Shown one piece after another: positions 1 through 64,000 of a stretch of DNA of 64,000 nucleotides (its first letter is position 1; every line of letters begins with the position of its first letter). Under the pieces are notes generated by a model, which had not been told where the DNA came from, did not search any database, and saw only the letters and a list, made by a program, of their open reading frames with translations. The stretch is from Rhizobium gallicum bv. gallicum R602sp. Its GTDB lineage: Bacteria; Pseudomonadota; Alphaproteobacteria; Rhizobiales; Rhizobiaceae. Both the position numbers and the translations under genes were made by a program. The stretch lies in NCBI RefSeq assembly GCF_000816845.1, contig NZ_CP006877.1, positions 2,919,501 through 2,983,500 of the forward strand, read 5' to 3'.

Positions 1-888
1 GTTGTGCCGCAGGTGTGGTACGAACGAATGTACGAGAATGGCTATCAGGGTTCACTTCTCGAATTCTGGACGACCCGCTACTTCACCGAAGGTCGCTACC
101 CCAAGGGCAACTTCACGTGGGCGCATATGTGGTTCGTCGCCTATCTGCTGGTCATGTCGGTGATCTGCTATCCGATCTTCGGATACCTGGTACAGCCGGG
201 AAACAAGATCGCAGCCTGGTTCGAACGCACTTCGAAAACCGGCTTCATCTACCTCTTTTTCCTGCTGCCGCTTGCACTCAACCTGGCGCTTTCGCCCTTC
301 TTTCCGAAGCAAACGAATGCCCTCTACAATGACGGTGCGTGGTTTGCCGTTTGGGCAAGCTGGTTCGGACTGGGCTTCCTCATGGCCCGCCATCACAGTG
401 CTCTAATCGAAACGATCATCGGCCGGCGATTCGTCAGTGCTGCGATCGCCCTGGTGACAAGCGGGCTGCTCTATCGCTACGCCTGGCTGGTGCCGGAGGA
501 CGAGGCGATCGGCAGCTACGCGCAAAATACGCCGCTATTCAAGGCAGGGATCTTCTTGCTGGCCTGGAGCATGATCCTGACCCTCGTTGGATTTGCGGCG
601 CGTCACTTCAATCAGCCCAGCGAAAAGCTGTCTGGGCTGAACCGGCTGGTATTCCCGCTGTACATCGTGCATCAAACCGTAACGGTAGCCGCGCTGTACT
701 ATGTCCTGCCACTCGATATGCCGGTCGCCGTGAGCTATTCGATCGTCACGGCCGCCACCATCCTGCTTTCGGTGCTCTTCGCCGTTAGTGTCGACTTGGT
801 GCCTGGCCCGGCACGTGTCCTGTTCGGCTTGAGCGATCATGGCAGGAAGATTGCAACAAGCGAGCCCGATCGGCAGCTCTCGCGATAG
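1..888 (+). CDS. Acyltransferase family 3 membrane protein, 5' end outside the window
   Basis: The frame is open from the first base, and the visible 294 residues look like the C-terminal three quarters of an acyltransferase-3 (OpgC/OafA-like) protein, which is usually about 380 residues. At least seven hydrophobic segments are visible, for example around residues 42-65, 80-97, 113-127 and 170-197. Proteins of this family transfer acyl or succinyl groups onto periplasmic glucans or other glycans at the inner membrane. The true start is almost certainly upstream of base 1; the GTG at base 4 is only the first in-frame start codon in view. The substrate cannot be told from the sequence. Confidence 0.75.
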   Translation, partial: VVPQVWYERMYENGYQGSLLEFWTTRYFTEGRYPKGNFTWAHMWFVAYLLVMSVICYPIFGYLVQPGNKIAAWFERTSKTGFIYLFFLLPLALNLALSPFFPKQTNALYNDGAWFAVWASWFGLGFLMARHHSALIETIIGRRFVSAAIALVTSGLLYRYAWLVPEDEAIGSYAQNTPLFKAGIFLLAWSMILTLVGFAARHFNQPSEKLSGLNRLVFPLYIVHQTVTVAALYYVLPLDMPVAVSYSIVTAATILLSVLFAVSVDLVPGPARVLFGLSDHGRKIATSEPDRQLSR

Positions 889-914
889 GTCATCCTGCGC
901 CAAAGGGAACGAAA

Positions 915-1883
915 TCAAACGACGCGATCGGGCGGCTCGCGCCCGTCGAAAAAGGCGGTGATGTTTTCCACCACCTTCATGCCCATTGCCGTTCGGGTCT
1001 CCTCCGTCGCGCTGCCTAGATGCGGCAGCAGGACGACATTCTCCATCGACTTCAGCTCTTCCGGCACCTGCGGCTCTGCTTCATAGACGTCGAGCCCCGC
1101 GCCGCGGATGCTGCCGCCCTGAAGGGCACTGATCAATGCCGCCTCGTCGACCACGTCGCCGCGCGCCGTATTGATCAGAAACGCGCCTTTCTTCATCGCC
1201 GCAAAGCGCGGTGCATTCATCAGATGCCGGTTCTGCGCACCGCCGGGGCAATGGAGCGAAACGAAATCGGAAGCGCCCAGCACCTCCTCCATCGTCGCCA
1301 GCTGGCGAGCCCCGTATCGCGCAGCCTCCGCGGCATCGATCGTCGAGCGATTGAAGAAGACGACGTCCATCCCGAAACCGAAATGGCAGCGCTGTGCAAA
1401 GGCCCTGCCGATGCGGCCGAATCCGATGATCCCGACCGTCTTGCCAGCCACCTTTGTGCCAATCATGTGCGTCGGGCACCAACCCTTCCACGCGCCGCTG
1501 CGAAGCTGGCGCTCGCCCTCCCCGCCCCGGCGGGCAACGGCGAGCAGGAGCAGCATGGCGATGTCCGCGGTGCAATCGGTGAGAACGCCGGGCGTATTGG
1601 TGACCAAGACGCCTTTCGCCTTGGCGGCGGCGATATCGATGTGATTGTAGCCGACGCCGAAATTGCCTAGAATTTTCGCGCGGGTATCACCTTCGAAAAT
1701 GCTGGAAGGCAGCTTGTCGGAAACGGTGGGAAGGACCGCATCATAGGCTGCCATCGCCTGCCGCATTTGATCGAGACCAAGCGGAATATCCTCCTCGTTG
1801 AAGGTTACGTCGAAACGTTCGGCAAGGGCGGCTTCTGCCGCGGCGGGCCATTGGCGGGTGACGAGGATGCGCGGTGGGGACAT
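915..1883 (-). CDS. D-isomer-specific 2-hydroxyacid dehydrogenase (glyoxylate/hydroxypyruvate reductase type)
   Basis: A 322-residue NAD(P)-dependent oxidoreductase of full family length. The Rossmann dinucleotide motif GFGRIG is near residue 153. The catalytic Arg is in NTARGD (near 239), the Glu in the segment ending YEAEP, and the His in PHLGS (near 287). The family interconverts 2-keto acids and D-2-hydroxy acids; the closest-looking members reduce glyoxylate or hydroxypyruvate, or act as D-glycerate dehydrogenases. It is convergent with the acyltransferase and lies downstream of the livJ terminator, so it is probably its own unit. The exact substrate is not determined. Confidence 0.88.
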   Translation of the reverse strand: MSPPRILVTRQWPAAAEAALAERFDVTFNEEDIPLGLDQMRQAMAAYDAVLPTVSDKLPSSIFEGDTRAKILGNFGVGYNHIDIAAAKAKGVLVTNTPGVLTDCTADIAMLLLLAVARRGGEGERQLRSGAWKGWCPTHMIGTKVAGKTVGIIGFGRIGRAFAQRCHFGFGMDVVFFNRSTIDAAEAARYGARQLATMEEVLGASDFVSLHCPGGAQNRHLMNAPRFAAMKKGAFLINTARGDVVDEAALISALQGGSIRGAGLDVYEAEPQVPEELKSMENVVLLPHLGSATEETRTAMGMKVVENITAFFDGREPPDRVV

Positions 1884-1950
1884 TGGTGCTTCCGTCTCAA
1901 AATTCTACGCCTCAAAGAACTAGAGGATGACCGCAAGAATTGAAACGCCT

Positions 1951-1987
1951 GTCCAAAAAGAAAGAAGCCCGGTCGAGACCGGGCTTC
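1951..1987 (-). terminator. Intrinsic terminator of the liv operon
   Basis: On the minus strand just past the livJ stop there is a hairpin with 10-bp arms (GAAGCCCGGT / ACCGGGCTTC, bases 1964-1987), followed by a T-rich run TTTCTTTTT. This is a textbook rho-independent terminator. Confidence 0.85.
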
Positions 1988-2018
1988 CGTAAACGGTACT
2001 GGACCGTGCAAGCGAAGC

Positions 2019-3140
2019 TTACATACTCTGCGGGAAGTAGCTGTACTTGCCGTCCGGACCCTTCTTCCATTCGTACATGATGTAGCCCGGAATCTTCGGG
2101 TCACCCTTTTCGTCGAAGGAGATGTCGCCGAGAACGGTCGGGAACGGACCCTTTTCCTTCATCGCGGTTGCGACGGCTTCCGCATCGGTCGAACCGGCCG
2201 CCTTGGCAGCACCGGCGATCGCCTGCATGGCAGCGTAGGAGTAGAGAGTGTAAGCTTCCGGGTTGAAGCCGGCAGCCTTGAACTTCTCAACGAGTTCCTT
2301 GTTGGCCGGGTTGATCGTCGGATCCGGGCCGAAGGTGTTCAGCGTACCGGCAACTGCGTCGCCAGCGATGGAAGCAAGTTCGTTCGAGACGATACCGTCG
2401 CCCGAAACGAGCGTTGCCTTCAGGCCCTGGTCGGCAGCCTGACGGATGATGAGACCGGCTTCGGTGTGCAGACCACCCCAATAGATGATCGAGACGCCGG
2501 CTTCCTTCATCTTTGCGATGAGAGCGGAGAAGTCCTTGTCGCCGACATTGATGCCTTCATACATGGCTTCGGTAACGCCAGCAGCGTTCAGAGACTTCTT
2601 GGTCTCGTCGGCAAGACCCTGACCGTAAGGTGTCTTGTCGTGAACGACAGCGATCTTGGCGTCCTTGAAATGATCGGCAAGATATTTGCCGGCAATCGCG
2701 CCCTGCTGGTCGTCACGGCCGCAGGTACGGAATGTGTTCCACAGGCCGCGCTCGGTGAACACCGGGTTCGTTGCAGCCGGGGTGATTTCGAGGATGCCGT
2801 TTTCAGCATAGACTTCAGACGCCGGGATCGAGACGCCCGAGTTGAAGTGGCCGATCACGAACTTCACGCCGTCAGCGACGAACTTGTTGGCGACCGAGAT
2901 GCCCTGCTTCGGGTCGGAGACATCGTCACCGAGTTCGAGCTTGATCTGCTCGCCGTTGATGCCGCCTGCGGCGTTGATATCAGCGGCTGCCTGCTCGGCA
3001 CCCTTCTGAAGCTGAGCGCCGAACGCAGCGTTCGGGCCAGTCAAAGGACCGCCGACGCCAATGAGAATGTCGGCCCAGGCGTTGCCGCTGAAGGCGACCA
3101 TCGCCGTCAGTGCCACTGCCGACAGAAGAGATTTCTTCAT
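2019..3140 (-). CDS. livJ: Branched-chain amino acid ABC transporter, periplasmic binding protein
   Basis: A 373-residue periplasmic substrate-binding protein of the Leu/Ile/Val (PBP type 1) family. Residues 1-23 form a clear Sec signal peptide ending in NAWA, and the mature chain begins [12 protein letters not shown], the typical start of this family. It captures branched-chain or other amino acids and delivers them to the LivHMGF membrane complex encoded just upstream on the same strand. It is the last gene before a strong terminator. A 120-bp spacer separates it from the preceding gene, so it may also have its own promoter, which would fit the high level at which binding proteins are usually made. 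Confidence 0.93.
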
Positions 3141-3260
3141 ATTTTTACTCCCAATTTTTGGGCGGGTTCCGGTCCAAGGCCCGGCGCATTACCCACCATT
3201 GACTGCGCCAGGAAAGCTGTTCCACTCTGAAGGCAATTCATGCCTAGTTTCAACGGACTG

Positions 3261-3614
3261 TCAATGTTTGTCCTTCCACGAGAACGCGGAAGTTTTTTCG
3301 TACAGCCAGTAATAGTTGTTGACCATCTGATTGGTGCGGCGATAACGGAAACCCGCCGTCGAGAAGACGAGCAGCAGCACGAAATCGATGATGTAAAAGA
3401 AGGCGCTGAGCATCGGCCCGTTGAAGAGCGCATGATGCAGGAACTGCATCACCCAGGCGAGCAGGAAGGTGTAAACGACGACCAGCGGATAGTTGCTCCA
3501 GCTTTCAGCTGCAGCCCTGCCGGCGCGCCATGCCGTCCAGAACCCGATCAGCACGACCAGCCCGCGGATGACCATCCGCACGCCCGTATCCGGTTCGAAG
3601 AAAAGTCCCTGCAT
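3261..3614 (-). CDS. Small membrane protein inside the liv operon (DUF6867-like)
   Basis: A 117-residue protein with three likely membrane segments (about residues 13-30, 42-62 and 67-84) and a basic, aromatic C-terminus. It sits between livF and livJ, only 24 bp after the livF stop, so it is probably co-transcribed. From memory, rhizobial liv operons carry a small protein of unknown function (DUF6867) here; I match it by position and general character only. A role in the transporter is inferred from location and not shown by any motif. Confidence 0.7.
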   Translation of the reverse strand: MQGLFFEPDTGVRMVIRGLVVLIGFWTAWRAGRAAAESWSNYPLVVVYTFLLAWVMQFLHHALFNGPMLSAFFYIIDFVLLLVFSTAGFRYRRTNQMVNNYYWLYEKTSAFSWKDKH

Positions 3615-3638
3615 ATCAAACTCTCCCTTCTGCCCGGC

Positions 3639-4367
3639 TCAATGTCTTCCGCCTTCGAGATAGGCGGCACGGACTTCCGGATTGGCGAGCAGTTCCTTGC
3701 CGGACCCGCTCATCGTTACCTTGCCGTTCACCATCACGTAAGCGCGGTGCGAGAGCTTCAGGGCAGCAAATGCATTCTGCTCGACGAGGAAAACGGTGAG
3801 GCCTTCCTGCTCGTTGAGCTTTTTGATCGCCTCGAAAATACCCTTGACGATCAGCGGCGCGAGACCGAGCGACGGCTCGTCGAGAAGCAGGAGCTTCGGG
3901 CGCGCCATCAGCGCACGGCCGATTGACAGCATCTGCTGCTCGCCGCCCGAAAGCGTGCCGCCGCGCTGCGCGTGGCGTTCCTTAAGGCGCGGGAACAGCG
4001 TGAAGATCTTCTCGACGTCCTCGTTGAAATGTTTGAGGTTGTCGAGGCCCGCACCCATCTGCAGGTTTTCCGTGACCGTCATCCGCGGGAAGATGCGGCG
4101 GCCTTCCGGCGACTGCGCAATGCGAAGCCGCGCGATGTCGTGCGTCGGCATGCGAGTGATGTCGCGCCCTTCGAAGATCACCGCGCCGGTGCGCGCCTGC
4201 GGGCTGCCGCAGATCGTCATCATCAGCGTCGACTTGCCAGCGCCGTTGGCGCCGATGAGGCTGACGATCTCACCCTTGTTGACGTCGACATCGATGCCCG
4301 CGAGCGCACGGATATTGCCGTAATAGGTTTCGACGCCCTGAACCTTGAGAAGCTGTTCGCCGGCCAT
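3639..4367 (-). CDS. livF: Branched-chain amino acid ABC transporter ATP-binding protein LivF
   Basis: A 242-residue ABC ATPase. Walker A is GANGAGKST near residue 38, the signature motif LSGGEQQ is near 139, and Walker B LLLLDEPSLGL follows. The length and the C-terminal AYLEGGRH-type ending are typical of LivF. It pairs with LivG as the second nucleotide-binding subunit powering uptake through LivH and LivM. Its ATG overlaps the livG stop by one base (TGATG), which implies translational coupling. Confidence 0.95.
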   Translation of the reverse strand: MAGEQLLKVQGVETYYGNIRALAGIDVDVNKGEIVSLIGANGAGKSTLMMTICGSPQARTGAVIFEGRDITRMPTHDIARLRIAQSPEGRRIFPRMTVTENLQMGAGLDNLKHFNEDVEKIFTLFPRLKERHAQRGGTLSGGEQQMLSIGRALMARPKLLLLDEPSLGLAPLIVKGIFEAIKKLNEQEGLTVFLVEQNAFAALKLSHRAYVMVNGKVTMSGSGKELLANPEVRAAYLEGGRH

Positions 4368-5245
4368 CAGTTTGCGCCCCCTTCGAGGCTCTCGACAGTT
4401 GCGATGACCTCTTCCACTTCCTTGTCCTCGACACCGAGATAGGCCGCGATGACCCTCGGGTCGTTCTTCACATGATCCGGCGTGCCATCGGAAATCTTCT
4501 GCCCGTATTCCAGCACCACGACATGGTCGGAGATTTCCATGACCACCGACATATCGTGTTCGATGAGCAGGATCGACGTACCGGTATCGGCGCGAATTCC
4601 CTGCAGCAGTGCGTTGAGAGCCGCCGATTCACGTGGATTGAGGCCGGCGGCGGGCTCGTCCAGGCAGAGCAATTCCGGCTCGGTGCACATGGCGCGGGCG
4701 ATTTCGAGACGCCGCTGCGCGCCATAGGGCAGATCGCCTGCAGGGTCGTCGGCGCGGCTGATCAGATCGGCCTTTTCCAGCCAGAAGCGTGCGAGCTCGA
4801 TGGATGCTGCAGCCTCTTTCCTGTAAGGGCCGATGTTGAGAAGGCCGAGGATCGTATAGCCCGATGCCTTCATCAGCTTGTTGTGCTGGGCAACGAGCAG
4901 GTTCTCCAGAACGGTGAGGCCCGAGAACAGGCGGATGTTCTGGAAGGTACGAGCGACCCGGGCTTCCTTGGTGATGCGGAAATCCGGCAGGCGCTCGAGC
5001 AGGTACTGCTTACCGCTCTGCTGGTTCAGTGTGATCATTCCCATCGTCGGCTTGTAGAAGCCGGTGATGCAGTTGAAGACGGTGGTCTTGCCGGCACCGT
5101 TCGGGCCGATCAGCGCGGTAATATCACCGCGCTTGGCTTCGAAGGAGAGGTCGTTGATGGCCATGAGGCCACCGAACCTCATCGACAGATGCTCGACTTT
5201 GAGCAGGGTATCGCTGGACATTGTCGTCATTTCTACGGGGCTCAT
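4367..5245 (-). CDS. livG: Branched-chain amino acid ABC transporter ATP-binding protein LivG
   Basis: A 292-residue ABC ATPase with Walker A GPNGAGKTT (near residue 47), a LivG-type insertion, and Walker B LLCLDEPAAGLNP. Its signature segment reads DLPYGAQRRLE, where LivG proteins commonly have a PYGxQR variant of LSGGQ. The start chosen overlaps the livM stop by one base; two further in-frame ATGs at codons 6 and 9 are alternatives. The C-terminus carries a short extra tail rich in Glu and Val. It works with LivF as the ATPase pair of the transporter. Confidence 0.95.
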   Translation of the reverse strand: MSPVEMTTMSSDTLLKVEHLSMRFGGLMAINDLSFEAKRGDITALIGPNGAGKTTVFNCITGFYKPTMGMITLNQQSGKQYLLERLPDFRITKEARVARTFQNIRLFSGLTVLENLLVAQHNKLMKASGYTILGLLNIGPYRKEAAASIELARFWLEKADLISRADDPAGDLPYGAQRRLEIARAMCTEPELLCLDEPAAGLNPRESAALNALLQGIRADTGTSILLIEHDMSVVMEISDHVVVLEYGQKISDGTPDHVKNDPRVIAAYLGVEDKEVEEVIATVESLEGGAN

Positions 5246-6636
5246 CAGCCGTGCCCCTCCTTGATAAAGCTTCCGGAAACTGCCCTGCGCTCCTTGAGGA
5301 AGGCAGTCGGTTCACGCGAGCCGACGAAGCCGCGCGGCTTGAACAGCATGACAACGACCATGGCGAGCCCGAAGAGAAGCATGCGGTAGAGTTCCGGCGT
5401 GAAATCCGGACCGAAGACGGCTTTCAGGAAGTCCATCTCGCGCAGCAATTCCGTCCCGCCGACCATGACGAGCGCAGCAATCGCAATACCGGTCAGCGAG
5501 CCCATGCCGCCGAGGACGACGATGGCCAGGATGACGGCCGATTCGAGGAAGACGAAGGATTCCGGAGAGACGAAGCCCTGGCGCACTGCAAAAAACGAGC
5601 CGGCAAAGCCGCCGAACATCGCACCCGTCGCAAAGGCTGTGAGCTTGGTCGTGACCGTATTGATGCCGAGGGAACGGCAGGCGATTTCGTCTTCGCGCAG
5701 CGCTTCCCAGGCGCGACCGATCGGCATGCGGCGAAGCCGGATCGTGACGTAGGCCGTCAGCATGCAAAGTCCCAGGATCAGATAGAAGAGGAAGATCTTG
5801 TAATAGGCCGACGACATTGGAAGGCCCATGAGCTTGGCAAAGCCGCCCGACGTCGCATCGAAGGGAATGCCGAACAGCGTCGCCTTCGGGATGCCGGAGA
5901 TGCCGAAGGTACCCTTGGTCACAGCCGTCCAGTTGATGAGCACGAGACGGATGATTTCACCGAATGCGAGCGTCACGATGGCGAGATAGTCGCCGCGCAA
6001 ACGCAGGACGGGGAAGCCGAGGATGACACCCCAAAGCGCCGCCAGGATGCCCGACATCGGCAGCAGAAGCCAGAAGGACAGGCCGAAATAGCTGGAGAGC
6101 AGCGCATAGGAATAGGCACCGACCGCGTAGAAGGCGACGTAACCGAGGTCGAGCAGACCGGCAAGGCCGACGACGATGTTAAGGCCCCATGCGAGCATCA
6201 CATAGATGAGAATCTGGATGCCGAAGTTGTCGACCCATTTCAGCGAGCCCTGCGCGCCGAAGGCCGCGTAGATGGCCACCGGATAGAGCAGAAGTGCGAC
6301 AAGCGCGATTTTCAGGAAATGCTGACGGAGAAAACCCTTCTCGGTCGAGATGTCGAGCTCGCCGTGCTTCGCCTTGGCAAGCTTGCGCTTGTCGATGTTC
6401 GGCTTGACGAAAACGACGATGACGAAGCGGCTGATCGCGGCGATCGCCACAAAGATCGCAAGCAGGCCCCACCGCTGAACGATGATGAGCTCGTTGTTGA
6501 TGTTCTGGTCGGTCTTGAGGCCGACATAGAGAACGAACAGACCGAGAGAAAGGAGGGCCGCGAATAAAGCTTCCGTAAGGCCTTTCTGGACAAGCCCGGG
6601 TGCGAGCTTGCCAGCAGGATTTTCGATGTTTGCCAT
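5245..6636 (-). CDS. livM: Branched-chain amino acid ABC transporter permease LivM
   Basis: A 463-residue inner-membrane permease. The N-terminal 110 or so residues, with two membrane segments and a polar loop, match the LivM/LivH N-terminal extension (DUF3382-like). The rest is the BPD_transp_2 permease core, with the motif GLAGLLDLGYVAFYAVGAY and an EAA-like loop before RSLGIN. It forms the translocation channel with LivH. It begins 4 bp after the livH stop and overlaps livG by one base. Confidence 0.95.
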   Translation of the reverse strand: MANIENPAGKLAPGLVQKGLTEALFAALLSLGLFVLYVGLKTDQNINNELIIVQRWGLLAIFVAIAAISRFVIVVFVKPNIDKRKLAKAKHGELDISTEKGFLRQHFLKIALVALLLYPVAIYAAFGAQGSLKWVDNFGIQILIYVMLAWGLNIVVGLAGLLDLGYVAFYAVGAYSYALLSSYFGLSFWLLLPMSGILAALWGVILGFPVLRLRGDYLAIVTLAFGEIIRLVLINWTAVTKGTFGISGIPKATLFGIPFDATSGGFAKLMGLPMSSAYYKIFLFYLILGLCMLTAYVTIRLRRMPIGRAWEALREDEIACRSLGINTVTTKLTAFATGAMFGGFAGSFFAVRQGFVSPESFVFLESAVILAIVVLGGMGSLTGIAIAALVMVGGTELLREMDFLKAVFGPDFTPELYRMLLFGLAMVVVMLFKPRGFVGSREPTAFLKERRAVSGSFIKEGHG

Positions 6637-6640
6637 GATG

Positions 6641-7543
6641 TTATACCTTCTCGACTTCCGGCCGTCCGAGAATGCCGGTCGGCTTGAAGATCAGGACGAA
6701 AGCGAGGATCGCAAAAGTCGCGACATCCTTGTAGGCGATCGTGAAATAGGCGGACCAAAGCGATTCGATGAGGCCGATCATCAGTCCGCCGAGAACAGCC
6801 CCCGGCAAAGAGCCGATGCCGCCGAGAACGGCTGCGGTAAACGCCTTGACGCCCGGCGTGAAGCCGTCGTTGAACGAGGCGACGCCATAATACATCAGGT
6901 ACATCGTGCCGGCGACTGCGGCGAGTGCCGCGCCCATGATGAAGGTGATGGAGATCGTCTGATCGACATTGACGCCGAGAAGAGCGGCCATTTTGCGGTC
7001 CTGCTCCGTCGCGCGCTGGGCGCGTCCGAGCGCCGTGCGATTGACGATGTACCAGAAGGCGGCCAGCAGCACCACGGTGATGACGATGATGATGATCTGC
7101 TTCAGCGAGATCGAAATACCGCCGATATTATAAACCGAACCGACGAGCGGCGGAATCGGCTTGTTGCGCGGACCCTGCGTCACCTGGATGAAGTTGGACA
7201 GGGTGATCGACATGCCGATCGCGGTGATCAGCGGCGCCAGGCGGAAGGAACCGCGCAGCGGCCGGTATGCAACACGCTCGATCGTCCAATTCCATAAACT
7301 CGTCATCAGCATCGCAACGATAAGCATCAGCAGCAGAAGAACTGCGACCGGAACGCCTGCAAAGATGGATGTGAGAACGAGAAAGACGATAAGAGCGGCA
7401 AAACCACCGAGCATGAAGATATCGCCATGGGCGAAATTGATCATGCCGATAATGCCATAAACCATCGTGTAGCCAATAGCGACAAGGCCATAGATGGATC
7501 CGAGCGTCAGCCCATTGAAGAGCTGCTGGACGAAATACTCCAT
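6641..7543 (-). CDS. livH: Branched-chain amino acid ABC transporter permease LivH
   Basis: A 300-residue inner-membrane permease, first gene of the operon. It opens with the family's QQLFNGLTLGSIYGLVAIG segment and has about eight hydrophobic helices. The cytoplasmic coupling loop includes RAQRATEQDRKMAALLGV. With LivM it forms the membrane channel of the high-affinity transporter. Transcription runs livH, livM, livG, livF, small membrane protein, livJ, with spacing from 1-bp overlaps to 4 bp among the first four. Confidence 0.95.
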   Translation of the reverse strand: MEYFVQQLFNGLTLGSIYGLVAIGYTMVYGIIGMINFAHGDIFMLGGFAALIVFLVLTSIFAGVPVAVLLLLMLIVAMLMTSLWNWTIERVAYRPLRGSFRLAPLITAIGMSITLSNFIQVTQGPRNKPIPPLVGSVYNIGGISISLKQIIIIVITVVLLAAFWYIVNRTALGRAQRATEQDRKMAALLGVNVDQTISITFIMGAALAAVAGTMYLMYYGVASFNDGFTPGVKAFTAAVLGGIGSLPGAVLGGLMIGLIESLWSAYFTIAYKDVATFAILAFVLIFKPTGILGRPEVEKV

Positions 7544-7941
7544 ATGTCATTTCCCCTGGATGCGAGCCAACATGACTGCATCTCTTTTTGGTCTGTAGTT
7601 CCCTTTTATCGGAACCTCATATGCGGCATCCATACCGTTTTCCGTGAAAATGTGAAGACAAAAAGGCTTTACTGGGTCAGATTCTTGGCGAAACGGACGT
7701 AAATGGCGCGTTTCCGCCCAAAATCCACACTAAAGAGGCATTCCCTGAGGAAATTTTAGCCAGAAACCGGCTGTGGATTAACCAAATCGCCTGCGAGGCG
7801 GGCAGCTTTAAGCATGGCACTTATTCCATAAAACCGGAACTTTTGGCAAATTCCTACGAAATTCAAAGGCCGGACGCGAAAAACGTTTCAAACGAACGGC
7901 CTGCCGGGCGTTGCAATTAGCAAATGCGCCAGTGCCAACTT
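7544..7941. other. Intergenic region upstream of the liv operon
   Basis: About 400 bp with no convincing gene. It is noticeably more AT-rich than its surroundings and must contain the liv promoter and leader on the minus strand. I did not find a clear operator, riboswitch or attenuator. Confidence 0.5.
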
Positions 7942-8334
7942 TCACGGATTCCAGCCGCCGCTGCCATAAGGACGCGTGATGATTTCGAGCAGGTGACCGT
8001 TCGGATCTTCGAAATAGAGACCGCGTCCACCGTCGTGGTCATTGGTTTCGCTTGGCTTTCTCTGGCCGGGATCGGCCCAGTAGCGCAGGTTCCGCTCTCG
8101 AATTCGATTGAATATCGCGTTGAATTCAGCGTCGCCGACAAGGAAGGCGTAGTGTTGGCTTACGATCTCACCCTTCGTATCCATATAGTCGAGATTGGCA
8201 TCGTTGTCGGTCGTGACCATGTGGAACGGCCCCCACCGCCGCGGCGGCGACAGGCCCAGCATATCGGCCAGGAAATCTGCCGAGGCCTTACTGTCTCGAG
8301 CCGACAGAATAGTATGATTGAAGTGGATGGCCAT
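7942..8334 (-). CDS. VOC (glyoxalase/bleomycin resistance) family protein
   Basis: A 130-residue vicinal-oxygen-chelate protein. It begins MAIHFNHTILSA with the metal-ligand His at residue 6 and ends with FEDPNGHLLEIITRPYG, carrying the second conserved acidic ligand. The frame extends 19 codons further upstream, but the internal ATG is chosen because it matches the usual family N-terminus. Members include glyoxalases, ring-cleaving dioxygenases and fosfomycin or bleomycin resistance proteins; which one this is cannot be told. Confidence 0.82.
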   Translation of the reverse strand: MAIHFNHTILSARDSKASADFLADMLGLSPPRRWGPFHMVTTDNDANLDYMDTKGEIVSQHYAFLVGDAEFNAIFNRIRERNLRYWADPGQRKPSETNDHDGGRGLYFEDPNGHLLEIITRPYGSGGWNP

Positions 8335-8657
8335 CTTGGTCTCACGAAAATGAGGCGGAGCTTCAATGCGGTGGGTTTCGCCGGTTAACACGCCCGCCCG
8401 CCTCTTTGTTCCGGGCAGTCACACCTTGAGCTGAGGGGGGCGAATGTTGCACGAGCACAAAAGTGGGCCGCTTCATCGGAAAACGTGCACCTTAAGTTAA
8501 AATCCGTCGCTTCTCGGGAGCTGCCATTTGCATAGCGAGAAGTCGAGCCGAATTCGATCCTTTCCCACGCCCTCTGACTTCAAATCTCTTTCGAAGCAAC
8601 GTAAACTCCCATCGGTGGAAGGGCCTTGGCGGGCCCGGAGCAGATCGGGCGGGCGGC
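8335..8657. other. Intergenic region between divergent VOC and methyltransferase genes
   Basis: About 320 bp between divergently transcribed genes. I see no gene, and no clear operator or terminator. Confidence 0.4.
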
Positions 8658-9140
8658 ATGAACGAGGTGAGCGGGAATTGGCGCGACGGTTCAGGCGCGG
8701 CGGTGCGGCCGCCGATCGCCTGGGCGCTCGCTGTAGTTGCCGGGCTCGCGCTCGACTGGCTCTATCAGCTGCCGTTCATGCCGGCGGCCATGCCGGCCGG
8801 CGCTCTCGGCGGCATTGTGTTCCTCGCCGGACTGGCGCTGCTGATCTGGGCGGCGGGGACCTTCCGCCGTGCGGGGACGCAGATCCAGACCACCCAGCCA
8901 ACGGCGACCATCGTCGACCAGGGACCCTACCGCTTCACGCGCAACCCGATCTATATCGGCATGTTCCTCGGCCTCATCGGCTTGGCCATCGCTCTCGACA
9001 GTCTGTGGCTCGTCGTCCTGCTGGTGCCGTTCTATCTCGTCATCCGCTACGGCGTGGTCGCCCGCGAGGAGGCCTATCTCGAGCGGAGGTTCGGGGACAT
9101 CTATCTCGCCTACAAAGCCCGCGTCCGGCGGTGGCTGTAG
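8658..9140 (+). CDS. Isoprenylcysteine carboxyl methyltransferase-family membrane protein
   Basis: A 160-residue integral membrane methyltransferase of the ICMT/PEMT superfamily. Four hydrophobic segments are visible. The diagnostic region is GPYRFTRNPIYIG (near residue 93), followed by a C-terminal REEAYLERRFGDIYLAY motif that forms the SAM pocket in this fold. Bacterial members act on small lipophilic substrates or are uncharacterised, and prenylated proteins are not expected here. Isolated single gene. Confidence 0.82.
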   Translation: MNEVSGNWRDGSGAAVRPPIAWALAVVAGLALDWLYQLPFMPAAMPAGALGGIVFLAGLALLIWAAGTFRRAGTQIQTTQPTATIVDQGPYRFTRNPIYIGMFLGLIGLAIALDSLWLVVLLVPFYLVIRYGVVAREEAYLERRFGDIYLAYKARVRRWL

Positions 9141-9281
9141 CGGACGAAGACGGATCAACCTGCTGGAACCGCAGATCGGGTCGAGACGCGACATTCGCGG
9201 CATCATTGGCAAGGTCGGGCTCGGTGGCGCAGAACAGATATGCCTTTGCGGCGACCGTCGCGGCCGCCGTCGGCACCGCCC

Positions 9282-9971
9282 TTACGATGGCAGCTGATTG
9301 CCGGCCTGCTCGCTGACAATGTACTCGGCGTACCAGTCCGGCCAGCCCTCATCGTACTCGCCCGTCAGCTTCTCGTGCTCGCCATGCGCGGTAGCCGCAC
9401 GCCGGAGGGCTGCCGCGAGCTCTGTCGACGAGGTGAATGTCGTGGCGTCGGCGTCCACGCGTCCGGGCAATCGGGCGGTAATCTCCTGGAGCAACCAGCC
9501 GTTGCCATCTGGATCGCTGAATGAGGCGAACGAGCGGTAGCTGCGGTGCTCGGGATCCGGACCAGGGATCCGGAGCTGCCCAAACAGGTAGGGTTCGTCG
9601 GTGCCAGCGTAGACGCCGCTAGCGTCGTGAAACACCTCGCTGACCTCGACCCCACGCCCAAGCAACTCGCGTCGGGCGGCAGTGATATCGGAGACGATCA
9701 GGTACAAGCCCCGCGCGGAGCCGGGTGCTGCTGCAGTGACGTTCTGGCCGAAGATAACCGAGCACCCGGAGCCAGGCGGCGTAAACTGGATTACCCGAAA
9801 GCCCTCATCGGCGGCGAAGTCGGCGTCGAGCCTCCAACCCAGATCGCTGTAAAAGCCCTTGGCGCGATCCACATCCGAAACAGGAATAACGACGATCTCC
9901 AGCTTCATGTCGATCGTCTGCGTTCTCGGGGTCTCGACAACCGTTTTGATGTGCTCCTGGCTGTTACTCAT
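9282..9971 (-). CDS. VOC family protein with C-terminal helical extension
   Basis: A 229-residue protein. Residues 22-145 form a VOC domain (MKLEIVVIPVSDVDRAKGFY at the start; FSDPDGNGWLLQEI near the end). Residues 165-229 form a polar tail rich in Ala, Glu, Trp and Tyr (EGWPDWYAEYIVSE). Such tailed VOC proteins are common in soil bacteria and are uncharacterised. The first 21 residues are probably disordered, so translation could also start at Met22. No partner gene is adjacent. Confidence 0.8.
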   Translation of the reverse strand: MSNSQEHIKTVVETPRTQTIDMKLEIVVIPVSDVDRAKGFYSDLGWRLDADFAADEGFRVIQFTPPGSGCSVIFGQNVTAAAPGSARGLYLIVSDITAARRELLGRGVEVSEVFHDASGVYAGTDEPYLFGQLRIPGPDPEHRSYRSFASFSDPDGNGWLLQEITARLPGRVDADATTFTSSTELAAALRRAATAHGEHEKLTGEYDEGWPDWYAEYIVSEQAGNQLPS

Positions 9972-10257
9972 GTGGAGTTCCTTAAGGTTGGCAGCCTTCA
10001 GGGCGGCGGCACATGCCCAAGCGAGTGGATCACAGCGGAGGGGTGCAGTCGAATCAATTATGATGTGGTGCTAATGGACCTGCGCTAATCTTCGTTGTGG
10101 AGAATTCCGATTGTTTTGAGGACCCACTTGCCCGTCGTGTGGCCCGTTGCCATCGCGGTCGCCAGCAATCTACGGCTATGCCCCGCGTAAAAAGGTGGCT
10201 CGATCACCATATATGTCTTTATACTGCTTCCGGATGCTGACATCCGTTGAGGGGAAT

Positions 10258-11076
10258 ATGTTAGCGATATTCGAAAAGGCGGCGCTTGAGGCGGGTAGAA
10301 CGATCATCGCGATCTTCGACGAAGGGTGCGCTGTCGCGACGAAAGCTGATTCAAGTCCCGTGACCCGCGCGGATGAAGAAGCGGAGCGGATCATCCTTGC
10401 CCATCTTGCACGCAGCTATCCAGATATTCCGGTGATTGCCGAAGAATCGGTGGCGGCCGGCCACGTGCCGGATATCGAGGGTAAGGCTTTCTTCCTTGTC
10501 GACCCACTCGACGGCACGCGCGAATTTGTCGACAGGCGGCGGGAATTCACGGTCAACATTGCCTATGTGGAGCATGGCGTGCCGCATGCGGGCATCGTAT
10601 ATGCACCGGCACTCGGTATTGCTTTTGCAGGCAAGGCAGGACACGCGGAAAAACTCCTCGTCGGCAGCGATTTTAAAGTGACTGAACGCATTGCAATCAC
10701 GGTCCGCCCACCACCTGCCAAGCGCCTCGCTCTTGCCAGCCGCAGCCACAAAAATCCCGCGACCGACAGCTTTCTCATCGAGCAGGCGATCTCCGAATGC
10801 ACCAATATCGGCTCTTCGCTGAAATTCTGCCTGCTTGCCGAGGGAAAGGCCGACGTCTATCCGCGCTTCGGCCGGACGATGGAATGGGACACGGCGGCGG
10901 GCGACGCGATCCTGCGCGCTGCGGGCGGCACGACCGTTACCATGGACGGATTACCGCTGACCTACGGCAAAACCGGCGACAAGGCGGATTTCGACTTCGC
11001 CAATCCCGACTTCATCTCCTGGGGTGGCAAGGAAATGGCTGTGCGGATGCAAATGGCCTCGGGCGAAACCCCTTAA
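10258..11076 (+). CDS. cysQ: 3'(2'),5'-bisphosphate nucleotidase CysQ / inositol monophosphatase family
   Basis: A 272-residue Mg2+-dependent, Li+-sensitive phosphatase. The metal-site motifs are present: EE in VIAEESVA, DPLDGTREF, and WDTAAGDAIL. Family CysQ enzymes hydrolyse 3'-phosphoadenosine 5'-phosphate during sulfate assimilation. The frame is open further upstream, but the ATG at 10258 follows a good ribosome site (TGAGGGG) and gives the usual CysQ start (MLAIFEKAALEAG). The downstream sequence enters the accessory region. Confidence 0.88.
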   Translation: MLAIFEKAALEAGRTIIAIFDEGCAVATKADSSPVTRADEEAERIILAHLARSYPDIPVIAEESVAAGHVPDIEGKAFFLVDPLDGTREFVDRRREFTVNIAYVEHGVPHAGIVYAPALGIAFAGKAGHAEKLLVGSDFKVTERIAITVRPPPAKRLALASRSHKNPATDSFLIEQAISECTNIGSSLKFCLLAEGKADVYPRFGRTMEWDTAAGDAILRAAGGTTVTMDGLPLTYGKTGDKADFDFANPDFISWGGKEMAVRMQMASGETP

Positions 11077-11149
11077 AAATCAAAAAAAGAATGGCGTGCA
11101 GCTGACCGTGACGGCGAAGGCAGCCCTCCCGCCCGCAACCCCGTTGGAT

Positions 11150-11680
11150 GGAGGGCTATCTAGCGGGCCGTAGACTCATAAGCGCGGAGCCAAAGCCGCA
11201 TGGAGGCGAGCTGAACCATAGCGAGAAGTTGACGGCGAGCTGGTCGTATCGGGTGGCGACGCCGCGTGTCAACTACAACGTGTATCTTCGTCGTGAGCCC
11301 GCCGCGCGATCGACCGAGACAATGATCTGGGACCTTTTTTGCCGTCGCAGCCTGCTGGTGGGCGCCAACGGAAGTGCTGTCGATCATCTGGATCTCACAG
11401 TCTTGCGCAGCCGTGATACTCTCCATCACCCGGCCCCACATGCCTGCCTTGCGCCATCGCACGATGCGGTTGTAACAGGTGGTGCGCGGACCATAGCGCT
11501 CGGGCAGGTCGCGCCAAGGCGCACCAGATCGCAGCACCCAAAAGATGCCGTTCAGCACGCGTCGATCATCGACACGCGGAACACCTCATGGCTTGTTTGG
11601 TAGCAGCGGCTCGATCACGCGCCATTCAAAGCCTGTCAGGTCATATCGGCTCATGGTGAGCCCTGAATCAGAATCCGGCG
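11150..11680 (-). mobile_element. Remnant of an IS5-family insertion sequence
   Basis: Extent estimated from the transposase remains. The two edges share a short inverted AGGGCT core (GGAGGGCT at 11151 against AGCCCT near 11658), which may be what is left of the terminal inverted repeats. No target duplication could be assigned. It marks the left edge of the accessory region. Confidence 0.6.
11160..11654 (-). pseudogene. Degenerate IS5-family (IS427-like) transposase
   Basis: Read on the minus strand, the frame begins MSRYDLTGFEWRVIEPLLP, the usual start of IS5/IS427-type transposases. It is broken by a TGA where a Trp codon is expected, about 23 codons in. It continues through GIFWVLRSGAPWRDLPERYG and the DSTSV motif of the DDE domain, then jumps out of frame into a recognisable C-terminus (RYDQLAVNFLAMVQLAS in another frame). 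The middle third of the catalytic domain is missing. The element therefore carries a nonsense mutation, an internal deletion and a frameshift, and cannot make active transposase. Confidence 0.85.
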
Positions 11681-11999
11681 CGATGTGAAAGCGGTCAGTC
11701 GGTAAACGGCCACAAAGCGGCCAATCATTCAGCGAAATCTAGAGTCGGCTTCGCGCCTGCATGGCGCCGTTGGACACAGACTTATTCGATCCCGTAAGCG
11801 GGCGTTCGGACATTGTAGCCGCACGAGTTGCGCCCGCACCTTTCGGCTCCGCCATGCTCGCCGACATGACTTTCGTCGCCTAGCCGCTGCCGGGCCAGTT
11901 CGGCGAGTTCAATCGCCTCGACTTCAAGGTAAGTATGGCCCAAATGGCAACGCAACAGCCCGTCTATCGACTTGGAATCCTGAGGCCGCTCCAGGGGCG
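11681..11999. other. Non-coding or degenerate sequence after the IS remnant
   Basis: About 320 bp without a supportable gene. It is probably debris of earlier insertions; no hairpin, repeat or RNA gene was recognised. Confidence 0.35.
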
Positions 12000-12308
12000 C
12001 TACGACCCCTTCTTGACGTCTGGAAGGTTCGTCACGCCATCCGCGATTGCGCGCGCAAACGCCCGCAGTGTTGCCGTGTAATTGGTGAAGCGCTTCTTAT
12101 CGAGCTTGATCGGATCGCCCTCCTTGAGCGCGATATTGCGCCCTGCCGCCGTCGTTACTCGGGTGATCGCCTTGCGGTTGAACACCTGGATGCCGTGAGC
12201 GCAGAGATTGCGGACCGTCACCGCTCGACGACCGCGCGCGCTTGCCGCCTTTGATCCCGACCAGTCGCGGCCGCCCGCTTTTAAGATGGCATCGCTCCAA
12301 ACTTCCAT
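12000..12308 (-). CDS. Hypothetical short protein, possibly a gene fragment
   Basis: A 102-residue frame, basic (many Lys and Arg), with a C-terminal helix-like segment FTNYTATLRAFARAIADG. I do not recognise a family. It lies alone between IS debris and the GTPase/cyclase operon, on the opposite strand, with no obvious ribosome site. It could be a remnant of a mobile-element gene or a chance frame. Confidence 0.3.
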   Translation of the reverse strand: MEVWSDAILKAGGRDWSGSKAASARGRRAVTVRNLCAHGIQVFNRKAITRVTTAAGRNIALKEGDPIKLDKKRFTNYTATLRAFARAIADGVTNLPDVKKGS

Positions 12309-12309
12309 T

Positions 12310-12328
12310 GCTACGTCAGTGACGTAGC
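12310..12328. promoter_or_regulatory. Perfect inverted repeat upstream of the GTPase/cyclase operon
   Basis: GCTACGTCA-G-TGACGTAGC: 9-bp arms around a single base, 124 bp before the first gene of the four-gene operon. It has the size and symmetry of a dimeric repressor or activator site. No neighbouring regulator gene was recognised, so this is a candidate operator only. Confidence 0.4.
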
Positions 12329-12451
12329 GCTCGGCTGCGTCACGATTCGGTTTGAGTCAAGAAGATTCCGGCTTGTGGGCCGGCTATTTTGCTGACATTG
12401 TTAATGTTTGGGGTTGCACTGTGGCAGGTGTTCAAATGGAGGGGCATAAGG

Positions 12452-13102
12452 ATGGCAAAGGAATCTTCGAGTACCGCTTCTTCTGCGAATAAGGCGGACG
12501 AAAATCTGATAGGTAATGCAGAGGGAAACGGGCTGAACTTCATGGCGGCCCAGGCCCGCGAGGGCGGGATCTCCGGTGACGCCGTAGGTGTCGACAAGAT
12601 ACGCGATCTGCTGTTCGGCAACCAGATGCAGGACTATGACCGCCGTTTTTCCAAGCTTGAAGACCGGTTCTTGCAGCGCTTCAAGGATGTCGAATCCGAG
12701 GCCAAGCGCAATCTTGAAACGTACGAGTCAAATGCAAAGAAGCAGGTCGAATCGCTCGCGGCGCAATTGCGGAGCGAAAAAGATGCACGAGCCGAGGCCG
12801 ACAAGGAGATTGACCGGAATCTTCGCGAGCAAAATCAGGCACTTGAAAAGCAGGTGCGCGCGTTGTCGGATCAATTGAGCGAGCTTGAGCGCGACGTTGC
12901 GGACCGGATAAATCGAAGCGATCATTTGCTGCGTGAGGAAATCAAGCAAAAGAATGAAAGCATTCAGATGCTAATGGAGAAAATGTTTTCCGATCTCAGC
13001 AACGTCAAGACCGACAGAAATCTTTTGGCTGGCCTGTTTGTCGAGGTTGCAAAATGCATAAATCAGGATTCCGGCGGTAGCAAGAGCAAACTCGGAACGT
13101 AG
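12452..13102 (+). CDS. Coiled-coil protein, first gene of the GTPase/cyclase operon
   Basis: A 216-residue soluble protein. The first 45 residues are low-complexity and rich in Ser, Ala and Asn; residues 55-185 are a long charged coiled coil (heptads through EIDRNLREQNQALEKQ and beyond); the C-terminal 30 residues (LAGLFVEVAKCINQ) may be a small helical cap. The start is set by a strong ribosome site (GGAGGGG, 9 bp upstream), although the frame is open for another 21 codons. No enzyme motif is visible. It is followed after 23 bp by the OmpA-domain protein, so it is probably a structural or adaptor partner of that protein or of the GTPase; this is inference from position. Confidence 0.8.
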   Translation: MAKESSSTASSANKADENLIGNAEGNGLNFMAAQAREGGISGDAVGVDKIRDLLFGNQMQDYDRRFSKLEDRFLQRFKDVESEAKRNLETYESNAKKQVESLAAQLRSEKDARAEADKEIDRNLREQNQALEKQVRALSDQLSELERDVADRINRSDHLLREEIKQKNESIQMLMEKMFSDLSNVKTDRNLLAGLFVEVAKCINQDSGGSKSKLGT

Positions 13103-13125
13103 CTGGAAAGTGAGTTGATCGGAAC

Positions 13126-16100
13126 TTGACGTCGACCGTCGACCCAATCAGGCTTCCTCAAAGAGCCGCCTCGAACGATACCGAAATCGATCGCGCGGCT
13201 CTGGCTATTCTTTTGGTCGAAATTGCCCGGAACATTGATCCGGACCATCATGCGAGTTTCGACGGAATTCCAACCGCCGATCGTCGCATGGAAACGCTGC
13301 GCCAGTTGCTGGTCGGCCGCGAAATTTCGGAGCTTTCACGAGTTACCCATCTGCTGGGCGAACCGGAGCAGCTTGCGGAAGCAGTGGGCGGCATTCTTCC
13401 CAGTGCAGCCGCACGGGCGCCTCGTGCGCAGCTCGGCGAGGCCCTTGCGCCAGCCGTCGAGAGGGCTGTGCAACGGTCGATCCAGAAGAGCCCGGGCACG
13501 CTGACGGATATATTATACCCGGTGTTTCTGCCGGCAATTCGCAAGTCGATCGGGGAAAAGATCGACCAGACCTTTCAGTCGCTGAATGAAACTTTAAGAC
13601 ATATATTTACCTGGCATGGGCTCAAGTGGAGATTTGAATCTTGGAGAACTGGTGCCAGCTTCTCGGAAGTTGTTCTGAAGCATTCTCTTGTCTATCGTGT
13701 AGAACATGTCTTTCTCATTAACCGAAATTCCGGGCTTTTGATCGCGCATGTAACTGCCGATAATGCAACGAGCGAGGATCCTCAACTCATTTCTTCGATG
13801 CTCAGTGCAATTCAAGACTTTGTTAAAGACTCATTTAACGAGAAAGAACAGAGCGGCCTGGACACTATCCGCTTTGGGGAGCTTCGTCTCTGGTCAGAAG
13901 TTGGACCGTTTGCGACCTTGGTTGCGGTGATCCGGGGAAATCCGCCAGAGGAATTACATGAAATAGTTCGCGATGTGTTGCTTCGCATCCATGATGAATA
14001 CTCACAGGCTTTAGAGCAGTTTGACGGCGACGGTTCTCAGTTAGCCGGCATAGAGACGCAGTTGCAGACCTGCGTTGAACTGAAGCAGGAGGACTCAAAC
14101 CAGGGATTTCCGTGGCTGGTGGTGGCTGCAGTCCTGCTGGTTTTGATTCCGGCAGGCGGTTGGTTCTTTCTTTCCTGGCAATCCGGGCAGCGCTGGCAGG
14201 CCTATGTGTCGCGACTGGGGACCCAGCCGGGCATCATCGTTGCCGAACAAAAGGTGCGCGATGGCCAATTCTATATTACCGGCCTGAGAGACCCGCTTGG
14301 CGCCGACCCGCAGTCGCTGTTGTCTGGAACGCATGTCGATCCCGCCCGCGTTCATTCGCAATGGCAATTCTATCAGAGCCTTGAGCCGGAGTTCGTGTTG
14401 AAGCGGCTGACGGCGTCGCTGGCTCCGCCGGATACAGTACGACTTTCGATCGTCAAGGATCGCATCGTTGCCGAGGGTGAGGCTCCCGACACCTGGATAG
14501 ATCGGGCGCGCGCAGCGGCCCGACAGCTTTCGGCAGGCGGACCGGAATTCGACATCTCCAAGGTTCGTGATGTGAGCCCCGAAGCACGCGCGGCGGAGCA
14601 CTGGCAGTATTATGTGTCGCGACTTGAGGCCCAACCGGGCATCATCGTCGCCCAACAAACGGCCAGGGGCGGCCAATTCTACATTTCCGGCCTGAGAGAC
14701 CCGCTTGGCGCCGACCCGCAGTCGCTGTTGTCTGGAACGCATGTCGATCCCGCCCGCGTTCATTCGCAATGGCAATTCTATCAGAGCCTTGAGCCGGAGT
14801 TCGTGTTGAAGCGGCTAACGGCGTCGCTGGCTCCGCCGGATACAGTACGACTTTCGATCGTCAAGGATCGCATCGTTGCCGAGGGTGAGGCTCCCGACAC
14901 CTGGATAGATCGGGCGCGCGCAGCGGCCCGACAGCTTTCGGCAGGCGGACCGGAATTCGACATCTCCAAGGTTCGTGATGTGAGCCCCGAAGCACGCGCG
15001 GCGGAGCACTGGCAGTATTATGTGTCGCGACTTGAGGCCCAGCCGGGCATCATCGTTGCCGAACAAAAGGTGCGCGATGGCCAATTCTACATTTCCGGCC
15101 TGAGAGACCCGCTTGGCGCCGACCCGCAGTCGCTGTTGTCTGGAACGCATGTCGATCCCGCCCGCGTTCATTCGCAATGGCAATTCTATCAGAGCCTTGA
15201 GCCGGAGTTCGTGTTGAAGCGGCTGACGGCGTCGCTGGCTCCGCCGGATACAGTACGACTTTCGACCGTCAAGGATCGCATCGTTGCCGAGGGTGAGGCT
15301 CCCGACACCTGGATAGATCGGGCGCGCGCAGCGGCCCGACAGCTTTCGGCAGGCGGACCGGAATTCGACATCTCCAAGGTTCGTGATGTGAGCCCCGAAG
15401 CACGCGCGGCGGAGCACTGGCAGTATTATGTGTCGCGACTTGAGGCCCAGCCGGGCATCATCGTTGCCGAACAAAAGGTGCGCGATGGCCAATTCTACAT
15501 TTCCGGCCTGAGAGACCCGCTTGGCGCCGACCCGCAGTCGCTGTTGTCTGGAACGCATGTCGATCCCGCCCGCGTTCATTCGCAATGGCAATTCTATCAG
15601 AGCCTTGAGCCGGAGTTCGTGTTGAAGCGGCTGACGGCGTCGCTGGCTCCGCCCAAATCTGTTCTGCTTTCGATCGTCCAGGGTCGCATTGTTGCCGAGG
15701 GTGAGGCCCCTGCCAACTGGATCAACCGGGCGCGGGCCGCCGCAGAACAACTTTCGGCGGACGGAGTGGTTCTGGATGTCTCGCAGCTGCGTGAGCTGAA
15801 CCTTGCAGAATTTAATTATTTGAGAGAGGCCATCCAGGCGACCGATATTTTCTTCTATTCCGGCAAAGCTGTGCCGGGACCAGAGCAGATGCCGGTCATC
15901 GACAGGTTGGCGGATCAAATAAAGGAATTCGCCCAAAATGCCCGCAAGTCAGGCGTAACAGCGCGGTTCATGTTGACCGGCCATGCGGACGCCACGGGCC
16001 GTGAGACGCCCAACGTGTCGATCAGCGCCGCCCGCGCCGAGACAGTTCGTGCGCTTCTCAACAAGCGCGGCGTCGCTCCGGAACTGCTGCTGGTTCGGGG

Positions 16101-16191
16101 CGCTGGCACCTTTGAGCCGGTGGTGCCTGAAAACAGTCGAACTGGGAGCTCCACCAATCGCCGGGTTTCGATTACGGTAAACCTAGAGTAG
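13126..16191 (+). CDS. Inner-membrane protein with cytoplasmic domain, four 136-residue repeats and OmpA/MotB-type C-terminal domain
   Basis: A 1021-residue protein with likely MotB-like topology. Residues 1-326 carry no signal peptide and should be cytoplasmic. A single membrane helix lies at about 327-349 (PWLVVAAVLLVLIPAGGWFF). Residues 357-902 hold four near-identical 136-residue repeats, each starting near YVSRL..QPGIIV, containing GLRDPLGADP, and ending in a BON-like half (VRLSIVKDRIVAEGEAP). Residues 905-1021 are an OmpA-C peptidoglycan-binding domain, with the Asp of TGHADATG and the Arg of SISAARAET. Translation must begin at or after the TTG at 13126, because an in-frame TGA lies 15 bp upstream. 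It is tightly packed with a coiled-coil gene before it and a GTPase and cyclase after it, suggesting it anchors or senses at the cell wall and signals inward. Confidence 0.85.
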   Translation: MTSTVDPIRLPQRAASNDTEIDRAALAILLVEIARNIDPDHHASFDGIPTADRRMETLRQLLVGREISELSRVTHLLGEPEQLAEAVGGILPSAAARAPRAQLGEALAPAVERAVQRSIQKSPGTLTDILYPVFLPAIRKSIGEKIDQTFQSLNETLRHIFTWHGLKWRFESWRTGASFSEVVLKHSLVYRVEHVFLINRNSGLLIAHVTADNATSEDPQLISSMLSAIQDFVKDSFNEKEQSGLDTIRFGELRLWSEVGPFATLVAVIRGNPPEELHEIVRDVLLRIHDEYSQALEQFDGDGSQLAGIETQLQTCVELKQEDSNQGFPWLVVAAVLLVLIPAGGWFFLSWQSGQRWQAYVSRLGTQPGIIVAEQKVRDGQFYITGLRDPLGADPQSLLSGTHVDPARVHSQWQFYQSLEPEFVLKRLTASLAPPDTVRLSIVKDRIVAEGEAPDTWIDRARAAARQLSAGGPEFDISKVRDVSPEARAAEHWQYYVSRLEAQPGIIVAQQTARGGQFYISGLRDPLGADPQSLLSGTHVDPARVHSQWQFYQSLEPEFVLKRLTASLAPPDTVRLSIVKDRIVAEGEAPDTWIDRARAAARQLSAGGPEFDISKVRDVSPEARAAEHWQYYVSRLEAQPGIIVAEQKVRDGQFYISGLRDPLGADPQSLLSGTHVDPARVHSQWQFYQSLEPEFVLKRLTASLAPPDTVRLSTVKDRIVAEGEAPDTWIDRARAAARQLSAGGPEFDISKVRDVSPEARAAEHWQYYVSRLEAQPGIIVAEQKVRDGQFYISGLRDPLGADPQSLLSGTHVDPARVHSQWQFYQSLEPEFVLKRLTASLAPPKSVLLSIVQGRIVAEGEAPANWINRARAAAEQLSADGVVLDVSQLRELNLAEFNYLREAIQATDIFFYSGKAVPGPEQMPVIDRLADQIKEFAQNARKSGVTARFMLTGHADATGRETPNVSISAARAETVRALLNKRGVAPELLLVRGAGTFEPVVPENSRTGSSTNRRVSITVNLE
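14197..15830 (+). repeat. Four tandem copies of a 408-bp in-frame repeat
   Basis: The same anchor (TATGTGTCGCGACT) occurs at 14203, 14611, 15019 and 15427, exactly 408 bp (136 codons) apart. Copies 2 to 4 are almost identical at the DNA level, including third codon positions. The outer parts (start of copy 1, second half of copy 4) are more diverged, as expected for recent expansion by unequal crossing-over within an older single unit. Confidence 0.95.
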
Positions 16192-16206
16192 TGCGGAGCC
16201 AGGATA

Positions 16207-16698
16207 TTGCAAAAAAAGATCTGCATGTTGGGTGGGTTCGCTGTCGGAAAGACGAGTCTGGTCCGCAGGTTTGTGCAAAGCATCTTTTCAGATACCTACC
16301 TGACCACGGTGGGAGTGAAAATCGACAAGAAGACTGTCGCACTCCCGGACAAAACCGTGGATCTGATTTTGTGGGATTTGGCCGGCGAAGACGATATCGG
16401 CTCATTCCGCGTCAGCAATGTGCGGGGTGCGACCGGGCTCGTGCTTGTCGTCGATGGAACCCGCGCCGCTACTCTTGCCGTGGCGCTCACTCTGCGCGAG
16501 CGGGCCGAGGCCGAATTCGGCGCTATGCCGTTTGTATTGCTGTTCAACAAATCCGACCTGGCCGATCGGTGGGCAATATCGGATAGTGAGATTAACGAAC
16601 TCAGGCAACTTGGATGGCAAATCTTTCTAACAAGTGCGCTTTCGGGTGAACATGTTGATGATGCGTTTCGTCAGCTTGCTTCGATGGTTACCAAATAG
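16207..16698 (+). CDS. Ras/Rab-like small GTPase
   Basis: A 163-residue single-domain GTPase whose numbering lines up with Ras. G1 P-loop GGFAVGKTS is at 9-17, a switch-I Thr at 33-34, G3 WDLAGED at 56-62, G4 NKSD at 114-117 and G5 TSA at 142-144. The residue at the position of Ras Gln61 is Glu. There is no C-terminal prenylation motif, as expected in a bacterium. The start is TTG at 16207 with GGAG upstream, 15 bp after the OmpA-protein stop, and the stop is 3 bp before the cyclase start. In bacteria such GTPases act as polarity or signalling switches (MglA is the known example). Here it probably couples the membrane protein to the cyclase; that coupling is inferred from the operon. Confidence 0.9.
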   Translation: MQKKICMLGGFAVGKTSLVRRFVQSIFSDTYLTTVGVKIDKKTVALPDKTVDLILWDLAGEDDIGSFRVSNVRGATGLVLVVDGTRAATLAVALTLRERAEAEFGAMPFVLLFNKSDLADRWAISDSEINELRQLGWQIFLTSALSGEHVDDAFRQLASMVTK

Positions 16699-16701
16699 AC
16701 C

Positions 16702-17772
16702 ATGCATAGATTGCCAAGAGAAGTCGGAAGCTGGATTTACGATTTCTTCTACAATGAGCACTCTGTCGCATATCTGAAAATTGACGACCAGCTTTGCATA
16801 GCTGCGAAGGGCGGTAACGTTAAACATTACGGGCTCTCATCGCTTCGCATTGGCAAGCCTGTTGCCGATCAGCTTGAATTTATGGAAGGTTTGCTGCCTT
16901 GCCCGGAGCTTCCATATCATATGGCCATGGTCGAACTGCCCAGCGGGCGTGTCGCGGACCTTCATCTTTTTGCCGGCAATGCCTGCGTGTGGCTGCTCTT
17001 TCTTGACGCCACTGCCGAACGCGACAACAAGCAGCGGCTCCAACAGAAGGCTTATGAAATGACGCTCCTGCAAGAGAGGGAGCGTCAACTCAACGAGAAA
17101 TTACAATCGATGAACGAGGCGTTGAGGAAGAGCCAGGAGGGATTGTCGCGTGAATACCAGCGCGCCGAATCCCTACTCCTCAACATTCTTCCGGCGTCGA
17201 TCGCGGAGCGGTTAAAAGCGCACAAAAAAATTGCAGACAACCACACAGAGGTGAGTGTGCTTTTTGCCGACATCGTCGGTTTTACGGAAAGAACGCGTAG
17301 CGTCGGAGCCGTGACGACGCTCGCTATCTTAAATTACTTCTTCAAGGCGGCGGATCGGCTCTCGGAACGATACGGCTGCGAAAAGATCAAGACAATCGGC
17401 GATTGTGTGATGGTGGTCGCTGGCCTGCCCACCGCGCGATCCGATCATGCAGGAGCCCTCGCGCACTATGCACTTGAACTGCGGAAGGCGGTTAAGCGCG
17501 AACGCTTCGCAGGAGAACCGCTGAGACTCAGAATTGGAATTCACTCGGGACCAATCGTCGCTGGCGTCATAGGCAAAAGGCGGTTCGCTTATGACCTGTG
17601 GGGCGAGACCGTTAATCTCGCCTCGCGCATTCAAACGTCCGCGGAGCCCGATGAGATCCGTATTTCGGATGCAACTCGCCAACTGCTTGGACCAAAATTT
17701 GCTTGCGACCCACTCGAGGAAACGGAATTGCGTGGTACAGGTCGTGTGCGAATGTGGCGGCTCCTGGCTTGA
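16702..17772 (+). CDS. Class III adenylate cyclase with N-terminal PAS-like domain
   Basis: A 356-residue soluble cyclase. Residues 1-105 look like a PAS-type sensory domain, 106-160 form a coiled coil, and NILPASIAERLK (161-172) is the usual linker into the catalytic domain. All catalytic positions are present: metal Asp190 (FADIVGFT) and Asp234 (KTIGD), adenine-specifying Lys230 and Asp298 (YDLWG), and transition-state Asn305 and Arg309 (VNLASR). The Lys/Asp pair predicts ATP rather than GTP as substrate. It is the last gene of the four-gene operon, 3 bp after the GTPase. cAMP output under control of the GTPase or the membrane protein is a reasonable inference. Confidence 0.9.
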   Translation: MHRLPREVGSWIYDFFYNEHSVAYLKIDDQLCIAAKGGNVKHYGLSSLRIGKPVADQLEFMEGLLPCPELPYHMAMVELPSGRVADLHLFAGNACVWLLFLDATAERDNKQRLQQKAYEMTLLQERERQLNEKLQSMNEALRKSQEGLSREYQRAESLLLNILPASIAERLKAHKKIADNHTEVSVLFADIVGFTERTRSVGAVTTLAILNYFFKAADRLSERYGCEKIKTIGDCVMVVAGLPTARSDHAGALAHYALELRKAVKRERFAGEPLRLRIGIHSGPIVAGVIGKRRFAYDLWGETVNLASRIQTSAEPDEIRISDATRQLLGPKFACDPLEETELRGTGRVRMWRLLA

Positions 17773-18326
17773 TTTGCCGCTTGGCAGTGCCGACCCTGGA
17801 ACGCATTGCATCTCAAGCTAATCAAACATCATGGTTTCGAATGTCCGCAGAGGTGCGCGAAGCAGTCGACCACCGAGCGACCGCCAAAGGTCTGTCCCGG
17901 GTCAACTCAGGACATCGGATCCTGGAGATTTAAGTCCGCTATCGTTCTTCCCTGCGCCACAAGCGGACCTACTGCTCTCGGCCCAATCCCGGACAAAGGT
18001 AGCGCAATTGGGTATACCTCAATGCGCTCAGGCTCAGAACTCGAGCAAGCGGATAGCCCCATGGGCTGGGTCAGAAATACGCCGCAGCAACCGCAATGGT
18101 TGCGGTGGTCGCGAAAGCCTATTGTGGGACGGTGCAAAAATCAGGCGGCCGGAATCGACGCTAAGCGGGAGCTCGCTTGCTCCGGATCAATTCTCCGCCA
18201 TGACCCGCAGCGGACTATGTCCGCGTGTCGCCAATGCCCGCTTTGCGCCTTCAAGCACGAACCCGTTTCGCGGCTGTGCCGCGCGCTCGGCGCCGCTACA
18301 TCACAAACTATCTGATCGCACGAAGC
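17773..18326. other. Intergenic stretch after the cyclase operon
   Basis: About 550 bp without a supportable gene. Several short frames exist but none resembles a known family or has a ribosome site. No hairpin terminator was recognised immediately after the cyclase. Confidence 0.4.
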
Positions 18327-18911
18327 TCAACGCGGCCGCCGCAGCATTGGGACGAGCGTCGGCGACGAACCGACCTGGATCGCGCCGAGCGGTTCGAAGC
18401 CATAGCGTCGGTAAAACGGAAGGTTGCGCGGGTTCGAGGATTCCAAATAGGCTGGCGCGTGATCGCGGTCGCACCGTGCGAGTGCGTACACCATCAAGGC
18501 GTCGCCGTGACCTTCGCCTTGATGCGCCGGGTCGACGCCGATCAGGGGCAGGTACCAATGTGGTTCGGTCGGGTGATATGCGGCCATCTCCTCGAATATG
18601 GCCGTGGTTTCGGGGGCAATAGAGCGCGCAACCGTGCTCTCGATCACCGCACCAAGCTCTTCCTCGTCGGAATGTACTCCGGGCGATAGCCACAGCGCCG
18701 TCCCAGCGTAGCCGTCGGTGCAAAAGGCGCTTCCGTTAGAGAATGCGCTGCTCCCGAAGGCCCGGATCATTCGCGGCATGGCCGCAAGGTACTGGTGTCC
18801 ATGCGGCCAGGTCCATCGCGCCATCGGATCCGCTGCAAACGCCAGCACGACCGTTTCCACCGCCAGATCTTCCTCGGCCGCGGCCATAACTCTCGCTGTT
18901 GGTGATTTCAC
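18327..18911 (-). CDS. GNAT family N-acetyltransferase
   Basis: A 194-residue acetyl-CoA-dependent acetyltransferase. Motif A is at LPLIGVDPAHQGEGHGDALM (Q/R-x-x-G-x-G/A type) and the C-terminal strand is NLPFYRRYGFEPLG. The start is a GTG preceded by AGGAGGG. This subtype resembles acetyltransferases near antibiotic biosynthesis or resistance genes, but the substrate is unknown. It stands alone in the accessory region, convergent with the cyclase operon. Confidence 0.82.
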   Translation of the reverse strand: MKSPTARVMAAAEEDLAVETVVLAFAADPMARWTWPHGHQYLAAMPRMIRAFGSSAFSNGSAFCTDGYAGTALWLSPGVHSDEEELGAVIESTVARSIAPETTAIFEEMAAYHPTEPHWYLPLIGVDPAHQGEGHGDALMVYALARCDRDHAPAYLESSNPRNLPFYRRYGFEPLGAIQVGSSPTLVPMLRRPR

Positions 18912-19297
18912 ACTGCCCTCCTGACGTAGATGGTCCGACGAGGCGCCCGCGCCCGTTTTCAGCTACGCATCGTAACTCGGATGGCGTGGGAGCGATACCG
19001 GTTGCTGCTGGCTCAGCGGTTCCGGATTCGCTGGCCGTAGCCGACCAGTGATGTGTTTGATCTGCTTTCGGGAGCCGTGAGAAGTCATGCGAATGTCTGT
19101 TCAAGGTCGATACGGAACAACCGCTTCTCACAGATTTTTATCCCGCTTATCGGCGCAAATGGCTCCCGTTGAACGAATTCACCGAACCGCTATGCGCCAT
19201 CGAGCCACCCGGCGCTGTTGCTGCAAAGCGCACATGACGCGGTGACAACGCGGGTCGCAGTTGCGCCAAAAGCCGCCATTCCGCCCCATGCGAGTGA
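18912..19297. other. Intergenic stretch between GNAT and sulfite oxidase-like genes
   Basis: About 390 bp with no recognisable gene. An 8-bp inverted pair GTGAGAAG / CTTCTCAC flanks a 40-bp segment near 19080-19130; its meaning is unclear. Confidence 0.35.
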
Positions 19298-20407
19298 TTA
19301 GATCACGAATTCCTCCTCGTACGTCTGTGGCTCGGGAACGACCGTAACCTCCACCGGAACGATCCAATTGGCCGCGTAGCTCTCGCAGTCGGAACGCTGG
19401 AGGTCGGGCTGCACGCATCCCGCCCCATCGATCGCGCGACATCGCAGTATATATCGCCCCACTTCTTCAGGGGTCCACATGTACTCCCACAAGCGCCATG
19501 CAAAGGGACGTTCTGTTTCGAGGAGCCTTCCCTCGCGCCAGCCCCTGCCATCTCCGGTGCAGACCTGCACCTGCCGGATAGCAGCCTCTCCGCTCCAGGC
19601 GGCTCCGAAAATCCGATACGGTTGCCCGGCGATGAGACGCGCCCCCTGCACGGGACGCGCGATCTGCGCTTTGACCTCCATCTCCGCGAGGGGTACCAGC
19701 CTGGGTTCCCCGAGGCTGCGCTCCCAACGGAAATAGTCGCGCGCCTGCCAGTAGCCAAGGAACGGTTGTTCCACAACCGTGATATGCGTGATCCACTTGA
19801 CCCAAGCCATGCCGAACCAGCCACCCACGACCGCGCGTAGCGGGTAGCCGTGATCGCGCGTCAACGGCTCCTCGTTCATCGAATAGGCAAGGATCGTGCT
19901 GTCAGCGATGGCCTTCTCAAGCGGTAAACTGCGCGCAAAAGCGATGGGGCCGGGAGAAGCCGTTTTCCTGTTCGTGTCGACGACGCCGCTGTCTGCGCCT
20001 ACGAGCAGAACCTCACGTGCGGTTCGCTTAACGCCCGCCATTTCCAAAATCTCGCGCAGAAGAACACCTGTCCACGCAGCATTGCCGACGGCTCCGTTCT
20101 GCCACTGCAACCCCTCCTTCGGTGGCACATAGTAGATGCGGCCGTTCCCTGCGCACTCGACGACGGCGGTGAAAGTCGTGCTCCGCATCGCCTTGATGCT
20201 GTCGAGGCCAAGTTCGATCGGCCGCTCCACCGCCCCGCCAACGCGCAATCTCCAGTCTCGCGCATCGAGGTCCGGCGACGGGAAATGGTTTCGCACGAAG
20301 AACAGCTCGGTTGGGATCAGCCAATCGGAGAGCGACGCAAACGGAAACTCGATGTTCTGTGGGGATTTCTGTCGAACTATTAGACTGGGTTGCTGTGGTG
20401 TCGGCAT
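19298..20407 (-). CDS. Sulfite oxidase-family molybdopterin oxidoreductase
   Basis: A 369-residue molybdenum-cofactor enzyme. Residues 30-215 form the Mo-pterin domain with the molybdenum-ligating Cys85 in VECAGNGR, then the segment DHGYPLRAVVGGWFGMAWVKW. Residues 235-360 form the Mo-co dimerisation domain. No Sec or Tat signal is visible, so it is predicted cytoplasmic, unlike SorA or MsrP. No cytochrome or YedZ-like partner gene is adjacent. Oxidation of sulfite is the likely reaction, but other oxo-transfer substrates are possible. Confidence 0.88.
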   Translation of the reverse strand: MPTPQQPSLIVRQKSPQNIEFPFASLSDWLIPTELFFVRNHFPSPDLDARDWRLRVGGAVERPIELGLDSIKAMRSTTFTAVVECAGNGRIYYVPPKEGLQWQNGAVGNAAWTGVLLREILEMAGVKRTAREVLLVGADSGVVDTNRKTASPGPIAFARSLPLEKAIADSTILAYSMNEEPLTRDHGYPLRAVVGGWFGMAWVKWITHITVVEQPFLGYWQARDYFRWERSLGEPRLVPLAEMEVKAQIARPVQGARLIAGQPYRIFGAAWSGEAAIRQVQVCTGDGRGWREGRLLETERPFAWRLWEYMWTPEEVGRYILRCRAIDGAGCVQPDLQRSDCESYAANWIVPVEVTVVPEPQTYEEEFVI

Positions 20408-20599
20408 CGTCCTCGTCTCCCCTTTTCAAGAGCACAACGTCGGCTCTCGGTCGCGCGAATTCCGGTACGATCACACCGCCCTCGCAGTGCGTCTGTCGCA
20501 TTCTGTCTTCGGGCCGCATTCTAGCACATACCGCACGTTCCTCGGATCGACCTCGAACGGCAGAAAAGGGGCCGACGGCGGACTTGATCGCTTGCGCCC

Positions 20600-20839
20600 T
20601 CCGGCGACCGTGATGACGCCACTGCTGCTCGGTGAAAGGCCGGCATCGATTGTCGTCCTTGCTGCAGCGGTCACATTGTTCGGTATCTTGCTGATCGCCG
20701 GAGAACTCGACACCGCGAGCCGTGGTGATTTAGTCGCCCTGCTATCGGCCGCTTGTGAATGGCCGAGCTCGGCCGGCACATGCAGGCGCATGGCGACGCG
20801 GCGATGGCTGCCAGCGCACAGTTCATGCTGGCGGCGCTG
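20600..20839 (+). pseudogene. Fragment of an EamA/DMT-family transporter
   Basis: The frame from about 20600 reads MTPLLLGERPASIVVLAAAV and on to GDLVALLSAA, which is the end of the first EamA repeat and the start of the second. A frameshift near 20750 moves it to the frame reading GRHMQAHGDAAMAASAQFML, still EamA-like. It then stops abruptly at about 20840, where the opposite-strand transposase remnant begins. Both ends of the gene are missing. Confidence 0.6.
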
Positions 20840-21363
20840 CACAAAATCGACCTCGACGAACCCTGGTGGCGGATCGTTCCAATCCCCGAAGGTGCGCACC
20901 GGAACTGATCGGCGAACCGCTGAACTCATTGCTGCCCGCCGGCGCTGACCGCCGCGCGCGACGATACGTACTTCCGTCAAGAGCCGATCGATCGTTGCTG
21001 CGCTTACAGCAGCTTCGAGCAGAGTTTACCATCGAGCTGCAATCGGCCATGCCGCTCAAGGGCAGGCAACAAGACGGGGATCATCGGTCGCAGTCGTTTG
21101 GAGCACAGTCGCTCGGACGCCTCCCACAGCACGATCAGCGCCTCGCGGACATCTTCGCCATAAAGAGCGCTGTGCCTCTTGCTCGCAAGTGACTTCTTCT
21201 CACGACGGTTCAGCGCGCGGATTGCATGCTTTCGATGATAGCCCGTCACCGCTACAAACTCATCCAATATACGGCATTTATCCTCTCGACGAGCCACTTT
21301 GTATCGCTCAGTAATTGCCTCGATCAGTTCCGATCGCGTCGCCATGCTGATCCGCCCGACCAT
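20840..21363 (-). pseudogene. ISNCY-type (integrase-core) transposase, truncated and frameshifted
   Basis: The minus-strand frame starts MVGRISMATRSELIEAI and runs through the helix-turn-helix region (VTGYHRKHAIRAL). It is interrupted by a frameshift near 21002 and continues in another frame as SAATIDRLLTEVRIVARGGQ to PPPGFVEVDFV, then ends at 20840. In intact relatives known to me the DDE catalytic core follows this point, so the whole catalytic part is lost. The junction abuts the DMT transporter fragment. Confidence 0.8.
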
Positions 21364-21591
21364 TCATCCCCCGAACCGGCACGGCACGACCTGTCCATCC
21401 CTTCGGTACACAAACACTATCGGTAACATTTTGCTTGAGGCAATGCGGGGGTCAGTTTCTCATTTCGCCCGACATTCTGAGAGCTGCCGGTCGACTACGA
21501 AAGCGATAATGCCGCCTGTGAGCCGTTCAGGCGGCTAGCGTTCCCGCAATAATCGAGTGCTTTCCATCCCATTCTCAATACTTTCAGGGCG

Positions 21592-22101
21592 TCAGGTGAG
21601 TTGAGCGAGGATATCGTCGACGACACTTGGGACGGTACCCGTCGTGTCGATATTGATGCCGATGGGAAGATATTCCCGGGTATGATGGTAGCGGAGCACC
21701 AGCGTCCGCTCGGCCGGCTCGAAGCCCGGCTCATTTGGCCGCCCATCCAATCGTCGGTTCAAGGTCTCAACGTCTATATCGAGCACGAAAACCTTGTCGA
21801 AAAGGTCCAGGAATTTGTGGAAATTGCGCGAGCCGCCACAGAAGAAGGTGGCAGGATGGGTGGTGTCGGCAGCAATAGCGCGGACCTTGTCGACACGCCA
21901 GATCCAGTGGGCGTATCCCCAAACAATGCGGTCCGCGCCTTCGGGTGGTCCTGGGAGTGCCTGGCCCGTCTCGGGGTCGCCGACATAGGCCAAGACCCGG
22001 TCACCATGGACGACATGGTAGCCCCGCCGCTCCAGTTCGGTAGCGACAGACGTTTTCCCAGTGCCGGAACCGCCTTCGATCAGATAGTTTTTGATTCCCA
22101 T
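21592..22101 (-). CDS. P-loop nucleotide kinase-like protein
   Basis: A 169-residue single-domain ATPase/kinase with Walker A GGSGTGKTS at residues 9-17, a lid-like RRLDGRPNEPGFEPAER region, and a C-terminal helix. It resembles AAA_18-type or adenylate-kinase-like small kinases that phosphorylate small molecules. The substrate is unknown. It is divergent from the recombinase next to it and is one of two small kinases in this accessory region. Confidence 0.75.
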   Translation of the reverse strand: MGIKNYLIEGGSGTGKTSVATELERRGYHVVHGDRVLAYVGDPETGQALPGPPEGADRIVWGYAHWIWRVDKVRAIAADTTHPATFFCGGSRNFHKFLDLFDKVFVLDIDVETLNRRLDGRPNEPGFEPAERTLVLRYHHTREYLPIGINIDTTGTVPSVVDDILAQLT

Positions 22102-22237
22102 AAGCGCTGCTTATCATGGCCTTCGATCTGGTGAGAAGACACAATACCTGGGAACGCTTCGCCAACGAAATGACGGCCCCTCTCCCTGCTCACACACGTT
22201 TTCCAAGCGGCCAACCTTTGGCCGAAGAATAACTCAA

Positions 22238-22849
22238 ATGGGCATTGCACAATACGATCCAACTGCACCGGACCGTCCCGCATGGAACGCCGGCCGGAAG
22301 GTCGGCGTCAAAAAGCCGCTGAAGCAGCGCCAGATTTGGGCGATCCGCTTCTTCCTTGACAGGGAAGGACGCATGAGAGATCGCGCGTTGTTTTTTCTCG
22401 CGATCGACAGCAAGCTTCGCGGCTGCGATCTCGCGAAATTAAAGATCGGAAGTCTTGTTCCCGGGACGGAAATCCGAAACCGGGCGATGATCGTTCAACA
22501 AAAGACCAGCCGTCCGATTCAGTTCGAGATCACGACTGACGTCAGGGCGTGTCTGCTCTCATGGCTCGAACTCCGTGGTGGAACAGTCGACGACTATGCC
22601 TTTCCCAGTCGGGTCGACCATGCCGATCATCTGAGCACCCGCCAATATGCCAAATTGGAGGATGAATGGGTGACCGCAATAGGGCTGCGACGCGAATACT
22701 ACGGCACGCACTCGCTTCGGCGTACCAAAGCCGCGATGATCTACAAGGCGACAGGCAATCTCCGCGCGATCCAAATCCTGTTGGGCCAAACCAAGATCGA
22801 AAACACGGTCAGGTATCTGGGGGTGGACATTGAGGTGCGCTGGAATTAG
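22238..22849 (+). CDS. Tyrosine recombinase, C-terminally frameshifted
   Basis: A 203-residue site-specific recombinase of the short phage-integrase type. Visible active-site elements are Arg in SKLRGCDL, Lys in QQKTSRP, HSLRR, and the nucleophile Tyr in TVRYLGVD; the usual LGH is LGQ here. The last residues VRWN come from a frameshift: restoring one base near 22833 gives IEDALELAEHTEI and a TGA at about 22868, the ending expected for this family. Tyr is upstream of the lesion, so some activity is possible. It sits in a region of gene fragments and dispersed repeats and could have mediated their integration. Confidence 0.8.
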   Translation: MGIAQYDPTAPDRPAWNAGRKVGVKKPLKQRQIWAIRFFLDREGRMRDRALFFLAIDSKLRGCDLAKLKIGSLVPGTEIRNRAMIVQQKTSRPIQFEITTDVRACLLSWLELRGGTVDDYAFPSRVDHADHLSTRQYAKLEDEWVTAIGLRREYYGTHSLRRTKAAMIYKATGNLRAIQILLGQTKIENTVRYLGVDIEVRWN

Positions 22850-22956
22850 CGGAGCATACCGAGATTTGACTAGTGCGGCCCCGCATCCAGCGGGGCAGGT
22901 CGTCTCGGCGCAAATGTCTCCATTCAGAATATTGCGATCGAGCGGCTATGCGCCCC

Positions 22957-23014
22957 CATGTCGGCCACAGAGGGAATCTTTGCCTTCGCCCGGAAGCCGG
23001 CATTGCGGTGACCA
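22957..23014. repeat. Dispersed imperfect palindrome, copy A1
   Basis: Begins CATGTCGGCCACAGAGG and ends CCGGCATTGCGG-TGACCA. Its ends are near-complementary (ATGTCGGC against GCCGGCAT) and the interior has a GCCCGG-centred arm. It matches copy A2 at 24521 over about 58 bp with scattered changes. Confidence 0.7.
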
Positions 23015-23067
23015 CCTAGAGTTCATAGTCGCGCCACAACCGGCCATTCCCGCAAGTTCTGTGTGCG

Positions 23068-23694
23068 TCACGCCCGACTCGCCCGAACGCTCAGCCACCG
23101 ATCATGGGGCTTTCCGACGCACCGACGTACCTCGCTGACGATCCAGCCGGCGCCTGTGAGTGCGGACCGCAGGGCAGACTCGCGCCAGTACGTCTCGACG
23201 TAGCGCCGGGGCGCTGCAGCACTGCCGTGTGTGGACACATCCTCGCCTTCGCCCTCTCTAACCGAGGCGTGCAATCGGCCACCGGTCCGGGTCGCCTCGG
23301 CAAGCCGCCCAAGCACCGTGCCGAAATCCTCGCGCGCGACATGAATCAGGCAGGCACAGGCCCAGATCCCGTCGTACGGCGTGCCGGGACGCTGCGGGTC
23401 GGCCAAGTCTTCGGTCAGCGGGTCCAACAGGTCGGCCTCGAAGCCACTTTCGCGAAGCAGTTCGACGAAACCCTTTGAAATGTCGGTGCGCCGGACGCTA
23501 ATTCCCCGCTTCTCAAGCTCAAGTGCATCTCGCCCGCCACCGCTTCCGATCTCCAGCACCCTGCCCGAGCCGCCCAGCTCGGTCACGAACGCATCGATCT
23601 CTGTCGCGACCCATTCGGGCATCGCCGCGGCCTCGGCAGCGTACTCCGCCGCGACCGTATCATAGGACCGCACGGTATCCAGGTCGGTGCTCAT
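23068..23694 (-). CDS. Class I SAM-dependent methyltransferase
   Basis: A 208-residue methyltransferase with SAM-binding motif I VLEIGSGGGRDAL near residue 46, the acidic residue after strand 2 (VRRTDIS), and motif IV DGIWACACLIHV. The C-terminal half is typical of UbiE/Tam-like small-molecule methyltransferases. The substrate is unknown. The base composition and wording recall actinobacterial homologues, so lateral transfer is likely but not proven. It stands alone, with no operon partner. Confidence 0.82.
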   Translation of the reverse strand: MSTDLDTVRSYDTVAAEYAAEAAAMPEWVATEIDAFVTELGGSGRVLEIGSGGGRDALELEKRGISVRRTDISKGFVELLRESGFEADLLDPLTEDLADPQRPGTPYDGIWACACLIHVAREDFGTVLGRLAEATRTGGRLHASVREGEGEDVSTHGSAAAPRRYVETYWRESALRSALTGAGWIVSEVRRCVGKPHDRWLSVRASRA

Positions 23695-24080
23695 CCTAGC
23701 GCTCCTCCTTCAAGACAAGAGGCCTGATGAGCGAGAGGCCCATCAGCCCGTTGCGCCCTTCACACTTCGGCAGTTGGTGACATTGCGGGCGATTTGCTTC
23801 CCAGCTTTAGCAGAAATGCGGTCAGAGACACCACCGACCGAGCCAATGCTGCCTGGCGGCACCCGAAACCCTTCACATGTCGGTCATAGAGCTGACCATG
23901 TCCGTATCCTGCAAGCGGCCATCGTTTGTTCCCGCCCTTGAAGCCACTCTGCGCAAGAAGTGGACTTCCTGATCTGACGCATATAGGGGGCGGACACTAG
24001 CGGGCGGGAATGCGGAGTGACTTCGGCCACCCTCTAGTTTACGCTTGTATGCCGTTCTGCAAACACGAAGCGCGCGACGC
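23695..24080. other. Intergenic stretch in the accessory region
   Basis: About 390 bp with no gene I can support, between divergent genes. No clear promoter, hairpin or repeat was recognised. Confidence 0.4.
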
Positions 24081-24431
24081 ATGCCCCGCTTTCTCGCTGT
24101 CTACAGCATGAAGCCCGAAGACCTCGCGCGCTTTCGCAGCCTGCCCAAACCCGAACAGAACGCGGTCGACACTGTCGGATTAAAGCAGTGGGCGGATTGG
24201 GAGGAGAGGAACGCTGCATCGTTCCCGGATCGCGGCGGCATGGTCGGAAAGACGACGCGGGTGACCAAGGACGGCATCGCCGGCGCCGTGAACTCCTTCT
24301 GCGGCTACATCGTCGTTGAGGCCGAGACCATAGACGCCGCCGCCCGCCTCTTCGAGAACCACCCGCATTTCTCGATCTTTCCAGGGGACGGCGTGGACAT
24401 TATGCCCCTCCTCACCGACCCGGCGCCCTAG
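24081..24431 (+). CDS. Small YCII-like/dimeric alpha-beta barrel protein of unknown function
   Basis: A 116-residue protein starting MPRFLAVYSMKPED. The pattern of one beta-strand, a helix, then CGYIVVEAETIDAAARLFENHPHFSIFPG is that of YCII/DGPF-type ferredoxin-like dimers. No catalytic residue can be assigned. The frame is open for 12 more codons upstream, but the second Met gives the normal N-terminus. Confidence 0.7.
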   Translation: MPRFLAVYSMKPEDLARFRSLPKPEQNAVDTVGLKQWADWEERNAASFPDRGGMVGKTTRVTKDGIAGAVNSFCGYIVVEAETIDAAARLFENHPHFSIFPGDGVDIMPLLTDPAP

Positions 24432-24520
24432 CCCTCCGCCTGAGTCGCATACGTCACGACTCGTTCAGCTAATGCTTCACCCGTCCCAGAGACGGGGCAA
24501 GACGACCTCCGCTAACGCCG

Positions 24521-24579
24521 CATGTCGGCCGCAGAGGCGGATTTTGCCTCCGCCCGGAAGCAGACATCGCGGCTGACCA
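24521..24579. repeat. Dispersed imperfect palindrome, copy A2
   Basis: Shares about 58 bp with the element at 22957. The centre is a clean hairpin GGCGGA-TTTTGCC-TCCGCC, and the ends ATGTC and GACAT are complementary. Intergenic, between the YCII-like gene and a convergent methyltransferase. Confidence 0.7.
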
Positions 24580-24617
24580 TGCTGAAGGTCGCGCTCGCGC
24601 CATAACACGAGTTTCAG

Positions 24618-24675
24618 GGCCTTCCTTCAAAGCTGCCCTTTGCGCATCGGCTCGAGTCGACCCAAGTCGGACCTC
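24618..24675. repeat. Dispersed repeat, copy B1
   Basis: Contains CCTTCAAAGCTGCCCTTTGC and then GTCGGACCT about 30 bp further on. The same arrangement recurs at 25971. Not obviously palindromic. Confidence 0.6.
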
Positions 24676-24811
24676 TTGCGGGACGGCGACCGCCGTTGGC
24701 ACGAGAGCAGTCGGACTGCCTCGAGCGACCGGAATGCAGAACCGGACATCCACCTAGTTTCGATAGACGTCGCAGTTTGGCCCACCGGGCCCAATTGCAT
24801 GGCCTCCAGGA

Positions 24812-25618
24812 TCAGGCTGGGACCAAGCCACGCACCACACGGAACATCATGGGAAATGATCGGGGTCCATCGGGCAAGCCAACTAGATACCCGGCACGAA
24901 CATGCTGCTCGATCGAACCGCGGGCGTCATCCGAAAGTGCCATCAACATGCCTGTGACGCTGCCCGGGCCGTCGGTGAACGTAGCCCAATAGTCCGCGAA
25001 GGACTGATACTCGCAATCTACGACAACGGGAACCTCCGTCACCTCGGCGAGGCCGATCTTCCGCCACAACGCCGCCTGACCGTTCGGCCAGAAGTGCGTG
25101 CGCCCCGCCCGCATGGATCTCATCCTGGCGACGTCGGTATCAAGCACAGCACCGGTATTATAGACGAGGTCGAAGGCGGGCATGCCACCAAAGAACTGAG
25201 TAACAGCGGACGCGACCACGCCGCCCGGACGGGTTACGCGCTTCATCTCGGCAACTACCTGTTCAATTTCCGGGATAACGTCCAGGGCCAGCGAGGAAAC
25301 GGCCGCATCGAATACGTCATCGTCGAACCGCAGGTGCCGGACATCGCCGTGTTCATATGCGATATTGGGGTGGGATCGACGAAGGCGGGCTCCTTCCAGG
25401 TATCCCTCCGATGCATCAACACCGATCACATGCGCGCCCGCCTCGGCCAGTGCTTTCGTCAACACACCTGTCCCACAGGCTACATCGAGTACGCGACCGC
25501 CCGGAGCGACATTGACACGGGCGAGAAACGGGCTTGCCAGATGTTCGCTCCAGCGCCCCATGAAAGCCTCGTAGGCGTCGGAATCAGTCCAATTATATCG
25601 TAGTTGTGCAGTTTCCAT
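24812..25618 (-). CDS. Class I SAM-dependent methyltransferase (UbiE-like)
   Basis: A 268-residue methyltransferase. Motif I VLDVACGTGVLTKAL, motif II VIGVDAS and motif IV FDAAVSSLALDVIPE are all intact, followed by a C-terminal substrate-binding half (SFADYWATFTDGPG). The start at 25618 is preferred over an upstream in-frame ATG because GGGAGGA lies at proper distance before it. The type is common for small-molecule or quinone-like substrates. Single gene with no obvious pathway neighbours. Confidence 0.84.
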   Translation of the reverse strand: METAQLRYNWTDSDAYEAFMGRWSEHLASPFLARVNVAPGGRVLDVACGTGVLTKALAEAGAHVIGVDASEGYLEGARLRRSHPNIAYEHGDVRHLRFDDDVFDAAVSSLALDVIPEIEQVVAEMKRVTRPGGVVASAVTQFFGGMPAFDLVYNTGAVLDTDVARMRSMRAGRTHFWPNGQAALWRKIGLAEVTEVPVVVDCEYQSFADYWATFTDGPGSVTGMLMALSDDARGSIEQHVRAGYLVGLPDGPRSFPMMFRVVRGLVPA

Positions 25619-26066
25619 GAGTTGCCATCCTCCCTCAATCAAGAATGGACCTTAACACGGTCATGCGGGCTGCGCGCATCGCCGTCACACCGGGCAATCC
25701 AGCGGAACCTTGTTTGCGCTTCCCAAGAAACATGACGCAGTGGCAACCCCTGCCACGCTGGCCTTTCCGCCGGGGTGGTCCGAACTTCCCGCTTTGGTCG
25801 GTTTGACCAGTTCGATCCGCGTAGGTCGAACGGCGGGTATGCGCGCAAGGCGGCAGAACCTTCGCCCTCGCGGCAACGGCCGCCTCCCACCCCACCCAGT
25901 CCTTCGGCGCTCATTTCGGCCGTTCTTCAGGTGCCCGAACCAGCGGGACGCCCCATAAGGCGACCTTCATGGCGCTCCCTCAAAGCTGCCCTTCGCGCAA
26001 CGGATCGGGTCGGACCTATCGCTGACCTCTGGCGAGCGGTTTGGAGAGGTTGTCATTGCCAGCCGC
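25619..26066. other. Intergenic stretch with repeat B2
   Basis: About 450 bp without a gene. The right part contains the second copy of repeat B. The left 300 bp show no recognised feature. Confidence 0.4.
25971..26017. repeat. Dispersed repeat, copy B2
   Basis: CTCCCTCAAAGCTGCCCTTC followed by GCGCAACGGATCGGGTCGGACCT; about 75-80 percent like B1 at 24618 by eye. Confidence 0.6.
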
Positions 26067-27056
26067 CTACGCCTCGTCCGCGATCCATTCGAGCGAGGCG
26101 CCATGCGGGTCGGTCCAAGCGACAGGGGAGCCGTTCACAGATAGGAGGAAGTGGCCTGGCGGCCGGCTTTTTCCGGCGCACCTGGCGATGCACGGGAATA
26201 CGCGAGGGAACTCGTTCGATACCCAATACGGAGAGAGACGCATCACCTGCTCAGCAAAAGCCTCTCTGTCTGCGGGGTCGGAAACATAGTCGAGGACGGC
26301 TGTGTGAAAGATGACGAGGGTAGCATCCTTTGGAGCTTCGCTGCAGAGCCGCACTAAGTCGCTCCCGCGCAGGTCGCCCTTCAGCACTCGGGGCTTGACC
26401 GTGGCAGCGATCTTTACGGCCGCCCGCAGATTGGCGAGCCGCGCCGTCTGCTCTGGCCAGACCAGCGTCTCAAGCCATGCGACTTGCGAGGGGTCCGAAG
26501 CATCGATCGGGCTCAGGTCCAGCCCTGCCCGCCAGACGACTTGCGGTGCGGCCGCAGGCATCGGCGTTGTCTCACTGGCGGAACATCGGAAGACAGGCGG
26601 CTCCGCGGCCATCGCGGGTGCGCGGATCGCCTTGCGCCCGTAATCGTAGCTGTAGAGGTCGGGCATGAGGCAGAGGCCTGCGGAAGTCCCGACCTCCAGG
26701 AGGGCCAGCGGCTGCGGCAAGCGCGCCAGTACGGGGAGTAATGTGGCGCACCTTCCCGGCTCGTTGGTTTGCGTCGAGCGCTCGAGCATTAGTGAGCGGA
26801 TAGCGTCGGGATTAGCCTGAAGCGCCTGGCGAAACTCGTTCCATCCTGTCGGCGTACCGAACAGGTGACGCACCGCGGCGAGCAGAAGGTTTGGTTGCCG
26901 CTTCACGTCCGGGAGGGTCGACAGGAAGCCGAGTGTTTCCCGGTCCCCAGCAACCGCACGAGCCAACTCCTCGTATAGCGGCGACCGACCGTGAGCCTCC
27001 GTATCGGCGAAGCGAATATATCGGGCTGAGATTTCGGCCAAGCCCTCCTCGCCCAT
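26067..27056 (-). CDS. DUF2332 domain protein
   Basis: A 329-residue protein of the DUF2332 family, judged by the N-terminal segment FLSTLPDVKRQPNLLLAAVR, the Gly-rich LLEVGTSAGLCL strand resembling a methyltransferase motif I, and RAGLDLSPIDASDP. The family is uncharacterised. The fold looks like a Rossmann methyltransferase, but SAM binding is not shown. The start at 27056 follows GGAGATC, though the frame is open 28 codons further. Isolated gene in the accessory region. Confidence 0.78.
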   Translation of the reverse strand: MGEEGLAEISARYIRFADTEAHGRSPLYEELARAVAGDRETLGFLSTLPDVKRQPNLLLAAVRHLFGTPTGWNEFRQALQANPDAIRSLMLERSTQTNEPGRCATLLPVLARLPQPLALLEVGTSAGLCLMPDLYSYDYGRKAIRAPAMAAEPPVFRCSASETTPMPAAAPQVVWRAGLDLSPIDASDPSQVAWLETLVWPEQTARLANLRAAVKIAATVKPRVLKGDLRGSDLVRLCSEAPKDATLVIFHTAVLDYVSDPADREAFAEQVMRLSPYWVSNEFPRVFPCIARCAGKSRPPGHFLLSVNGSPVAWTDPHGASLEWIADEA

Positions 27057-27174
27057 ATCCGCTGATCTCCAATCCCGACGTCTCGTCACAGTACACGATC
27101 CAAGGATCAGATTGGAGCGAGGCGCGGCGCTTTTACACAAGTTCGACCCATTCCGGTCGTCAAGACGGCGGGTG

Positions 27175-27610
27175 TTACGCTTTTGCAGTGACCCAATGCC
27201 TCGTCACTTCCGGCTGCCCCTCGAAAGTGGCCTCGAAGGTTGGCGCGGCCAGTATGGCCTGCATGTGCAATGTCGCGCTTCCGGTATTACGAAAGCCATG
27301 CCAGATGCCGGCCGGCACGATGACTGATTGTCCCGTCGATACTGTTTCTCGTTCATCATCCAACCACAGCTCGGCTTGGCCTTCCAGAACGGAGCGTGAG
27401 GCCATGGCTGTCAACCGCAAGCTCCCTGAGCACATACTCGTCATCGAGATCTCGCACGTACTTTCTCATTGCCCGAAATGCATGGTCCGCTCGGGCTGTG
27501 GCAGCCGGAAGTGTGGCCTGATACCAGCAACGTTCCCTCGTTTGCGGAGATGTTGGTCGCCCACGGCAAACTCGCGGAGACGGTTGAGGATGCAAACGAT
27601 CATCGACACG
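27175..27610 (-). pseudogene. Broken cupin-domain protein
   Basis: The cupin core is visible in one frame (RSVLEGQAELWLDDERETV to IVPAGIWHGFRNTG), with the metal-binding His region. The upstream part is split across other frames: GIRPHFRLPQPERTM, then KYVRDLDDEYVLREL. At least two frameshifts separate these pieces, so no full-length cupin can be made. The open 89-codon piece could still yield a truncated protein. Confidence 0.65.
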
Positions 27611-27700
27611 GGTAATCGCGACCGCCTCTATTAACTCGATGAACCACCGGTTGCCGGCTTCATGCGGACGCGGCGTGCTACTTTGCCAACAGAGGGGATC

Positions 27701-27850
27701 ATGCAGATTATCGATCTTAACCTTCAGCCGACAGAAGAGTGGCGTCCCGGCGTGTTGACCAGAATGCGCGTTTCTGCGTTAACCGAGGCAGCCACGCTCT
27801 GCATATTCGAACAGTGGGTCGCACCAGGAAGTGGCACACGTACTCACACA
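27701..27850 (+). pseudogene. N-terminal fragment of a second cupin protein
   Basis: MQIIDLNLQPTEEWRPG then FEQWVAPGSGTRTHTP is the N-terminal half of a small cupin, up to the first metal-binding His motif. Homology then ends at about 27850 and the frame runs on into unrelated sequence. The C-terminal half of the barrel is missing. Confidence 0.6.
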
Positions 27851-28029
27851 CCATGGTCAATTCAGAGGACTTGCGGTCCTCTTCCTTATCGCAATCAGCA
27901 CCATTCATTGGCTTTCTCCCGAGATTGACGACCTACTTGCAGGACGCGCGAAGCCGTCGACTGGATGTCCAGTCTTCGAAGCGCTGCCGCCGACACTAGC
28001 CGTCGGCAGATCACGATGTTTCAGCCCGC

Positions 28030-28728
28030 TCAGGCGGTCCTGGTCTTCATCTGGCTCAAAGCGGCTAAAAGCGCCTCCGCTGCCTCACTCGATGACGCGG
28101 GGTTCTGACCGGTGATGAGTTGGCCATCAACGACCGTGTGCACACCCCAGTCCTTGACCTTGGAGAAGACCGCGCCGAGGCTGATGAGTTCGTCCTCCAC
28201 CAGGAACGGCACGACCTTCGTGAGACCTACGGCCTCTTCCTCGCTATTGGTGAAGCCGGTGACGTAGCGACCTTGAACGAACGGCGTGCCGTCGGGATTG
28301 GTCACCTGACGCAGGACGCCCGGGGCATGGCAGACGAGAGCGATCGGCTTGCCGGCCGCGGTGAAGGATTCGATCAGCTTGATCGAATTCGGATCTTCGG
28401 CCAGATCCCACAGCGGGCCGTGGCCGCCGGGGTAGAAGAGCGTATCGAAGTCCTTCTGGTCGACGCTGTCCAGGCGCACAGTTCCCGCGAGCTGCGCCTT
28501 GGCAACCTCGTCATTCATGAAGCGCCGCGTAAGGTCCGTCTGGAACATCGGCTCGTCGCTCTTCGGGTCGAGTGGCGGCTGGCCGCCCTTCGGCGAGGCG
28601 AGGGTGATCTCGGCGCCGGCGTCCTTGAAGAAGTAGTACGGCGCTGCCAGCTCTTCGAGCCAGAAGCCGGTCTTCGTGCCGGTGTTACCGAGAGTGTCGT
28701 GGGAGGTGAGTACCATGAGGACTTTCAT
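28030..28728 (-). CDS. Type 1 glutamine amidotransferase-like protein (DJ-1/PfpI family)
   Basis: A 232-residue protein beginning MKVLMVLTSHDTLGNTG, typical of the Hsp31/PfpI-like group. The nucleophile elbow is ALVCHAPG, with Cys near residue 138, and the acidic partner lies in FYPGGHGPLWDL. Family members act as glyoxalase III/deglycases or stress chaperones. It is transcribed divergently from a LysR regulator 166 bp away, the usual arrangement in which the regulator controls the enzyme gene. Starts further upstream in frame lack a ribosome site. Confidence 0.85.
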   Translation of the reverse strand: MKVLMVLTSHDTLGNTGTKTGFWLEELAAPYYFFKDAGAEITLASPKGGQPPLDPKSDEPMFQTDLTRRFMNDEVAKAQLAGTVRLDSVDQKDFDTLFYPGGHGPLWDLAEDPNSIKLIESFTAAGKPIALVCHAPGVLRQVTNPDGTPFVQGRYVTGFTNSEEEAVGLTKVVPFLVEDELISLGAVFSKVKDWGVHTVVDGQLITGQNPASSSEAAEALLAALSQMKTRTA

Positions 28729-28894
28729 CGTTCGGATCCCTTCGTCAGATGATACGCCGTGAGGGCGTCGTAGCCGGTTGATTTGGAGCTCGATCAGCCG
28801 CATCGGCCTTTCGATGAGCTGATAATGGCACCTGCCCACATATATCAGAAATTTACTTCTTTGATTTTAGATATTCATATGAGATTACATCTCG
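28729..28894. promoter_or_regulatory. Divergent promoter region of the DJ-1/PfpI and LysR genes
   Basis: A 166-bp AT-rich spacer between divergent genes. It contains an imperfect dyad around TTCATATGA near 28873, and T-N11-A patterns compatible with LysR binding. A likely operator region, inferred from layout. Confidence 0.5.
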
Positions 28895-29806
28895 ATGAGA
28901 TACGACCTGAACCTGCTCCCGGTTTTCCTCGCACTGATGGAGGAGCGGAGCGTCACACGGGCGGCAGCGCGACTAGGCATCACCCAGCCGGCGCTTTCCA
29001 ACTCGTTGAACCGCCTGCGCGATACCCTGCGGGATCCGCTGTTCATCCGTGAACGGTACGGCATAAAGCCGACGCAACTGGCCGAGGAGATCGCTCCAAC
29101 GATCGAAGCAGCGCTGGCCCAACTGGACGATCTCGTTTTGAACCAGCAGGAGTTCCAGCCAGCAAACGCCGAACGACTGTTCACGCTTGCCCCGAACAGC
29201 TACGTGGAGCTTGTGTTGATGCCGGGCCTCGTTGCGAGGACGCGTGAGCTGGCGCCAGGTATCAAGCTCCGCATGACAGCATTCGGCAACGATCTCGCCG
29301 AGACCGGCGTCATTTCCGGTACCACGGCCATGGTGCTTGGCCGCATCGTCGATCCGCCGGACAATCTTGTCGTCCAGCATCTTATGGACGATGGGCTCGC
29401 CTGCGTGGTGCGCAAGGACCATCCCGACGTTCGAGACCGTATTTCCCGAGAACAGTACGAACGGCTCAAGCATGTGAACGTGCTCCCGCCGGGCCGGCTG
29501 CGCGCGGGCCTCTTCCAGGCATTGGGGCAACAAAACCTCAAGCGAGAAGTCGCCGTTTCTGTCACGCACTTCCTTGCCGTGCCCGAGATGCTTGTCGTCA
29601 CGGACTACTGCGCAACGCTGCCGAGCCTTATCTGTCGCAGCCTCGAGCGGGATTCGCGCCTGAAGGTACTACCGGCGCCCGTCGACCTCGGCACTTTTCC
29701 AGTGCAGATGGCTTGGCACGTTCGCTACCGCCACGACCCTGCCCACAGGTGGTTGCGTTCAATGATCGGCGAACTGGCAAAAGAAGTGACTTCGGAAGAG
29801 ACCTAA
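28895..29806 (+). CDS. LysR family transcriptional regulator
   Basis: A 303-residue regulator. The N-terminal winged helix-turn-helix spans residues 1-65 (RYDLNLLPVFLALMEERSV, TRAAARLGITQPALSN), followed by a periplasmic-binding-like effector domain. The N-terminus is of the NodD/NahR-like branch that starts with the R-x-DLNLL motif. It probably controls the divergent DJ-1/PfpI gene and itself. The effector is unknown. Confidence 0.9.
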   Translation: MRYDLNLLPVFLALMEERSVTRAAARLGITQPALSNSLNRLRDTLRDPLFIRERYGIKPTQLAEEIAPTIEAALAQLDDLVLNQQEFQPANAERLFTLAPNSYVELVLMPGLVARTRELAPGIKLRMTAFGNDLAETGVISGTTAMVLGRIVDPPDNLVVQHLMDDGLACVVRKDHPDVRDRISREQYERLKHVNVLPPGRLRAGLFQALGQQNLKREVAVSVTHFLAVPEMLVVTDYCATLPSLICRSLERDSRLKVLPAPVDLGTFPVQMAWHVRYRHDPAHRWLRSMIGELAKEVTSEET

Positions 29807-29998
29807 GATGGCTTTCTCGTATGCGTGTTGATCTCTGACTCAACCGCGGGCGCCCTCCCGCGCAGCGAGTTCGTTCTACGGCCCCAAAGCAGACCTTCGC
29901 AGCATGAGCACGACTGCTATAAAAAATTACGCGAAATCAACGAATTGCTCCGGACCCGCCTACTCCGCAGACTGAGAATACCCCGGCGCTGTGGAGTT

Positions 29999-30502
29999 TC
30001 ATGTGAGGGCGCTGATGGCTGGATGGGTTTGCCGATCGTAAAGCGCCAACTCCTCGGCGGTTGGCGGCTCGAACAGCTTCGACCACCTAAGCAGGTCCGC
30101 CCGCGAGATGTCGAACGTGCCGACTGGAAGCTCGGCGTTTCGCCGGGAGACCCGGTTCCAAAGCTCATCAAAGGGAACGTCGAGGAAGCAGAGGACGACG
30201 TGGGCACCAGCTGCGCGAGCTTCCTCCCGGCAGGTGTCGCGTTCTGCCCGTGACCACACTCCCCAATCCACGACAACGTTACACTGAAGCCTGATGGCAC
30301 GTAGAGCGATCTGCCATTGTAGGCTCTCGACTTTACCTCGGCACGGACCAGTTTCGGCTTCTGGAGTAGAGATGCCGGGGTAAAGCTTGTGCATCCAGTC
30401 GTCTCCGGTCAGACGGAGGGCAGATGCTTCATGTTCGATTATCTTGGCGAGCGACGTCTTCCCCGAACCGGGAAGACCGCAAGTGAGGTAAAGCGTGGGC
30501 AT
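29999..30502 (-). CDS. AAA family ATPase / small-molecule kinase-like protein
   Basis: A 167-residue P-loop protein. Walker A GLPGSGKTSLAK is at residues 9-20, the DxD-like TGDDW follows the first strand, and a lid Arg lies in WNRVSRRNAELP. It resembles AAA_33/zeta-toxin-like or Cpt-type kinases, which phosphorylate small molecules such as antibiotics or sugars. The substrate is unknown. It is one of two isolated small kinases in the accessory region. Confidence 0.8.
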   Translation of the reverse strand: MPTLYLTCGLPGSGKTSLAKIIEHEASALRLTGDDWMHKLYPGISTPEAETGPCRGKVESLQWQIALRAIRLQCNVVVDWGVWSRAERDTCREEARAAGAHVVLCFLDVPFDELWNRVSRRNAELPVGTFDISRADLLRWSKLFEPPTAEELALYDRQTHPAISALT

Positions 30503-30899
30503 TGGAAAATTTCTGATTCTGGCTTGGCAAGTGGAAATGGCCCCGCGGTGCCGTGCAGGACTGCGCTTCGCTCAATGCCGCAAGGCGCGGCCAATCAGAG
30601 GTGTGTTGCCATAGTTTATCTTGTAGGATCGCTCTGTTCAGGGGTCAAGACGGAGCGCATGGGCGAGCTGACAGGTGAATCGTCTAACCCACTGGCTGCT
30701 TTGGCTGACTGTCAGCATCCCCATCCCATCTCAGCCGTTCGCGTTTATGGGTTCACGGCCCAATTGCCTCCCCGTCAGGTTCAGGACAACGGGCCAGCCA
30801 TTCCGCAGGGTCTTGGTCTGCTGATTCTATCAGCGAACACCGGTATTCGGCCTCGCGCAGCTTGCGAGCGGCGACTGGCTGTCGATTATTCGTACCGGC
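30503..30899. other. Intergenic/degenerate stretch
   Basis: About 400 bp. The right half is downstream of the broken LuxR gene, where its DNA-binding domain would be expected, but no helix-turn-helix can be recognised in any frame. Nothing else was identified. Confidence 0.4.
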
Positions 30900-31380
30900 A
30901 CCGCCCAATACGCGCGAAAGCGCAGGACGGCAACCGGAGAAGGCGAACATGTATTGCTTCAGGTCAGCGTCGTGCAGCGAAAAGCCGAACGTGTTCTGCA
31001 GCCCATGCATCTGGAACAGCGCATTCAGCCGGCGATTCTCCTGATTGGCGGCACCGCCGGCGAATGGGCTGGCATCGCAGAAAACCGGCATGATCGTTCG
31101 CTTCAACGCCTACCAGCCGGCTGCGATAGAACAGATCGACCTCGTCGTAGAGATTGGTAGGGTTATGCGGCCAATTGCTGATGATGCGATTTTCGAGAAA
31201 AGTCGTGCTGTCGGCGCGCGGAAAGGCTACGAGGAGGTAATGGTCGAAGCCTGCGGCTTTCGTCATGTCCTCCAGCCGGCGCTTCAGGTCGGCTTTCAGC
31301 TCGCCGGTGCGAACGGCGGTGGAGAGCGGAAAAGCGTTATCCTATGCGCAGTTTCGGGCTGCGCGCTCACGTCTTGTCAT
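30900..31380 (-). pseudogene. Degenerate LuxR-type quorum-sensing regulator (autoinducer-binding domain only)
   Basis: Minus-strand pieces read ELKADLKRRLEDMTKAAG, then FLENRIISNWPH and LFYRSRLV in one frame. After a frameshift near 31108, KRTIMPVFCDASPFAGGAA and SLHDADLKQYMFAFSG follow in the next. These are successive parts of an acyl-homoserine-lactone-binding domain. The putative ATG at 31380 is followed by an in-frame TAG 12 codons later. The C-terminal LuxR helix-turn-helix is absent. No luxI gene is present nearby. Confidence 0.75.
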
Positions 31381-31773
31381 CGACTTATCCTCAGCCGCGG
31401 GCCATCGGTTCGGGTCTCGCAAGAGAAAGCGCTACGGCGCCGGACAACAGCAAGACTGCAACGATGCCCCGCGTCGTAGGGGCGTGAGGCATGCCGAGGC
31501 AGTCTTTGACTGATGCTGCGAGAAGAACGGAGACGAGGTCTAGCGCTCATTCATGATGTTGCAGCGCTTATAAGGCCGCTCCCAAAATATCTGTAATTTC
31601 TATTCGGCATGGGAGCCATGCATCCGGTACAAATTGACACTACGGCAGGCAGCCCGCCGCGGCGGGCGGTCAGGCAGCTAAAGTTGTTATCAAAGTCTTA
31701 CTGTGCGCTTAGGCAATTTTTAAATGTGACAAGCTAGAGTGCCCGCGTGGTCTTGAGTTGTGTAGAGAGTCCA
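31381..31773. promoter_or_regulatory. Upstream region of sciP, junction of accessory and core DNA
   Basis: About 390 bp. It contains a perfect 16-bp palindrome GCCCGCCGCGGCGGGC (31652-31667), an AT-rich segment near 31695-31735 likely to hold the sciP promoter, and a GANTC methylation site (GAGTC, 31767-31771) three bases before the sciP start. The broken LuxR gene ends the accessory region just to the left. Confidence 0.5.
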
Positions 31774-32049
31774 ATGACCGAAATGATACGTCCCCGAGTA
31801 AAATATGTCATCGGCCCCGATGGCAGCCCGCTGACGATTGCGGATCTTCCGCCGCCGAATACCCGGCGCTGGGTTATCCGTCGCAAGGCTGAGGTTGTCG
31901 CCGCAGTGCGCGGTGGCCTGTTGAGCTTGGAAGAAGCCTGCGAGCGTTACACGCTCACCGTCGAAGAATTCCTGTCCTGGCAGTCGTCGATCAACAGTCA
32001 CGGCCTTGCCGGCCTGCGCACGACGCGTATCCAGCAATACCGTCACTGA
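31774..32049 (+). CDS. sciP: CtrA inhibitor SciP (DUF1153)
   Basis: A 91-residue DUF1153 protein with the conserved core YVIGPDGSPLTIADLPPP, then TRRWVIRRKAEVVAAVRGG and the helix-turn-helix-like LSLEEACERYTLTVEEFLSW. In Caulobacter, SciP binds CtrA and DNA and blocks CtrA-activated transcription in G1. The start at 31774 gives the family N-terminus MTEMIRPRVKY. It lies about 2 kb from ctrA, with chpT a further 1.3 kb on. Confidence 0.92.
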   Translation: MTEMIRPRVKYVIGPDGSPLTIADLPPPNTRRWVIRRKAEVVAAVRGGLLSLEEACERYTLTVEEFLSWQSSINSHGLAGLRTTRIQQYRH

Positions 32050-32073
32050 ACCATCTGCCTCAGGCAAAGACAT

Positions 32074-32541
32074 TTATTTCGGGCCGGACGCATTTCCCTG
32101 AAGGGAGTGAAGAAGGCCCGAAATTATTGTTGACGCTGCGTAGCACCACAGTCCCGGTTGAGTAAAAGCATCCGCCAGGCCCGTGGTCTTCGCCGCCGCA
32201 ACCACGATCGCCACCAGTAATACGTCCATCATCGACCACTTGGACAGATATGGTACGGCGTGACGATAAAACCAGCTGCCGGTCCCGCCGCCGGCAGCTG
32301 TCGCCTCGGCGGCAATGCCGATGATCTTCAGGATCGGCAATACGATTGACACGATCCCGACGATCAGCGCGAGCGGGATATCCCCTCCGCTCCAGAGCGA
32401 AGCGACGATCTCCACCAGCGACGGCGTTTCGTCGAAAAAGTAGAGCTTCTCGAATCGGATCAGAGGCAGCACCAGCCCAAGCGCCAGGAAAAATGGTGCT
32501 GCAGCAAGCAGTACCGGCCGGATTCCCACCAGTCTTCTCAT
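32074..32541 (-). CDS. Paraquat-inducible protein A-like membrane protein
   Basis: A 155-residue membrane protein with four hydrophobic segments and a PqiA-like core (LGLVLPLIRFEKLYFF, then VLPILKIIG and the signature SKWSMMDVLLVAI). PqiA-type proteins work with MCE proteins in lipid handling between membranes. No MCE partner is adjacent, so this is a stand-alone short member. The start at 32541 follows AAGGGA and gives a clean hydrophobic N-terminus. It is convergent with sciP, 24 bp apart. Confidence 0.85.
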   Translation of the reverse strand: MRRLVGIRPVLLAAAPFFLALGLVLPLIRFEKLYFFDETPSLVEIVASLWSGGDIPLALIVGIVSIVLPILKIIGIAAEATAAGGGTGSWFYRHAVPYLSKWSMMDVLLVAIVVAAAKTTGLADAFTQPGLWCYAASTIISGLLHSLQGNASGPK

Positions 32542-32648
32542 CGAATATCCCTTGGTTGAACACTGTGTCGTCACCTGCACCGGCTTGGCATGGCATGGCC
32601 GCCATGTCACGGTCTGCGTGAACAACATCGGTTTTCGGAGAAAATACA

Positions 32649-32927
32649 ATGGACATTTGGAACGAAGACAATGCCTCGGGCGGGCGATATGTGGCCAAGG
32701 TCGACGGCCACGAAGCCGAAATGAGCTATTCCCGAACGTCGCTGAAGCTCGTCATCATCGATCACACCGGCGTGCCGGATGCCCTGCGCGGCAAAGGCGT
32801 CGGCCAGGCGCTTGCGCTTCACGCAGTCGAAGAGGCGAGAAAGGGCGGCTGGAAGATCTTTGCGCTCTGCCCGTTCTTCAAGGCGCAATCACAACGCCAC
32901 GAGGAATGGCGCGACGTGGTGAATTAA
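32649..32927 (+). CDS. Small GNAT-type N-acetyltransferase (YjdJ-like)
   Basis: A 92-residue minimal GNAT. It has the acetyl-CoA motif DALRGKGVGQALALHAV and the ending KIFALCPFFKAQSQRHEEW, characteristic of the small YjdJ/GTLF3A family. Substrate unknown. Its end is followed by a strong bidirectional hairpin. Confidence 0.85.
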   Translation: MDIWNEDNASGGRYVAKVDGHEAEMSYSRTSLKLVIIDHTGVPDALRGKGVGQALALHAVEEARKGGWKIFALCPFFKAQSQRHEEWRDVVN

Positions 32928-32936
32928 CAACACCAA

Positions 32937-32976
32937 AAGCCATGTATGACGGACTACGGCCCGTCATACATGGCTT
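32937..32976. terminator. Bidirectional terminator hairpin
   Basis: 16-bp perfect arms (AAGCCATGTATGACGG / CCGTCATACATGGCTT) around an 8-base loop. It lies between the convergent GNAT and FliJ-like genes, with T-rich sequence on the plus side (TTCTTC) and A/T bases on the other. Confidence 0.8.
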
Positions 32977-33024
32977 CTTCAGGCGATCCCCAGGACGCCG
33001 CAGCCGGCGTCCGCTGCCACTCGG

Positions 33025-33375
33025 TCAGGCGCGGGCCCGAATGACGCTATCTCGCTCTTCGAGCGCGGTAGCGCGGGCATATTCCGCCTGCATCTCCTCG
33101 AGCGCCTGCTCCAGTGACTCTTCCTGCATCTTCAATTCCTTGATGGAAACCTGAAGATTGTCGGCGCGCTGGCGTGCCGCCTTTGCGAAGGTCGGGTAGG
33201 CGAAGTGATTCGGGTCGGAAATGCCGGACTTCTTCTCTTCGATGACGATCTGACTTTCCAGATCCTTCGTCATTCGTTCGAATTCCGACATCATCATCTG
33301 CAATTGCTGCAGCTGACGTCGTTTTTCGTTCACCTGAAACTCCTTCAGGCGAACTAGGCTCTCACGCGACTTCAT
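33025..33375 (-). CDS. fliJ: FliJ-like flagellar export chaperone
   Basis: A 116-residue, almost entirely coiled-coil protein (residues 5-50 and 70-105), with the Met-rich QLQQLQMMMSEFERM segment and the spacing of alphaproteobacterial FliJ proteins. FliJ couples the flagellar type III export ATPase FliI to its substrates in the cytoplasm. The frame is open further upstream, but GGAG lies 8 bp before the ATG at 33375 and only 2 bp before the alternative at 33381, so 33375 is chosen. It is divergent from ctrA, sharing its promoter region, which fits CtrA control of motility. Confidence 0.7.
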   Translation of the reverse strand: MKSRESLVRLKEFQVNEKRRQLQQLQMMMSEFERMTKDLESQIVIEEKKSGISDPNHFAYPTFAKAARQRADNLQVSIKELKMQEESLEQALEEMQAEYARATALEERDSVIRARA

Positions 33376-33816
33376 ACGCATTACTCCAGTGATGCGAGAT
33401 CCCGGCTCTACTAAAATTGCCCTTGCGCACCGGTTTGAAACGGCCTGCAAAAAAAATTTCCATCGGTATTAACAAAAACCTACCGCTGGTAACCTTTCGT
33501 TTACGGGCATCGTTAATGATAGTGCCGATGATTTAAGGGTCGGTAAACATCACTACGCGATTTCCGGATCCTGTTCATTGGTGAGTCGAATGAATCGCTT
33601 ACCAGCCATTCTTAATGTAAGAGTTAAGGAATTGGCGTTGCGGATTCTCATTGGAAAACAGAGAAATGGACAAATTGCTTAATAAATTCGTTACCTCTTG
33701 CCAGAGTGAATCAGAATTTGTTAACCATTTCGTGGCAGCTTCCAAATCACGCAGTGAAGTATTCGGTATCGCGTAGGGGGCCAGACCACCTTTCGGCGGC
33801 GGTAAAGGGGATAATA
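33376..33816 (+). promoter_or_regulatory. ctrA upstream regulatory region with GANTC and CtrA-type sites
   Basis: A 440-bp AT-rich divergent promoter region. It holds four GANTC (CcrM methylation) sites: GAGTC 33583-33587, GAATC 33592-33596, GATTC 33643-33647 and GAATC 33708-33712. A CtrA half-site of the rhizobial form TTAACCAT lies at 33721-33728, and TTAA pairs near 33612-33627 could be further sites. Methylation-dependent and CtrA-dependent control of ctrA is established in alphaproteobacteria; the sites here fit it. Confidence 0.75.
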
Positions 33817-34518
33817 ATGCGGGTACTACTTATCGAAGACGACAGCGCGACAGCGCAGAGCATCGAACTGATGCTGAAATCCGAAAGCTTCAACGTCTAC
33901 ACCACCGATCTTGGTGAAGAAGGCGTCGATCTCGGCAAACTGTATGATTACGACATCATCCTTCTCGATCTGAACCTTCCAGACATGTCCGGATATGAAG
34001 TGCTGCGCACTCTCCGCCTGTCCAAGGTCAAGACACCAATCCTCATTCTCTCCGGTATGGCAGGGATTGAAGACAAGGTCCGCGGCCTTGGCTTCGGCGC
34101 CGACGACTACATGACCAAGCCGTTCCACAAGGACGAGTTGGTCGCTCGCATCCACGCGATCGTCCGCCGTTCCAAGGGCCACGCCCAGTCGGTCATCATG
34201 ACCGGCGAGTTGATCGTGAACCTCGACGCCAAAACAGTTGAAGTCGGCGGCCAGCGTGTTCACCTGACGGGCAAGGAATACCAGATGCTGGAGCTGCTTT
34301 CGCTCCGCAAGGGCACGACCCTGACCAAGGAAATGTTCCTCAACCACCTTTACGGCGGTATGGACGAGCCCGAACTGAAGATCATCGACGTCTTCATCTG
34401 CAAGCTGCGCAAGAAGCTCGCAAATGCTGCCGGCGGCGCAAACTACATCGAAACCGTCTGGGGCCGCGGCTACGTTCTGCGCGAGCCGGATGGCGCCGAG
34501 TACGCCGAAACTGCCTGA
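33817..34518 (+). CDS. ctrA: Cell-cycle master response regulator CtrA
   Basis: A 233-residue OmpR-family response regulator. The receiver domain is at 1-120 with phospho-acceptor Asp51 ([13 protein letters not shown]), the acidic pocket EDD at 7-9 and Lys in KPFHKDE. The DNA-binding winged helix is at about 125-225, with [19 protein letters not shown] and [13 protein letters not shown]. CtrA silences replication and activates flagellar, division and envelope genes. It receives phosphate from CckA through ChpT, encoded 600 bp away, and is inhibited by SciP encoded 2 kb upstream. The ATG at 33817 is preceded by AAAGGGGA. Confidence 0.97.
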
Positions 34519-34548
34519 GACACCGAATTTCCCCTTTCGATATGAGAT

Positions 34549-34573
34549 ATCCCGCTTTTCCGGCGGGATTTTT
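34549..34573 (+). terminator. ctrA intrinsic terminator
   Basis: ATCCCGC-TTTTCCG-GCGGGAT hairpin followed by TTTTCG, 30 bp after the ctrA stop. Confidence 0.85.
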
Positions 34574-34589
34574 CGTTTCGATTGCATGG

Positions 34590-34620
34590 TCTCAAAAAAA
34601 CAAAGCCGCCCGGAGGCGGC
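34590..34620 (-). terminator. Terminator of the single-domain response regulator gene
   Basis: On the minus strand, GCCGCC-TCCG-GGCGGC followed by TTTGTTTTTTT, 25 bp after the stop of the receiver gene. Confidence 0.85.
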
Positions 34621-34644
34621 TCAGGCCTTGAAGAATATAGGAAA

Positions 34645-35007
34645 TCAGGCGGCGATGGCGCGGTTGCCGAAGACGGCCGTCAGGATCTTGCGGTCGAAGG
34701 GCTTCAGCAGGAAGTCGGTGGCCCCTGCCCGCTTGCCCATCATCAGCTTCTTGAGATCGGCCTCGATCACACAGTAGTAGATCTTGACGTCCTTGCCGCC
34801 TTCCATCGCCCGGATGGCGGAAATCAGTTCGAGCGCGCCGTCCATGCCGGAATCGACGATGATATATTCCGGAAGCTCGGCCTGGCAGCGCGAAAGCGCT
34901 TCGCTTGCATTGGACGCCTCACTGACAAGGAAATCGAGTTCGGAAAGGATACGCTTTCCGACTTTGCGGACGACATCCGAACTATCAGTGATCATGAACC
35001 GCTGCAT
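34645..35007 (-). CDS. Single-domain response regulator
   Basis: A 120-residue stand-alone receiver domain. Asp8 contributes to the acidic pocket, Asp52 (IIVDSGMDG) is the phospho-acceptor and Lys102 is in LLKPFD. The usual Thr/Ser switch position lies in CVIEAD, which is atypical. There is no output domain, so it should act by protein-protein contact, like CpdR or DivK, but it lacks the typical N-terminal sequence of either. It is convergent with ctrA and on the same strand as chpT, from which it is separated by 119 bp. A role in the CckA-ChpT phosphorelay is a reasonable guess from location only. Confidence 0.85.
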   Translation of the reverse strand: MQRFMITDSSDVVRKVGKRILSELDFLVSEASNASEALSRCQAELPEYIIVDSGMDGALELISAIRAMEGGKDVKIYYCVIEADLKKLMMGKRAGATDFLLKPFDRKILTAVFGNRAIAA

Positions 35008-35126
35008 GCCTGCTCCTTCGCTCCACTTTTACCCCAGTGGAACTCCCTCAGTCCTTGAGAATAGGTCCATTAGGCTAAGGAAGTGTTACCTGGGACGTGC
35101 CAGGCTGCAGCGATGCAACCATGACG

Positions 35127-35777
35127 CTAGACAAAAACCGCCTCCGCGGTGAAGATAATTTCTTCGCCCGTTGCGCTGTGGCCGAGCTCCATACCGCACT
35201 CGTCGGCAAGCAGGACCGTGTAGTAGGGCTGGATCGAATGCGCATCGATCGCCTCCTCGACTTGGCCCGATGTAATTTCCACGAACTTCGCCGGCAGGCG
35301 CATCAGCTTGCCCTTGGCGACGATCTTGAACTTGGCGTCGAACTCCGGGTTCTCAAGCGTCACTTCCAGTGAGCCGCCGCGCGGGATCGAGGAATAGGCA
35401 ACCAGGAAGAGATTGAGCAGCAGCTTGACCCGGTTTTTCGCGACGATGGCGCGCGGCCCATTCCAGCTCACCTCGGTCTTCTTTTCTGCAGCTGCGAAAT
35501 CCTTGGCTGCGCGCTCAGCCTCACCGGTATCGATCGAAGCGCCGACCGAACCGGAGGCGCCAAATGCAAGGCGTGCAAATTTCAGGCGAACCGAGGCATT
35601 GAGCGCGCTCGTGCGGATAAGGTCCATGGCGTCCGAATCGGCCCCGCCTTCGTCCAACAGCTCGAGACCATTGTTGATCGCGCCGACGGGCGAGATGACG
35701 TCATGGCAAACACGGCTGCAAAGTAGCGCGGCCAGATCGGGGCCGGTCAGTGTGAGATTGGGGTTCTTGGACATCAT
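35127..35777 (-). CDS. chpT: Histidine phosphotransferase ChpT
   Basis: A 216-residue ChpT. The phosphorylated His25 lies in RVCHDVISPVGAINNG on the first helix of the dimerisation and phosphotransfer domain. The C-terminal half is a degenerate HATPase-like fold without ATP-binding motifs (FLVAYSSIPRGGSLEV). ChpT carries phosphate from CckA to CtrA and CpdR. Two adjacent ATGs follow GGAG; either could be used. Its neighbours ctrA and sciP place it in a compact cell-cycle cluster. Confidence 0.93.
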   Translation of the reverse strand: MMSKNPNLTLTGPDLAALLCSRVCHDVISPVGAINNGLELLDEGGADSDAMDLIRTSALNASVRLKFARLAFGASGSVGASIDTGEAERAAKDFAAAEKKTEVSWNGPRAIVAKNRVKLLLNLFLVAYSSIPRGGSLEVTLENPEFDAKFKIVAKGKLMRLPAKFVEITSGQVEEAIDAHSIQPYYTVLLADECGMELGHSATGEEIIFTAEAVFV

Positions 35778-35877
35778 CGTCTCCTAAAGGCGGCAAGATT
35801 TCATCCCGCCTATCATGCTTGATCAAAATTGCACGAAGTTTGCGCCGTACTCGTCGCCATAATGACACCATATTTGG

Positions 35878-35892
35878 TAAACCGATTGTTAA
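35878..35892. promoter_or_regulatory. Candidate CtrA binding site between chpT and eipA
   Basis: TAAA-CCGATTG-TTAA matches the TTAA-N7-TTAA consensus at seven of eight positions, 72 bp before the DUF1134 gene. EipA is reported to be CtrA-regulated in Brucella. Confidence 0.5.
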
Positions 35893-35963
35893 GACGATCC
35901 GCGCAAAATGCATCCATTGCCGGAAACGGCTCATCGAACCGACCATGATGAACGGATGACACC

Positions 35964-36560
35964 ATGCGCCTTCAATCCCCCGGAAGATTTATGGGCTTTT
36001 GCCGACTCTTCGTCGCGCTGACCATTGCAGCATTTGTGCTCTCCCCGCAGCAGGCGGCAGCACAGCAGGCCAACAGCAATCAGTACACCATGCAGGAGAT
36101 CGTCGACGCTGGCCATTCCTTTTTCGGATCGACCAGCGGCGGCCTGGCAAAGGTAGTTGAAGCGGCCTTTCAGAAATACGGTCTGCCAAACGGTTACGTT
36201 TTGGGACAGGAAGGGTCCGGCGCCTTCATCGCCGGCCTGACCTACGGAGAAGGCCAGCTCAACACCAAGAACGCCGGCGCACATTCGCTCTACTGGCAGG
36301 GACCGTCCCTCGGCATCGACTACGGCGGCCAAGGCTCGCGCGTCATGATGCTGGTCTACGATCTGCCTTCGATCGAGAGCATTTATGCCCGCTTCGGCGG
36401 CGTCAGCGGCCAGGCTTTCGTCATTGCCGGCTTTGGCATGACGCTGCTTAAAAACAATAATGTTCTGGTGGTTCCGATCCGCACCGGCGTCGGAGCCCGC
36501 CTCGGCGTCAACGTCGGCTATCTGAAAATTACGCCCGGCCCGACCTGGAACCCCTTCTAA
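35964..36560 (+). CDS. eipA: Envelope integrity protein EipA (DUF1134)
   Basis: A 198-residue secreted protein. A signal peptide spans residues 1-34 (FVALTIAAFVLSPQQAAA), and the rest is the DUF1134 beta-barrel-like domain, with SFFGSTSGGLAKVVE, the GLTYGEGQL strand and the ending TPGPTWNPF. In Brucella, EipA is a periplasmic CtrA-regulated protein needed for envelope stability and normal division. An alternative start at codon 10 (MGFCRLF) would also give a signal peptide. Confidence 0.92.
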   Translation: MRLQSPGRFMGFCRLFVALTIAAFVLSPQQAAAQQANSNQYTMQEIVDAGHSFFGSTSGGLAKVVEAAFQKYGLPNGYVLGQEGSGAFIAGLTYGEGQLNTKNAGAHSLYWQGPSLGIDYGGQGSRVMMLVYDLPSIESIYARFGGVSGQAFVIAGFGMTLLKNNNVLVVPIRTGVGARLGVNVGYLKITPGPTWNPF

Positions 36561-36681
36561 TCCCACGATCCCGCGGCGGGTTTCTTGCCCGCCGTCACCT
36601 TCCCGCCACTTGCTCTAGGCGCAGCGCGTGCTTTAATCATTGGCGCTGACGCAAATCAAACCTTAAAGCAATGGCCGCGCC

Positions 36682-37836
36682 GTGATCGAATATACTCTTT
36701 TGTTCGGACTGGGTTTCCTGACGGCGGCGTTCCTCGTCTTCCTGATCTCTCCTGCAATCCATCGCCGCATCGTCTGGTATACGGAAAACCGCATGAAGGC
36801 GACAATGCCCCTCACCCCGCAGGAAGTAAGGGCGCAGAAGGACATGGTTCGGGCGCTCTACGCTGCGGAGAATGCCAGAACGGCGCAGGACCTGATACGC
36901 GAGCGCGAAAAATCCCTGTCGCTGCAGCTTCGCCATGATTCCCTTGCGCTCGATGCCGGCCGCTTGTCGTCCGAACTCGGCGCACTGCAGGCGCAGATCG
37001 GCGATCTGAACGTCGAGGCCGCCGAAATGCGCTCCCGCCTGCGCAAGGACGAAAACTATATCAGCCAGTTGAAGACGAGCCTGCATATTGCCGAACAGGC
37101 GACTTCTGCAAAGGAAAGTGAGATCGAGACGCTGCGCACGCGCCTCAACAAGTTCGCCGAGAAGGCGGACAACCTTAAAATCGACATGGCGGCGCGCGAC
37201 ACCGAGATGGAAAGTCTAAAATCCCTTGCCAACGCGCTGCGCGACGAACGCGACACGTTGCGCCAGGACGTCAATCTTCTGCAGAAGCGGGCCAAGGATG
37301 CCGAGCAGAAGCTGACGCAGCAGGAGCATTTGGTGATCCGCCTGGAGGACAAATGCGCGCGCGAAGCTGCTGCCGCTGCCGACAAGGAAACGCTGCTCGG
37401 CCGCCGCCAGCAGGAAATCGCCAAGCTCAAGGAGCAATTGAAGTCGCTCAATGCCGGCCTGCGCAAGGCAAACCGCGGGCTGCGCGATGCGGGTCTGGCA
37501 ACGCTCGAAACCAAAGGGGAGGAACTGATGCAGGAAGAATCTCCAGCTTCCGAACTTGATTCAGCAGCGGTTGCCGCCCGCCTTGCCGAAGAAGTTCGCG
37601 CGCGCAGTGCAGCCGTTTCCGATCGCATTTCCAAGGCGAAGGCGACGACGGGCAACGACAGCGCCATGCGCGAAGAGATCGCCTCGATCGCGGCTGGCAT
37701 GGTCGCACTGACGGCGCTTAACGAGGGCCCCTCCTCGCCGATCCGCGACCTTCTGCCGGAGGATGCGGGTAACGAAGAGGGCGAACGCGTGAGCCTCGCC
37801 CAGCGCGCCGCAACGATCCTGTCGCAACCGGGCTGA
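36682..37836 (+). CDS. Membrane-anchored coiled-coil protein of unknown function
   Basis: A 384-residue protein with one N-terminal membrane segment (residues 4-25, LLFGLGFLTAAFLVFLI) followed by a cytoplasmic coiled coil from about 60 to 270 (regular heptads such as LRTRLNKFAEKADNLK) and a disordered acidic tail. The start is GTG. No enzymatic motif. The layout is reminiscent of membrane-tethered scaffolds; I do not recognise a characterised homologue. It is convergent with the RNA methyltransferase, the two genes abutting exactly. Confidence 0.82.
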   Translation: MIEYTLLFGLGFLTAAFLVFLISPAIHRRIVWYTENRMKATMPLTPQEVRAQKDMVRALYAAENARTAQDLIREREKSLSLQLRHDSLALDAGRLSSELGALQAQIGDLNVEAAEMRSRLRKDENYISQLKTSLHIAEQATSAKESEIETLRTRLNKFAEKADNLKIDMAARDTEMESLKSLANALRDERDTLRQDVNLLQKRAKDAEQKLTQQEHLVIRLEDKCAREAAAAADKETLLGRRQQEIAKLKEQLKSLNAGLRKANRGLRDAGLATLETKGEELMQEESPASELDSAAVAARLAEEVRARSAAVSDRISKAKATTGNDSAMREEIASIAAGMVALTALNEGPSSPIRDLLPEDAGNEEGERVSLAQRAATILSQPG

Positions 37837-38658
37837 TCAGAGACGATCGGCCGCCGATGCCATCGCGAACAAAGCGATGCCGGTCGCCGTCGCGACATTG
37901 AGACTGTCGAGGCGGACAGATTGCGGAATGCGCGCACTCTTGAAGCGCGCCAGGACAGCTTCCGGCAGCCCATCTCCCTCTGTACCGACCACCAGCGCCA
38001 TGCGATCCGAAGGTTTTATCGCACGGATATCCGTCTTGCCGCGCGGCGATAGCGTCCAGATATCGAAACCGCGTTCTGTCAGTGCGATGAGGATATCGAG
38101 AGCACTGCTGCTGCGTTGATAGGGAACGCTCAGCACGGAACCTACCGAGACACGCATCGCCTTCCGGTAAAGCGGATCGCAGGAGGTCTCGTCGAGGAAG
38201 ATGGCGTCCGCGTTGAAGGCGGCCGCATTGCGGAACATCGAACCGGCATTGTCGTGATTGGAAATGCCGCAGCCAACGAGCACCAGCGCGCGCTCCGCCA
38301 GGCTGTCGAGCAGGTTCTCGCTGCCCGGGATGCGTCGGCCGAGCGCCAGCACGCCGCGATGCAGATGGAAGCCGACGATGCCGTCGAGAACATCCGCCTC
38401 GGCGACATAGACTGGGACATCGTCCGGCACGCGCGCAAGAATGGCTGCGACGCCTTCGGCGCGGTTTCGCAGCAGCAGGATTTTCTCGGCCTCGAAGCCG
38501 CGTCTGGTAGCATGGGCTTCGGCCAGCATGCGCAGCACGACGGTGCCTTCGGCAATGAAACGGTTCTGCCTGCCCGTCAGGTCGCGTTCGCGGATCGCGC
38601 GAAATTCCGCAATGCGCGGATCGTCGGCGCTTTCGATCGTGATCGGCGCGGCAGCCAT
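37837..38658 (-). CDS. SpoU/TrmH-family RNA 2'-O-methyltransferase
   Basis: A 273-residue SPOUT methyltransferase. An N-terminal L30e-like substrate-binding domain (1-105) precedes the SpoU domain with its three motifs: VGCGISNHDNAGSMFRNAAAF, VVGTEGDGLPEAVL and IPQSVRLDSLNVATATGIAL. These enzymes methylate a ribose in rRNA or tRNA; the exact nucleotide is not predictable. It begins 5 bp downstream of a small membrane protein on the same strand. Confidence 0.9.
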   Translation of the reverse strand: MAAAPITIESADDPRIAEFRAIRERDLTGRQNRFIAEGTVVLRMLAEAHATRRGFEAEKILLLRNRAEGVAAILARVPDDVPVYVAEADVLDGIVGFHLHRGVLALGRRIPGSENLLDSLAERALVLVGCGISNHDNAGSMFRNAAAFNADAIFLDETSCDPLYRKAMRVSVGSVLSVPYQRSSSALDILIALTERGFDIWTLSPRGKTDIRAIKPSDRMALVVGTEGDGLPEAVLARFKSARIPQSVRLDSLNVATATGIALFAMASAADRL

Positions 38659-38663
38659 CGGCC

Positions 38664-39047
38664 TCAGTTGCCGGCGACGGTGATGTCGGCGACGAGCCGA
38701 CCCGCCTCGATGTCGAAGACCAGCGCCTTACGCTTGCCGTCGATCGATTGGCCGAAGAACAGGATCTGGCTGCCGGAGAGCGAGGTGGACTGCACGGCGA
38801 ACCCGAGCGGCAGGGAAACTGTGGATCTTGCCGGCGAATCCGAAGAGCCGCCGGAGCCCGAAACAACTGCCGTTTCTGCCGGTTCGGCCTTCATCGTCTT
38901 GTAGACAACGGCGCCGAAGACCGCCATAAGGCTCACGAACATGATGGCGCCGGAGACGATCTGCAGGCGGACCATCTTGCGCCGGACATTTTCCATTGCC
39001 GGATCAAGGGGCTGTTCTTCCTGATCGTCCAGCTCGATTTTCGTCAT
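38664..39047 (-). CDS. Small single-pass membrane protein (DUF6476-like)
   Basis: A 127-residue protein with an acidic cytoplasmic N-terminus, one membrane helix at about residues 29-52 (VSGAIMFVSLMAVFGAVVY), and a periplasmic domain ending in FDIEAGRLVADITV. The layout matches a rhizobial family of unknown function, labelled DUF6476 from memory. It precedes the RNA methyltransferase by 5 bp in the same direction, and its start is divergent from rluD. Confidence 0.75.
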   Translation of the reverse strand: MTKIELDDQEEQPLDPAMENVRRKMVRLQIVSGAIMFVSLMAVFGAVVYKTMKAEPAETAVVSGSGGSSDSPARSTVSLPLGFAVQSTSLSGSQILFFGQSIDGKRKALVFDIEAGRLVADITVAGN

Positions 39048-39084
39048 CGTGGTGTCCTATGAAATACTTCGGAGAAGAAGCGTC

Positions 39085-40110
39085 TTGAGCGACCCCTTTA
39101 AACAAGCATCCGGCATTAGGAAAGTCCTGACTGCCGATGAGAAGGCCGAAGGCCGCCTCGACGCCTGGCTGACGGCTCAGCTCGGCGAGGAATTTTCCCG
39201 CAGCCGCGTCAAGGTTCTGATCAAGGATGGCCAGTTGCTGGTGAACGGCGCCGTCGTACTCGACCCGCAAAAGAAAGTGCGCTCCGGCGACAATTACGAA
39301 CTCCTGCTGCCCGAGCCGGAAGACCCGACGCCGAAGGGCGAAGTCATCCCGCTCGACATCCTTTACGAGGACGACGACCTCATTGTCATCTCGAAACCGA
39401 CCGGCATGGTCGTCCATCCGGCTGCCGGAAACTGGACGGGAACGCTCGTCAATGCGCTGATCCACCACTGCGGCGACAGCCTCTCGGGTATCGGCGGCGT
39501 CCGGCGGCCAGGCATCGTGCATCGGCTTGACAAGGATACGACCGGCGTCATGGTCGTCGCCAAGAACGATATTGCACATCGCCACCTGTCGCTCCAGTTT
39601 GCAGATCACGGCCGCACCATGCCCCTCAAGCGCGCCTACCAGGCGATCGTCTGGGGCCGGCCGCGCTCGCTCTCAGGCACGATCGATGCACCGCTCGGCC
39701 GCTCGACCGGCGACCGCACGCGCCGCTCCGTCAAGCGTCCTGACAGCCAGGATGCTGATGAGGCCATCACGCATTACGCGGTGCTGGAACGCTTCCACGA
39801 GAGCCCGGATGCAACAGCGCTTGCCGCCCTCGTCGAATGCCATCTGGAGACCGGCCGCACCCATCAGATTCGCGTCCATATGGCCCATATCGGCCATCCG
39901 CTGCTTGGCGATACGGTCTATGGAGCGCATTTCAGAACCAAGGCCAATCTACTGCCCGATGAAGCACGTAACGTCGTCAACAGCTTCGGCCGTCAGGCGC
40001 TCCATGCCTATATGCTGCAGTTCGAGCATCCCCGCACGGGTGAACTCATGGACTTCGAAGTGCCCCTCCCCGCAGATATGGTGGAACTCGCAGAAGCGCT
40101 CCGACGTTAG
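39085..40110 (+). CDS. rluD: RluA/RluD-family pseudouridine synthase
   Basis: A 341-residue enzyme. The N-terminal S4 RNA-binding domain spans about residues 15-80 (RLDAWLTAQL, SRSRVKVLIKDGQL), followed by the catalytic domain with Asp in HRLDKDTTGVMVV, and ETGRTHQIRVHMA further on. RluD modifies helix 69 of 23S rRNA. The TTG at 39085 is chosen because GGAGAAG lies just upstream and MSDPFKQ is the usual N-terminus; a GTG 36 bp earlier is possible but lacks a ribosome site. Confidence 0.9.
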   Translation: MSDPFKQASGIRKVLTADEKAEGRLDAWLTAQLGEEFSRSRVKVLIKDGQLLVNGAVVLDPQKKVRSGDNYELLLPEPEDPTPKGEVIPLDILYEDDDLIVISKPTGMVVHPAAGNWTGTLVNALIHHCGDSLSGIGGVRRPGIVHRLDKDTTGVMVVAKNDIAHRHLSLQFADHGRTMPLKRAYQAIVWGRPRSLSGTIDAPLGRSTGDRTRRSVKRPDSQDADEAITHYAVLERFHESPDATALAALVECHLETGRTHQIRVHMAHIGHPLLGDTVYGAHFRTKANLLPDEARNVVNSFGRQALHAYMLQFEHPRTGELMDFEVPLPADMVELAEALRR

Positions 40111-40143
40111 CAGTATAACGTCTTCGTGAAGGCTTTTGATGGG

Positions 40144-40172
40144 CTTGAACCGCTGTTCCGCCATACTTATCT
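40144..40172 (+). promoter_or_regulatory. Candidate sigma-32 promoter of rpoH
   Basis: CTTG at 40144-40147, 18 bp spacer, CTTATCT at 40166-40172. This fits the alphaproteobacterial heat-shock consensus CTTG-N17/18-CYTATNT and lies 111 bp before the rpoH start. It suggests autoregulation, as established for Agrobacterium rpoH. Confidence 0.65.
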
Positions 40173-40282
40173 GTATGTTGACTTAGTGCGGGCTTGGATT
40201 TGAGCCGCACGTCCCGGTTCGCCAGTTCAGACGCGGGGACGCGTTCCATCGGGAACCGGAATCTATATAGGAGGGTGCAATC

Positions 40283-41191
40283 ATGGCCCGCAATACCTTG
40301 CCGTCCATTACCGCCGGCGAAGCCGGTCTCAATCGTTATCTCGACGAAATCCGCAAGTTTCCGATGCTGGAGCCGCAGCAGGAATATATGCTGGCAAAGC
40401 GCTATTCCGAGCACGGTGACCGCGAAGCTGCGCATAAACTCGTTACCAGCCACCTGCGTCTCGTCGCCAAGATCGCGATGGGCTACCGCGGCTACGGCCT
40501 GCCGATCGGCGAAGTTGTGTCCGAAGGCAATGTCGGCCTCATGCAAGCCGTCAAGAAGTTTGATCCGGAACGCGGTTTCCGGCTCGCCACCTACGCAATG
40601 TGGTGGATCAAGGCCTCGATCCAGGAATATATCCTGCGCTCGTGGTCGCTGGTGAAGATGGGCACGACCGCCAACCAGAAGCGCCTGTTCTTCAACCTGC
40701 GCCGCCTCAAGGGTCGGATCCAGGCAATCGACGAAGGCGACCTGAAGCCGGAGCATGTCGCGGAGATCGCCACGAAGCTGAACGTCTCCGAGGAGGAGGT
40801 CGTTTCGATGAACCGCCGCCTGTCCGGCGACGCTTCGCTGAACGCGCCGATCAAGGCCTCCGAAGGCGACAGCGGGCAGTGGCAGGATTGGCTCGTGGAC
40901 GATCACGACAGCCAGGAAGACGTGCTGATCGAGCAGGATGAGCTCGAAACGCGCCGCCGCATGCTCTCGAAGGCGATGGGCGTGCTGAACGACCGCGAAC
41001 GCCGCATCTTCGAAGCACGCCGCCTTGCCGACGATCCGGTCACGCTGGAAGATCTGTCAACCGAGTTCGACATCAGCCGCGAACGCGTGCGCCAGATCGA
41101 AGTCCGCGCCTTCGAAAAGGTGCAGGACGCGGTGCGCAAGGAAGCGTTGGAAAGGGCAAACGCCGTCCGTGTCGTCGAAGCCACGGCATAA
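40283..41191 (+). CDS. rpoH: Heat-shock sigma factor RpoH (sigma-32)
   Basis: A 302-residue sigma-70 family factor of RpoH type. Region 2 is near 50-125 (SHLRLVAKIAMGYRGYGLP, LATYAMWWIKASIQEYIL), the RpoH box is QKRLFFNLRRLKGRI near 133-147, and region 4 helix-turn-helix is at 235-290 (DISRERVRQIEVRAFEKV). It directs RNA polymerase to chaperone and protease genes. Rhizobia often have two RpoH proteins; this one resembles the principal RpoH1. An AGGAGGG ribosome site precedes the ATG. A hairpin terminator follows. Confidence 0.96.
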   Translation: MARNTLPSITAGEAGLNRYLDEIRKFPMLEPQQEYMLAKRYSEHGDREAAHKLVTSHLRLVAKIAMGYRGYGLPIGEVVSEGNVGLMQAVKKFDPERGFRLATYAMWWIKASIQEYILRSWSLVKMGTTANQKRLFFNLRRLKGRIQAIDEGDLKPEHVAEIATKLNVSEEEVVSMNRRLSGDASLNAPIKASEGDSGQWQDWLVDDHDSQEDVLIEQDELETRRRMLSKAMGVLNDRERRIFEARRLADDPVTLEDLSTEFDISRERVRQIEVRAFEKVQDAVRKEALERANAVRVVEATA

Positions 41192-41218
41192 CGGGTTGGC
41201 GCCTCGACATGAGATCGG

Positions 41219-41260
41219 AAAGCCGCTTGCTGCAGTTTGCGACAGGCGGCTTTCTTCATT
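41219..41260 (+). terminator. rpoH intrinsic terminator
   Basis: AAAGCCGC / GCGGCTTT arms with a 19-base loop, followed by CTTCATTTTAAG, 28 bp after the rpoH stop. Confidence 0.75.
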
Positions 41261-41287
41261 TTAAGTTCGCAAGAGGCACCTTCCGGG

Positions 41288-41722
41288 ATGAGGCAAAGGC
41301 CGAAACTGTTCGGCGCGGATTACAGCGTTTATGTGCGGTCCGCGCGGCCTGCAACCTGCAACTCCAAGGCAGTGCGCCCGGATGAACCAGATCATCAGCA
41401 TCGCGGATGGATACATCTACTCCAACCTCGTCTGGGGAATACATGTGGAACTGGTGTCGAAGCCGCTGCGCGGAGAGCCAAGCGATGAGGCGGGCGTGGC
41501 CATCGCTCGATCCAAAGCGCCTGTTTGCCTGCAGGCTCTTGCGGATTTGATGGATGGGGAGCCTTGGCTCGCGGGTGAGACGCTGACATCGCACCAATGA
41601 TGGATTATTTCCTGACGGTTCCCGAAGGGCGGAAGCTGCTTGAGCAGTACACCGGCCTCACCGCCTGGTGGAAACGCATCGCCGAGCGTAAAAGCATGCA
41701 ATACACGAAGCCAACGACTTAA
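41288..41722 (+). pseudogene. Glutathione S-transferase pseudogene
   Basis: Three GST pieces lie in successive frames. The N-terminal KLFGADYSVYVRSAR is in one frame (41288-41345). The middle part, from RMNQIISIADGYIYSNLVWG to PWLAGETLT, is in a second. The C-terminal end MMDYFLTVPEGRKLLEQY to YTKPTT is in a third, ending at 41722. Most of the thioredoxin-like domain is deleted between the first two. The gene cannot produce an active transferase. Confidence 0.8.
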
Positions 41723-41770
41723 GCCCGGCAGCGGGTTGTCCCGTTGCCACTTTTCCAGGCGACCAGCGCG

Positions 41771-44182
41771 CTACTGGCTCGTGCTCACGTCGCCGAGCGC
41801 CGCCCATTCTTTGATTGCTGTATTGAAGGCTGCTATGCCGGTCGGACCCTTCTGCATCGTGATCAGCGCGCGGCGGCCGTTGCGATAGGTAATCGGAATA
41901 TCGATCCAGTCACGCGTCGAAAGCAGATCGAGGTTCGCCTTGCGGGCATCCGGATAATCGTTCAGCGCAATCATGTGGAAGTCATCGGTGATTTTGGCAG
42001 GAACCGCAATCAACGGGTCGCCGCGATCCTGCTCCGTGCGCTTCATCGAAATGCGTTGGACGCTATCGATGCTGCCGCCTTCGAAATTCGGCGGAAGCGA
42101 GAAGACGATCTCGACGAGATGGCTCGCCGGAAGCGACGGATCGGAGTTGCGCTTGAAGGTCACGAGAGCCGAAAGATTGCGCTCCGGCACCGTCACATTG
42201 GCCTGCACCGTCGATTCTTGCTTGCCGCCCTGGCCGGCTTCATGCTGGACGCTCCAGGCGACGCCCCCCTGGATCGCCGTTGGCGAGCTCTGGCCGATCC
42301 GCTCCTCATACAGGAACATCTTCTCGCTCGCACCGGCCGGCACCTGCTGCGGGGCAGCGGACGGGCCGTTCGGCGGCGGCGTCTCGGCGGACGCCCCACC
42401 TGCCTGTACGGGCGGAGCCGGCGCGGTGGATGCGACATTCTGCTCGGAGACCGACTTGCCTTCGGCGGTCGGCGTACCGGGCATGGCAGCCGGGCCGCTG
42501 TCGACTTCCGTACCGTCTGCCATGAGGCGCTGGTTGAATTTGTTGTTGACCGAAGAGCCGTCATCGAGCGCGGCAACCTGCCGGCCAGGTTCGGCAGGCT
42601 TGGCCGCTTCTGTGTTGTTTGTCGAAGGGGTTGCCGGCGTCTGGTTCTGCATAGCAGCGGGCTCGCTCTCGGCTGTCTTGGACGGAGCGGCGCTCACCAG
42701 ATTGTCAACCATCGCGATCAGCTCGGCACGGTTCATCCAGGCGGCATAGGCACCGCCGCCCAGCAATGCCAGCACGCCGATGACGGCAATGATCGTGCCG
42801 ATACCGAAGCGGCGGCGCTTCGGTTCCATGCGGAAATTCTTGCTCTGCAGTTTGGCGGCAACGATCTGGTCGATATCGGCAGTTGGCGCCGAATCGTCGT
42901 CTTCGGCGACCACGCCGCGGCGACCGTAACCCCGAAGGGCCTTGGCTTCCTGCCACTCTTCGCCCGGTACGTCGGCAGCAGGCGCCGCGGGCTTGCCGTG
43001 GATCTCGGCGAACAGGTCCGAATCGTCGAAGTGCGCTGCGACAGGGGCCTTCTTGTTGTTGGTGCCTGCCTCGATCGGCGGCAGATCGTCAAAGGCTGCG
43101 GCTTCCCAGGAAAAACCCTGGTTTGCGGCCGGCATCTTCGCGGGCGGCGGCGGGTTTTGAAGACCAGCAATGGCTTCCTCGAAGGCGCGCGCGTGGTCGT
43201 TGGCCGACTCCGCTTGAGGAACGCTTTCTGAGAAGTTCCTGACCTCCTCCGTGGCCCATTCAACCTCTGCGTCCTTCGGTGGCTCGGCCGGGGTTTCGGC
43301 AGCCGGCTCGGCCCAGACGGGATCGAAATGCGCAACCGTTTCGGCGCGCAGCGGCTCCTCGCGGCTGTGCTCGACGAACTCCTCCGGCTTCTCGAAAGAG
43401 ACGAACGGCTCAACGAGCCGGTTCGACGGATTGTATTCGCCGGCAGGAGGAAGGGGTTCCGGTTCGACAGCCGGTTCGGCCTCGACGGCAGGCGCGTCCT
43501 CGAGATACTCCTCCGGCGGGAGTGCGTATTCGTCGACCGGCACTTCATCGCGATGCGACGCAGCCCACTCCTCGGGAGGTGCTGCTTCCGCCTCAGCCGC
43601 AGCAGTAACTTCCTCGACCGGGCGGTCCCATCGTTCTTCTTCTTGTTCTTCCGGCACCGCCGCTACCGACGCAGGCTCCTCGTGAGGCTCCTCGTAGGGA
43701 GCCGCCTCTTCCTGCGGTTCAGGCTGCGGCTCTTCGTGACGGTATTGCGCTTCTTCATCCGCATCGGCGCGATGCTCTTCTGCGACCGGTTCTGCAGCAA
43801 CCGGTTCGTCAGCAAGTTCTGCGGCAACCGGTTCGTCAGCGACCGGTTCTCCAGCTACTGGTTCTTCAGCCGGCTCCGGAGCGACAGCATACTCTGTTGA
43901 CGGCTCGGAAACAGGCTCTTCATGGACAGGCGCGTCTGCTGCAGCAATGGCTGCCTCATCGTCCGGCAATGCCTCGGAGTGCTCGGCCTCCACCTCACGG
44001 ATAGCAGCATCGAGCTTATCGAGCTGGCGCTGCAGCATCGCTTCCGGCGGGCGCGGCTTCATGTTTTCGAGCTGCCGCTGCACCGCGCCGCGGGCACGCT
44101 CGTAAACCTTCGTCCGCATCTCGGGGGTGTTTTCAGCCAGGCCGTCAACCGCCCGCCGGATAACTGCAATAAAATCAGCCAT
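41771..44182 (-). CDS. Large acidic single-pass membrane protein
   Basis: An 803-residue protein. Residues 1-60 form a helical cytoplasmic start (MADFIAVIRRAVDGLAENTP). Residues 65-400 are very rich in Glu, Pro and Ala (repeated EPVA, DEPV units). A membrane helix lies at about 458-482 (IIAVIGVLALLGGGAYAAWM). A low-complexity linker follows, then a globular, probably periplasmic C-terminal domain from about 620 (ALVTFKRNSDPSLPASHLVE, TYRNGRRALITMQKG). I do not recognise a characterised relative; such proteins are found upstream of or near purA in rhizobia. The acidic tract could bind basic partners, but no function is claimed. Confidence 0.82.
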   Translation of the reverse strand: MADFIAVIRRAVDGLAENTPEMRTKVYERARGAVQRQLENMKPRPPEAMLQRQLDKLDAAIREVEAEHSEALPDDEAAIAAADAPVHEEPVSEPSTEYAVAPEPAEEPVAGEPVADEPVAAELADEPVAAEPVAEEHRADADEEAQYRHEEPQPEPQEEAAPYEEPHEEPASVAAVPEEQEEERWDRPVEEVTAAAEAEAAPPEEWAASHRDEVPVDEYALPPEEYLEDAPAVEAEPAVEPEPLPPAGEYNPSNRLVEPFVSFEKPEEFVEHSREEPLRAETVAHFDPVWAEPAAETPAEPPKDAEVEWATEEVRNFSESVPQAESANDHARAFEEAIAGLQNPPPPAKMPAANQGFSWEAAAFDDLPPIEAGTNNKKAPVAAHFDDSDLFAEIHGKPAAPAADVPGEEWQEAKALRGYGRRGVVAEDDDSAPTADIDQIVAAKLQSKNFRMEPKRRRFGIGTIIAVIGVLALLGGGAYAAWMNRAELIAMVDNLVSAAPSKTAESEPAAMQNQTPATPSTNNTEAAKPAEPGRQVAALDDGSSVNNKFNQRLMADGTEVDSGPAAMPGTPTAEGKSVSEQNVASTAPAPPVQAGGASAETPPPNGPSAAPQQVPAGASEKMFLYEERIGQSSPTAIQGGVAWSVQHEAGQGGKQESTVQANVTVPERNLSALVTFKRNSDPSLPASHLVEIVFSLPPNFEGGSIDSVQRISMKRTEQDRGDPLIAVPAKITDDFHMIALNDYPDARKANLDLLSTRDWIDIPITYRNGRRALITMQKGPTGIAAFNTAIKEWAALGDVSTSQ

Positions 44183-44244
44183 TAGTTACTTTTCTCGAGA
44201 GGCCCGATTCGCGGCCGGACCAGATGCCATAATGACCCGCGACA

Positions 44245-45543
44245 TTAATCCTCAAACGGATCAGTCACAAGTATGGTGTCATCGCGCTCGGGGCTTGTGG
44301 ACAAAAGCGCGACAGGCGCACCGATTAGCTCCTCGACCTGGCGGACATATTTGATCGCCTGCGCAGGCAGAGCGGCCCAACTGCGGGCACCGACGGTCGA
44401 CTCCTTCCAGCCTTCCAGCGTGATGTAGACCGGCTCCACGCGAGCCTGCGCCGCCTGGCTTGCCGGCAGGTGGTCGATCTGCTCGCCGTCGAGCATGTAG
44501 CCGACACAGATCTTCAGCTCGTCGAGACCGTCAAGCACATCGAGCTTCGTCAGCGCAATGCCAGTGATGCCGTTGGTGGCGACCGACTGGCGCACAAGCG
44601 CCGCATCGAACCAGCCGCAACGGCGCTTGCGTCCCGTCACCGTACCGAATTCATGGCCCTTCTCACCAAGGAACTGGCCAACCGAATCGTTGAGTTCCGT
44701 CGGAAACGGACCTTCGCCGACGCGCGTCGTGTAGGCCTTGGTGATGCCGAGGATATAGCCGAGCGAGCCAGGTCCCATGCCCGAGCCGGCAGAAGCCTGG
44801 CCGGCGACCGTATTCGACGAGGTCACGAAGGGATAGGTGCCATGGTCGATATCGAGCAAGCTGCCCTGCGCGCCTTCGAAGAGAATGTGCGCGCCCTTGC
44901 GGCGCTCCTTGTCGAGGAGCAGCCACACCGTTTCGCGGAAGGGAAGCACGCGATCGGCGATCGACGTCAGCTCCGTCATGATCGCCTCGTGGCTCACCTC
45001 GTCGACGCCCAGGCCGCGGCGAAGCGCGTTGTGGTGCGTGAGGATACGGTCGACCTTGCCCGGGAGCGCCTCCAGATCGGCGAGATCCATGACCCGAATC
45101 GCGCGACGGCCGACCTTGTCTTCATAGGCCGGGCCGATGCCACGGCGCGTCGTGCCGATCTTCGTGCCGCTGTTGGAGGCGGCATCTTCGCGATAGGCAT
45201 CGAGCTCGCGGTGCAGCGAGAGGATCAGCGTAGCGTTGTCGGCGATGCGCAGGTTGTCGGGAGAAATCTTGACGCCCTGTTTTTCGAGCTTCTCAATCTC
45301 GGCAATCAGCGCGTGCGGATCGACGACGACGCCGTTTCCGATCACCGCCATCTTGCCCGGGCGCACGACACCGGAAGGCAACAGCGACAGCTTGTAGCTC
45401 GTGCCGTCGATGACGAGCGTATGGCCGGCATTGTGTCCGCCCTGATAGCGCACAACGATATCCGCACGTTCCGAAAGCCAATCGACAATCTTGCCCTTGC
45501 CTTCGTCACCCCATTGCGAACCGACCACGACTACGTTCGTCAT
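44245..45543 (-). CDS. purA: Adenylosuccinate synthetase
   Basis: A 432-residue PurA of normal length. The GTP-binding loop is [14 protein letters not shown] (residues 8-21), with the active-site Asp and His in GHTLVIDG, and GPFPTEL with the ending [16 protein letters not shown]. It joins IMP and aspartate with GTP hydrolysis to give adenylosuccinate, the first committed step to AMP. It is divergent from the exporter gene to its right. Confidence 0.97.
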
Positions 45544-45739
45544 CCAACTCTTCCTGTTACCGGCGGATTATCCGCGCTCTGCTCAAACCCGCGCATCTAT
45601 AAAGCTTTGTTTTTTGGAAAGCGACCCTGTTATCAGAGCGAAATGGGCTTTTTACGTGACAAATCAGCCAGTCCCGGGCTATTGCCGGTCCATCGGCAGC
45701 CCTGCGAACTACTTTTCGGAAGACGGAAAAGAATCAACC

Positions 45740-46657
45740 TTGCATATCACGGCCTATATTTGTCTCGCCATTGCGACGTTGTGCTGGGGTGGAAACACTG
45801 TCGCCGGAAAGCTGGCGCTCGGCCATGTGAGCCCCATGACGCTGACGTTCCTACGCTGGACAATTGCCACCGCGCTCATCGCCGCGGTGTCGATTCCGCA
45901 GATCAAGAAGGACTGGCCGGTCGTCCGAAAGAAGCTGCCACTGCTGCTTTTCTACGGCATGGTCGGCTATACGCTCTTCAACGCCATGCTTTACTCGGCC
46001 GTGAAATACACCACCGCCATCAATGTTGCGATCGAGCAGGCAGGCATCCCGATGCTGATCTTCCTGCTCAATCTGATTTTCTTCCGCACTGGCGTTTCGG
46101 CCGCGCAGGTCGCCGGCTTCGGCATGACGCTCGTCGGCGTGGCCTTGACCGCCTCCCATGGCGATATCGCGGCGCTGCTTACGCTCGGTCTCAACCGCGG
46201 CGATGCCTTGATGCTGGTGGCGGTCGCCGCCTATTCGATCTACACGATCTTTCTGCGCTGGAAGCCGCCGGTCGACTGGCGCACGCTCATGGCCTTTCCG
46301 GCCCTTGCGGCGGCGCTGACGTCGCTGCCACTGCTGCTTTGGGAAAATGCGGCCGGCAATGTCCAGATGCCGGACGGCAAAGGCTGGATCATCACATTCT
46401 ACACGGCGATCTTCGCCTCGCTGGTTGCGCAGATCCTCTATATCAAAGGCGTGGAGTGGATCGGCGCCAACCGGGCCAGCCTGTTCATCAATCTCGTTCC
46501 GGTTTTCGGCACGCTCTTATCCGTGCTGCTGCTTGGCGAAGCATTGCAGCTTTTCCATTTCGTCTCGCTGGTGCTGACGCTGGGCGGCATTGCGATCGCT
46601 GAGAAGGGACGTCCAAAGCTTTCGGCTTCGACCGCCCCCGCCTCGCCAATGGACTAA
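45740..46657 (+). CDS. EamA/DMT-superfamily transporter
   Basis: A 305-residue inner-membrane protein with ten predicted helices and two EamA repeats (ICLAIATLCWGGNTVAGKLA; MLVAVAAYSIYTIFLRWKPP). Such proteins export metabolites or amino acids. The frame is open for 83 codons upstream, but those residues are not membrane-like. The TTG at 45740, with GGAAAAG upstream, gives the normal N-terminus directly at the first helix. Substrate unknown. Confidence 0.85.
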   Translation: MHITAYICLAIATLCWGGNTVAGKLALGHVSPMTLTFLRWTIATALIAAVSIPQIKKDWPVVRKKLPLLLFYGMVGYTLFNAMLYSAVKYTTAINVAIEQAGIPMLIFLLNLIFFRTGVSAAQVAGFGMTLVGVALTASHGDIAALLTLGLNRGDALMLVAVAAYSIYTIFLRWKPPVDWRTLMAFPALAAALTSLPLLLWENAAGNVQMPDGKGWIITFYTAIFASLVAQILYIKGVEWIGANRASLFINLVPVFGTLLSVLLLGEALQLFHFVSLVLTLGGIAIAEKGRPKLSASTAPASPMD

Positions 46658-46659
46658 GA

Positions 46660-47505
46660 TCAGCCGAGTTCCAGCGTCGTGACGCCGTAGACGTTCCTCA
46701 GCGGAATGGCAGGTGCCGTGCCGCGATACATGCGCGCCGTCTCGAATACCGGTTCGAGCCCCATGCTTTCGGTAAGCGCGATCGCTTCCCTGTTTTCGGC
46801 GGGAACATCGATGAACACCCGCTCGCCGCCAGCCTCCGGCAGCAATTCGGCAAGCAGCGCGGCTGCGGTATCGGAATCGGCGGCAAAAAGCGGCCCGATC
46901 TTGTAGCCTTCGTAACAGCGGCGGATCGTGGCGTAGCCACGGATCTTGCCGCTCTTGCGCGCGATCGCCGTCTTGCGCCCGCGCCGCCGCTTGCACCATG
47001 CGGCTACGAATGCATTGCGTGGCTCGGTGAAAATCGCGGCATCGTAACGGAACAGACCGTCCAGCTTGTCCGACACCGGGTGCGCTAAGAGCGAGGACTG
47101 CGGCAACGCCGCCGCAATGCCGCCATACCGGATCGTCGTATAGGCAGGTTCGAAGCCTGCCTTGCGGTAATTCTCCTGCTGAGCGACGACGCCGTCGAGC
47201 CCGATCGTGCGGTCTGCCGCAGACGCCATGCCGGCATTCCAGAGCGCCTTGCCGTAGCCTTTGCCACGGAAATCCGGATGGACGATGTAGAGGCCGAGAA
47301 ACGCCAAGTGTTCGCCGTATTTCACCACCGAGATGGAACCGACGGGAACTTCACCAACCGCACCGATGAAAAAGCCGGACGGGTCGGCTTCCTGGAAAGC
47401 GAGCGAATCGTCGAGTCCTGGATTCCACCCCTCCTGCCTTGCCCATTCGAGCACAAGCTCCAACTCACCCGGCCGCATCGCGCGAACCGCAAATTCCGAA
47501 CTCAT
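46660..47505 (-). CDS. GNAT family N-acetyltransferase, two-domain
   Basis: A 281-residue protein. The N-terminal GNAT domain (residues 1-135) has the acetyl-CoA motif VHPDFRGKGYGKALW; the C-terminal half (150-281) is a second GNAT-like domain with PAENREAIALTESMGLEPVFETARMYRG. Such double GNAT proteins are common in rhizobia and uncharacterised. It is convergent with the DMT transporter, the stop codons almost touching (2 bp apart). Confidence 0.87.
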   Translation of the reverse strand: MSSEFAVRAMRPGELELVLEWARQEGWNPGLDDSLAFQEADPSGFFIGAVGEVPVGSISVVKYGEHLAFLGLYIVHPDFRGKGYGKALWNAGMASAADRTIGLDGVVAQQENYRKAGFEPAYTTIRYGGIAAALPQSSLLAHPVSDKLDGLFRYDAAIFTEPRNAFVAAWCKRRRGRKTAIARKSGKIRGYATIRRCYEGYKIGPLFAADSDTAAALLAELLPEAGGERVFIDVPAENREAIALTESMGLEPVFETARMYRGTAPAIPLRNVYGVTTLELG

Positions 47506-47892
47506 GCAACCTTCCCAAGCAAATCCTGCCTCCAGCTTGCAGGGCAGAATAAAGCGTTAAAGTCTGGACCGCGGCATCGCTGCCGGGCGCGAAGAAACAT
47601 GCTCATTGCTGAAACGACCTGCATCGATCGTCATAAGGCACGACACGAAAATCTTCGCATCACAATTATCATGAAGCAACGCCGTTGAAATCTCAAGAGA
47701 ATTACTTCGCAGAAGCAGCAAAGCGTAAATGACAGCACCGCTTTGCTGGTACTGCAGATTGGTTCGCGTGGCCGCTTCGGATTGTCCTAGCGCAAACCAA
47801 GTGAATTCTTTGCTAATATAGCACTTTCCGCGCTCAATTAGGTTGCAAGTCAAACCTGAAGCATGCTGTCTACAGTGGCGCATCTGCAATGA
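47506..47892. other. Intergenic region between divergent genes
   Basis: About 390 bp, AT-richer than its surroundings, between a GNAT gene and the DUF6030-like gene on opposite strands. It should hold both promoters. No gene, hairpin or operator was recognised. Confidence 0.4.
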
Positions 47893-48750
47893 GTGAAAGC
47901 CTTGGCCACGCAACCGTCCGGCCTGCATATGAAAACGCCGCCGCCGCGCCGCAAGCGCCGTGCAGCATTGTGGCTGATGCTCACGCTTTCGATCTCGCTC
48001 GTTGCGGGCACCGTCCTGCTATCCAACGACATGCGCCATCTTCGCAGCCTGGCAGCTCTGTCGGCCTACCATCTCAACCCGCAGGTCCAGCAACCAGAAC
48101 CACCGCCGCTAGACCCGGTAGAGGTTGCAAAGCCTGCTCCGCAGCTGCCGGTCAAGATCCCGCCGAGGCTGATCGAGATTCCGAAGTCCGAGTTCGCCGG
48201 AAATTTCCTGCGGACGTGGCGGAAGTCCGGACCTGACATGTGCGAAACGTTGCGCAAGGCCGGCATAGAGATGACCAAATGGCGTGCCTCCGCCATGGGC
48301 AGCAGCGCCTATGAATGCTCTTTTCAAGAGGTCTACAAGGACGATGGGGAGCGCCCGCTGAGTTCTGTGTTTCTGATCATTCGCGGAGATCGCAATGGCA
48401 CGATTTCCAACATACGCGCCAAGATCGTCGGGCCGGCGACCGATAGCGCGGGCCGGCTCGATCCATCTTTCATGCGCGTTTTCGAAGCGGTGCTCGCACA
48501 GTCGCACTGGCTGGATTTTCACGATGCCTTGAGCGCGATCGAAGAACTGAAGGATGTCAGAGAGGAAGCTTTTGGCGCAAGCGTCGTCTTCTCGCGCGAA
48601 TTCAGCAGCCAGAACAGCTTCAATTTTATCATGACGATCAAGGCGGCACCCGGTCCGCAGATGCGGACGAGGGCCTATTTTTCGACCGGACGCTGGATGC
48701 CCGCGCCGGACAATGAGGTCTCGGAAGCACTGCCGCCAATCTTCCGGTAG
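47893..48750 (+). CDS. Membrane-anchored periplasmic protein (DUF6030-like)
   Basis: A 285-residue protein. A basic N-terminus and one membrane helix (about residues 26-43, LWLMLTLSISLVAGTVLL) are followed by a Pro-rich linker (PEPPPLDPVEVAKPAPQLP) and a globular periplasmic domain with two Cys (DMCETL, YECSF) that could pair. The start is GTG at 47893, with an in-frame ATG at 47929 as alternative. It resembles a rhizobial family of unknown function (DUF6030, from memory). Its stop codon abuts that of the convergent hydrolase gene. Confidence 0.7.
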   Translation: MKALATQPSGLHMKTPPPRRKRRAALWLMLTLSISLVAGTVLLSNDMRHLRSLAALSAYHLNPQVQQPEPPPLDPVEVAKPAPQLPVKIPPRLIEIPKSEFAGNFLRTWRKSGPDMCETLRKAGIEMTKWRASAMGSSAYECSFQEVYKDDGERPLSSVFLIIRGDRNGTISNIRAKIVGPATDSAGRLDPSFMRVFEAVLAQSHWLDFHDALSAIEELKDVREEAFGASVVFSREFSSQNSFNFIMTIKAAPGPQMRTRAYFSTGRWMPAPDNEVSEALPPIFR

Positions 48751-49359
48751 CTAGAAATATGGCTCGAAGAAGCGCCGCACGGCGTCGATCTCGTTCGGAC
48801 GGATGTCATGTCCGCCCGGATGCCACTCGGTCTCGGTCGCAGCCCCCTGCCCGGTGAAATAGCCGGCGAGGGCCTGGGTCAGCCCGACCGGAGAGATCGG
48901 ATCACGTTCGCCCGCCGTAATCAGCACCTTGCGGCCCTGGAGTTCCCGATTGGCCTTCGGCCGAAACGGAATGAGAGGATGCATGAGCACCGACGCATCG
49001 AACAGCCCGTTTTCGATCAAGACATTCGCCAGGATGTTCGCACCGTTTGAAAAGCCGAGGCCAAGGATGTGCGACGCGCCGTGATCGACCGTCATGTCCT
49101 TCACGAAAGACGCCAACTTCTGCGTGGCCCTGGCAAGATCGTCCATGTCGTAGACGCCCTCGCCGGTGCGCTTGAAAAAGCGTGCCGCGCCGTGCTCTGA
49201 AACATCCCCCCGGGGAGCGACGATCGTCGCATCGGGCAGAAGCCGCCGTGCGAAGTCGAAGAACTGGTTTTCGTCCCCTCCGGTGCCATGCAGCACAAAG
49301 AGGATGGGTTTTCCCGGTGCACCGGCATGGAGCCGGTGCACATAGCTGTGGTCGTTCAT
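48751..49359 (-). CDS. Alpha/beta hydrolase, carboxylesterase/phospholipase type (MhqD-like)
   Basis: A 202-residue serine hydrolase. The oxyanion region is HGTGGDENQFFDF, the nucleophile elbow is GLGFSNGANI (Ser near residue 108), the Asp is in AGERDPISP and the His in WHPGGHDI. It matches the short phospholipase/carboxylesterase family that includes B. subtilis MhqD. It is 12 bp downstream of the ring-cleaving dioxygenase gene and surely co-transcribed; in Bacillus the same two families are co-regulated in the response to hydroquinones. Confidence 0.88.
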   Translation of the reverse strand: MNDHSYVHRLHAGAPGKPILFVLHGTGGDENQFFDFARRLLPDATIVAPRGDVSEHGAARFFKRTGEGVYDMDDLARATQKLASFVKDMTVDHGASHILGLGFSNGANILANVLIENGLFDASVLMHPLIPFRPKANRELQGRKVLITAGERDPISPVGLTQALAGYFTGQGAATETEWHPGGHDIRPNEIDAVRRFFEPYF

Positions 49360-49371
49360 CGATTTGCCCCT

Positions 49372-50304
49372 TTAAGCTTCGAGCGGTTGCAGGTGCTGCT
49401 CGATCAGTTGCCGCAGATGCGCGTGCTGCTGCGGCAGCTTCAGCGCTTCGCCGAGATGAGCCGTGTCTTCGTCCCGGTCGAAGCCGGGTTCGTTGGTCGC
49501 GACCTCGAAGAGAATGCCGCCGGGCGTGCGGAAATAGATCGCCCAGAAATAATCCCGGTCGATGACCGGCGTCACCTGGTAGCCTGTATCCATCAGTGCC
49601 TTGCGCACCTCGAGCTGCCTTTCGCGGTTGTCGACAGCAAAGGCGACATGGTGCACGGAACCGGCGCCCGGCAGAGCACGGGAGGTATTCGGCATCGTTT
49701 CGAGATCGACCAGATGCGCGCCGTTGCCGCCTGGCATCACCAGCCGCTTCACGCCATCCTTCTCGTCTTGAACCTCATAGCCCATGAATTTCAAGAGTTC
49801 TGACGTTGCGCCCTCATCGCGAAGGCGCATGGCGACGGAGTGGAAGCCACGGATGGCGTGATCCTCGCCGATGCCGCCATGCGTCCAGGGCTGGCGGCCA
49901 TCGTCCCTGACCTCAACAAGCGCGAAACCGTCACCATCAGGACCCGCAAAGTGCAGTCGCTTTTGGCCGAAGCTCTCGTCCGCCTTGAGACCGCTGACGC
50001 CGAGCTTGGTGAGACGGTCGCTCCAAAAGCCGAGCGAGCCCTCTGGAACGGAGAAAACGGTCGTACCGACTTCGCCGGTGCCTGGACGGCCATTCGCCAT
50101 CTTGGGAAACGGGAAATAAGTCATGATCGAACCCGGCGAACCGGTCTCGTCGCCATAATAGAGATGATAGACGTCAGGCGCATCGAAGTTCACCGTCTTC
50201 TTGACGCGGCGCAGGCCGAGCGCGTTTGTGAAGAACTGGTTATTTGTACGGGCGTCCTCCGCCATCGATGTGACGTGGTGCAGGCCCTTGATCTGGTTGA
50301 GCAT
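49372..50304 (-). CDS. Ring-cleaving dioxygenase (VOC superfamily, MhqO-like)
   Basis: A 310-residue protein with two VOC domains. It starts MLNQIKGLHHVTSMAEDART, with a metal-ligand His in the HHVT motif. The second His is in GSVHHVAFAVDN, and the final Glu in TPGGILFEVATNEPGF. It belongs to the MhqO/LinE-like group of extradiol-type dioxygenases acting on hydroquinones. It is first in a two-gene operon with the hydrolase. Confidence 0.9.
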   Translation of the reverse strand: MLNQIKGLHHVTSMAEDARTNNQFFTNALGLRRVKKTVNFDAPDVYHLYYGDETGSPGSIMTYFPFPKMANGRPGTGEVGTTVFSVPEGSLGFWSDRLTKLGVSGLKADESFGQKRLHFAGPDGDGFALVEVRDDGRQPWTHGGIGEDHAIRGFHSVAMRLRDEGATSELLKFMGYEVQDEKDGVKRLVMPGGNGAHLVDLETMPNTSRALPGAGSVHHVAFAVDNRERQLEVRKALMDTGYQVTPVIDRDYFWAIYFRTPGGILFEVATNEPGFDRDEDTAHLGEALKLPQQHAHLRQLIEQHLQPLEA

Positions 50305-50443
50305 GTCGAGACCCCTTTCTTGCCCGCAACGGCGAGCCTTGATGGGTCATAGATGATCGCTTGGAGCGATTTGGAATAGCCCCGGAGACCAAAACGCATT
50401 GTCTCCTTTTATTGAACACCGGTCCGAGGGTGTTCAGAAAACT

Positions 50444-51145
50444 CTAGGCATCCTGCGGATTGGCGGGCAACTCCCAGTCGACGGGCGCGCGGCCGTGAGA
50501 CTGCAGGAAAGCGTTTGCCTTCGAAAAATGCCGACATCCGAAAAAGCCGTTATGCGCCGAAAGCGGCGACGGATGCGGCGCCTTGAGGACGAGATGACGG
50601 TTGCTATCGACAAAGGCTGCCTTCCGCTGCGCGTAGGAACCCCAGAGCATGAAGACGACGGCGTCGCGTTCCTCGTTGACCTTGCGGATCACCGCATCGG
50701 TGAAACGCTCCCAGCCCTTGCCCTGATGCGACGCGGCCTGCGCCTCCTCGACGGTCAGAACGCTGTTCAGCAACAGCACGCCCTGGCGGGCCCAATGCTC
50801 CAGGAAGCCATGCCGCGGCGGCTTAATGCCGAGATCGGTTTCCATCTCCTTGTAGATATTGACCAGCGACGGCGGAATGCGCACGCCTGGGCGAACGCTG
50901 AAGCAGAGCCCATGCGCCTGTCCGAGGCCGTGATAGGGATCCTGCCCCAGAATGATGACCTTCACCTTTGCAAGCGGGGTAAGATCAAGCGCGCGAAAAT
51001 ACTCCGCCCCTTTGGGGAAGATGCGCTTGCCGCTTTGCTTCTGCACCAGCAGGAAATCCTTGAGCTGCTGCATGTAGGGACTGGTAAATTCGGTCGCAAG
51101 TGCCGCCTTCCAGCTCTCTTCGAGCGCGATGGTCTGTTCGCTCAT
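50444..51145 (-). CDS. ung: Uracil-DNA glycosylase
   Basis: A 233-residue family 1 uracil-DNA glycosylase. The catalytic water-activating Asp is in [13 protein letters not shown], the uracil pocket is [20 protein letters not shown], and the catalytic His lies in the DNA-intercalation loop [15 protein letters not shown]. It removes uracil from DNA to start base-excision repair. The ATG at 51145 follows GAGGA; a GTG six codons upstream is less likely. Confidence 0.96.
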
Positions 51146-51299
51146 CGATAGTCCTCGTTCCACCGAAGGGGGGATAGATTTGCCTTGAAAAGGGATGCGC
51201 GCAATATTTTAGTCACCTATCGCGGCCAAAATTTACGAAGTATCGTTAGACTGGTGATAATCGCGCAGGAAAGCAAGCTTCAGCAAGGGCTTAACACGC

Positions 51300-52727
51300 A
51301 TGAAATTTGGAACAAGCGGCCTGCGCGGCCTTTCCGCCGATCTGAAAGGCAGGGCGTCGGTGGTCTACGCGACAGCGTTCGGACAATATCTTCTTGAGAG
51401 CGGGCACGCGCAGACGGGCGACCTCGTCATGCTCGGCCGCGATTTTCGTGATTCCAGCCCTGCAATCGGCGCGACATGCGCTCTCGCGCTGACCGCGCTT
51501 GGCTTCAGGGTCGCCGACTGCGGCACCGTCCCGACACCAGCGCTGGCATTTTATGGATCCCGCAACAAGGCCGCGAGCCTGATGATCACCGGCTCGCACA
51601 TCCCGGCCGACCGCAACGGCATCAAATTCTACCGACCTGATGGCGAGATCGACAAGGCGGACGAAGCCGCGATTTTTGATCTTGCAGTCAAGCTCGAGAA
51701 CTCCCTGCCTGCAGAGCCAATGGCGGGAGAAGCGAAGGTCGAGGACCGGTCCGGCGACTGCGCTAGAGCCTTCATGGCCCGCAACGCCGGCATTCTCTCC
51801 AAAAATGCCCTTTCCGGCCGAAGGATCGGCGTCTATCAGCATAGCAGCGTTGCCCGCGACATGTTGGTGCAGCTCTTGTCGCATTACGGCGCCGAAGCCA
51901 TCGCGCTTGGACGGTCGGAGACCTTCATCCCGGTCGATACCGAAGCCGTTTCGGCAAAGACCGTTGCGCTTCTCAAGGATTGGGCGCAGTCCCTGACACT
52001 TGATGCGCTTGTTTCGGCCGACGGCGACGGCGACCGGCCACTGGTGACGGATGAGAACGGCCTGCCGCTGCGCGGCGACTTGCTGGGGCTGATCACTGCG
52101 AATTTGCTGAATGCCGGGACCGTGGTCACGCCTGTCACCTCCAACTCCGGCATCGAAGCGGCCGGCGCCTTTGCCGTCACCCGCACGCGCGTCGGCTCGC
52201 CCTTCGTCATCGCCGGCATGCAGGAGGCGATCCTCGCAGGCAAGGACCGCGTGATGGGCTTCGAGGCCAATGGCGGCCTGCTGACCGGTTCAAATTTCGC
52301 CGTCAATGGCAGGACGCTTGAGGCACTGCCGACACGCGACTGCTTTTTGCCGATCCTGGCAGTCCTTGCGCTGGCAGCGGCGCAAAAGAAGCCGCTGTCG
52401 GTCATTGCCGCTTCCTACAATCTCCCGATCGCCGCGGCCGATCGGCTGGAGAACTTCCCCGTCGAGACCAGCGCAAAATTGATGGCTTACCTGCGCGCCT
52501 TACCGGAAAACCTGGCGGATTTCCTGAAGCCGATTGGAAGCCCCTGCGCGCAAAGCGACATCGACGGCCTGCGCGTCACGCTGGCCGACAGGCGCATCAT
52601 CCACTTTCGCCCCTCGGGCAACGCGCCGGAGATGCGCTGCTACGTCGAAGCTGAAACCGAACACGCCGCAAGCCAGTTGCTTGAAGCCGGACTGAGCCGG
52701 ATCAGGCAGTGGGCCGGACAGAACTGA
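51300..52727 (+). CDS. manB: Phosphomannomutase
   Basis: A 475-residue alpha-D-phosphohexomutase. The phospho-Ser99 is in ITGSHIPADRNG, the Mg loop is SADGDGDRPL (near 237-246), and the sugar-specificity loop GFEANGGL and C-terminal phosphate-binding RPSGNAPEMR are present. It interconverts mannose-6-phosphate and mannose-1-phosphate (NoeK/ManB type). It is followed 33 bp later by the guanylyltransferase, giving GDP-mannose for surface polysaccharide. The next two genes supply UDP-uronic acids for the same purpose. Confidence 0.92.
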   Translation: MKFGTSGLRGLSADLKGRASVVYATAFGQYLLESGHAQTGDLVMLGRDFRDSSPAIGATCALALTALGFRVADCGTVPTPALAFYGSRNKAASLMITGSHIPADRNGIKFYRPDGEIDKADEAAIFDLAVKLENSLPAEPMAGEAKVEDRSGDCARAFMARNAGILSKNALSGRRIGVYQHSSVARDMLVQLLSHYGAEAIALGRSETFIPVDTEAVSAKTVALLKDWAQSLTLDALVSADGDGDRPLVTDENGLPLRGDLLGLITANLLNAGTVVTPVTSNSGIEAAGAFAVTRTRVGSPFVIAGMQEAILAGKDRVMGFEANGGLLTGSNFAVNGRTLEALPTRDCFLPILAVLALAAAQKKPLSVIAASYNLPIAAADRLENFPVETSAKLMAYLRALPENLADFLKPIGSPCAQSDIDGLRVTLADRRIIHFRPSGNAPEMRCYVEAETEHAASQLLEAGLSRIRQWAGQN

Positions 52728-52760
52728 TCAAAGACAGAAGATTTTGAGGAAACGCACCCG

Positions 52761-54188
52761 ATGACGCAAAAAATTGTTCCCGTGATCATGGCAGGAGGCA
52801 AGGGCACGCGCCTGTGGCCGCTGTCGCGCGCTGCAGCCCCCAAGCAGTTCATCCAGTTCATTGGTGACAAGACGCTGTTTCAGGAAACGCTCGCCCGCGT
52901 CTCCGATCCAGCCCTCTACGAAGCCCCGGTCGTGCTGACCAACGAGGAATTCCGCTTCCTCGTGGCCGAACAGGCCCGCGAACTCGATCACGCGCTGAAG
53001 GCGATCCTGCTGGAGCCGGTTGCCCGCAACACCGCACCCGCCGTTGCCGCCGCTGCCGCCCTCATCGCCGACCTTTTCGGCAAGGACGTGATCATGCACG
53101 TGCTCGGCTCTGACTATGAGATCGTCGCCGATCAGAGTTATTTCGACAGCGTCCGCGCCGCGCGCGAAACAGCCGCCAGCGGCAAGCTCGTGACCTTCGG
53201 CATCAATCCGACCGAACCGGCAACCGGCTACGGCTATATCGAAGGCGGCGAGGACCTTTCGGCCGGCGCACAGACCGTGAAGCGCTTCATCGAAAAGCCG
53301 CCCTTGGACAAGGCAAAGGAGATGGTGGCTGCCGGCGGCTTCTACTGGAACTCCGGCATGTTCATGTTCCAGGTGGGGGCGCTGCTGGCGGAAATGCGCA
53401 ACTATGCGCCGGATGTCGTCGCCGCCGCCGGTGAGGCTGTTGCGAAGGCCACGCGCGATCTCGACTTCACGCGTCTCGACCCCCAATCCTTTGCGAAGGC
53501 CCCCAGCATCTCGATCGACTATGCGATCATGGAAAAGACGGCCAATGCCGCTGTCGTGCCCTCGCCCTTCAAGTGGTCGGATCTCGGCAGCTGGGATTCC
53601 GTCTGGAAAACCGGGACGCGCGACCCGAACGGCAATGTCGCAACCGCCAATACGACGCTTGTTAACAGCCGCAACTCGCTGGTGATGAGCCACGGCGTGC
53701 ATCTTGCCGTCCAGGGGATGGAGGATGTCGCGGTGATCGCCAGTGAAGATGCCGTCTATGTCGGCAAGCTCAAGGACAGCCAGAGCGTCGGCGACCTCGT
53801 CAAGACGCTCGCCGCCCTGCCCGCGACGTCGAAACTGACGGAGACCCATCCGACCTCGTACCGGCCGTGGGGCGGCTATACCTCGATCTTCAACGGCGAC
53901 CGTTTCCAGGTGAAGCGCATCTTCGTCACACCCGGCAAGAAGCTCTCGCTGCAGAAGCATCACCACCGCTCGGAACATTGGATCGTCGTCAAGGGCACGG
54001 CCGAGGTGACGATCGGCGAGAATGTGCAGATGCTGCGGGAAAACGAGTCCGTCTATATCCCGCTCGGCGAGGTGCACCGCCTCGCAAACCCGGGCAAGAT
54101 CTTGCTCGAACTGATCGAAGTGCAGACCGGCTCCTACCTCGGCGAGGACGATATCATCCGCATCGTCGACGAGTTTGGGCGCAGCTGA
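52761..54188 (+). CDS. manC: Mannose-1-phosphate guanylyltransferase / mannose-6-phosphate isomerase
   Basis: A 475-residue bifunctional type II PMI-GMP. The nucleotidyltransferase domain has the pyrophosphorylase signature MAGGKGTRLWPLSR (residues 10-23) and the sugar-binding FIEKPPLDKA. The C-terminal cupin isomerase domain starts near 365 and carries the metal site KHHHRSEHWIVVKGTAEV. It makes GDP-mannose from mannose-1-phosphate and isomerises fructose-6-phosphate. Directly downstream of manB. Confidence 0.95.
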   Translation: MTQKIVPVIMAGGKGTRLWPLSRAAAPKQFIQFIGDKTLFQETLARVSDPALYEAPVVLTNEEFRFLVAEQARELDHALKAILLEPVARNTAPAVAAAAALIADLFGKDVIMHVLGSDYEIVADQSYFDSVRAARETAASGKLVTFGINPTEPATGYGYIEGGEDLSAGAQTVKRFIEKPPLDKAKEMVAAGGFYWNSGMFMFQVGALLAEMRNYAPDVVAAAGEAVAKATRDLDFTRLDPQSFAKAPSISIDYAIMEKTANAAVVPSPFKWSDLGSWDSVWKTGTRDPNGNVATANTTLVNSRNSLVMSHGVHLAVQGMEDVAVIASEDAVYVGKLKDSQSVGDLVKTLAALPATSKLTETHPTSYRPWGGYTSIFNGDRFQVKRIFVTPGKKLSLQKHHHRSEHWIVVKGTAEVTIGENVQMLRENESVYIPLGEVHRLANPGKILLELIEVQTGSYLGEDDIIRIVDEFGRS

Positions 54189-54230
54189 GAAGTGGGGCTG
54201 TCTTGAATTTATAACGGTGCGCCTGTAACA

Positions 54231-54268
54231 CGATCGCGTTTTGCCGCCGGCAGGCCGCGATCGTTTTT
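54231..54268 (+). terminator. Intrinsic terminator between manC and ugd
   Basis: CGATCGCG / CGCGATCG arms with a 17-base loop, followed by TTTTTG. It ends 16 bp before the ugd start, so ugd probably depends on read-through or on a promoter overlapping this region. Confidence 0.75.
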
Positions 54269-54283
54269 GATGAAGGTTATCCC

Positions 54284-55594
54284 ATGCGCATTGTTATGAT
54301 TGGTTCGGGTTATGTCGGTCTCGTCTCCGGCGCCTGCCTTGCAGATTTCGGCCACCACATCACCTGCGTCGATAAATCCGAAGCGAAGATCGACGCCCTT
54401 GAACGCGGCGAAGTGCCGATCTTCGAGCCGGGCCTCGATGCCATCATCGAGCACAACCGCAGCGCCGGCCGCCTGGATTTCTCCAAGGATCTCGCTGCAC
54501 CGGTTGGAGACGCCGATGTCGTCTTCATCGCGGTCGGCACTCCGTCGCGGCGCGGCGACGGCCATGCCGACTTGAGTTACGTCTATGCCGCCGCGCGCGA
54601 GATTGCCGCAGCCGTCAGCGGCTTCACGGTCGTCGTCACGAAGTCCACCGTTCCCGTCGGCACCGGCGACGAGATCGAGCGCATCTTCCGCGAAGAATTC
54701 CCCGGCAAGGACATCGCCGTCGTCTCGAACCCGGAATTCCTGCGCGAAGGTGCCGCCATCACCGACTTCAAGCGCCCCGACCGCATCGTCATCGGCACCG
54801 AAGACCCGCGCGCGACGGAAGTCATGCGCGAAGTCTACCGGCCGCTCTACCTCAACGAGGCACCGCTTTATTTCTGCGAGCGCCGCACGTCGGAACTGAT
54901 CAAGTACGCCGCAAACGCCTTCCTCGCCATGAAGATTACCTTCATCAACGAGATCGCCGACCTTTGCGAGCAGATCGGTGCGGATGTGCAAAAGGTTGCC
55001 AAGGGCATCGGCATGGACAAGCGCATCGGCGACAAGTTCCTGCATGCCGGCCCCGGCTATGGCGGCTCGTGCTTTCCGAAGGACACGCTGGCGCTCGTCA
55101 AGACCGCGCAGGACTATGACAGCCCGATGCGCCTCATCGAAACGACGGTTGCAATCAACGACAACCGCAAGCGCGCCATGGGGCGTAAGGTGATCGCCGC
55201 CTGCGACGGCAGCGTGCGCGGCAAGAAGATCGCCGTCCTCGGCCTGACCTTCAAGCCGAACACCGACGACATGCGCGATGCGCCGTCGATCACCATCATC
55301 CAGGCCTTGCTCGACGGCGGCGCCACGGTTCACGTCTACGACCCGGAAGGCATGCAAGCGGCCAAGGAAATGCTCGGGCCGGTGACCTACGGCAATGACC
55401 CCTACGAGATTGCCGAGAGCGCCGATGCCATCGTGCTCGTTACCGAATGGGATGAATTCCGTGCGCTCGACTTCAAGCGCCTGAAGACCACGATGAAGAA
55501 CCCCGTCGTCGTGGACCTGCGCAATATCTATCCCGTCGCCGAAATCACGCGCCACGGCTTCAGCCACTTTGCCGTCGGCAAGAAGACCGAGTAG
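54284..55594 (+). CDS. ugd: UDP-glucose 6-dehydrogenase
   Basis: A 436-residue enzyme. The NAD-binding motif GSGYVGL is at 7-13, the catalytic Lys is in AANAFLAMKITFINE, the nucleophilic Cys is in GPGYGGSCFPKD (near 261), and the C-terminal UDP-binding domain contains LGLTFKPNTDDMRDAPS. It oxidises UDP-glucose to UDP-glucuronate (RkpK type in rhizobia). The next gene uses its product. Confidence 0.95.
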   Translation: MRIVMIGSGYVGLVSGACLADFGHHITCVDKSEAKIDALERGEVPIFEPGLDAIIEHNRSAGRLDFSKDLAAPVGDADVVFIAVGTPSRRGDGHADLSYVYAAAREIAAAVSGFTVVVTKSTVPVGTGDEIERIFREEFPGKDIAVVSNPEFLREGAAITDFKRPDRIVIGTEDPRATEVMREVYRPLYLNEAPLYFCERRTSELIKYAANAFLAMKITFINEIADLCEQIGADVQKVAKGIGMDKRIGDKFLHAGPGYGGSCFPKDTLALVKTAQDYDSPMRLIETTVAINDNRKRAMGRKVIAACDGSVRGKKIAVLGLTFKPNTDDMRDAPSITIIQALLDGGATVHVYDPEGMQAAKEMLGPVTYGNDPYEIAESADAIVLVTEWDEFRALDFKRLKTTMKNPVVVDLRNIYPVAEITRHGFSHFAVGKKTE

Positions 55595-55603
55595 AGATAG
55601 AAA

Positions 55604-56620
55604 ATGCACTACTTCATAACAGGCACCGCAGGCTTCATCGGCTTTCATCTCGCGCGGCGCTTGTTGCAGGATGGGCATCGGGTTACCGGTTTCGACGGCC
55701 TGACGCCCTATTACAACGTCAAGCTCAAGCATATGCGGCATGCGGCTCTGGCGCAGTTCCCGGCCTTCAAGCCGGTGGTCGCCATGCTTGAGGATGAAAA
55801 GGCGCTCGAAGATGCGGTCGGTCAGGCAAAGCCGGACATCCTGATCCACCTCGCGGCCCAGGCCGGCGTCCGCTACAGTCTTGAAAACCCGCGCGCCTAC
55901 CTGAGCTCGAACGTCGAAGGCTCCTGGAATATTCTGGAAACTGCCGAGCGCCACAATGTGCAGCATCTGATGCTGGCCTCGACCTCTTCGATCTATGGCG
56001 CGAACGCTTGCGTTCCCTTCCATGAGACCGACAGGGCCGACGAGCCCCTGACGGTCTATGCCGCGACCAAGAAGTCGATGGAGCTGATGGCGCACAGCCA
56101 TGCGCATCTCTACAAGCTGCCAACCACCGCCTTCCGCTTCTTCACCGTCTATGGTCCCTGGGGCCGCCCAGACATGGCGCTCTTCAAGTTCGTAAAGAAC
56201 ATGCTGGAAAACCAGCCGATCGAAATCTACGGCGAAGGCAAGATGAGCCGCGATTTCACCTATATCGACGATCTCGTCGAGGCGATCGTGCGGCTTTCGG
56301 CGATTATGCCTTCGGAAGAAAACCGCATCGCCGACGACAAGGTCGAGACCTTGTCCCGCCAAGCGCCGTTTCGCGTCGTCAATATCGGCGGCGGTCAGCC
56401 GGTCAGCCTGATGGACTTCGTGAAGACAGTGGAAAAAGCGCTCGGCCAGCCGGCTGAGCGCAAAATGCTGCCGATGCAGAAGGGCGACGTGCCGCGCACC
56501 TTCGCCAGCCCGGACCTGCTTGTCGCCCTGACGGGTTACAAACCCGATACGAAGCTTGAAACCGGCGTCAGGGCCTTTGTCGAATGGTATCTGGAAGCCC
56601 GCCGGGAGCTGGAGCCGTAA
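55604..56620 (+). CDS. lspL: UDP-glucuronate 4-epimerase
   Basis: A 338-residue short-chain dehydrogenase-type epimerase. NAD motif [11 protein letters not shown] is at 7-17, the catalytic Ser is in ASTSSIYG and the Tyr/Lys in YAATKKS, with [16 protein letters not shown] typical of UDP-glucuronate epimerases (LpsL/CapI). It makes UDP-galacturonate, used in rhizobial lipopolysaccharide core and lipid A. It starts 9 bp after ugd. Its last 53 bp overlap the 3' end of the convergent c-di-GMP gene. Confidence 0.93.
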
Positions 56621-58415
56621 CCGCCAACACCCGGCTGTCCGCGCCTGATCTGGCCGGGGTCCGGCCGGCCGGCGAAATGAACTTGCCGATCTCCGCAGCC
56701 GGCATCGGATAGCCGAGCGCGTACCCCTGCAGCATGTCGCAGCCGAGCTGCGTCAGCGCTTCGGCATGGCCCTCCGTTTCAACGCCTTCAGCGATCACGC
56801 CGACGTTGAGCGCCTTGGCGATGTCGATGATCGAGCTGACGACACAGCGCTGCTCCTCGGATTCGACGATGTCAGTCACCAGTTGCCGGTCGAGTTTCAG
56901 GCATTTCGGGCGCAGCCTTGCCAACCCGATCAACGAGGCGTGCCCCGAACCAAAATCATCGATCTCGATATCGATGCCCATCTGCTTGATCTGATCGATG
57001 TTGCTCAGCAGCTTGTCATCGGGATCGTCGAGAAAGATCGTCTCCACCAGTTCGAAAGAGAATTCGCCCGGAGGAACCTTGAGCGCCTGCAGGCTGTCGA
57101 GCAGCGCCGGATCGAACAGCCGCGCGCTCGAAATATTGACCGCTATGCGCGGAACGGCGGCACCCCGATCCTGCCAATGCCGGCGATCCTCCAGCGCCAT
57201 TTTCAGAATTGCCGCGTCGATATCCGCCGACAGCCCATTCTCATCCGCGGCCTTCAAGAAGACGGCCGGCGACAGCACCCCCCTTTCGGGATGAATCCAG
57301 CGGGCAAGCGCTTCAAGGCCGGAAATCGACCGCGTCTTGGCGTCGAACTGCACTTGGTAATGAGGAACAATCTCTCCGCGCTCCAGCCCGCGCTTCAGCT
57401 CCTCGGCGAGACGCCGTTTGCCGAGCAGGTCCTCCCGCAACTGCCGGGTAAAGAATTCGATGCGGTTCAGGCCAAGTTTCTTCGCCTGATAGAGCGCAAG
57501 ATCGGACTCGGTGAACAGTTTGCGTGTCCGCCGGCCGGCACTCCATGATATCCCGATCGAGGTACCGGACTGCAGCAATTCCTGGCCGAACCGGATCTTC
57601 TTTCGCAGCCGCTGCTGGACATCCGCGGCAATGCGCGTGAGCTCTTCGACACCTGCGAAATTCCACAGCAGAATGACGAATTCATCGCCGCCAACGCGGG
57701 CGACGAGGCTGTTTCCAGAAACGGCGGCCGTCATCCGCAGCGCGGCCGCACGCAGAACGGCGTCGCCTGCGGCGTGGCCGTAGCTATCGTTGATCTGCTT
57801 GAACTGGTCGAGACCAAGGTGAAGGATCGCAAGCGTCGAGATCGACTTGTCGGCATGCAGTTCGACAAACCGCCTGTCGAACAGGCGGCGGTTGGGCAGC
57901 CCGGTCAGATAGTCATGTTCGGCAGCATACTCGATCCGTGCGTTACTTTCCTCGAGCGCCCTTGCCCGCGCTTCGGCGACCTGCCGCTGACGCTTCAGCT
58001 CCGCGTTCAGCATGACATCGGCCGTGACGTCCCACTCGGCGCCGATGAATGAGGGGGCACCTTCCTCGCTGACGTAGAAATGCGCCCGCGAGCGCAAATG
58101 CCGGATTTCGCCGTTCGGCAGGATAATACGGAATTCGGAATTATAGGCGCCACGCCGGGCGATCGCCTCGTCGAATTCCTGCACTGCGCGTTGCCGGTCT
58201 TCCTGATGAACGGCGTCAAACCAGAACGATGTGGGAAGGACGCGCATGGTCTCGCCCGTTTGATAGAGCCGGTGCATTTGCGCATCCCAGACGATCTGGT
58301 TGGTGCGCACATCGTGCTCCCAAACGCCGATCTGCGACGCATCGAGCGCAAGCTCGAGGCGCCTTAACAGATCCTGGAATTCCTGTTCCGACCGGGTCGG
58401 TGTCCTTTTCGGCAA
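56568..58415 (-). CDS. PAS-GGDEF-EAL cyclic di-GMP protein
   Basis: A 615-residue soluble protein. A PAS domain of PAS_3 type spans about residues 20-135, followed by a short coiled coil and the GGDEF domain (165-325) with an intact active site GGDEF at 242-246. The EAL domain (340-590) has all metal and catalytic elements: EALAR at 368, [34 protein letters not shown] and AEGVE. Both synthesis and breakdown of c-di-GMP are possible. The start is a TTG; an in-frame TGA 12 bp upstream excludes longer forms. Its position beside polysaccharide genes may be coincidental. Confidence 0.9.
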
Positions 58416-58544
58416 TTCGGTGTCTCAGACTTAAGCAGATGCGAGAAATCATAATACTGTCTCAAGCCCACATTAACGAAGCCTTTTATGGATTGCCGAG
58501 CTGGCTATTGGGAGTACCTTCCTTACTCCCTAGGAAACATTCGC

Positions 58545-60329
58545 CTAATGATTGTGGCGCGGTGGAATCCTTGCAATCTGCCGGAAGTCTGCCGCCCCTT
58601 CAAGCACAGCCCCTTCCGAAAGCTGACTGACCGACCGGCGGTAGATACGCTGCCATGGCGTCGCGTCCGGCGGCACGGGCGGGATACCTTTTCCTTTCCG
58701 GCGTTCGATCTCGGCGTCGTCGACCAGCATGTCGCAGCGACCCAGATTGAAATCGATGCGGATGATGTCACCGGTGCGAAGCCAGGCGAGACCGCCGCCG
58801 GCGGCACTTTCCGGCGAGGCATTGAGGATCGAAGGACTGTCCGCCGTACCGGATTGTCGGCCATCGCCGATCGTCGGCAGGCTGCTGATGCCGCGTTTCA
58901 AGAGATGGTCCGGCGGTTGCATATTGACGACTTCGGCTGAACCTGGCCAACCGATCGGCCCTGCCCCGCGGATGACGAGGATGGTATTCTCGTCTATATC
59001 GAGCGACGGGTCATTGATGCGCCTGTGATAGTCCTCGGAACCGTCGAAGACGACCGATTTGCCCTCGAATATGCCCTCACGTCCAGGCTCCTGCAGGTAT
59101 CGTCTGCGGAAATCGTCGGAGACCACGCTCATCTTCATGATCGCGAAATCGAAGAGATTGCCTTTGAGTACGAGGAAGCCAGCCCGCTCCTTGAGGGGTT
59201 GTGCAAACGGCCGGATGACCTCACGGTCGCTTGCCTGCCGGCCTTCCAGGTTTTCCGCCAACGTCTTGCCGGTGACGGTCCGACAGTTGCCGTCGAGCTT
59301 TCCGGCCTGCAGCAGTTCCCACATGACCGCAGGCGTGCCGCCTGCCCGGTGATAGCGCTCGCCGAGATAGGCGCCTGCCGGCTGGACGTTGGCAAGCAGC
59401 GGGATATCGAAGCCATGGACCTGCCAGTCGTCGGGGTGCAGCTCGACACCGGCATGCTTCGCCATGGCCGCCAGATGCGGTTGCGCATTGGTCGAACCAC
59501 CGATCGCCGAATTGGTGCGGATGGCGTTGAGGAAAGCCTCGCGCGTCAGGATATCCGACGGCTTCAGGTCTTCGAACACGATCTCGACGGCACGGCGCCC
59601 GGTGCGGTATGCCATCTGGCCGCGCTCGCGGTAAGCTGCCGGTATGGCGCCACAACCCGTCAGCGACAGGCCAAGTGCTTCGGCAAGCGCATTCATCGTC
59701 GAAGCGGTGCCCATCGTATTGCAGTGGCCGACGGATGGTGCGGAATCGAGCGCGGCCTGAAGGAACTCTTCGCGGTCGATTTCGCCGGCACCGTATTTGC
59801 GCCGCATGCGCCAGATCACAGTTCCGGATCCCGCCAGTTCGCCCTCGTGCCACCCATCAAGCATCGGCCCGCCTGAAAGTACAATGGCGGGAATATCGAC
59901 GGTGGAAGCCGCCATGATCGCCGAAGGCGTGGTCTTGTCGCAGCCGGTGGTCAGCACGACGCCATCGAGCGGATAGCCGTAGAGAATTTCGACGAGCCCG
60001 AGATAGGCGAGATTGCGGTCGAGTGCGGCCGTCGGACGCTTGCAGTTTTCGAAGATCGGATGCGTCGGGAACTCGATCGGGATGCCGCCGGCATCGCGGA
60101 TACCGTCGCGCACCCGCTTGGCAAGTTCGACATGCACCCTGTTGCAGGGCGTAAGATCGCTGCCGCTCTGGGCAATCCCGATGATTGGTTTGCCGCAGCG
60201 CAACTCTTCCGGTGTGATGCCGTAGTTCATGAAGCGCTCCAGATAGAGCGCCGTCATGTCAATATGGTCAGGATTATCGAACCAGTCCTGCGAACGCAGG
60301 CGACGCTTCGGCGGCTTGTAGTCGTTCAT
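58545..60329 (-). CDS. xylD: Xylonate dehydratase (IlvD/Edd family)
   Basis: A 594-residue dehydratase. Iron-sulfur ligands lie in LTPCNRVH, LTTGCDKTTP and VGHCNTMGTA. Other family elements are GSGTVIWR, IGGSTNAQPH, GPIGWPGSAEVVNM and SLPTIGDGRQSGTADSPS. The sequence is strikingly like Caulobacter XylD from the first residues (RSQDWFDNPDHIDMTALY) to the ending PPRHNH, so xylonate dehydratase is the likely activity; arabonate dehydratase is the alternative. No other pentose gene is adjacent. Confidence 0.88.
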   Translation of the reverse strand: MNDYKPPKRRLRSQDWFDNPDHIDMTALYLERFMNYGITPEELRCGKPIIGIAQSGSDLTPCNRVHVELAKRVRDGIRDAGGIPIEFPTHPIFENCKRPTAALDRNLAYLGLVEILYGYPLDGVVLTTGCDKTTPSAIMAASTVDIPAIVLSGGPMLDGWHEGELAGSGTVIWRMRRKYGAGEIDREEFLQAALDSAPSVGHCNTMGTASTMNALAEALGLSLTGCGAIPAAYRERGQMAYRTGRRAVEIVFEDLKPSDILTREAFLNAIRTNSAIGGSTNAQPHLAAMAKHAGVELHPDDWQVHGFDIPLLANVQPAGAYLGERYHRAGGTPAVMWELLQAGKLDGNCRTVTGKTLAENLEGRQASDREVIRPFAQPLKERAGFLVLKGNLFDFAIMKMSVVSDDFRRRYLQEPGREGIFEGKSVVFDGSEDYHRRINDPSLDIDENTILVIRGAGPIGWPGSAEVVNMQPPDHLLKRGISSLPTIGDGRQSGTADSPSILNASPESAAGGGLAWLRTGDIIRIDFNLGRCDMLVDDAEIERRKGKGIPPVPPDATPWQRIYRRSVSQLSEGAVLEGAADFRQIARIPPRHNH

Positions 60330-60424
60330 TCTTTCCTCCAGAACGGCCAGTCGGCATATCTTTCCGAATGGCTCCGTCCATCCGATGTACGTTCATCAAG
60401 ACATAAACCCGCGACGCCTCCATG

Positions 60425-60456
60425 CAAATAAAAAAGGCGGGACCGGATGTCCCGCC
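60425..60456 (-). terminator. Terminator of the RND efflux operon
   Basis: On the minus strand, GGCGGGAC-ATCCG-GTCCCGCC followed by TTTTTTATTTG, 24 bp after the permease stop. Confidence 0.88.
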
Positions 60457-60479
60457 TCTTGATTTGATGATGTTTTCGC

Positions 60480-63400
60480 TTACTCCGCTGCGACGCGAAT
60501 GGCGGCCTCTTCCGACGGCGGACGATTGTCGTTGTGCTGCACCAGCGGACGGTTGCCCGTCAGCTTGCGGAGTAGCACATAGAAGACCGGCGTCATGAAG
60601 ATGCCGAAGAAAGTCACGCCGATCATGCCGGCAAAGACCGCGACACCCATGGCGGCGCGCATTTCCGCACCGGCACCGGTGGAGACGACCAGCGGCACGA
60701 CACCCATGATGAAGGCCAAGGAGGTCATCAGGATCGGGCGAAGACGCAGACGGCTTGCCTCGATCGCCGCCTGGACCGGCGTACGGCCTTCGAACTCCAG
60801 TTCACGGGCGAATTCGACGATCAGGATCGCGTTCTTCGCCGAAAGACCGACAAGAACCACGAGGCCAATCTGCGTGAAGATGTTGTTATCTCCGCCCGTC
60901 AGCCAGACGCCCGTCAAGGCGGCCAGCACGCCCATCGGCACGATCATGATGATCGCAAGCGGCAGGGTCAGGCTTTCATACTGGGCAGCTAGCACGAGGA
61001 AGACGAGGAGCAGCGCCAGCGGGAAGATGATCACGCCGGAATTGCCTGCCAGGATCTGCTGATAGGTCAGATCCGTCCACTCGAAGCTGATGCCCTTCGG
61101 CAGCGTCTCGTTGGCGATTTTCTCGATCGCGGCCTGCGCTTGGCCGGAGGAGAAGCCCGGAGCAGGACCGCCGTTGATATCGGCGGAGAGGAAACCGTTA
61201 TAACGGTTGGTCCGCTCCGGCCCGGTCGTCGGGCTGACCTTCAGCAACGCCGACAGCGGGATCATCTGGCCCGATGCCGAACGAACCTTCAACTGGCCGA
61301 TATCGTCCGCCTGAGCGCGGAACTTCGCATCGGCCTGCACCCGGACGCTGTAGGTGCGGCCGAAAGCATTGAAGTCGTTGACATAGAGCGAACCCAGATA
61401 GATCTGCAGCGTTTCGAAGACATCGGTCACCGAGACACCGAGCTGTTCGGCCTTCGCGCGATCGAGGTCAGCAAAGAGCTGCGGAACGTTGATCTGGTAA
61501 GCAGAGAAGATGCCGGTCAGCTCAGGCGCCTGGTGGGCCTTGGCGATCATTGCCTTGTTGGCCTCGTCGAGCGCCTGGTAGCCGAGACCGGCGCGGTCTT
61601 CGAGCTGCATCTTGAAGCCGCCCGTCGTGCCGAGGCCATTGACCGGCGGCGGCGGGAACATGGCGATGAAGGCATCCTGGATCGCCCCGAACTTCTGGTT
61701 CAAGGACATGGCGATCGCACCGCCGGAAAGTGCCGGCGACTTGCGCTCCTCAAAATCCTTCAGCGTCACAAAGACGATGCCGGCATTTGAAGAGTTGGTG
61801 AAGCCGTTGATCGACAGGCCCGGAAAGGCGATTGCGTGGGCAACGCCGGGCTCGGCCATGGCGATATCGCTCATCCGCTTGATGACGTCTTCGGTCCGGT
61901 CAAGGCTAGAGGCATCCGGCAGCTGGGCAAAACCGATCAGATACTGCTTGTCCTGTGCCGGCACGAAACCGCCCGGAACGGCGTTGAAGAGGCCATAGGT
62001 CGCGCCAGCCAGCGCCAGGTAGATGACCATGACGATGCTCTTGCGCGACAGCAGGCCGCCGACACCCTTGCCGTAGGCTTTCGAACCTGCACCAAAAACG
62101 CGATTGAAGCCGCGGAAGAACCAGCCGAAGATGAAGTCCATGCCGCGCGTCAGCCAGTCACGCTTGGCGTGGTGGCCCTTAAGCAGGAGCGCTGCCAGCG
62201 CCGGAGACAGGGTCAACGAGTTGAAGGCCGAGATAACTGTCGAGATCGCGATCGTCAGCGCGAACTGGCGATAGAACTGCCCTGACAGGCCGCTGATGAA
62301 GGCGAGCGGCACGAAAACGGCGACGAGCACCAGTGCGATTGCGATGATCGGGCCGGAAACTTCCTTCATGGCCTTGTAGGTCGCATCGCGCGGGCTGAGG
62401 CCATTCTCGATGTTACGCTCGACGTTTTCGACGACGACGATCGCATCATCCACCACGATACCGATCGCCAGCACCAGGCCGAAGAGGCTGAGTGCGTTGA
62501 TCGAAAAGCCGAAGACGTACATCACCGCGAAAGTACCTATGATCGATACCGGGACGGCGATTAGCGGGATGATCGAGGCACGCCACGTCTGCAGGAACAA
62601 GATGACCACGAGAACGACAAGAGCGATGGCTTCAAGCAGCGTGTCGACGACCTTCTCGATCGACGAACGGACGAATTTCGTCGTGTCATAGACGATCTCG
62701 TAGCTGACCCCGTCCGGCATTGCGATCTTCAGCTCCTCCATCGTCTTTTGGACTTCGTCCGAGATGGTGATGGCGTTGGAGCCCGGAGACTGGAAGACCG
62801 GGATGGCGACCGCCGGCTTACCGTCGAGGATCGAGCGCAGCGAATAGTCGGCGGCGCCGAGTTCGATGCGTGCAACGTCGCGAAGGCGGGTGATTTCGCC
62901 GTTGGCGCCCGACTTGACGATGATGTTGCCGAACTGCTCCGGCGTCTGCAAGCGCCCTTGCGCGTTGACGTTCAGCTGCAGCTCAGTGCCTGGCAGGCTC
63001 GGCGAAGCGCCGATCGTGCCGGCAGCGGCCTGAACGTTCTGCTCGCGGATCGCATTGGTGATATCGCTGGCAGCGAGATTATGTTCGGCGGCCTTTTGCG
63101 GATCGATCCAGACGCGCATCGAATAGTCGCCCGAACCGAAGACCTGCACCTGGCCCACGCCATCGATGCGCGCCAGGCGGTCCTTGATGTTCAGGACGCC
63201 GTAATTGCGCAGATAGGTGATATCGTAGCGGTTGTCCGGCGAGATCAGGTTGACGACCATCATCAGGTCGGGAGAGCTCTTGACGGTGGTGATGCCGATG
63301 CTCTTCACCTCGTTCGGCAGGCGAGGTTCGGCCTGCGAAACACGGTTCTGAACCAGCTGCTGCGCCTTATCGGGGTCGGTGCCAAGCTTGAAGGTTACCG

Positions 63401-63677
63401 TCAGCGTCATGACGCCATCGGAGGTCGCCTGGCTGGACATGTAGAGCATGTCCTCAACGCCGTTGATCTGCTCTTCGAGCGGTGTCGCAACCGTCTGCGC
63501 GATGACGTCCGGATTGGCGCCCGGATAAGTGGCACGTACGACGATCGACGGCGGCACGACCTCCGGATATTCGGAAATCGGCAGTGCCCTGAGGCCGATC
63601 AGACCGGCTACGAGGATGAGGACCGAAAGCACGCCGGCAAATACCGGGCGGTCCACAAAGAATCTGGAGATGTTCAT
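60480..63677 (-). CDS. RND multidrug efflux permease (AcrB/MexF type, HAE1)
   Basis: A 1065-residue inner-membrane proton/drug antiporter with the usual twelve helices and two large periplasmic loops. The proton-relay pair of TM4 is in LAIGIVVDDAIVVVENVER, and the start MNISRFFVDRPVFAGVLSV and the segment ISEYPEVVPPSIVVRATYPG are standard for HAE1 pumps. It works as a trimer with a periplasmic adaptor and an outer-membrane channel. It lies 231 bp downstream of the adaptor gene that leaves the window. Drug range unknown. Confidence 0.95.
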   Translation of the reverse strand: MNISRFFVDRPVFAGVLSVLILVAGLIGLRALPISEYPEVVPPSIVVRATYPGANPDVIAQTVATPLEEQINGVEDMLYMSSQATSDGVMTLTVTFKLGTDPDKAQQLVQNRVSQAEPRLPNEVKSIGITTVKSSPDLMMVVNLISPDNRYDITYLRNYGVLNIKDRLARIDGVGQVQVFGSGDYSMRVWIDPQKAAEHNLAASDITNAIREQNVQAAAGTIGASPSLPGTELQLNVNAQGRLQTPEQFGNIIVKSGANGEITRLRDVARIELGAADYSLRSILDGKPAVAIPVFQSPGSNAITISDEVQKTMEELKIAMPDGVSYEIVYDTTKFVRSSIEKVVDTLLEAIALVVLVVILFLQTWRASIIPLIAVPVSIIGTFAVMYVFGFSINALSLFGLVLAIGIVVDDAIVVVENVERNIENGLSPRDATYKAMKEVSGPIIAIALVLVAVFVPLAFISGLSGQFYRQFALTIAISTVISAFNSLTLSPALAALLLKGHHAKRDWLTRGMDFIFGWFFRGFNRVFGAGSKAYGKGVGGLLSRKSIVMVIYLALAGATYGLFNAVPGGFVPAQDKQYLIGFAQLPDASSLDRTEDVIKRMSDIAMAEPGVAHAIAFPGLSINGFTNSSNAGIVFVTLKDFEERKSPALSGGAIAMSLNQKFGAIQDAFIAMFPPPPVNGLGTTGGFKMQLEDRAGLGYQALDEANKAMIAKAHQAPELTGIFSAYQINVPQLFADLDRAKAEQLGVSVTDVFETLQIYLGSLYVNDFNAFGRTYSVRVQADAKFRAQADDIGQLKVRSASGQMIPLSALLKVSPTTGPERTNRYNGFLSADINGGPAPGFSSGQAQAAIEKIANETLPKGISFEWTDLTYQQILAGNSGVIIFPLALLLVFLVLAAQYESLTLPLAIIMIVPMGVLAALTGVWLTGGDNNIFTQIGLVVLVGLSAKNAILIVEFARELEFEGRTPVQAAIEASRLRLRPILMTSLAFIMGVVPLVVSTGAGAEMRAAMGVAVFAGMIGVTFFGIFMTPVFYVLLRKLTGNRPLVQHNDNRPPSEEAAIRVAAE

Positions 63678-63908
63678 TTCAAGGCCCTCTCCGGGATGAA
63701 CTTGGATGCAAAACCCTTCTCCGGCGGTTGGGGTGCCGCCGGCGGGTCAATCATTTCGTTGGTGGCCCGAAGGGTCGGACGACGGGGAGGCTCGGCAGGT
63801 GTCGTCTTTGCTTTTGGCTCAGACGTTCGCCCCTTCGTCGCTCACCCCTCATCCGTTCTCCGGACGTCTTCTCCCCCGCCGGGGAGAAGGGGAATTTCTC
63901 TGGCGGCC
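63678..63908 (-). repeat. Spacer between RND adaptor and permease containing a rhizobial hairpin repeat
   Basis: About 230 bp. Bases 63868-63889 form CTTCTCCCC-CGCC-GGGGAGAAG, a 9-bp perfect hairpin in the context CCCCTCATCCG...GGAGAAGGGG. This wording is a common dispersed intergenic repeat of rhizobia. It may attenuate transcription between the two efflux genes. Confidence 0.7.
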
Positions 63909-64000
63909 CTACTTGGCCGCCACTTTCTCTTCCATCTGCGGCTCGACCACCGCACCTGGACGGATGCGCTGCAAGCCATTGACGACGATCTTCTCGCCCG
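63909..64000 (-). CDS. RND efflux periplasmic adaptor, C-terminal end only
   Basis: The minus-strand frame entering from the right edge reads GEKIVVNGLQRIRPGAVVEP and ends KVAAK with TAG at 63909. This is the C-terminal beta-roll of a membrane fusion protein (AcrA/MexE type). It lies upstream of the permease and is its expected partner. The gene continues beyond the window. Confidence 0.8.
   Translation of the reverse strand, partial: GEKIVVNGLQRIRPGAVVEPQMEEKVAAK

Follow-up and report, generated by a model that had tools for sequence, protein, structure and literature searches.

A Group 1 Rup-type operon of Rhizobium gallicum with a putative route from an OmpA-domain membrane protein through a Rab-like GTPase to an adenylate cyclase

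Four co-directional genes of Rhizobium gallicum bv. gallicum R602sp (12452..17772 on the + strand of the window, the 64,000-nucleotide stretch analysed here) probably make up a Group 1 Rup signalling unit, in which an OmpA/longin receptor would act on the small GTPase Rup and Rup on an adenylate cyclase, with Gln115 of the cyclase as the candidate GAP residue. Wuichet and Sogaard-Andersen reported this set of genes in 2014 under the name Group 1 Rup system (PMC4316618), and so the view of the original prediction that this composition was without precedent is rejected. Its further statement, that no pathway of this composition has been characterised, holds as far as the literature was searched, as no measured interaction or GTPase, GEF, GAP or cyclase activity was found there for any Rup system.

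Operon layout and comparison with Rup systems

Gene calls confirmed the predicted arrangement of four genes in one direction, with gaps of 23, 15 and 3 bp, and Pfam bore out the OmpA, Ras and class III cyclase domains (2e-11, 3e-27 and 1e-49 respectively). Gene 1 (12452..13102, +, from ORF calls; the frame is open from a TTG further upstream, at 12389, as well) encodes a predicted cytoplasmic coiled-coil protein of 216 amino acids with the conserved C-terminal motif VKTDRNLLAGLFVEVAK, “coiled coil” here denoting weak coiled-coil family matches and the wording of PMC4316618. Its profile matched in 112 of 113 strong loci; a weak match to RasGAP (E 0.16) was discarded. ORF calls, Pfam and hydropathy define gene 2 (13126..16191, +, TTG start) as a 1021 amino acid membrane protein with a cytoplasmic domain, a transmembrane (TM) helix, repeats and an OmpA domain, while gene 3 (16207..16698, +, TTG start, 163 amino acids) is a Rab-like GTPase by Pfam and structure search, probably of the Group 1 Rup type. 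Gene 4 (16702..17772, +, ATG start, 356 amino acids) is a class III adenylate cyclase by Pfam, structure and residues, with a predicted N-terminal PAS-fold domain followed by a helix. An Rfam scan of 11000-19000 gave no match at gathering level, and neither promoter-like sites (2, compared to 2.6 in shuffles) nor terminator-like sites (11, compared to 7.5, sd 2.9) were in clear excess.

Group 1 Rup systems, in which a Mesorhizobium loti member has been placed, comprise a coiled-coil protein, a protein with an unnamed domain, an inner-membrane helix and an OmpA domain, and a Ras-like GTPase without the Gln of G3, and Rup outputs are described as having an N-terminal region with an invariant Gln (PMC4316618). 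The R. gallicum unit resembles them in the absence of the G3 Gln (E61 instead), in the adjoining coiled-coil (weak family matches) and DUF-TM-OmpA proteins, in an output whose N-terminal region carries an invariant Gln (Q115) and in the presence of a neighbouring signalling enzyme. It differs in that this enzyme is a class III adenylate cyclase, whereas Group 1 outputs are “typically” a DGC/PDE or a histidine kinase, classes which do not define the group (PMC4316618), and in that we predict a longin/roadblock-like fold for the unnamed domain and a PAS fold for the N-terminus of the output.

The GTPase and the predicted longin/roadblock domain

The original prediction gave gene 3 all five G motifs; the motifs are indeed present, but G3 reads DLAGED, with E61 where the catalytic Gln would stand. 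At this position, none of the 109 readable Rups of the 113 strong loci has Gln and 99 have Glu. The best 60 of 798 solved-structure matches of gene 3 are Rab/Ypt/Sec4 proteins and Thorarchaeota Rab with no MglA among them. Pfam scans of the four products and 10 neighbouring frames found no Robl_LC7 domain that would mark an adjacent MglB gene. MglA is missing from our Rup tree because the Rup profile recognised no GTPase in the MglB-type loci, which were roughly 3 kb; a eukaryotic outgroup was also left out.

Hydropathy shows one strong hydrophobic stretch in the gene 2 protein, at residues about 331-349 (14116..14172, +), with some 330 residues N-terminal to it, in line with the single-pass protein with a 326-residue cytoplasmic part that had been proposed; the membrane topology is a prediction. 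Between this helix and the OmpA domain lie nearly identical tandem repeats which had been overlooked (14189..15734, +; 408 bp or 136 amino acids, 3.8 copies, 95% matches), predicted to be periplasmic; the repeat count comes from a repeat search and from frame lengths, and the pattern search misses diverged copies. In rhizobial relatives, the frame lengths of gene 2 fall into clusters spaced by one repeat unit. The OmpA-family domain, of peptidoglycan-binding type, occupies residues 910-1012 (15853..16161, +; PF00691, 2.1e-11).

The cytoplasmic part is predicted to contain a longin/roadblock fold at residues 189-323 (13690..14094, +), from a structure model (mean pLDDT 56.7, reaching 75-87 only in parts of 190-320; alignment of 18 sequences) with the beta-beta-alpha-beta-beta-beta-alpha topology of that fold and a structural match to it. 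Longin domains and Rab GEF subunits head the 50 VIA-align matches listed, among which there is no MglB, while the Foldseek list holds Ragulator and Rag entries and the MglB entries 3t12, 3t1r, 3t1s, 3t1x and 1j3w (identity 19-24% within the alignment; E values from 3.5e-4 to 2.2e-3). The highest-ranking longins are SNARE and adaptor longins, which are not known to be GEFs, and a predicted longin fold alone is no proof of GEF activity. By sequence, Pfam gave no match above cut-off for this domain, profile searches up to E 10 found no eukaryotic longin, and a PDB profile search returned one weak match, to a roadblock protein (E 0.35). Comparison with MglB-like proteins by hhalign was non-significant by probability (E 0.0072, 5.4%), as was the control using the cyclase PAS domain (E 0.16, 0.4%). 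A Peptidase_M16_C match (E 0.0097 at best; 16.2 bits, where the cut-off is 23), seen in 4 of 18 relatives and spanning residues 157-241, thus covering 53 of the 135 longin residues, was read as chance.

The unit shares with MglA-MglB and with the actinobacterial conservon a small GTPase adjoining a (here predicted) roadblock-superfamily partner, and with the conservon also a signalling enzyme. MglB is a free-standing roadblock protein, whereas the longin-type domain here would be built into a transmembrane OmpA-domain protein. An analogy of the conservon (CvnA-D) to Rup was drawn by the 2014 authors (PMC4316618). A predicted longin fold facing a Rab-like GTPase likewise recalls the longin Rab GEFs (Mon1-Ccz1, Fuzzy-Inturned and TRAPP), but in contrast to these eukaryotic proteins it is bacterial and fused to a peptidoglycan-binding-type domain, and its exchange role is putative.

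The cyclase and the proposed signalling route

The class III catalytic domain spans gene 4 residues 179-354 (17236..17763, +; PF00211, 1e-49), and the claim that every catalytic residue is present was upheld: we found the metal aspartates D190 and D234, the adenine-selecting K230 and D298, and the pair N305 and R309. Solved structures of Cya-type class III cyclases, including 5o5k and 4p2f and presumably mycobacterial, match residues 141-355, the cyclase domain with its preceding helix. Those cyclases presumably carry their own membrane anchor, whereas gene 4 has none and in its place has a GTPase-associated N-terminus of predicted PAS type (residues 20-103; 16759..17010, +; structure model). 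A match of the helix to HNOBA (8e-5, 22.6 bits, slightly below the Pfam cut-off of 23.4) was read as the usual cyclase linker rather than an NO sensor. In the helix following the PAS domain, Gln115 (codon at 17044..17046, +) is invariant in all 113 loci covering the position, and Q115 presumably corresponds to the Gln of the logo in PMC4316618.

We propose that the gene 2 protein, held in the inner membrane by its single helix, grips peptidoglycan through its OmpA domain on a repeat stalk, and that its longin/roadblock domain, probably dimeric, docks Rup and most likely speeds nucleotide exchange as a GEF, so that altered wall contact or tension would change the local amount of Rup-GTP. Rup-GTP would then bind the PAS-fold/helix N-terminus of the cyclase, where Gln115 is a candidate for completing the Rup active site in trans, so that the effector would double as GAP. 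The helix would carry the signal on to the cyclase dimer, with a change in cAMP output. We infer the sign of the cAMP change and the part taken by the coiled-coil protein, a putative adaptor, along with these steps. Other bacteria pair this front end with different enzymes, which it would drive. The originally suggested direction, in which the envelope protein acts on the GTPase and the GTPase on the cyclase, is consistent with the conserved gene order, the predicted longin fold and the interchangeable outputs. More tentatively, this may be a complete bacterial trans-envelope G-protein pathway with a longin GEF, a Rab-like GTPase and an effector-supplied Gln carried on a swappable PAS/helix module.

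It is less likely, but deserves weight, that the longin-type domain is a GAP or a passive docking platform in the manner of MglB or Ragulator, with Gln115 merely part of the effector interface. The MglB, Ragulator and Rag entries in the Foldseek list would fit this, and PMC11016934 describes MglB as both GAP and GEF, whereas Rup lacks a catalytic Gln and the output region has its sole invariant Gln in the output protein, which indicates the output as the GAP; the lead of longins and Rab GEF subunits over the VIA-align matches listed also argues against it, while not excluding MglB.

PAS domains often bind small ligands, and therefore the cyclase could respond to something else as well. Flow in reverse or sideways, with the predicted PAS domain sensing a metabolite and the GTPase and membrane protein just positioning the cyclase at a wall site or pole, as some accounts place MglA and other bacterial small GTPases in polarity, is rather improbable. 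Across loci the output enzymes interchange behind one conserved N-terminal domain, which accompanies Rup in every output class seen, and in five loci (L077, L194, L195, L196 and L197) this domain is a separate small enzyme-free protein adjoining Rup, with an output gene still following in L077, L195 and L196. All this would suit a partner of the GTPase more than a ligand sensor that belongs to a single enzyme. As a point against the proposed route, seven strong loci with Rup have no neighbouring output gene above profile threshold, in part because frames merge.

Distribution, island setting and significance

The co-occurrence of the families in the same order, proposed originally as a check, was found well beyond one strain: the gene set is also present in Scytonema, a Desulfobacterales MAG and a Myxococcales MAG (where a contig end interrupts gene 1), and 38 of the 51 strong loci outside the rhizobia keep the gene order, so the grouping is beyond chance. 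A recognised Rup gene is missing in 3 of 113 strong loci, one of which (L161) stops at a contig end. Within the genus, 5 of 148 genomes have the set, our own counted, and a plasmid search returned two Rhizobium records, one Mesorhizobium record and a weak Nostoc match (27.8%). No flanks common to the rhizobial loci were found; by alignment, their shared DNA usually extends over 12341..17988 (no strand assigned). Of 59 loci, 20 have its start at 12341 and 13 at a lower coordinate, down to 12049 for the main aligned piece, with a further piece in L057 extending to 11749; in 67 of 67 it has ended by 17988. A transposase fragment (DUF4096) lies close to the operon at 11160-11558. With dN/dS of 0.08-0.30 for the operon genes (gene 2 from its N-terminal part only), the patchy occurrence and differing flanks fit the earlier suggestion of recent acquisition and selection. 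That these are independent envelope and signalling genes carried as island cargo, as the nearby transposase fragment, lack of common flanks and patchiness in the genus might suggest, is very improbable given that distant lineages show the same gene order and composition with a different enzyme at the end, and given the dN/dS values.

To our knowledge, pathways in which a small GTPase connects a membrane receptor with a second-messenger enzyme are viewed as a feature of eukaryotes. The unit would be a compact bacterial link between cell-wall state and cAMP and, if the reading is true, a case of adenylate cyclase control by a small GTPase outside eukaryotes; its front end would serve c-di-GMP, kinase and phosphatase outputs as well. 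Through the longin prediction, the unnamed domain that partners Rup acquires a biochemical role open to testing. The prediction is also relevant to the origin of the Rab-longin pairing: according to PMC10933270, the roadblock/longin families are held to have arisen in archaea, and roadblocks occur only sporadically among bacteria. If the pathway reading is true, the pairing would exist in bacteria too, in the form of a transmembrane receptor, beyond Asgard archaea and eukaryotes.

The four-gene unit and its order in other genomes

The positions of the four genes (12452..17772, + strand; coiled-coil protein, gene 2, the GTPase Rup and the class III adenylate cyclase that forms the output) and the gaps between them were borne out, as were the original domain calls, for which Pfam gave OmpA, Ras and Guanylate_cyc; gene 2 showed only one strong hydrophobic stretch, the transmembrane (TM) helix, in keeping with its predicted single-pass topology. 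Against solved structures, the best 60 of 798 matches to the GTPase were Rab/Ypt/Sec4 proteins and a Thorarchaeota Rab, with Rab23 at the top, and the best matches to the cyclase were adenylate cyclases 9, 5 and 8 and Cya-type catalytic domains; in the window cyclase, K230 and D298 form the adenylate-specific pair. The original prediction overlooked tandem repeats in gene 2 (136 amino acids x 3.8) between the TM helix and the OmpA domain, encoded by 408-bp repeats at window 14189-15734 (95% matches). Stop-to-stop gene-2 frames were 887-896 amino acids in 22 and 1017-1027 in 26 of 62 rhizobial loci, these two clusters (together 48 of 62) differing by about one repeat unit, with the window frame at 1025; the repeats may be an adjustable-length stalk or a recombination hot spot. 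Gene 2 is short (504-712 amino acids) in L009, L010, L024 and L042 (4 of the 62) with the other genes kept, which could reflect decay or assembly errors within the repeats.

A search of genomes for the four families in the same order had been proposed, and 141 loci were compared (the window, 80 kept relatives and 60 further stretches; 113 strong and 20 weak by match to the gene-2 profile, 8 contig-cut). Same-strand adjacency of coiled coil, gene 2, Rup and output was found in 58/62 rhizobial strong, 38/51 other strong and 2/20 weak loci. The four rhizobial failures all had shortened gene-2 frames, and the 13 non-rhizobial failures included contig ends, merged frames, outputs under the profile threshold, the inverted L206, and L169 and L207, which had no recognised Rup. 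In L206, genes 1 and 2 lie on one strand, and Rup (7729-8754, together with a free-standing output domain) on the other. In L207, a 3113-amino-acid open frame (929-10270) has the gene-2 domain at its start and continues into a long region where several frames are open; no Rup was found near it.

The G3 Gln of Rup was present in none of 109 readable strong loci, Glu being found in 99 (of the 113, one was unreadable and three were without Rup), and Gln occurred in two weak-class loci. The column of Q115, in the helix of the output N-terminus, was Gln in all 113 covering loci (of 141, one was cut and 27 without a profile match were not counted), with most rows in these counts being close rhizobial relatives, so that independent observations are far fewer than the row count. 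A Gln supplied in trans is proposed for Group 1 Rup in the available text of PMC4316618.

A predicted longin-like domain in gene 2

An AlphaFold2 model of the gene-2 N-terminus, built with 18 sequences, had a mean pLDDT of 56.7 (75-87 in parts of 190-320) and the topology H-EE-H-EEE-H-H. Foldseek gave 21 matches with E up to 0.001, all of them to members of the longin/roadblock superfamily. VIA-align, for which 7-8 is the typical best Z when a model has no clear match, gave Sec22b 15.2, Ykt6 13.9, Vamp7 13.9, Fuzzy-Inturned 12.8, a Lokiarchaeota longin 11.1, TRAPP subunits about 11 and Mon1-Ccz1 10.4. The output N-terminus was modelled as a PAS fold plus long helix (pLDDT 89) and matched photoactive yellow protein (10.6) and the ThkA PAS domain (10.3); the 50 matches shown in each of its two lists were all to PAS domains, phytochromes or proteins like them and included no longin, which serves as a specificity control. 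By sequence the gene-2 domain was almost undetectable: no Pfam family scored above cut-off, a domain profile run against the PDB up to E 10 gave a single match (a Roadblock/LC7 protein, E 0.35), a full-length 18-row profile retrieved unrelated proteins only, and hhalign against 19 MglB-like proteins gave a probability of 5.4% with the strand register as expected. A table in PMC4917890 has a combined row that marks 'Longin/Roadblock' as occurring in bacteria, and PMC10933270 gives roadblock/longin families an archaeal origin.

Exchange of the output gene

A class III cyclase was the output in all 21 loci of a first set (window, two rhizobial and 18 others), and 24 further loci gave GGDEF 7, HATPase_c 7, SpoIIE 6, EAL 4 and Guanylate_cyc 4. 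By locus, the 42 non-rhizobial outputs comprise 22 cyclases, 7 kinases, 6 SpoIIE phosphatases, 6 GGDEF proteins (4 with EAL; six and not seven because one GGDEF match belongs to the cyclase of L070) and one unplaced, by elimination L210. This assignment omits the remaining nine of the 51 strong loci outside rhizobia: L071, L155 and L161 are cut, L169 and L207 have no recognised Rup, L175 yielded no output, and L194, L197 and L206 have a stand-alone N-terminal domain beside Rup. The share of cyclases mirrors sampling, since 17 of the 22 come from one family (f81). The D298 column in the 21 cyclases of the first set held 14 Thr, 3 Ser, 3 Asp and one gap, and being mostly Thr/Ser it marks the non-rhizobial cyclases as another subtype. 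Thirteen of the 20 weak loci gave 15 output proteins, with HATPase_c in 8.

The output N-terminal domain is a separate frame of 123-143 amino acids beside Rup in L077 (10499-10870) and four loci of its phylum (L194 4252-4650, L195 8297-8692, L196 4316-4744, L197 8292-8672), followed by a further output gene in L077, L195 and L196.

Distribution, apparent transfer and proposed function

The source genome (7.31 Mb, 4 contigs, the window lying on the 4.13-Mb contig) has a single Rup match, and Rup was found in 5/148 genomes of the genus, its own included (E 1e-30). A scan in which each species was represented by one genome yielded 330 relatives, of which 80 were kept (67 Mesorhizobium/Rhizobium-type, 13 distant); all four genes are present in 59 of the 67, and in the other 8 the contig begins downstream of gene 1. 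In partly overlapping samples with query genomes counted in, the gene-2 profile matched 25/297 genomes of the window's order, 51/398 of its phylum, and 25/194, 5/198 and 3/188 in the phyla of a Scytonema genome, a Desulfobacterales MAG and a Myxococcales MAG respectively. Fragments aside, the matches divide into strong and weak ones, the weak having E values of about 1e-20 to 1e-45 and more divergent neighbours. The weak matches make up a second, divergent class of gene-2 homologues (L181-L192, L198-L205) from the window's order and the Scytonema phylum. A Rup-type GTPase was found in 19 of the 20 weak-class loci, that of L189 being divergent.

The unit has apparently been horizontally transferred. 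Similarity of the window to rhizobial loci starts at 12341 in 20/59 and earlier in 13, down to 12049 (an additional adjoining piece in L057 reaches 11749), and is over by 17988 in 67/67; isolated distant matches occur in a few loci, and no flank common to the rhizobial loci was seen in these DNA alignments. The unit is on plasmids in two Rhizobium strains and one Mesorhizobium strain, and dN/dS against three relatives was 0.08-0.30 (gene 2 by its 326-residue N-terminal part only). On the - strand the window also holds an IS4/5-type transposase fragment (DUF4096, 11160-11558) and, at 21004-21363, a short frame that matched nothing in Pfam. A near-perfect palindrome, GTGACGTAGC-GCTCG-GCTGCGTCAC (12319-12343), lies where the shared DNA most often begins on its 5' side (12341). 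Window 28004-29820 matches L039 14416-16233 at 87.8% on the DNA level; this stretch lies about 3 kb downstream of the operon in L039 but 10 kb downstream in the window, and the transferred segment may therefore have been larger.

In its available text, PMC4316618 defines the neighbourhoods of Group 1 Rup by these four components, gives a member from Mesorhizobium loti, likens the neighbourhoods to the conservon and states that no Rup member had then been experimentally characterised; later characterisation of Rup, or a longin assignment, was not found in a search of largely open-access literature. The four-gene unit is a real, conserved signalling unit of the kind predicted in 2014. In the best-supported reading, whose functional steps we infer, contact with the wall would drive nucleotide exchange by the longin domain, and Rup-GTP would act on the PAS/Gln115 effector to set cAMP. 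Relative to the main text of PMC4316618, as far as it was available, this adds chiefly the predicted longin domain, together with an adenylate cyclase output (which may already be in its supplement) and a SpoIIE output.
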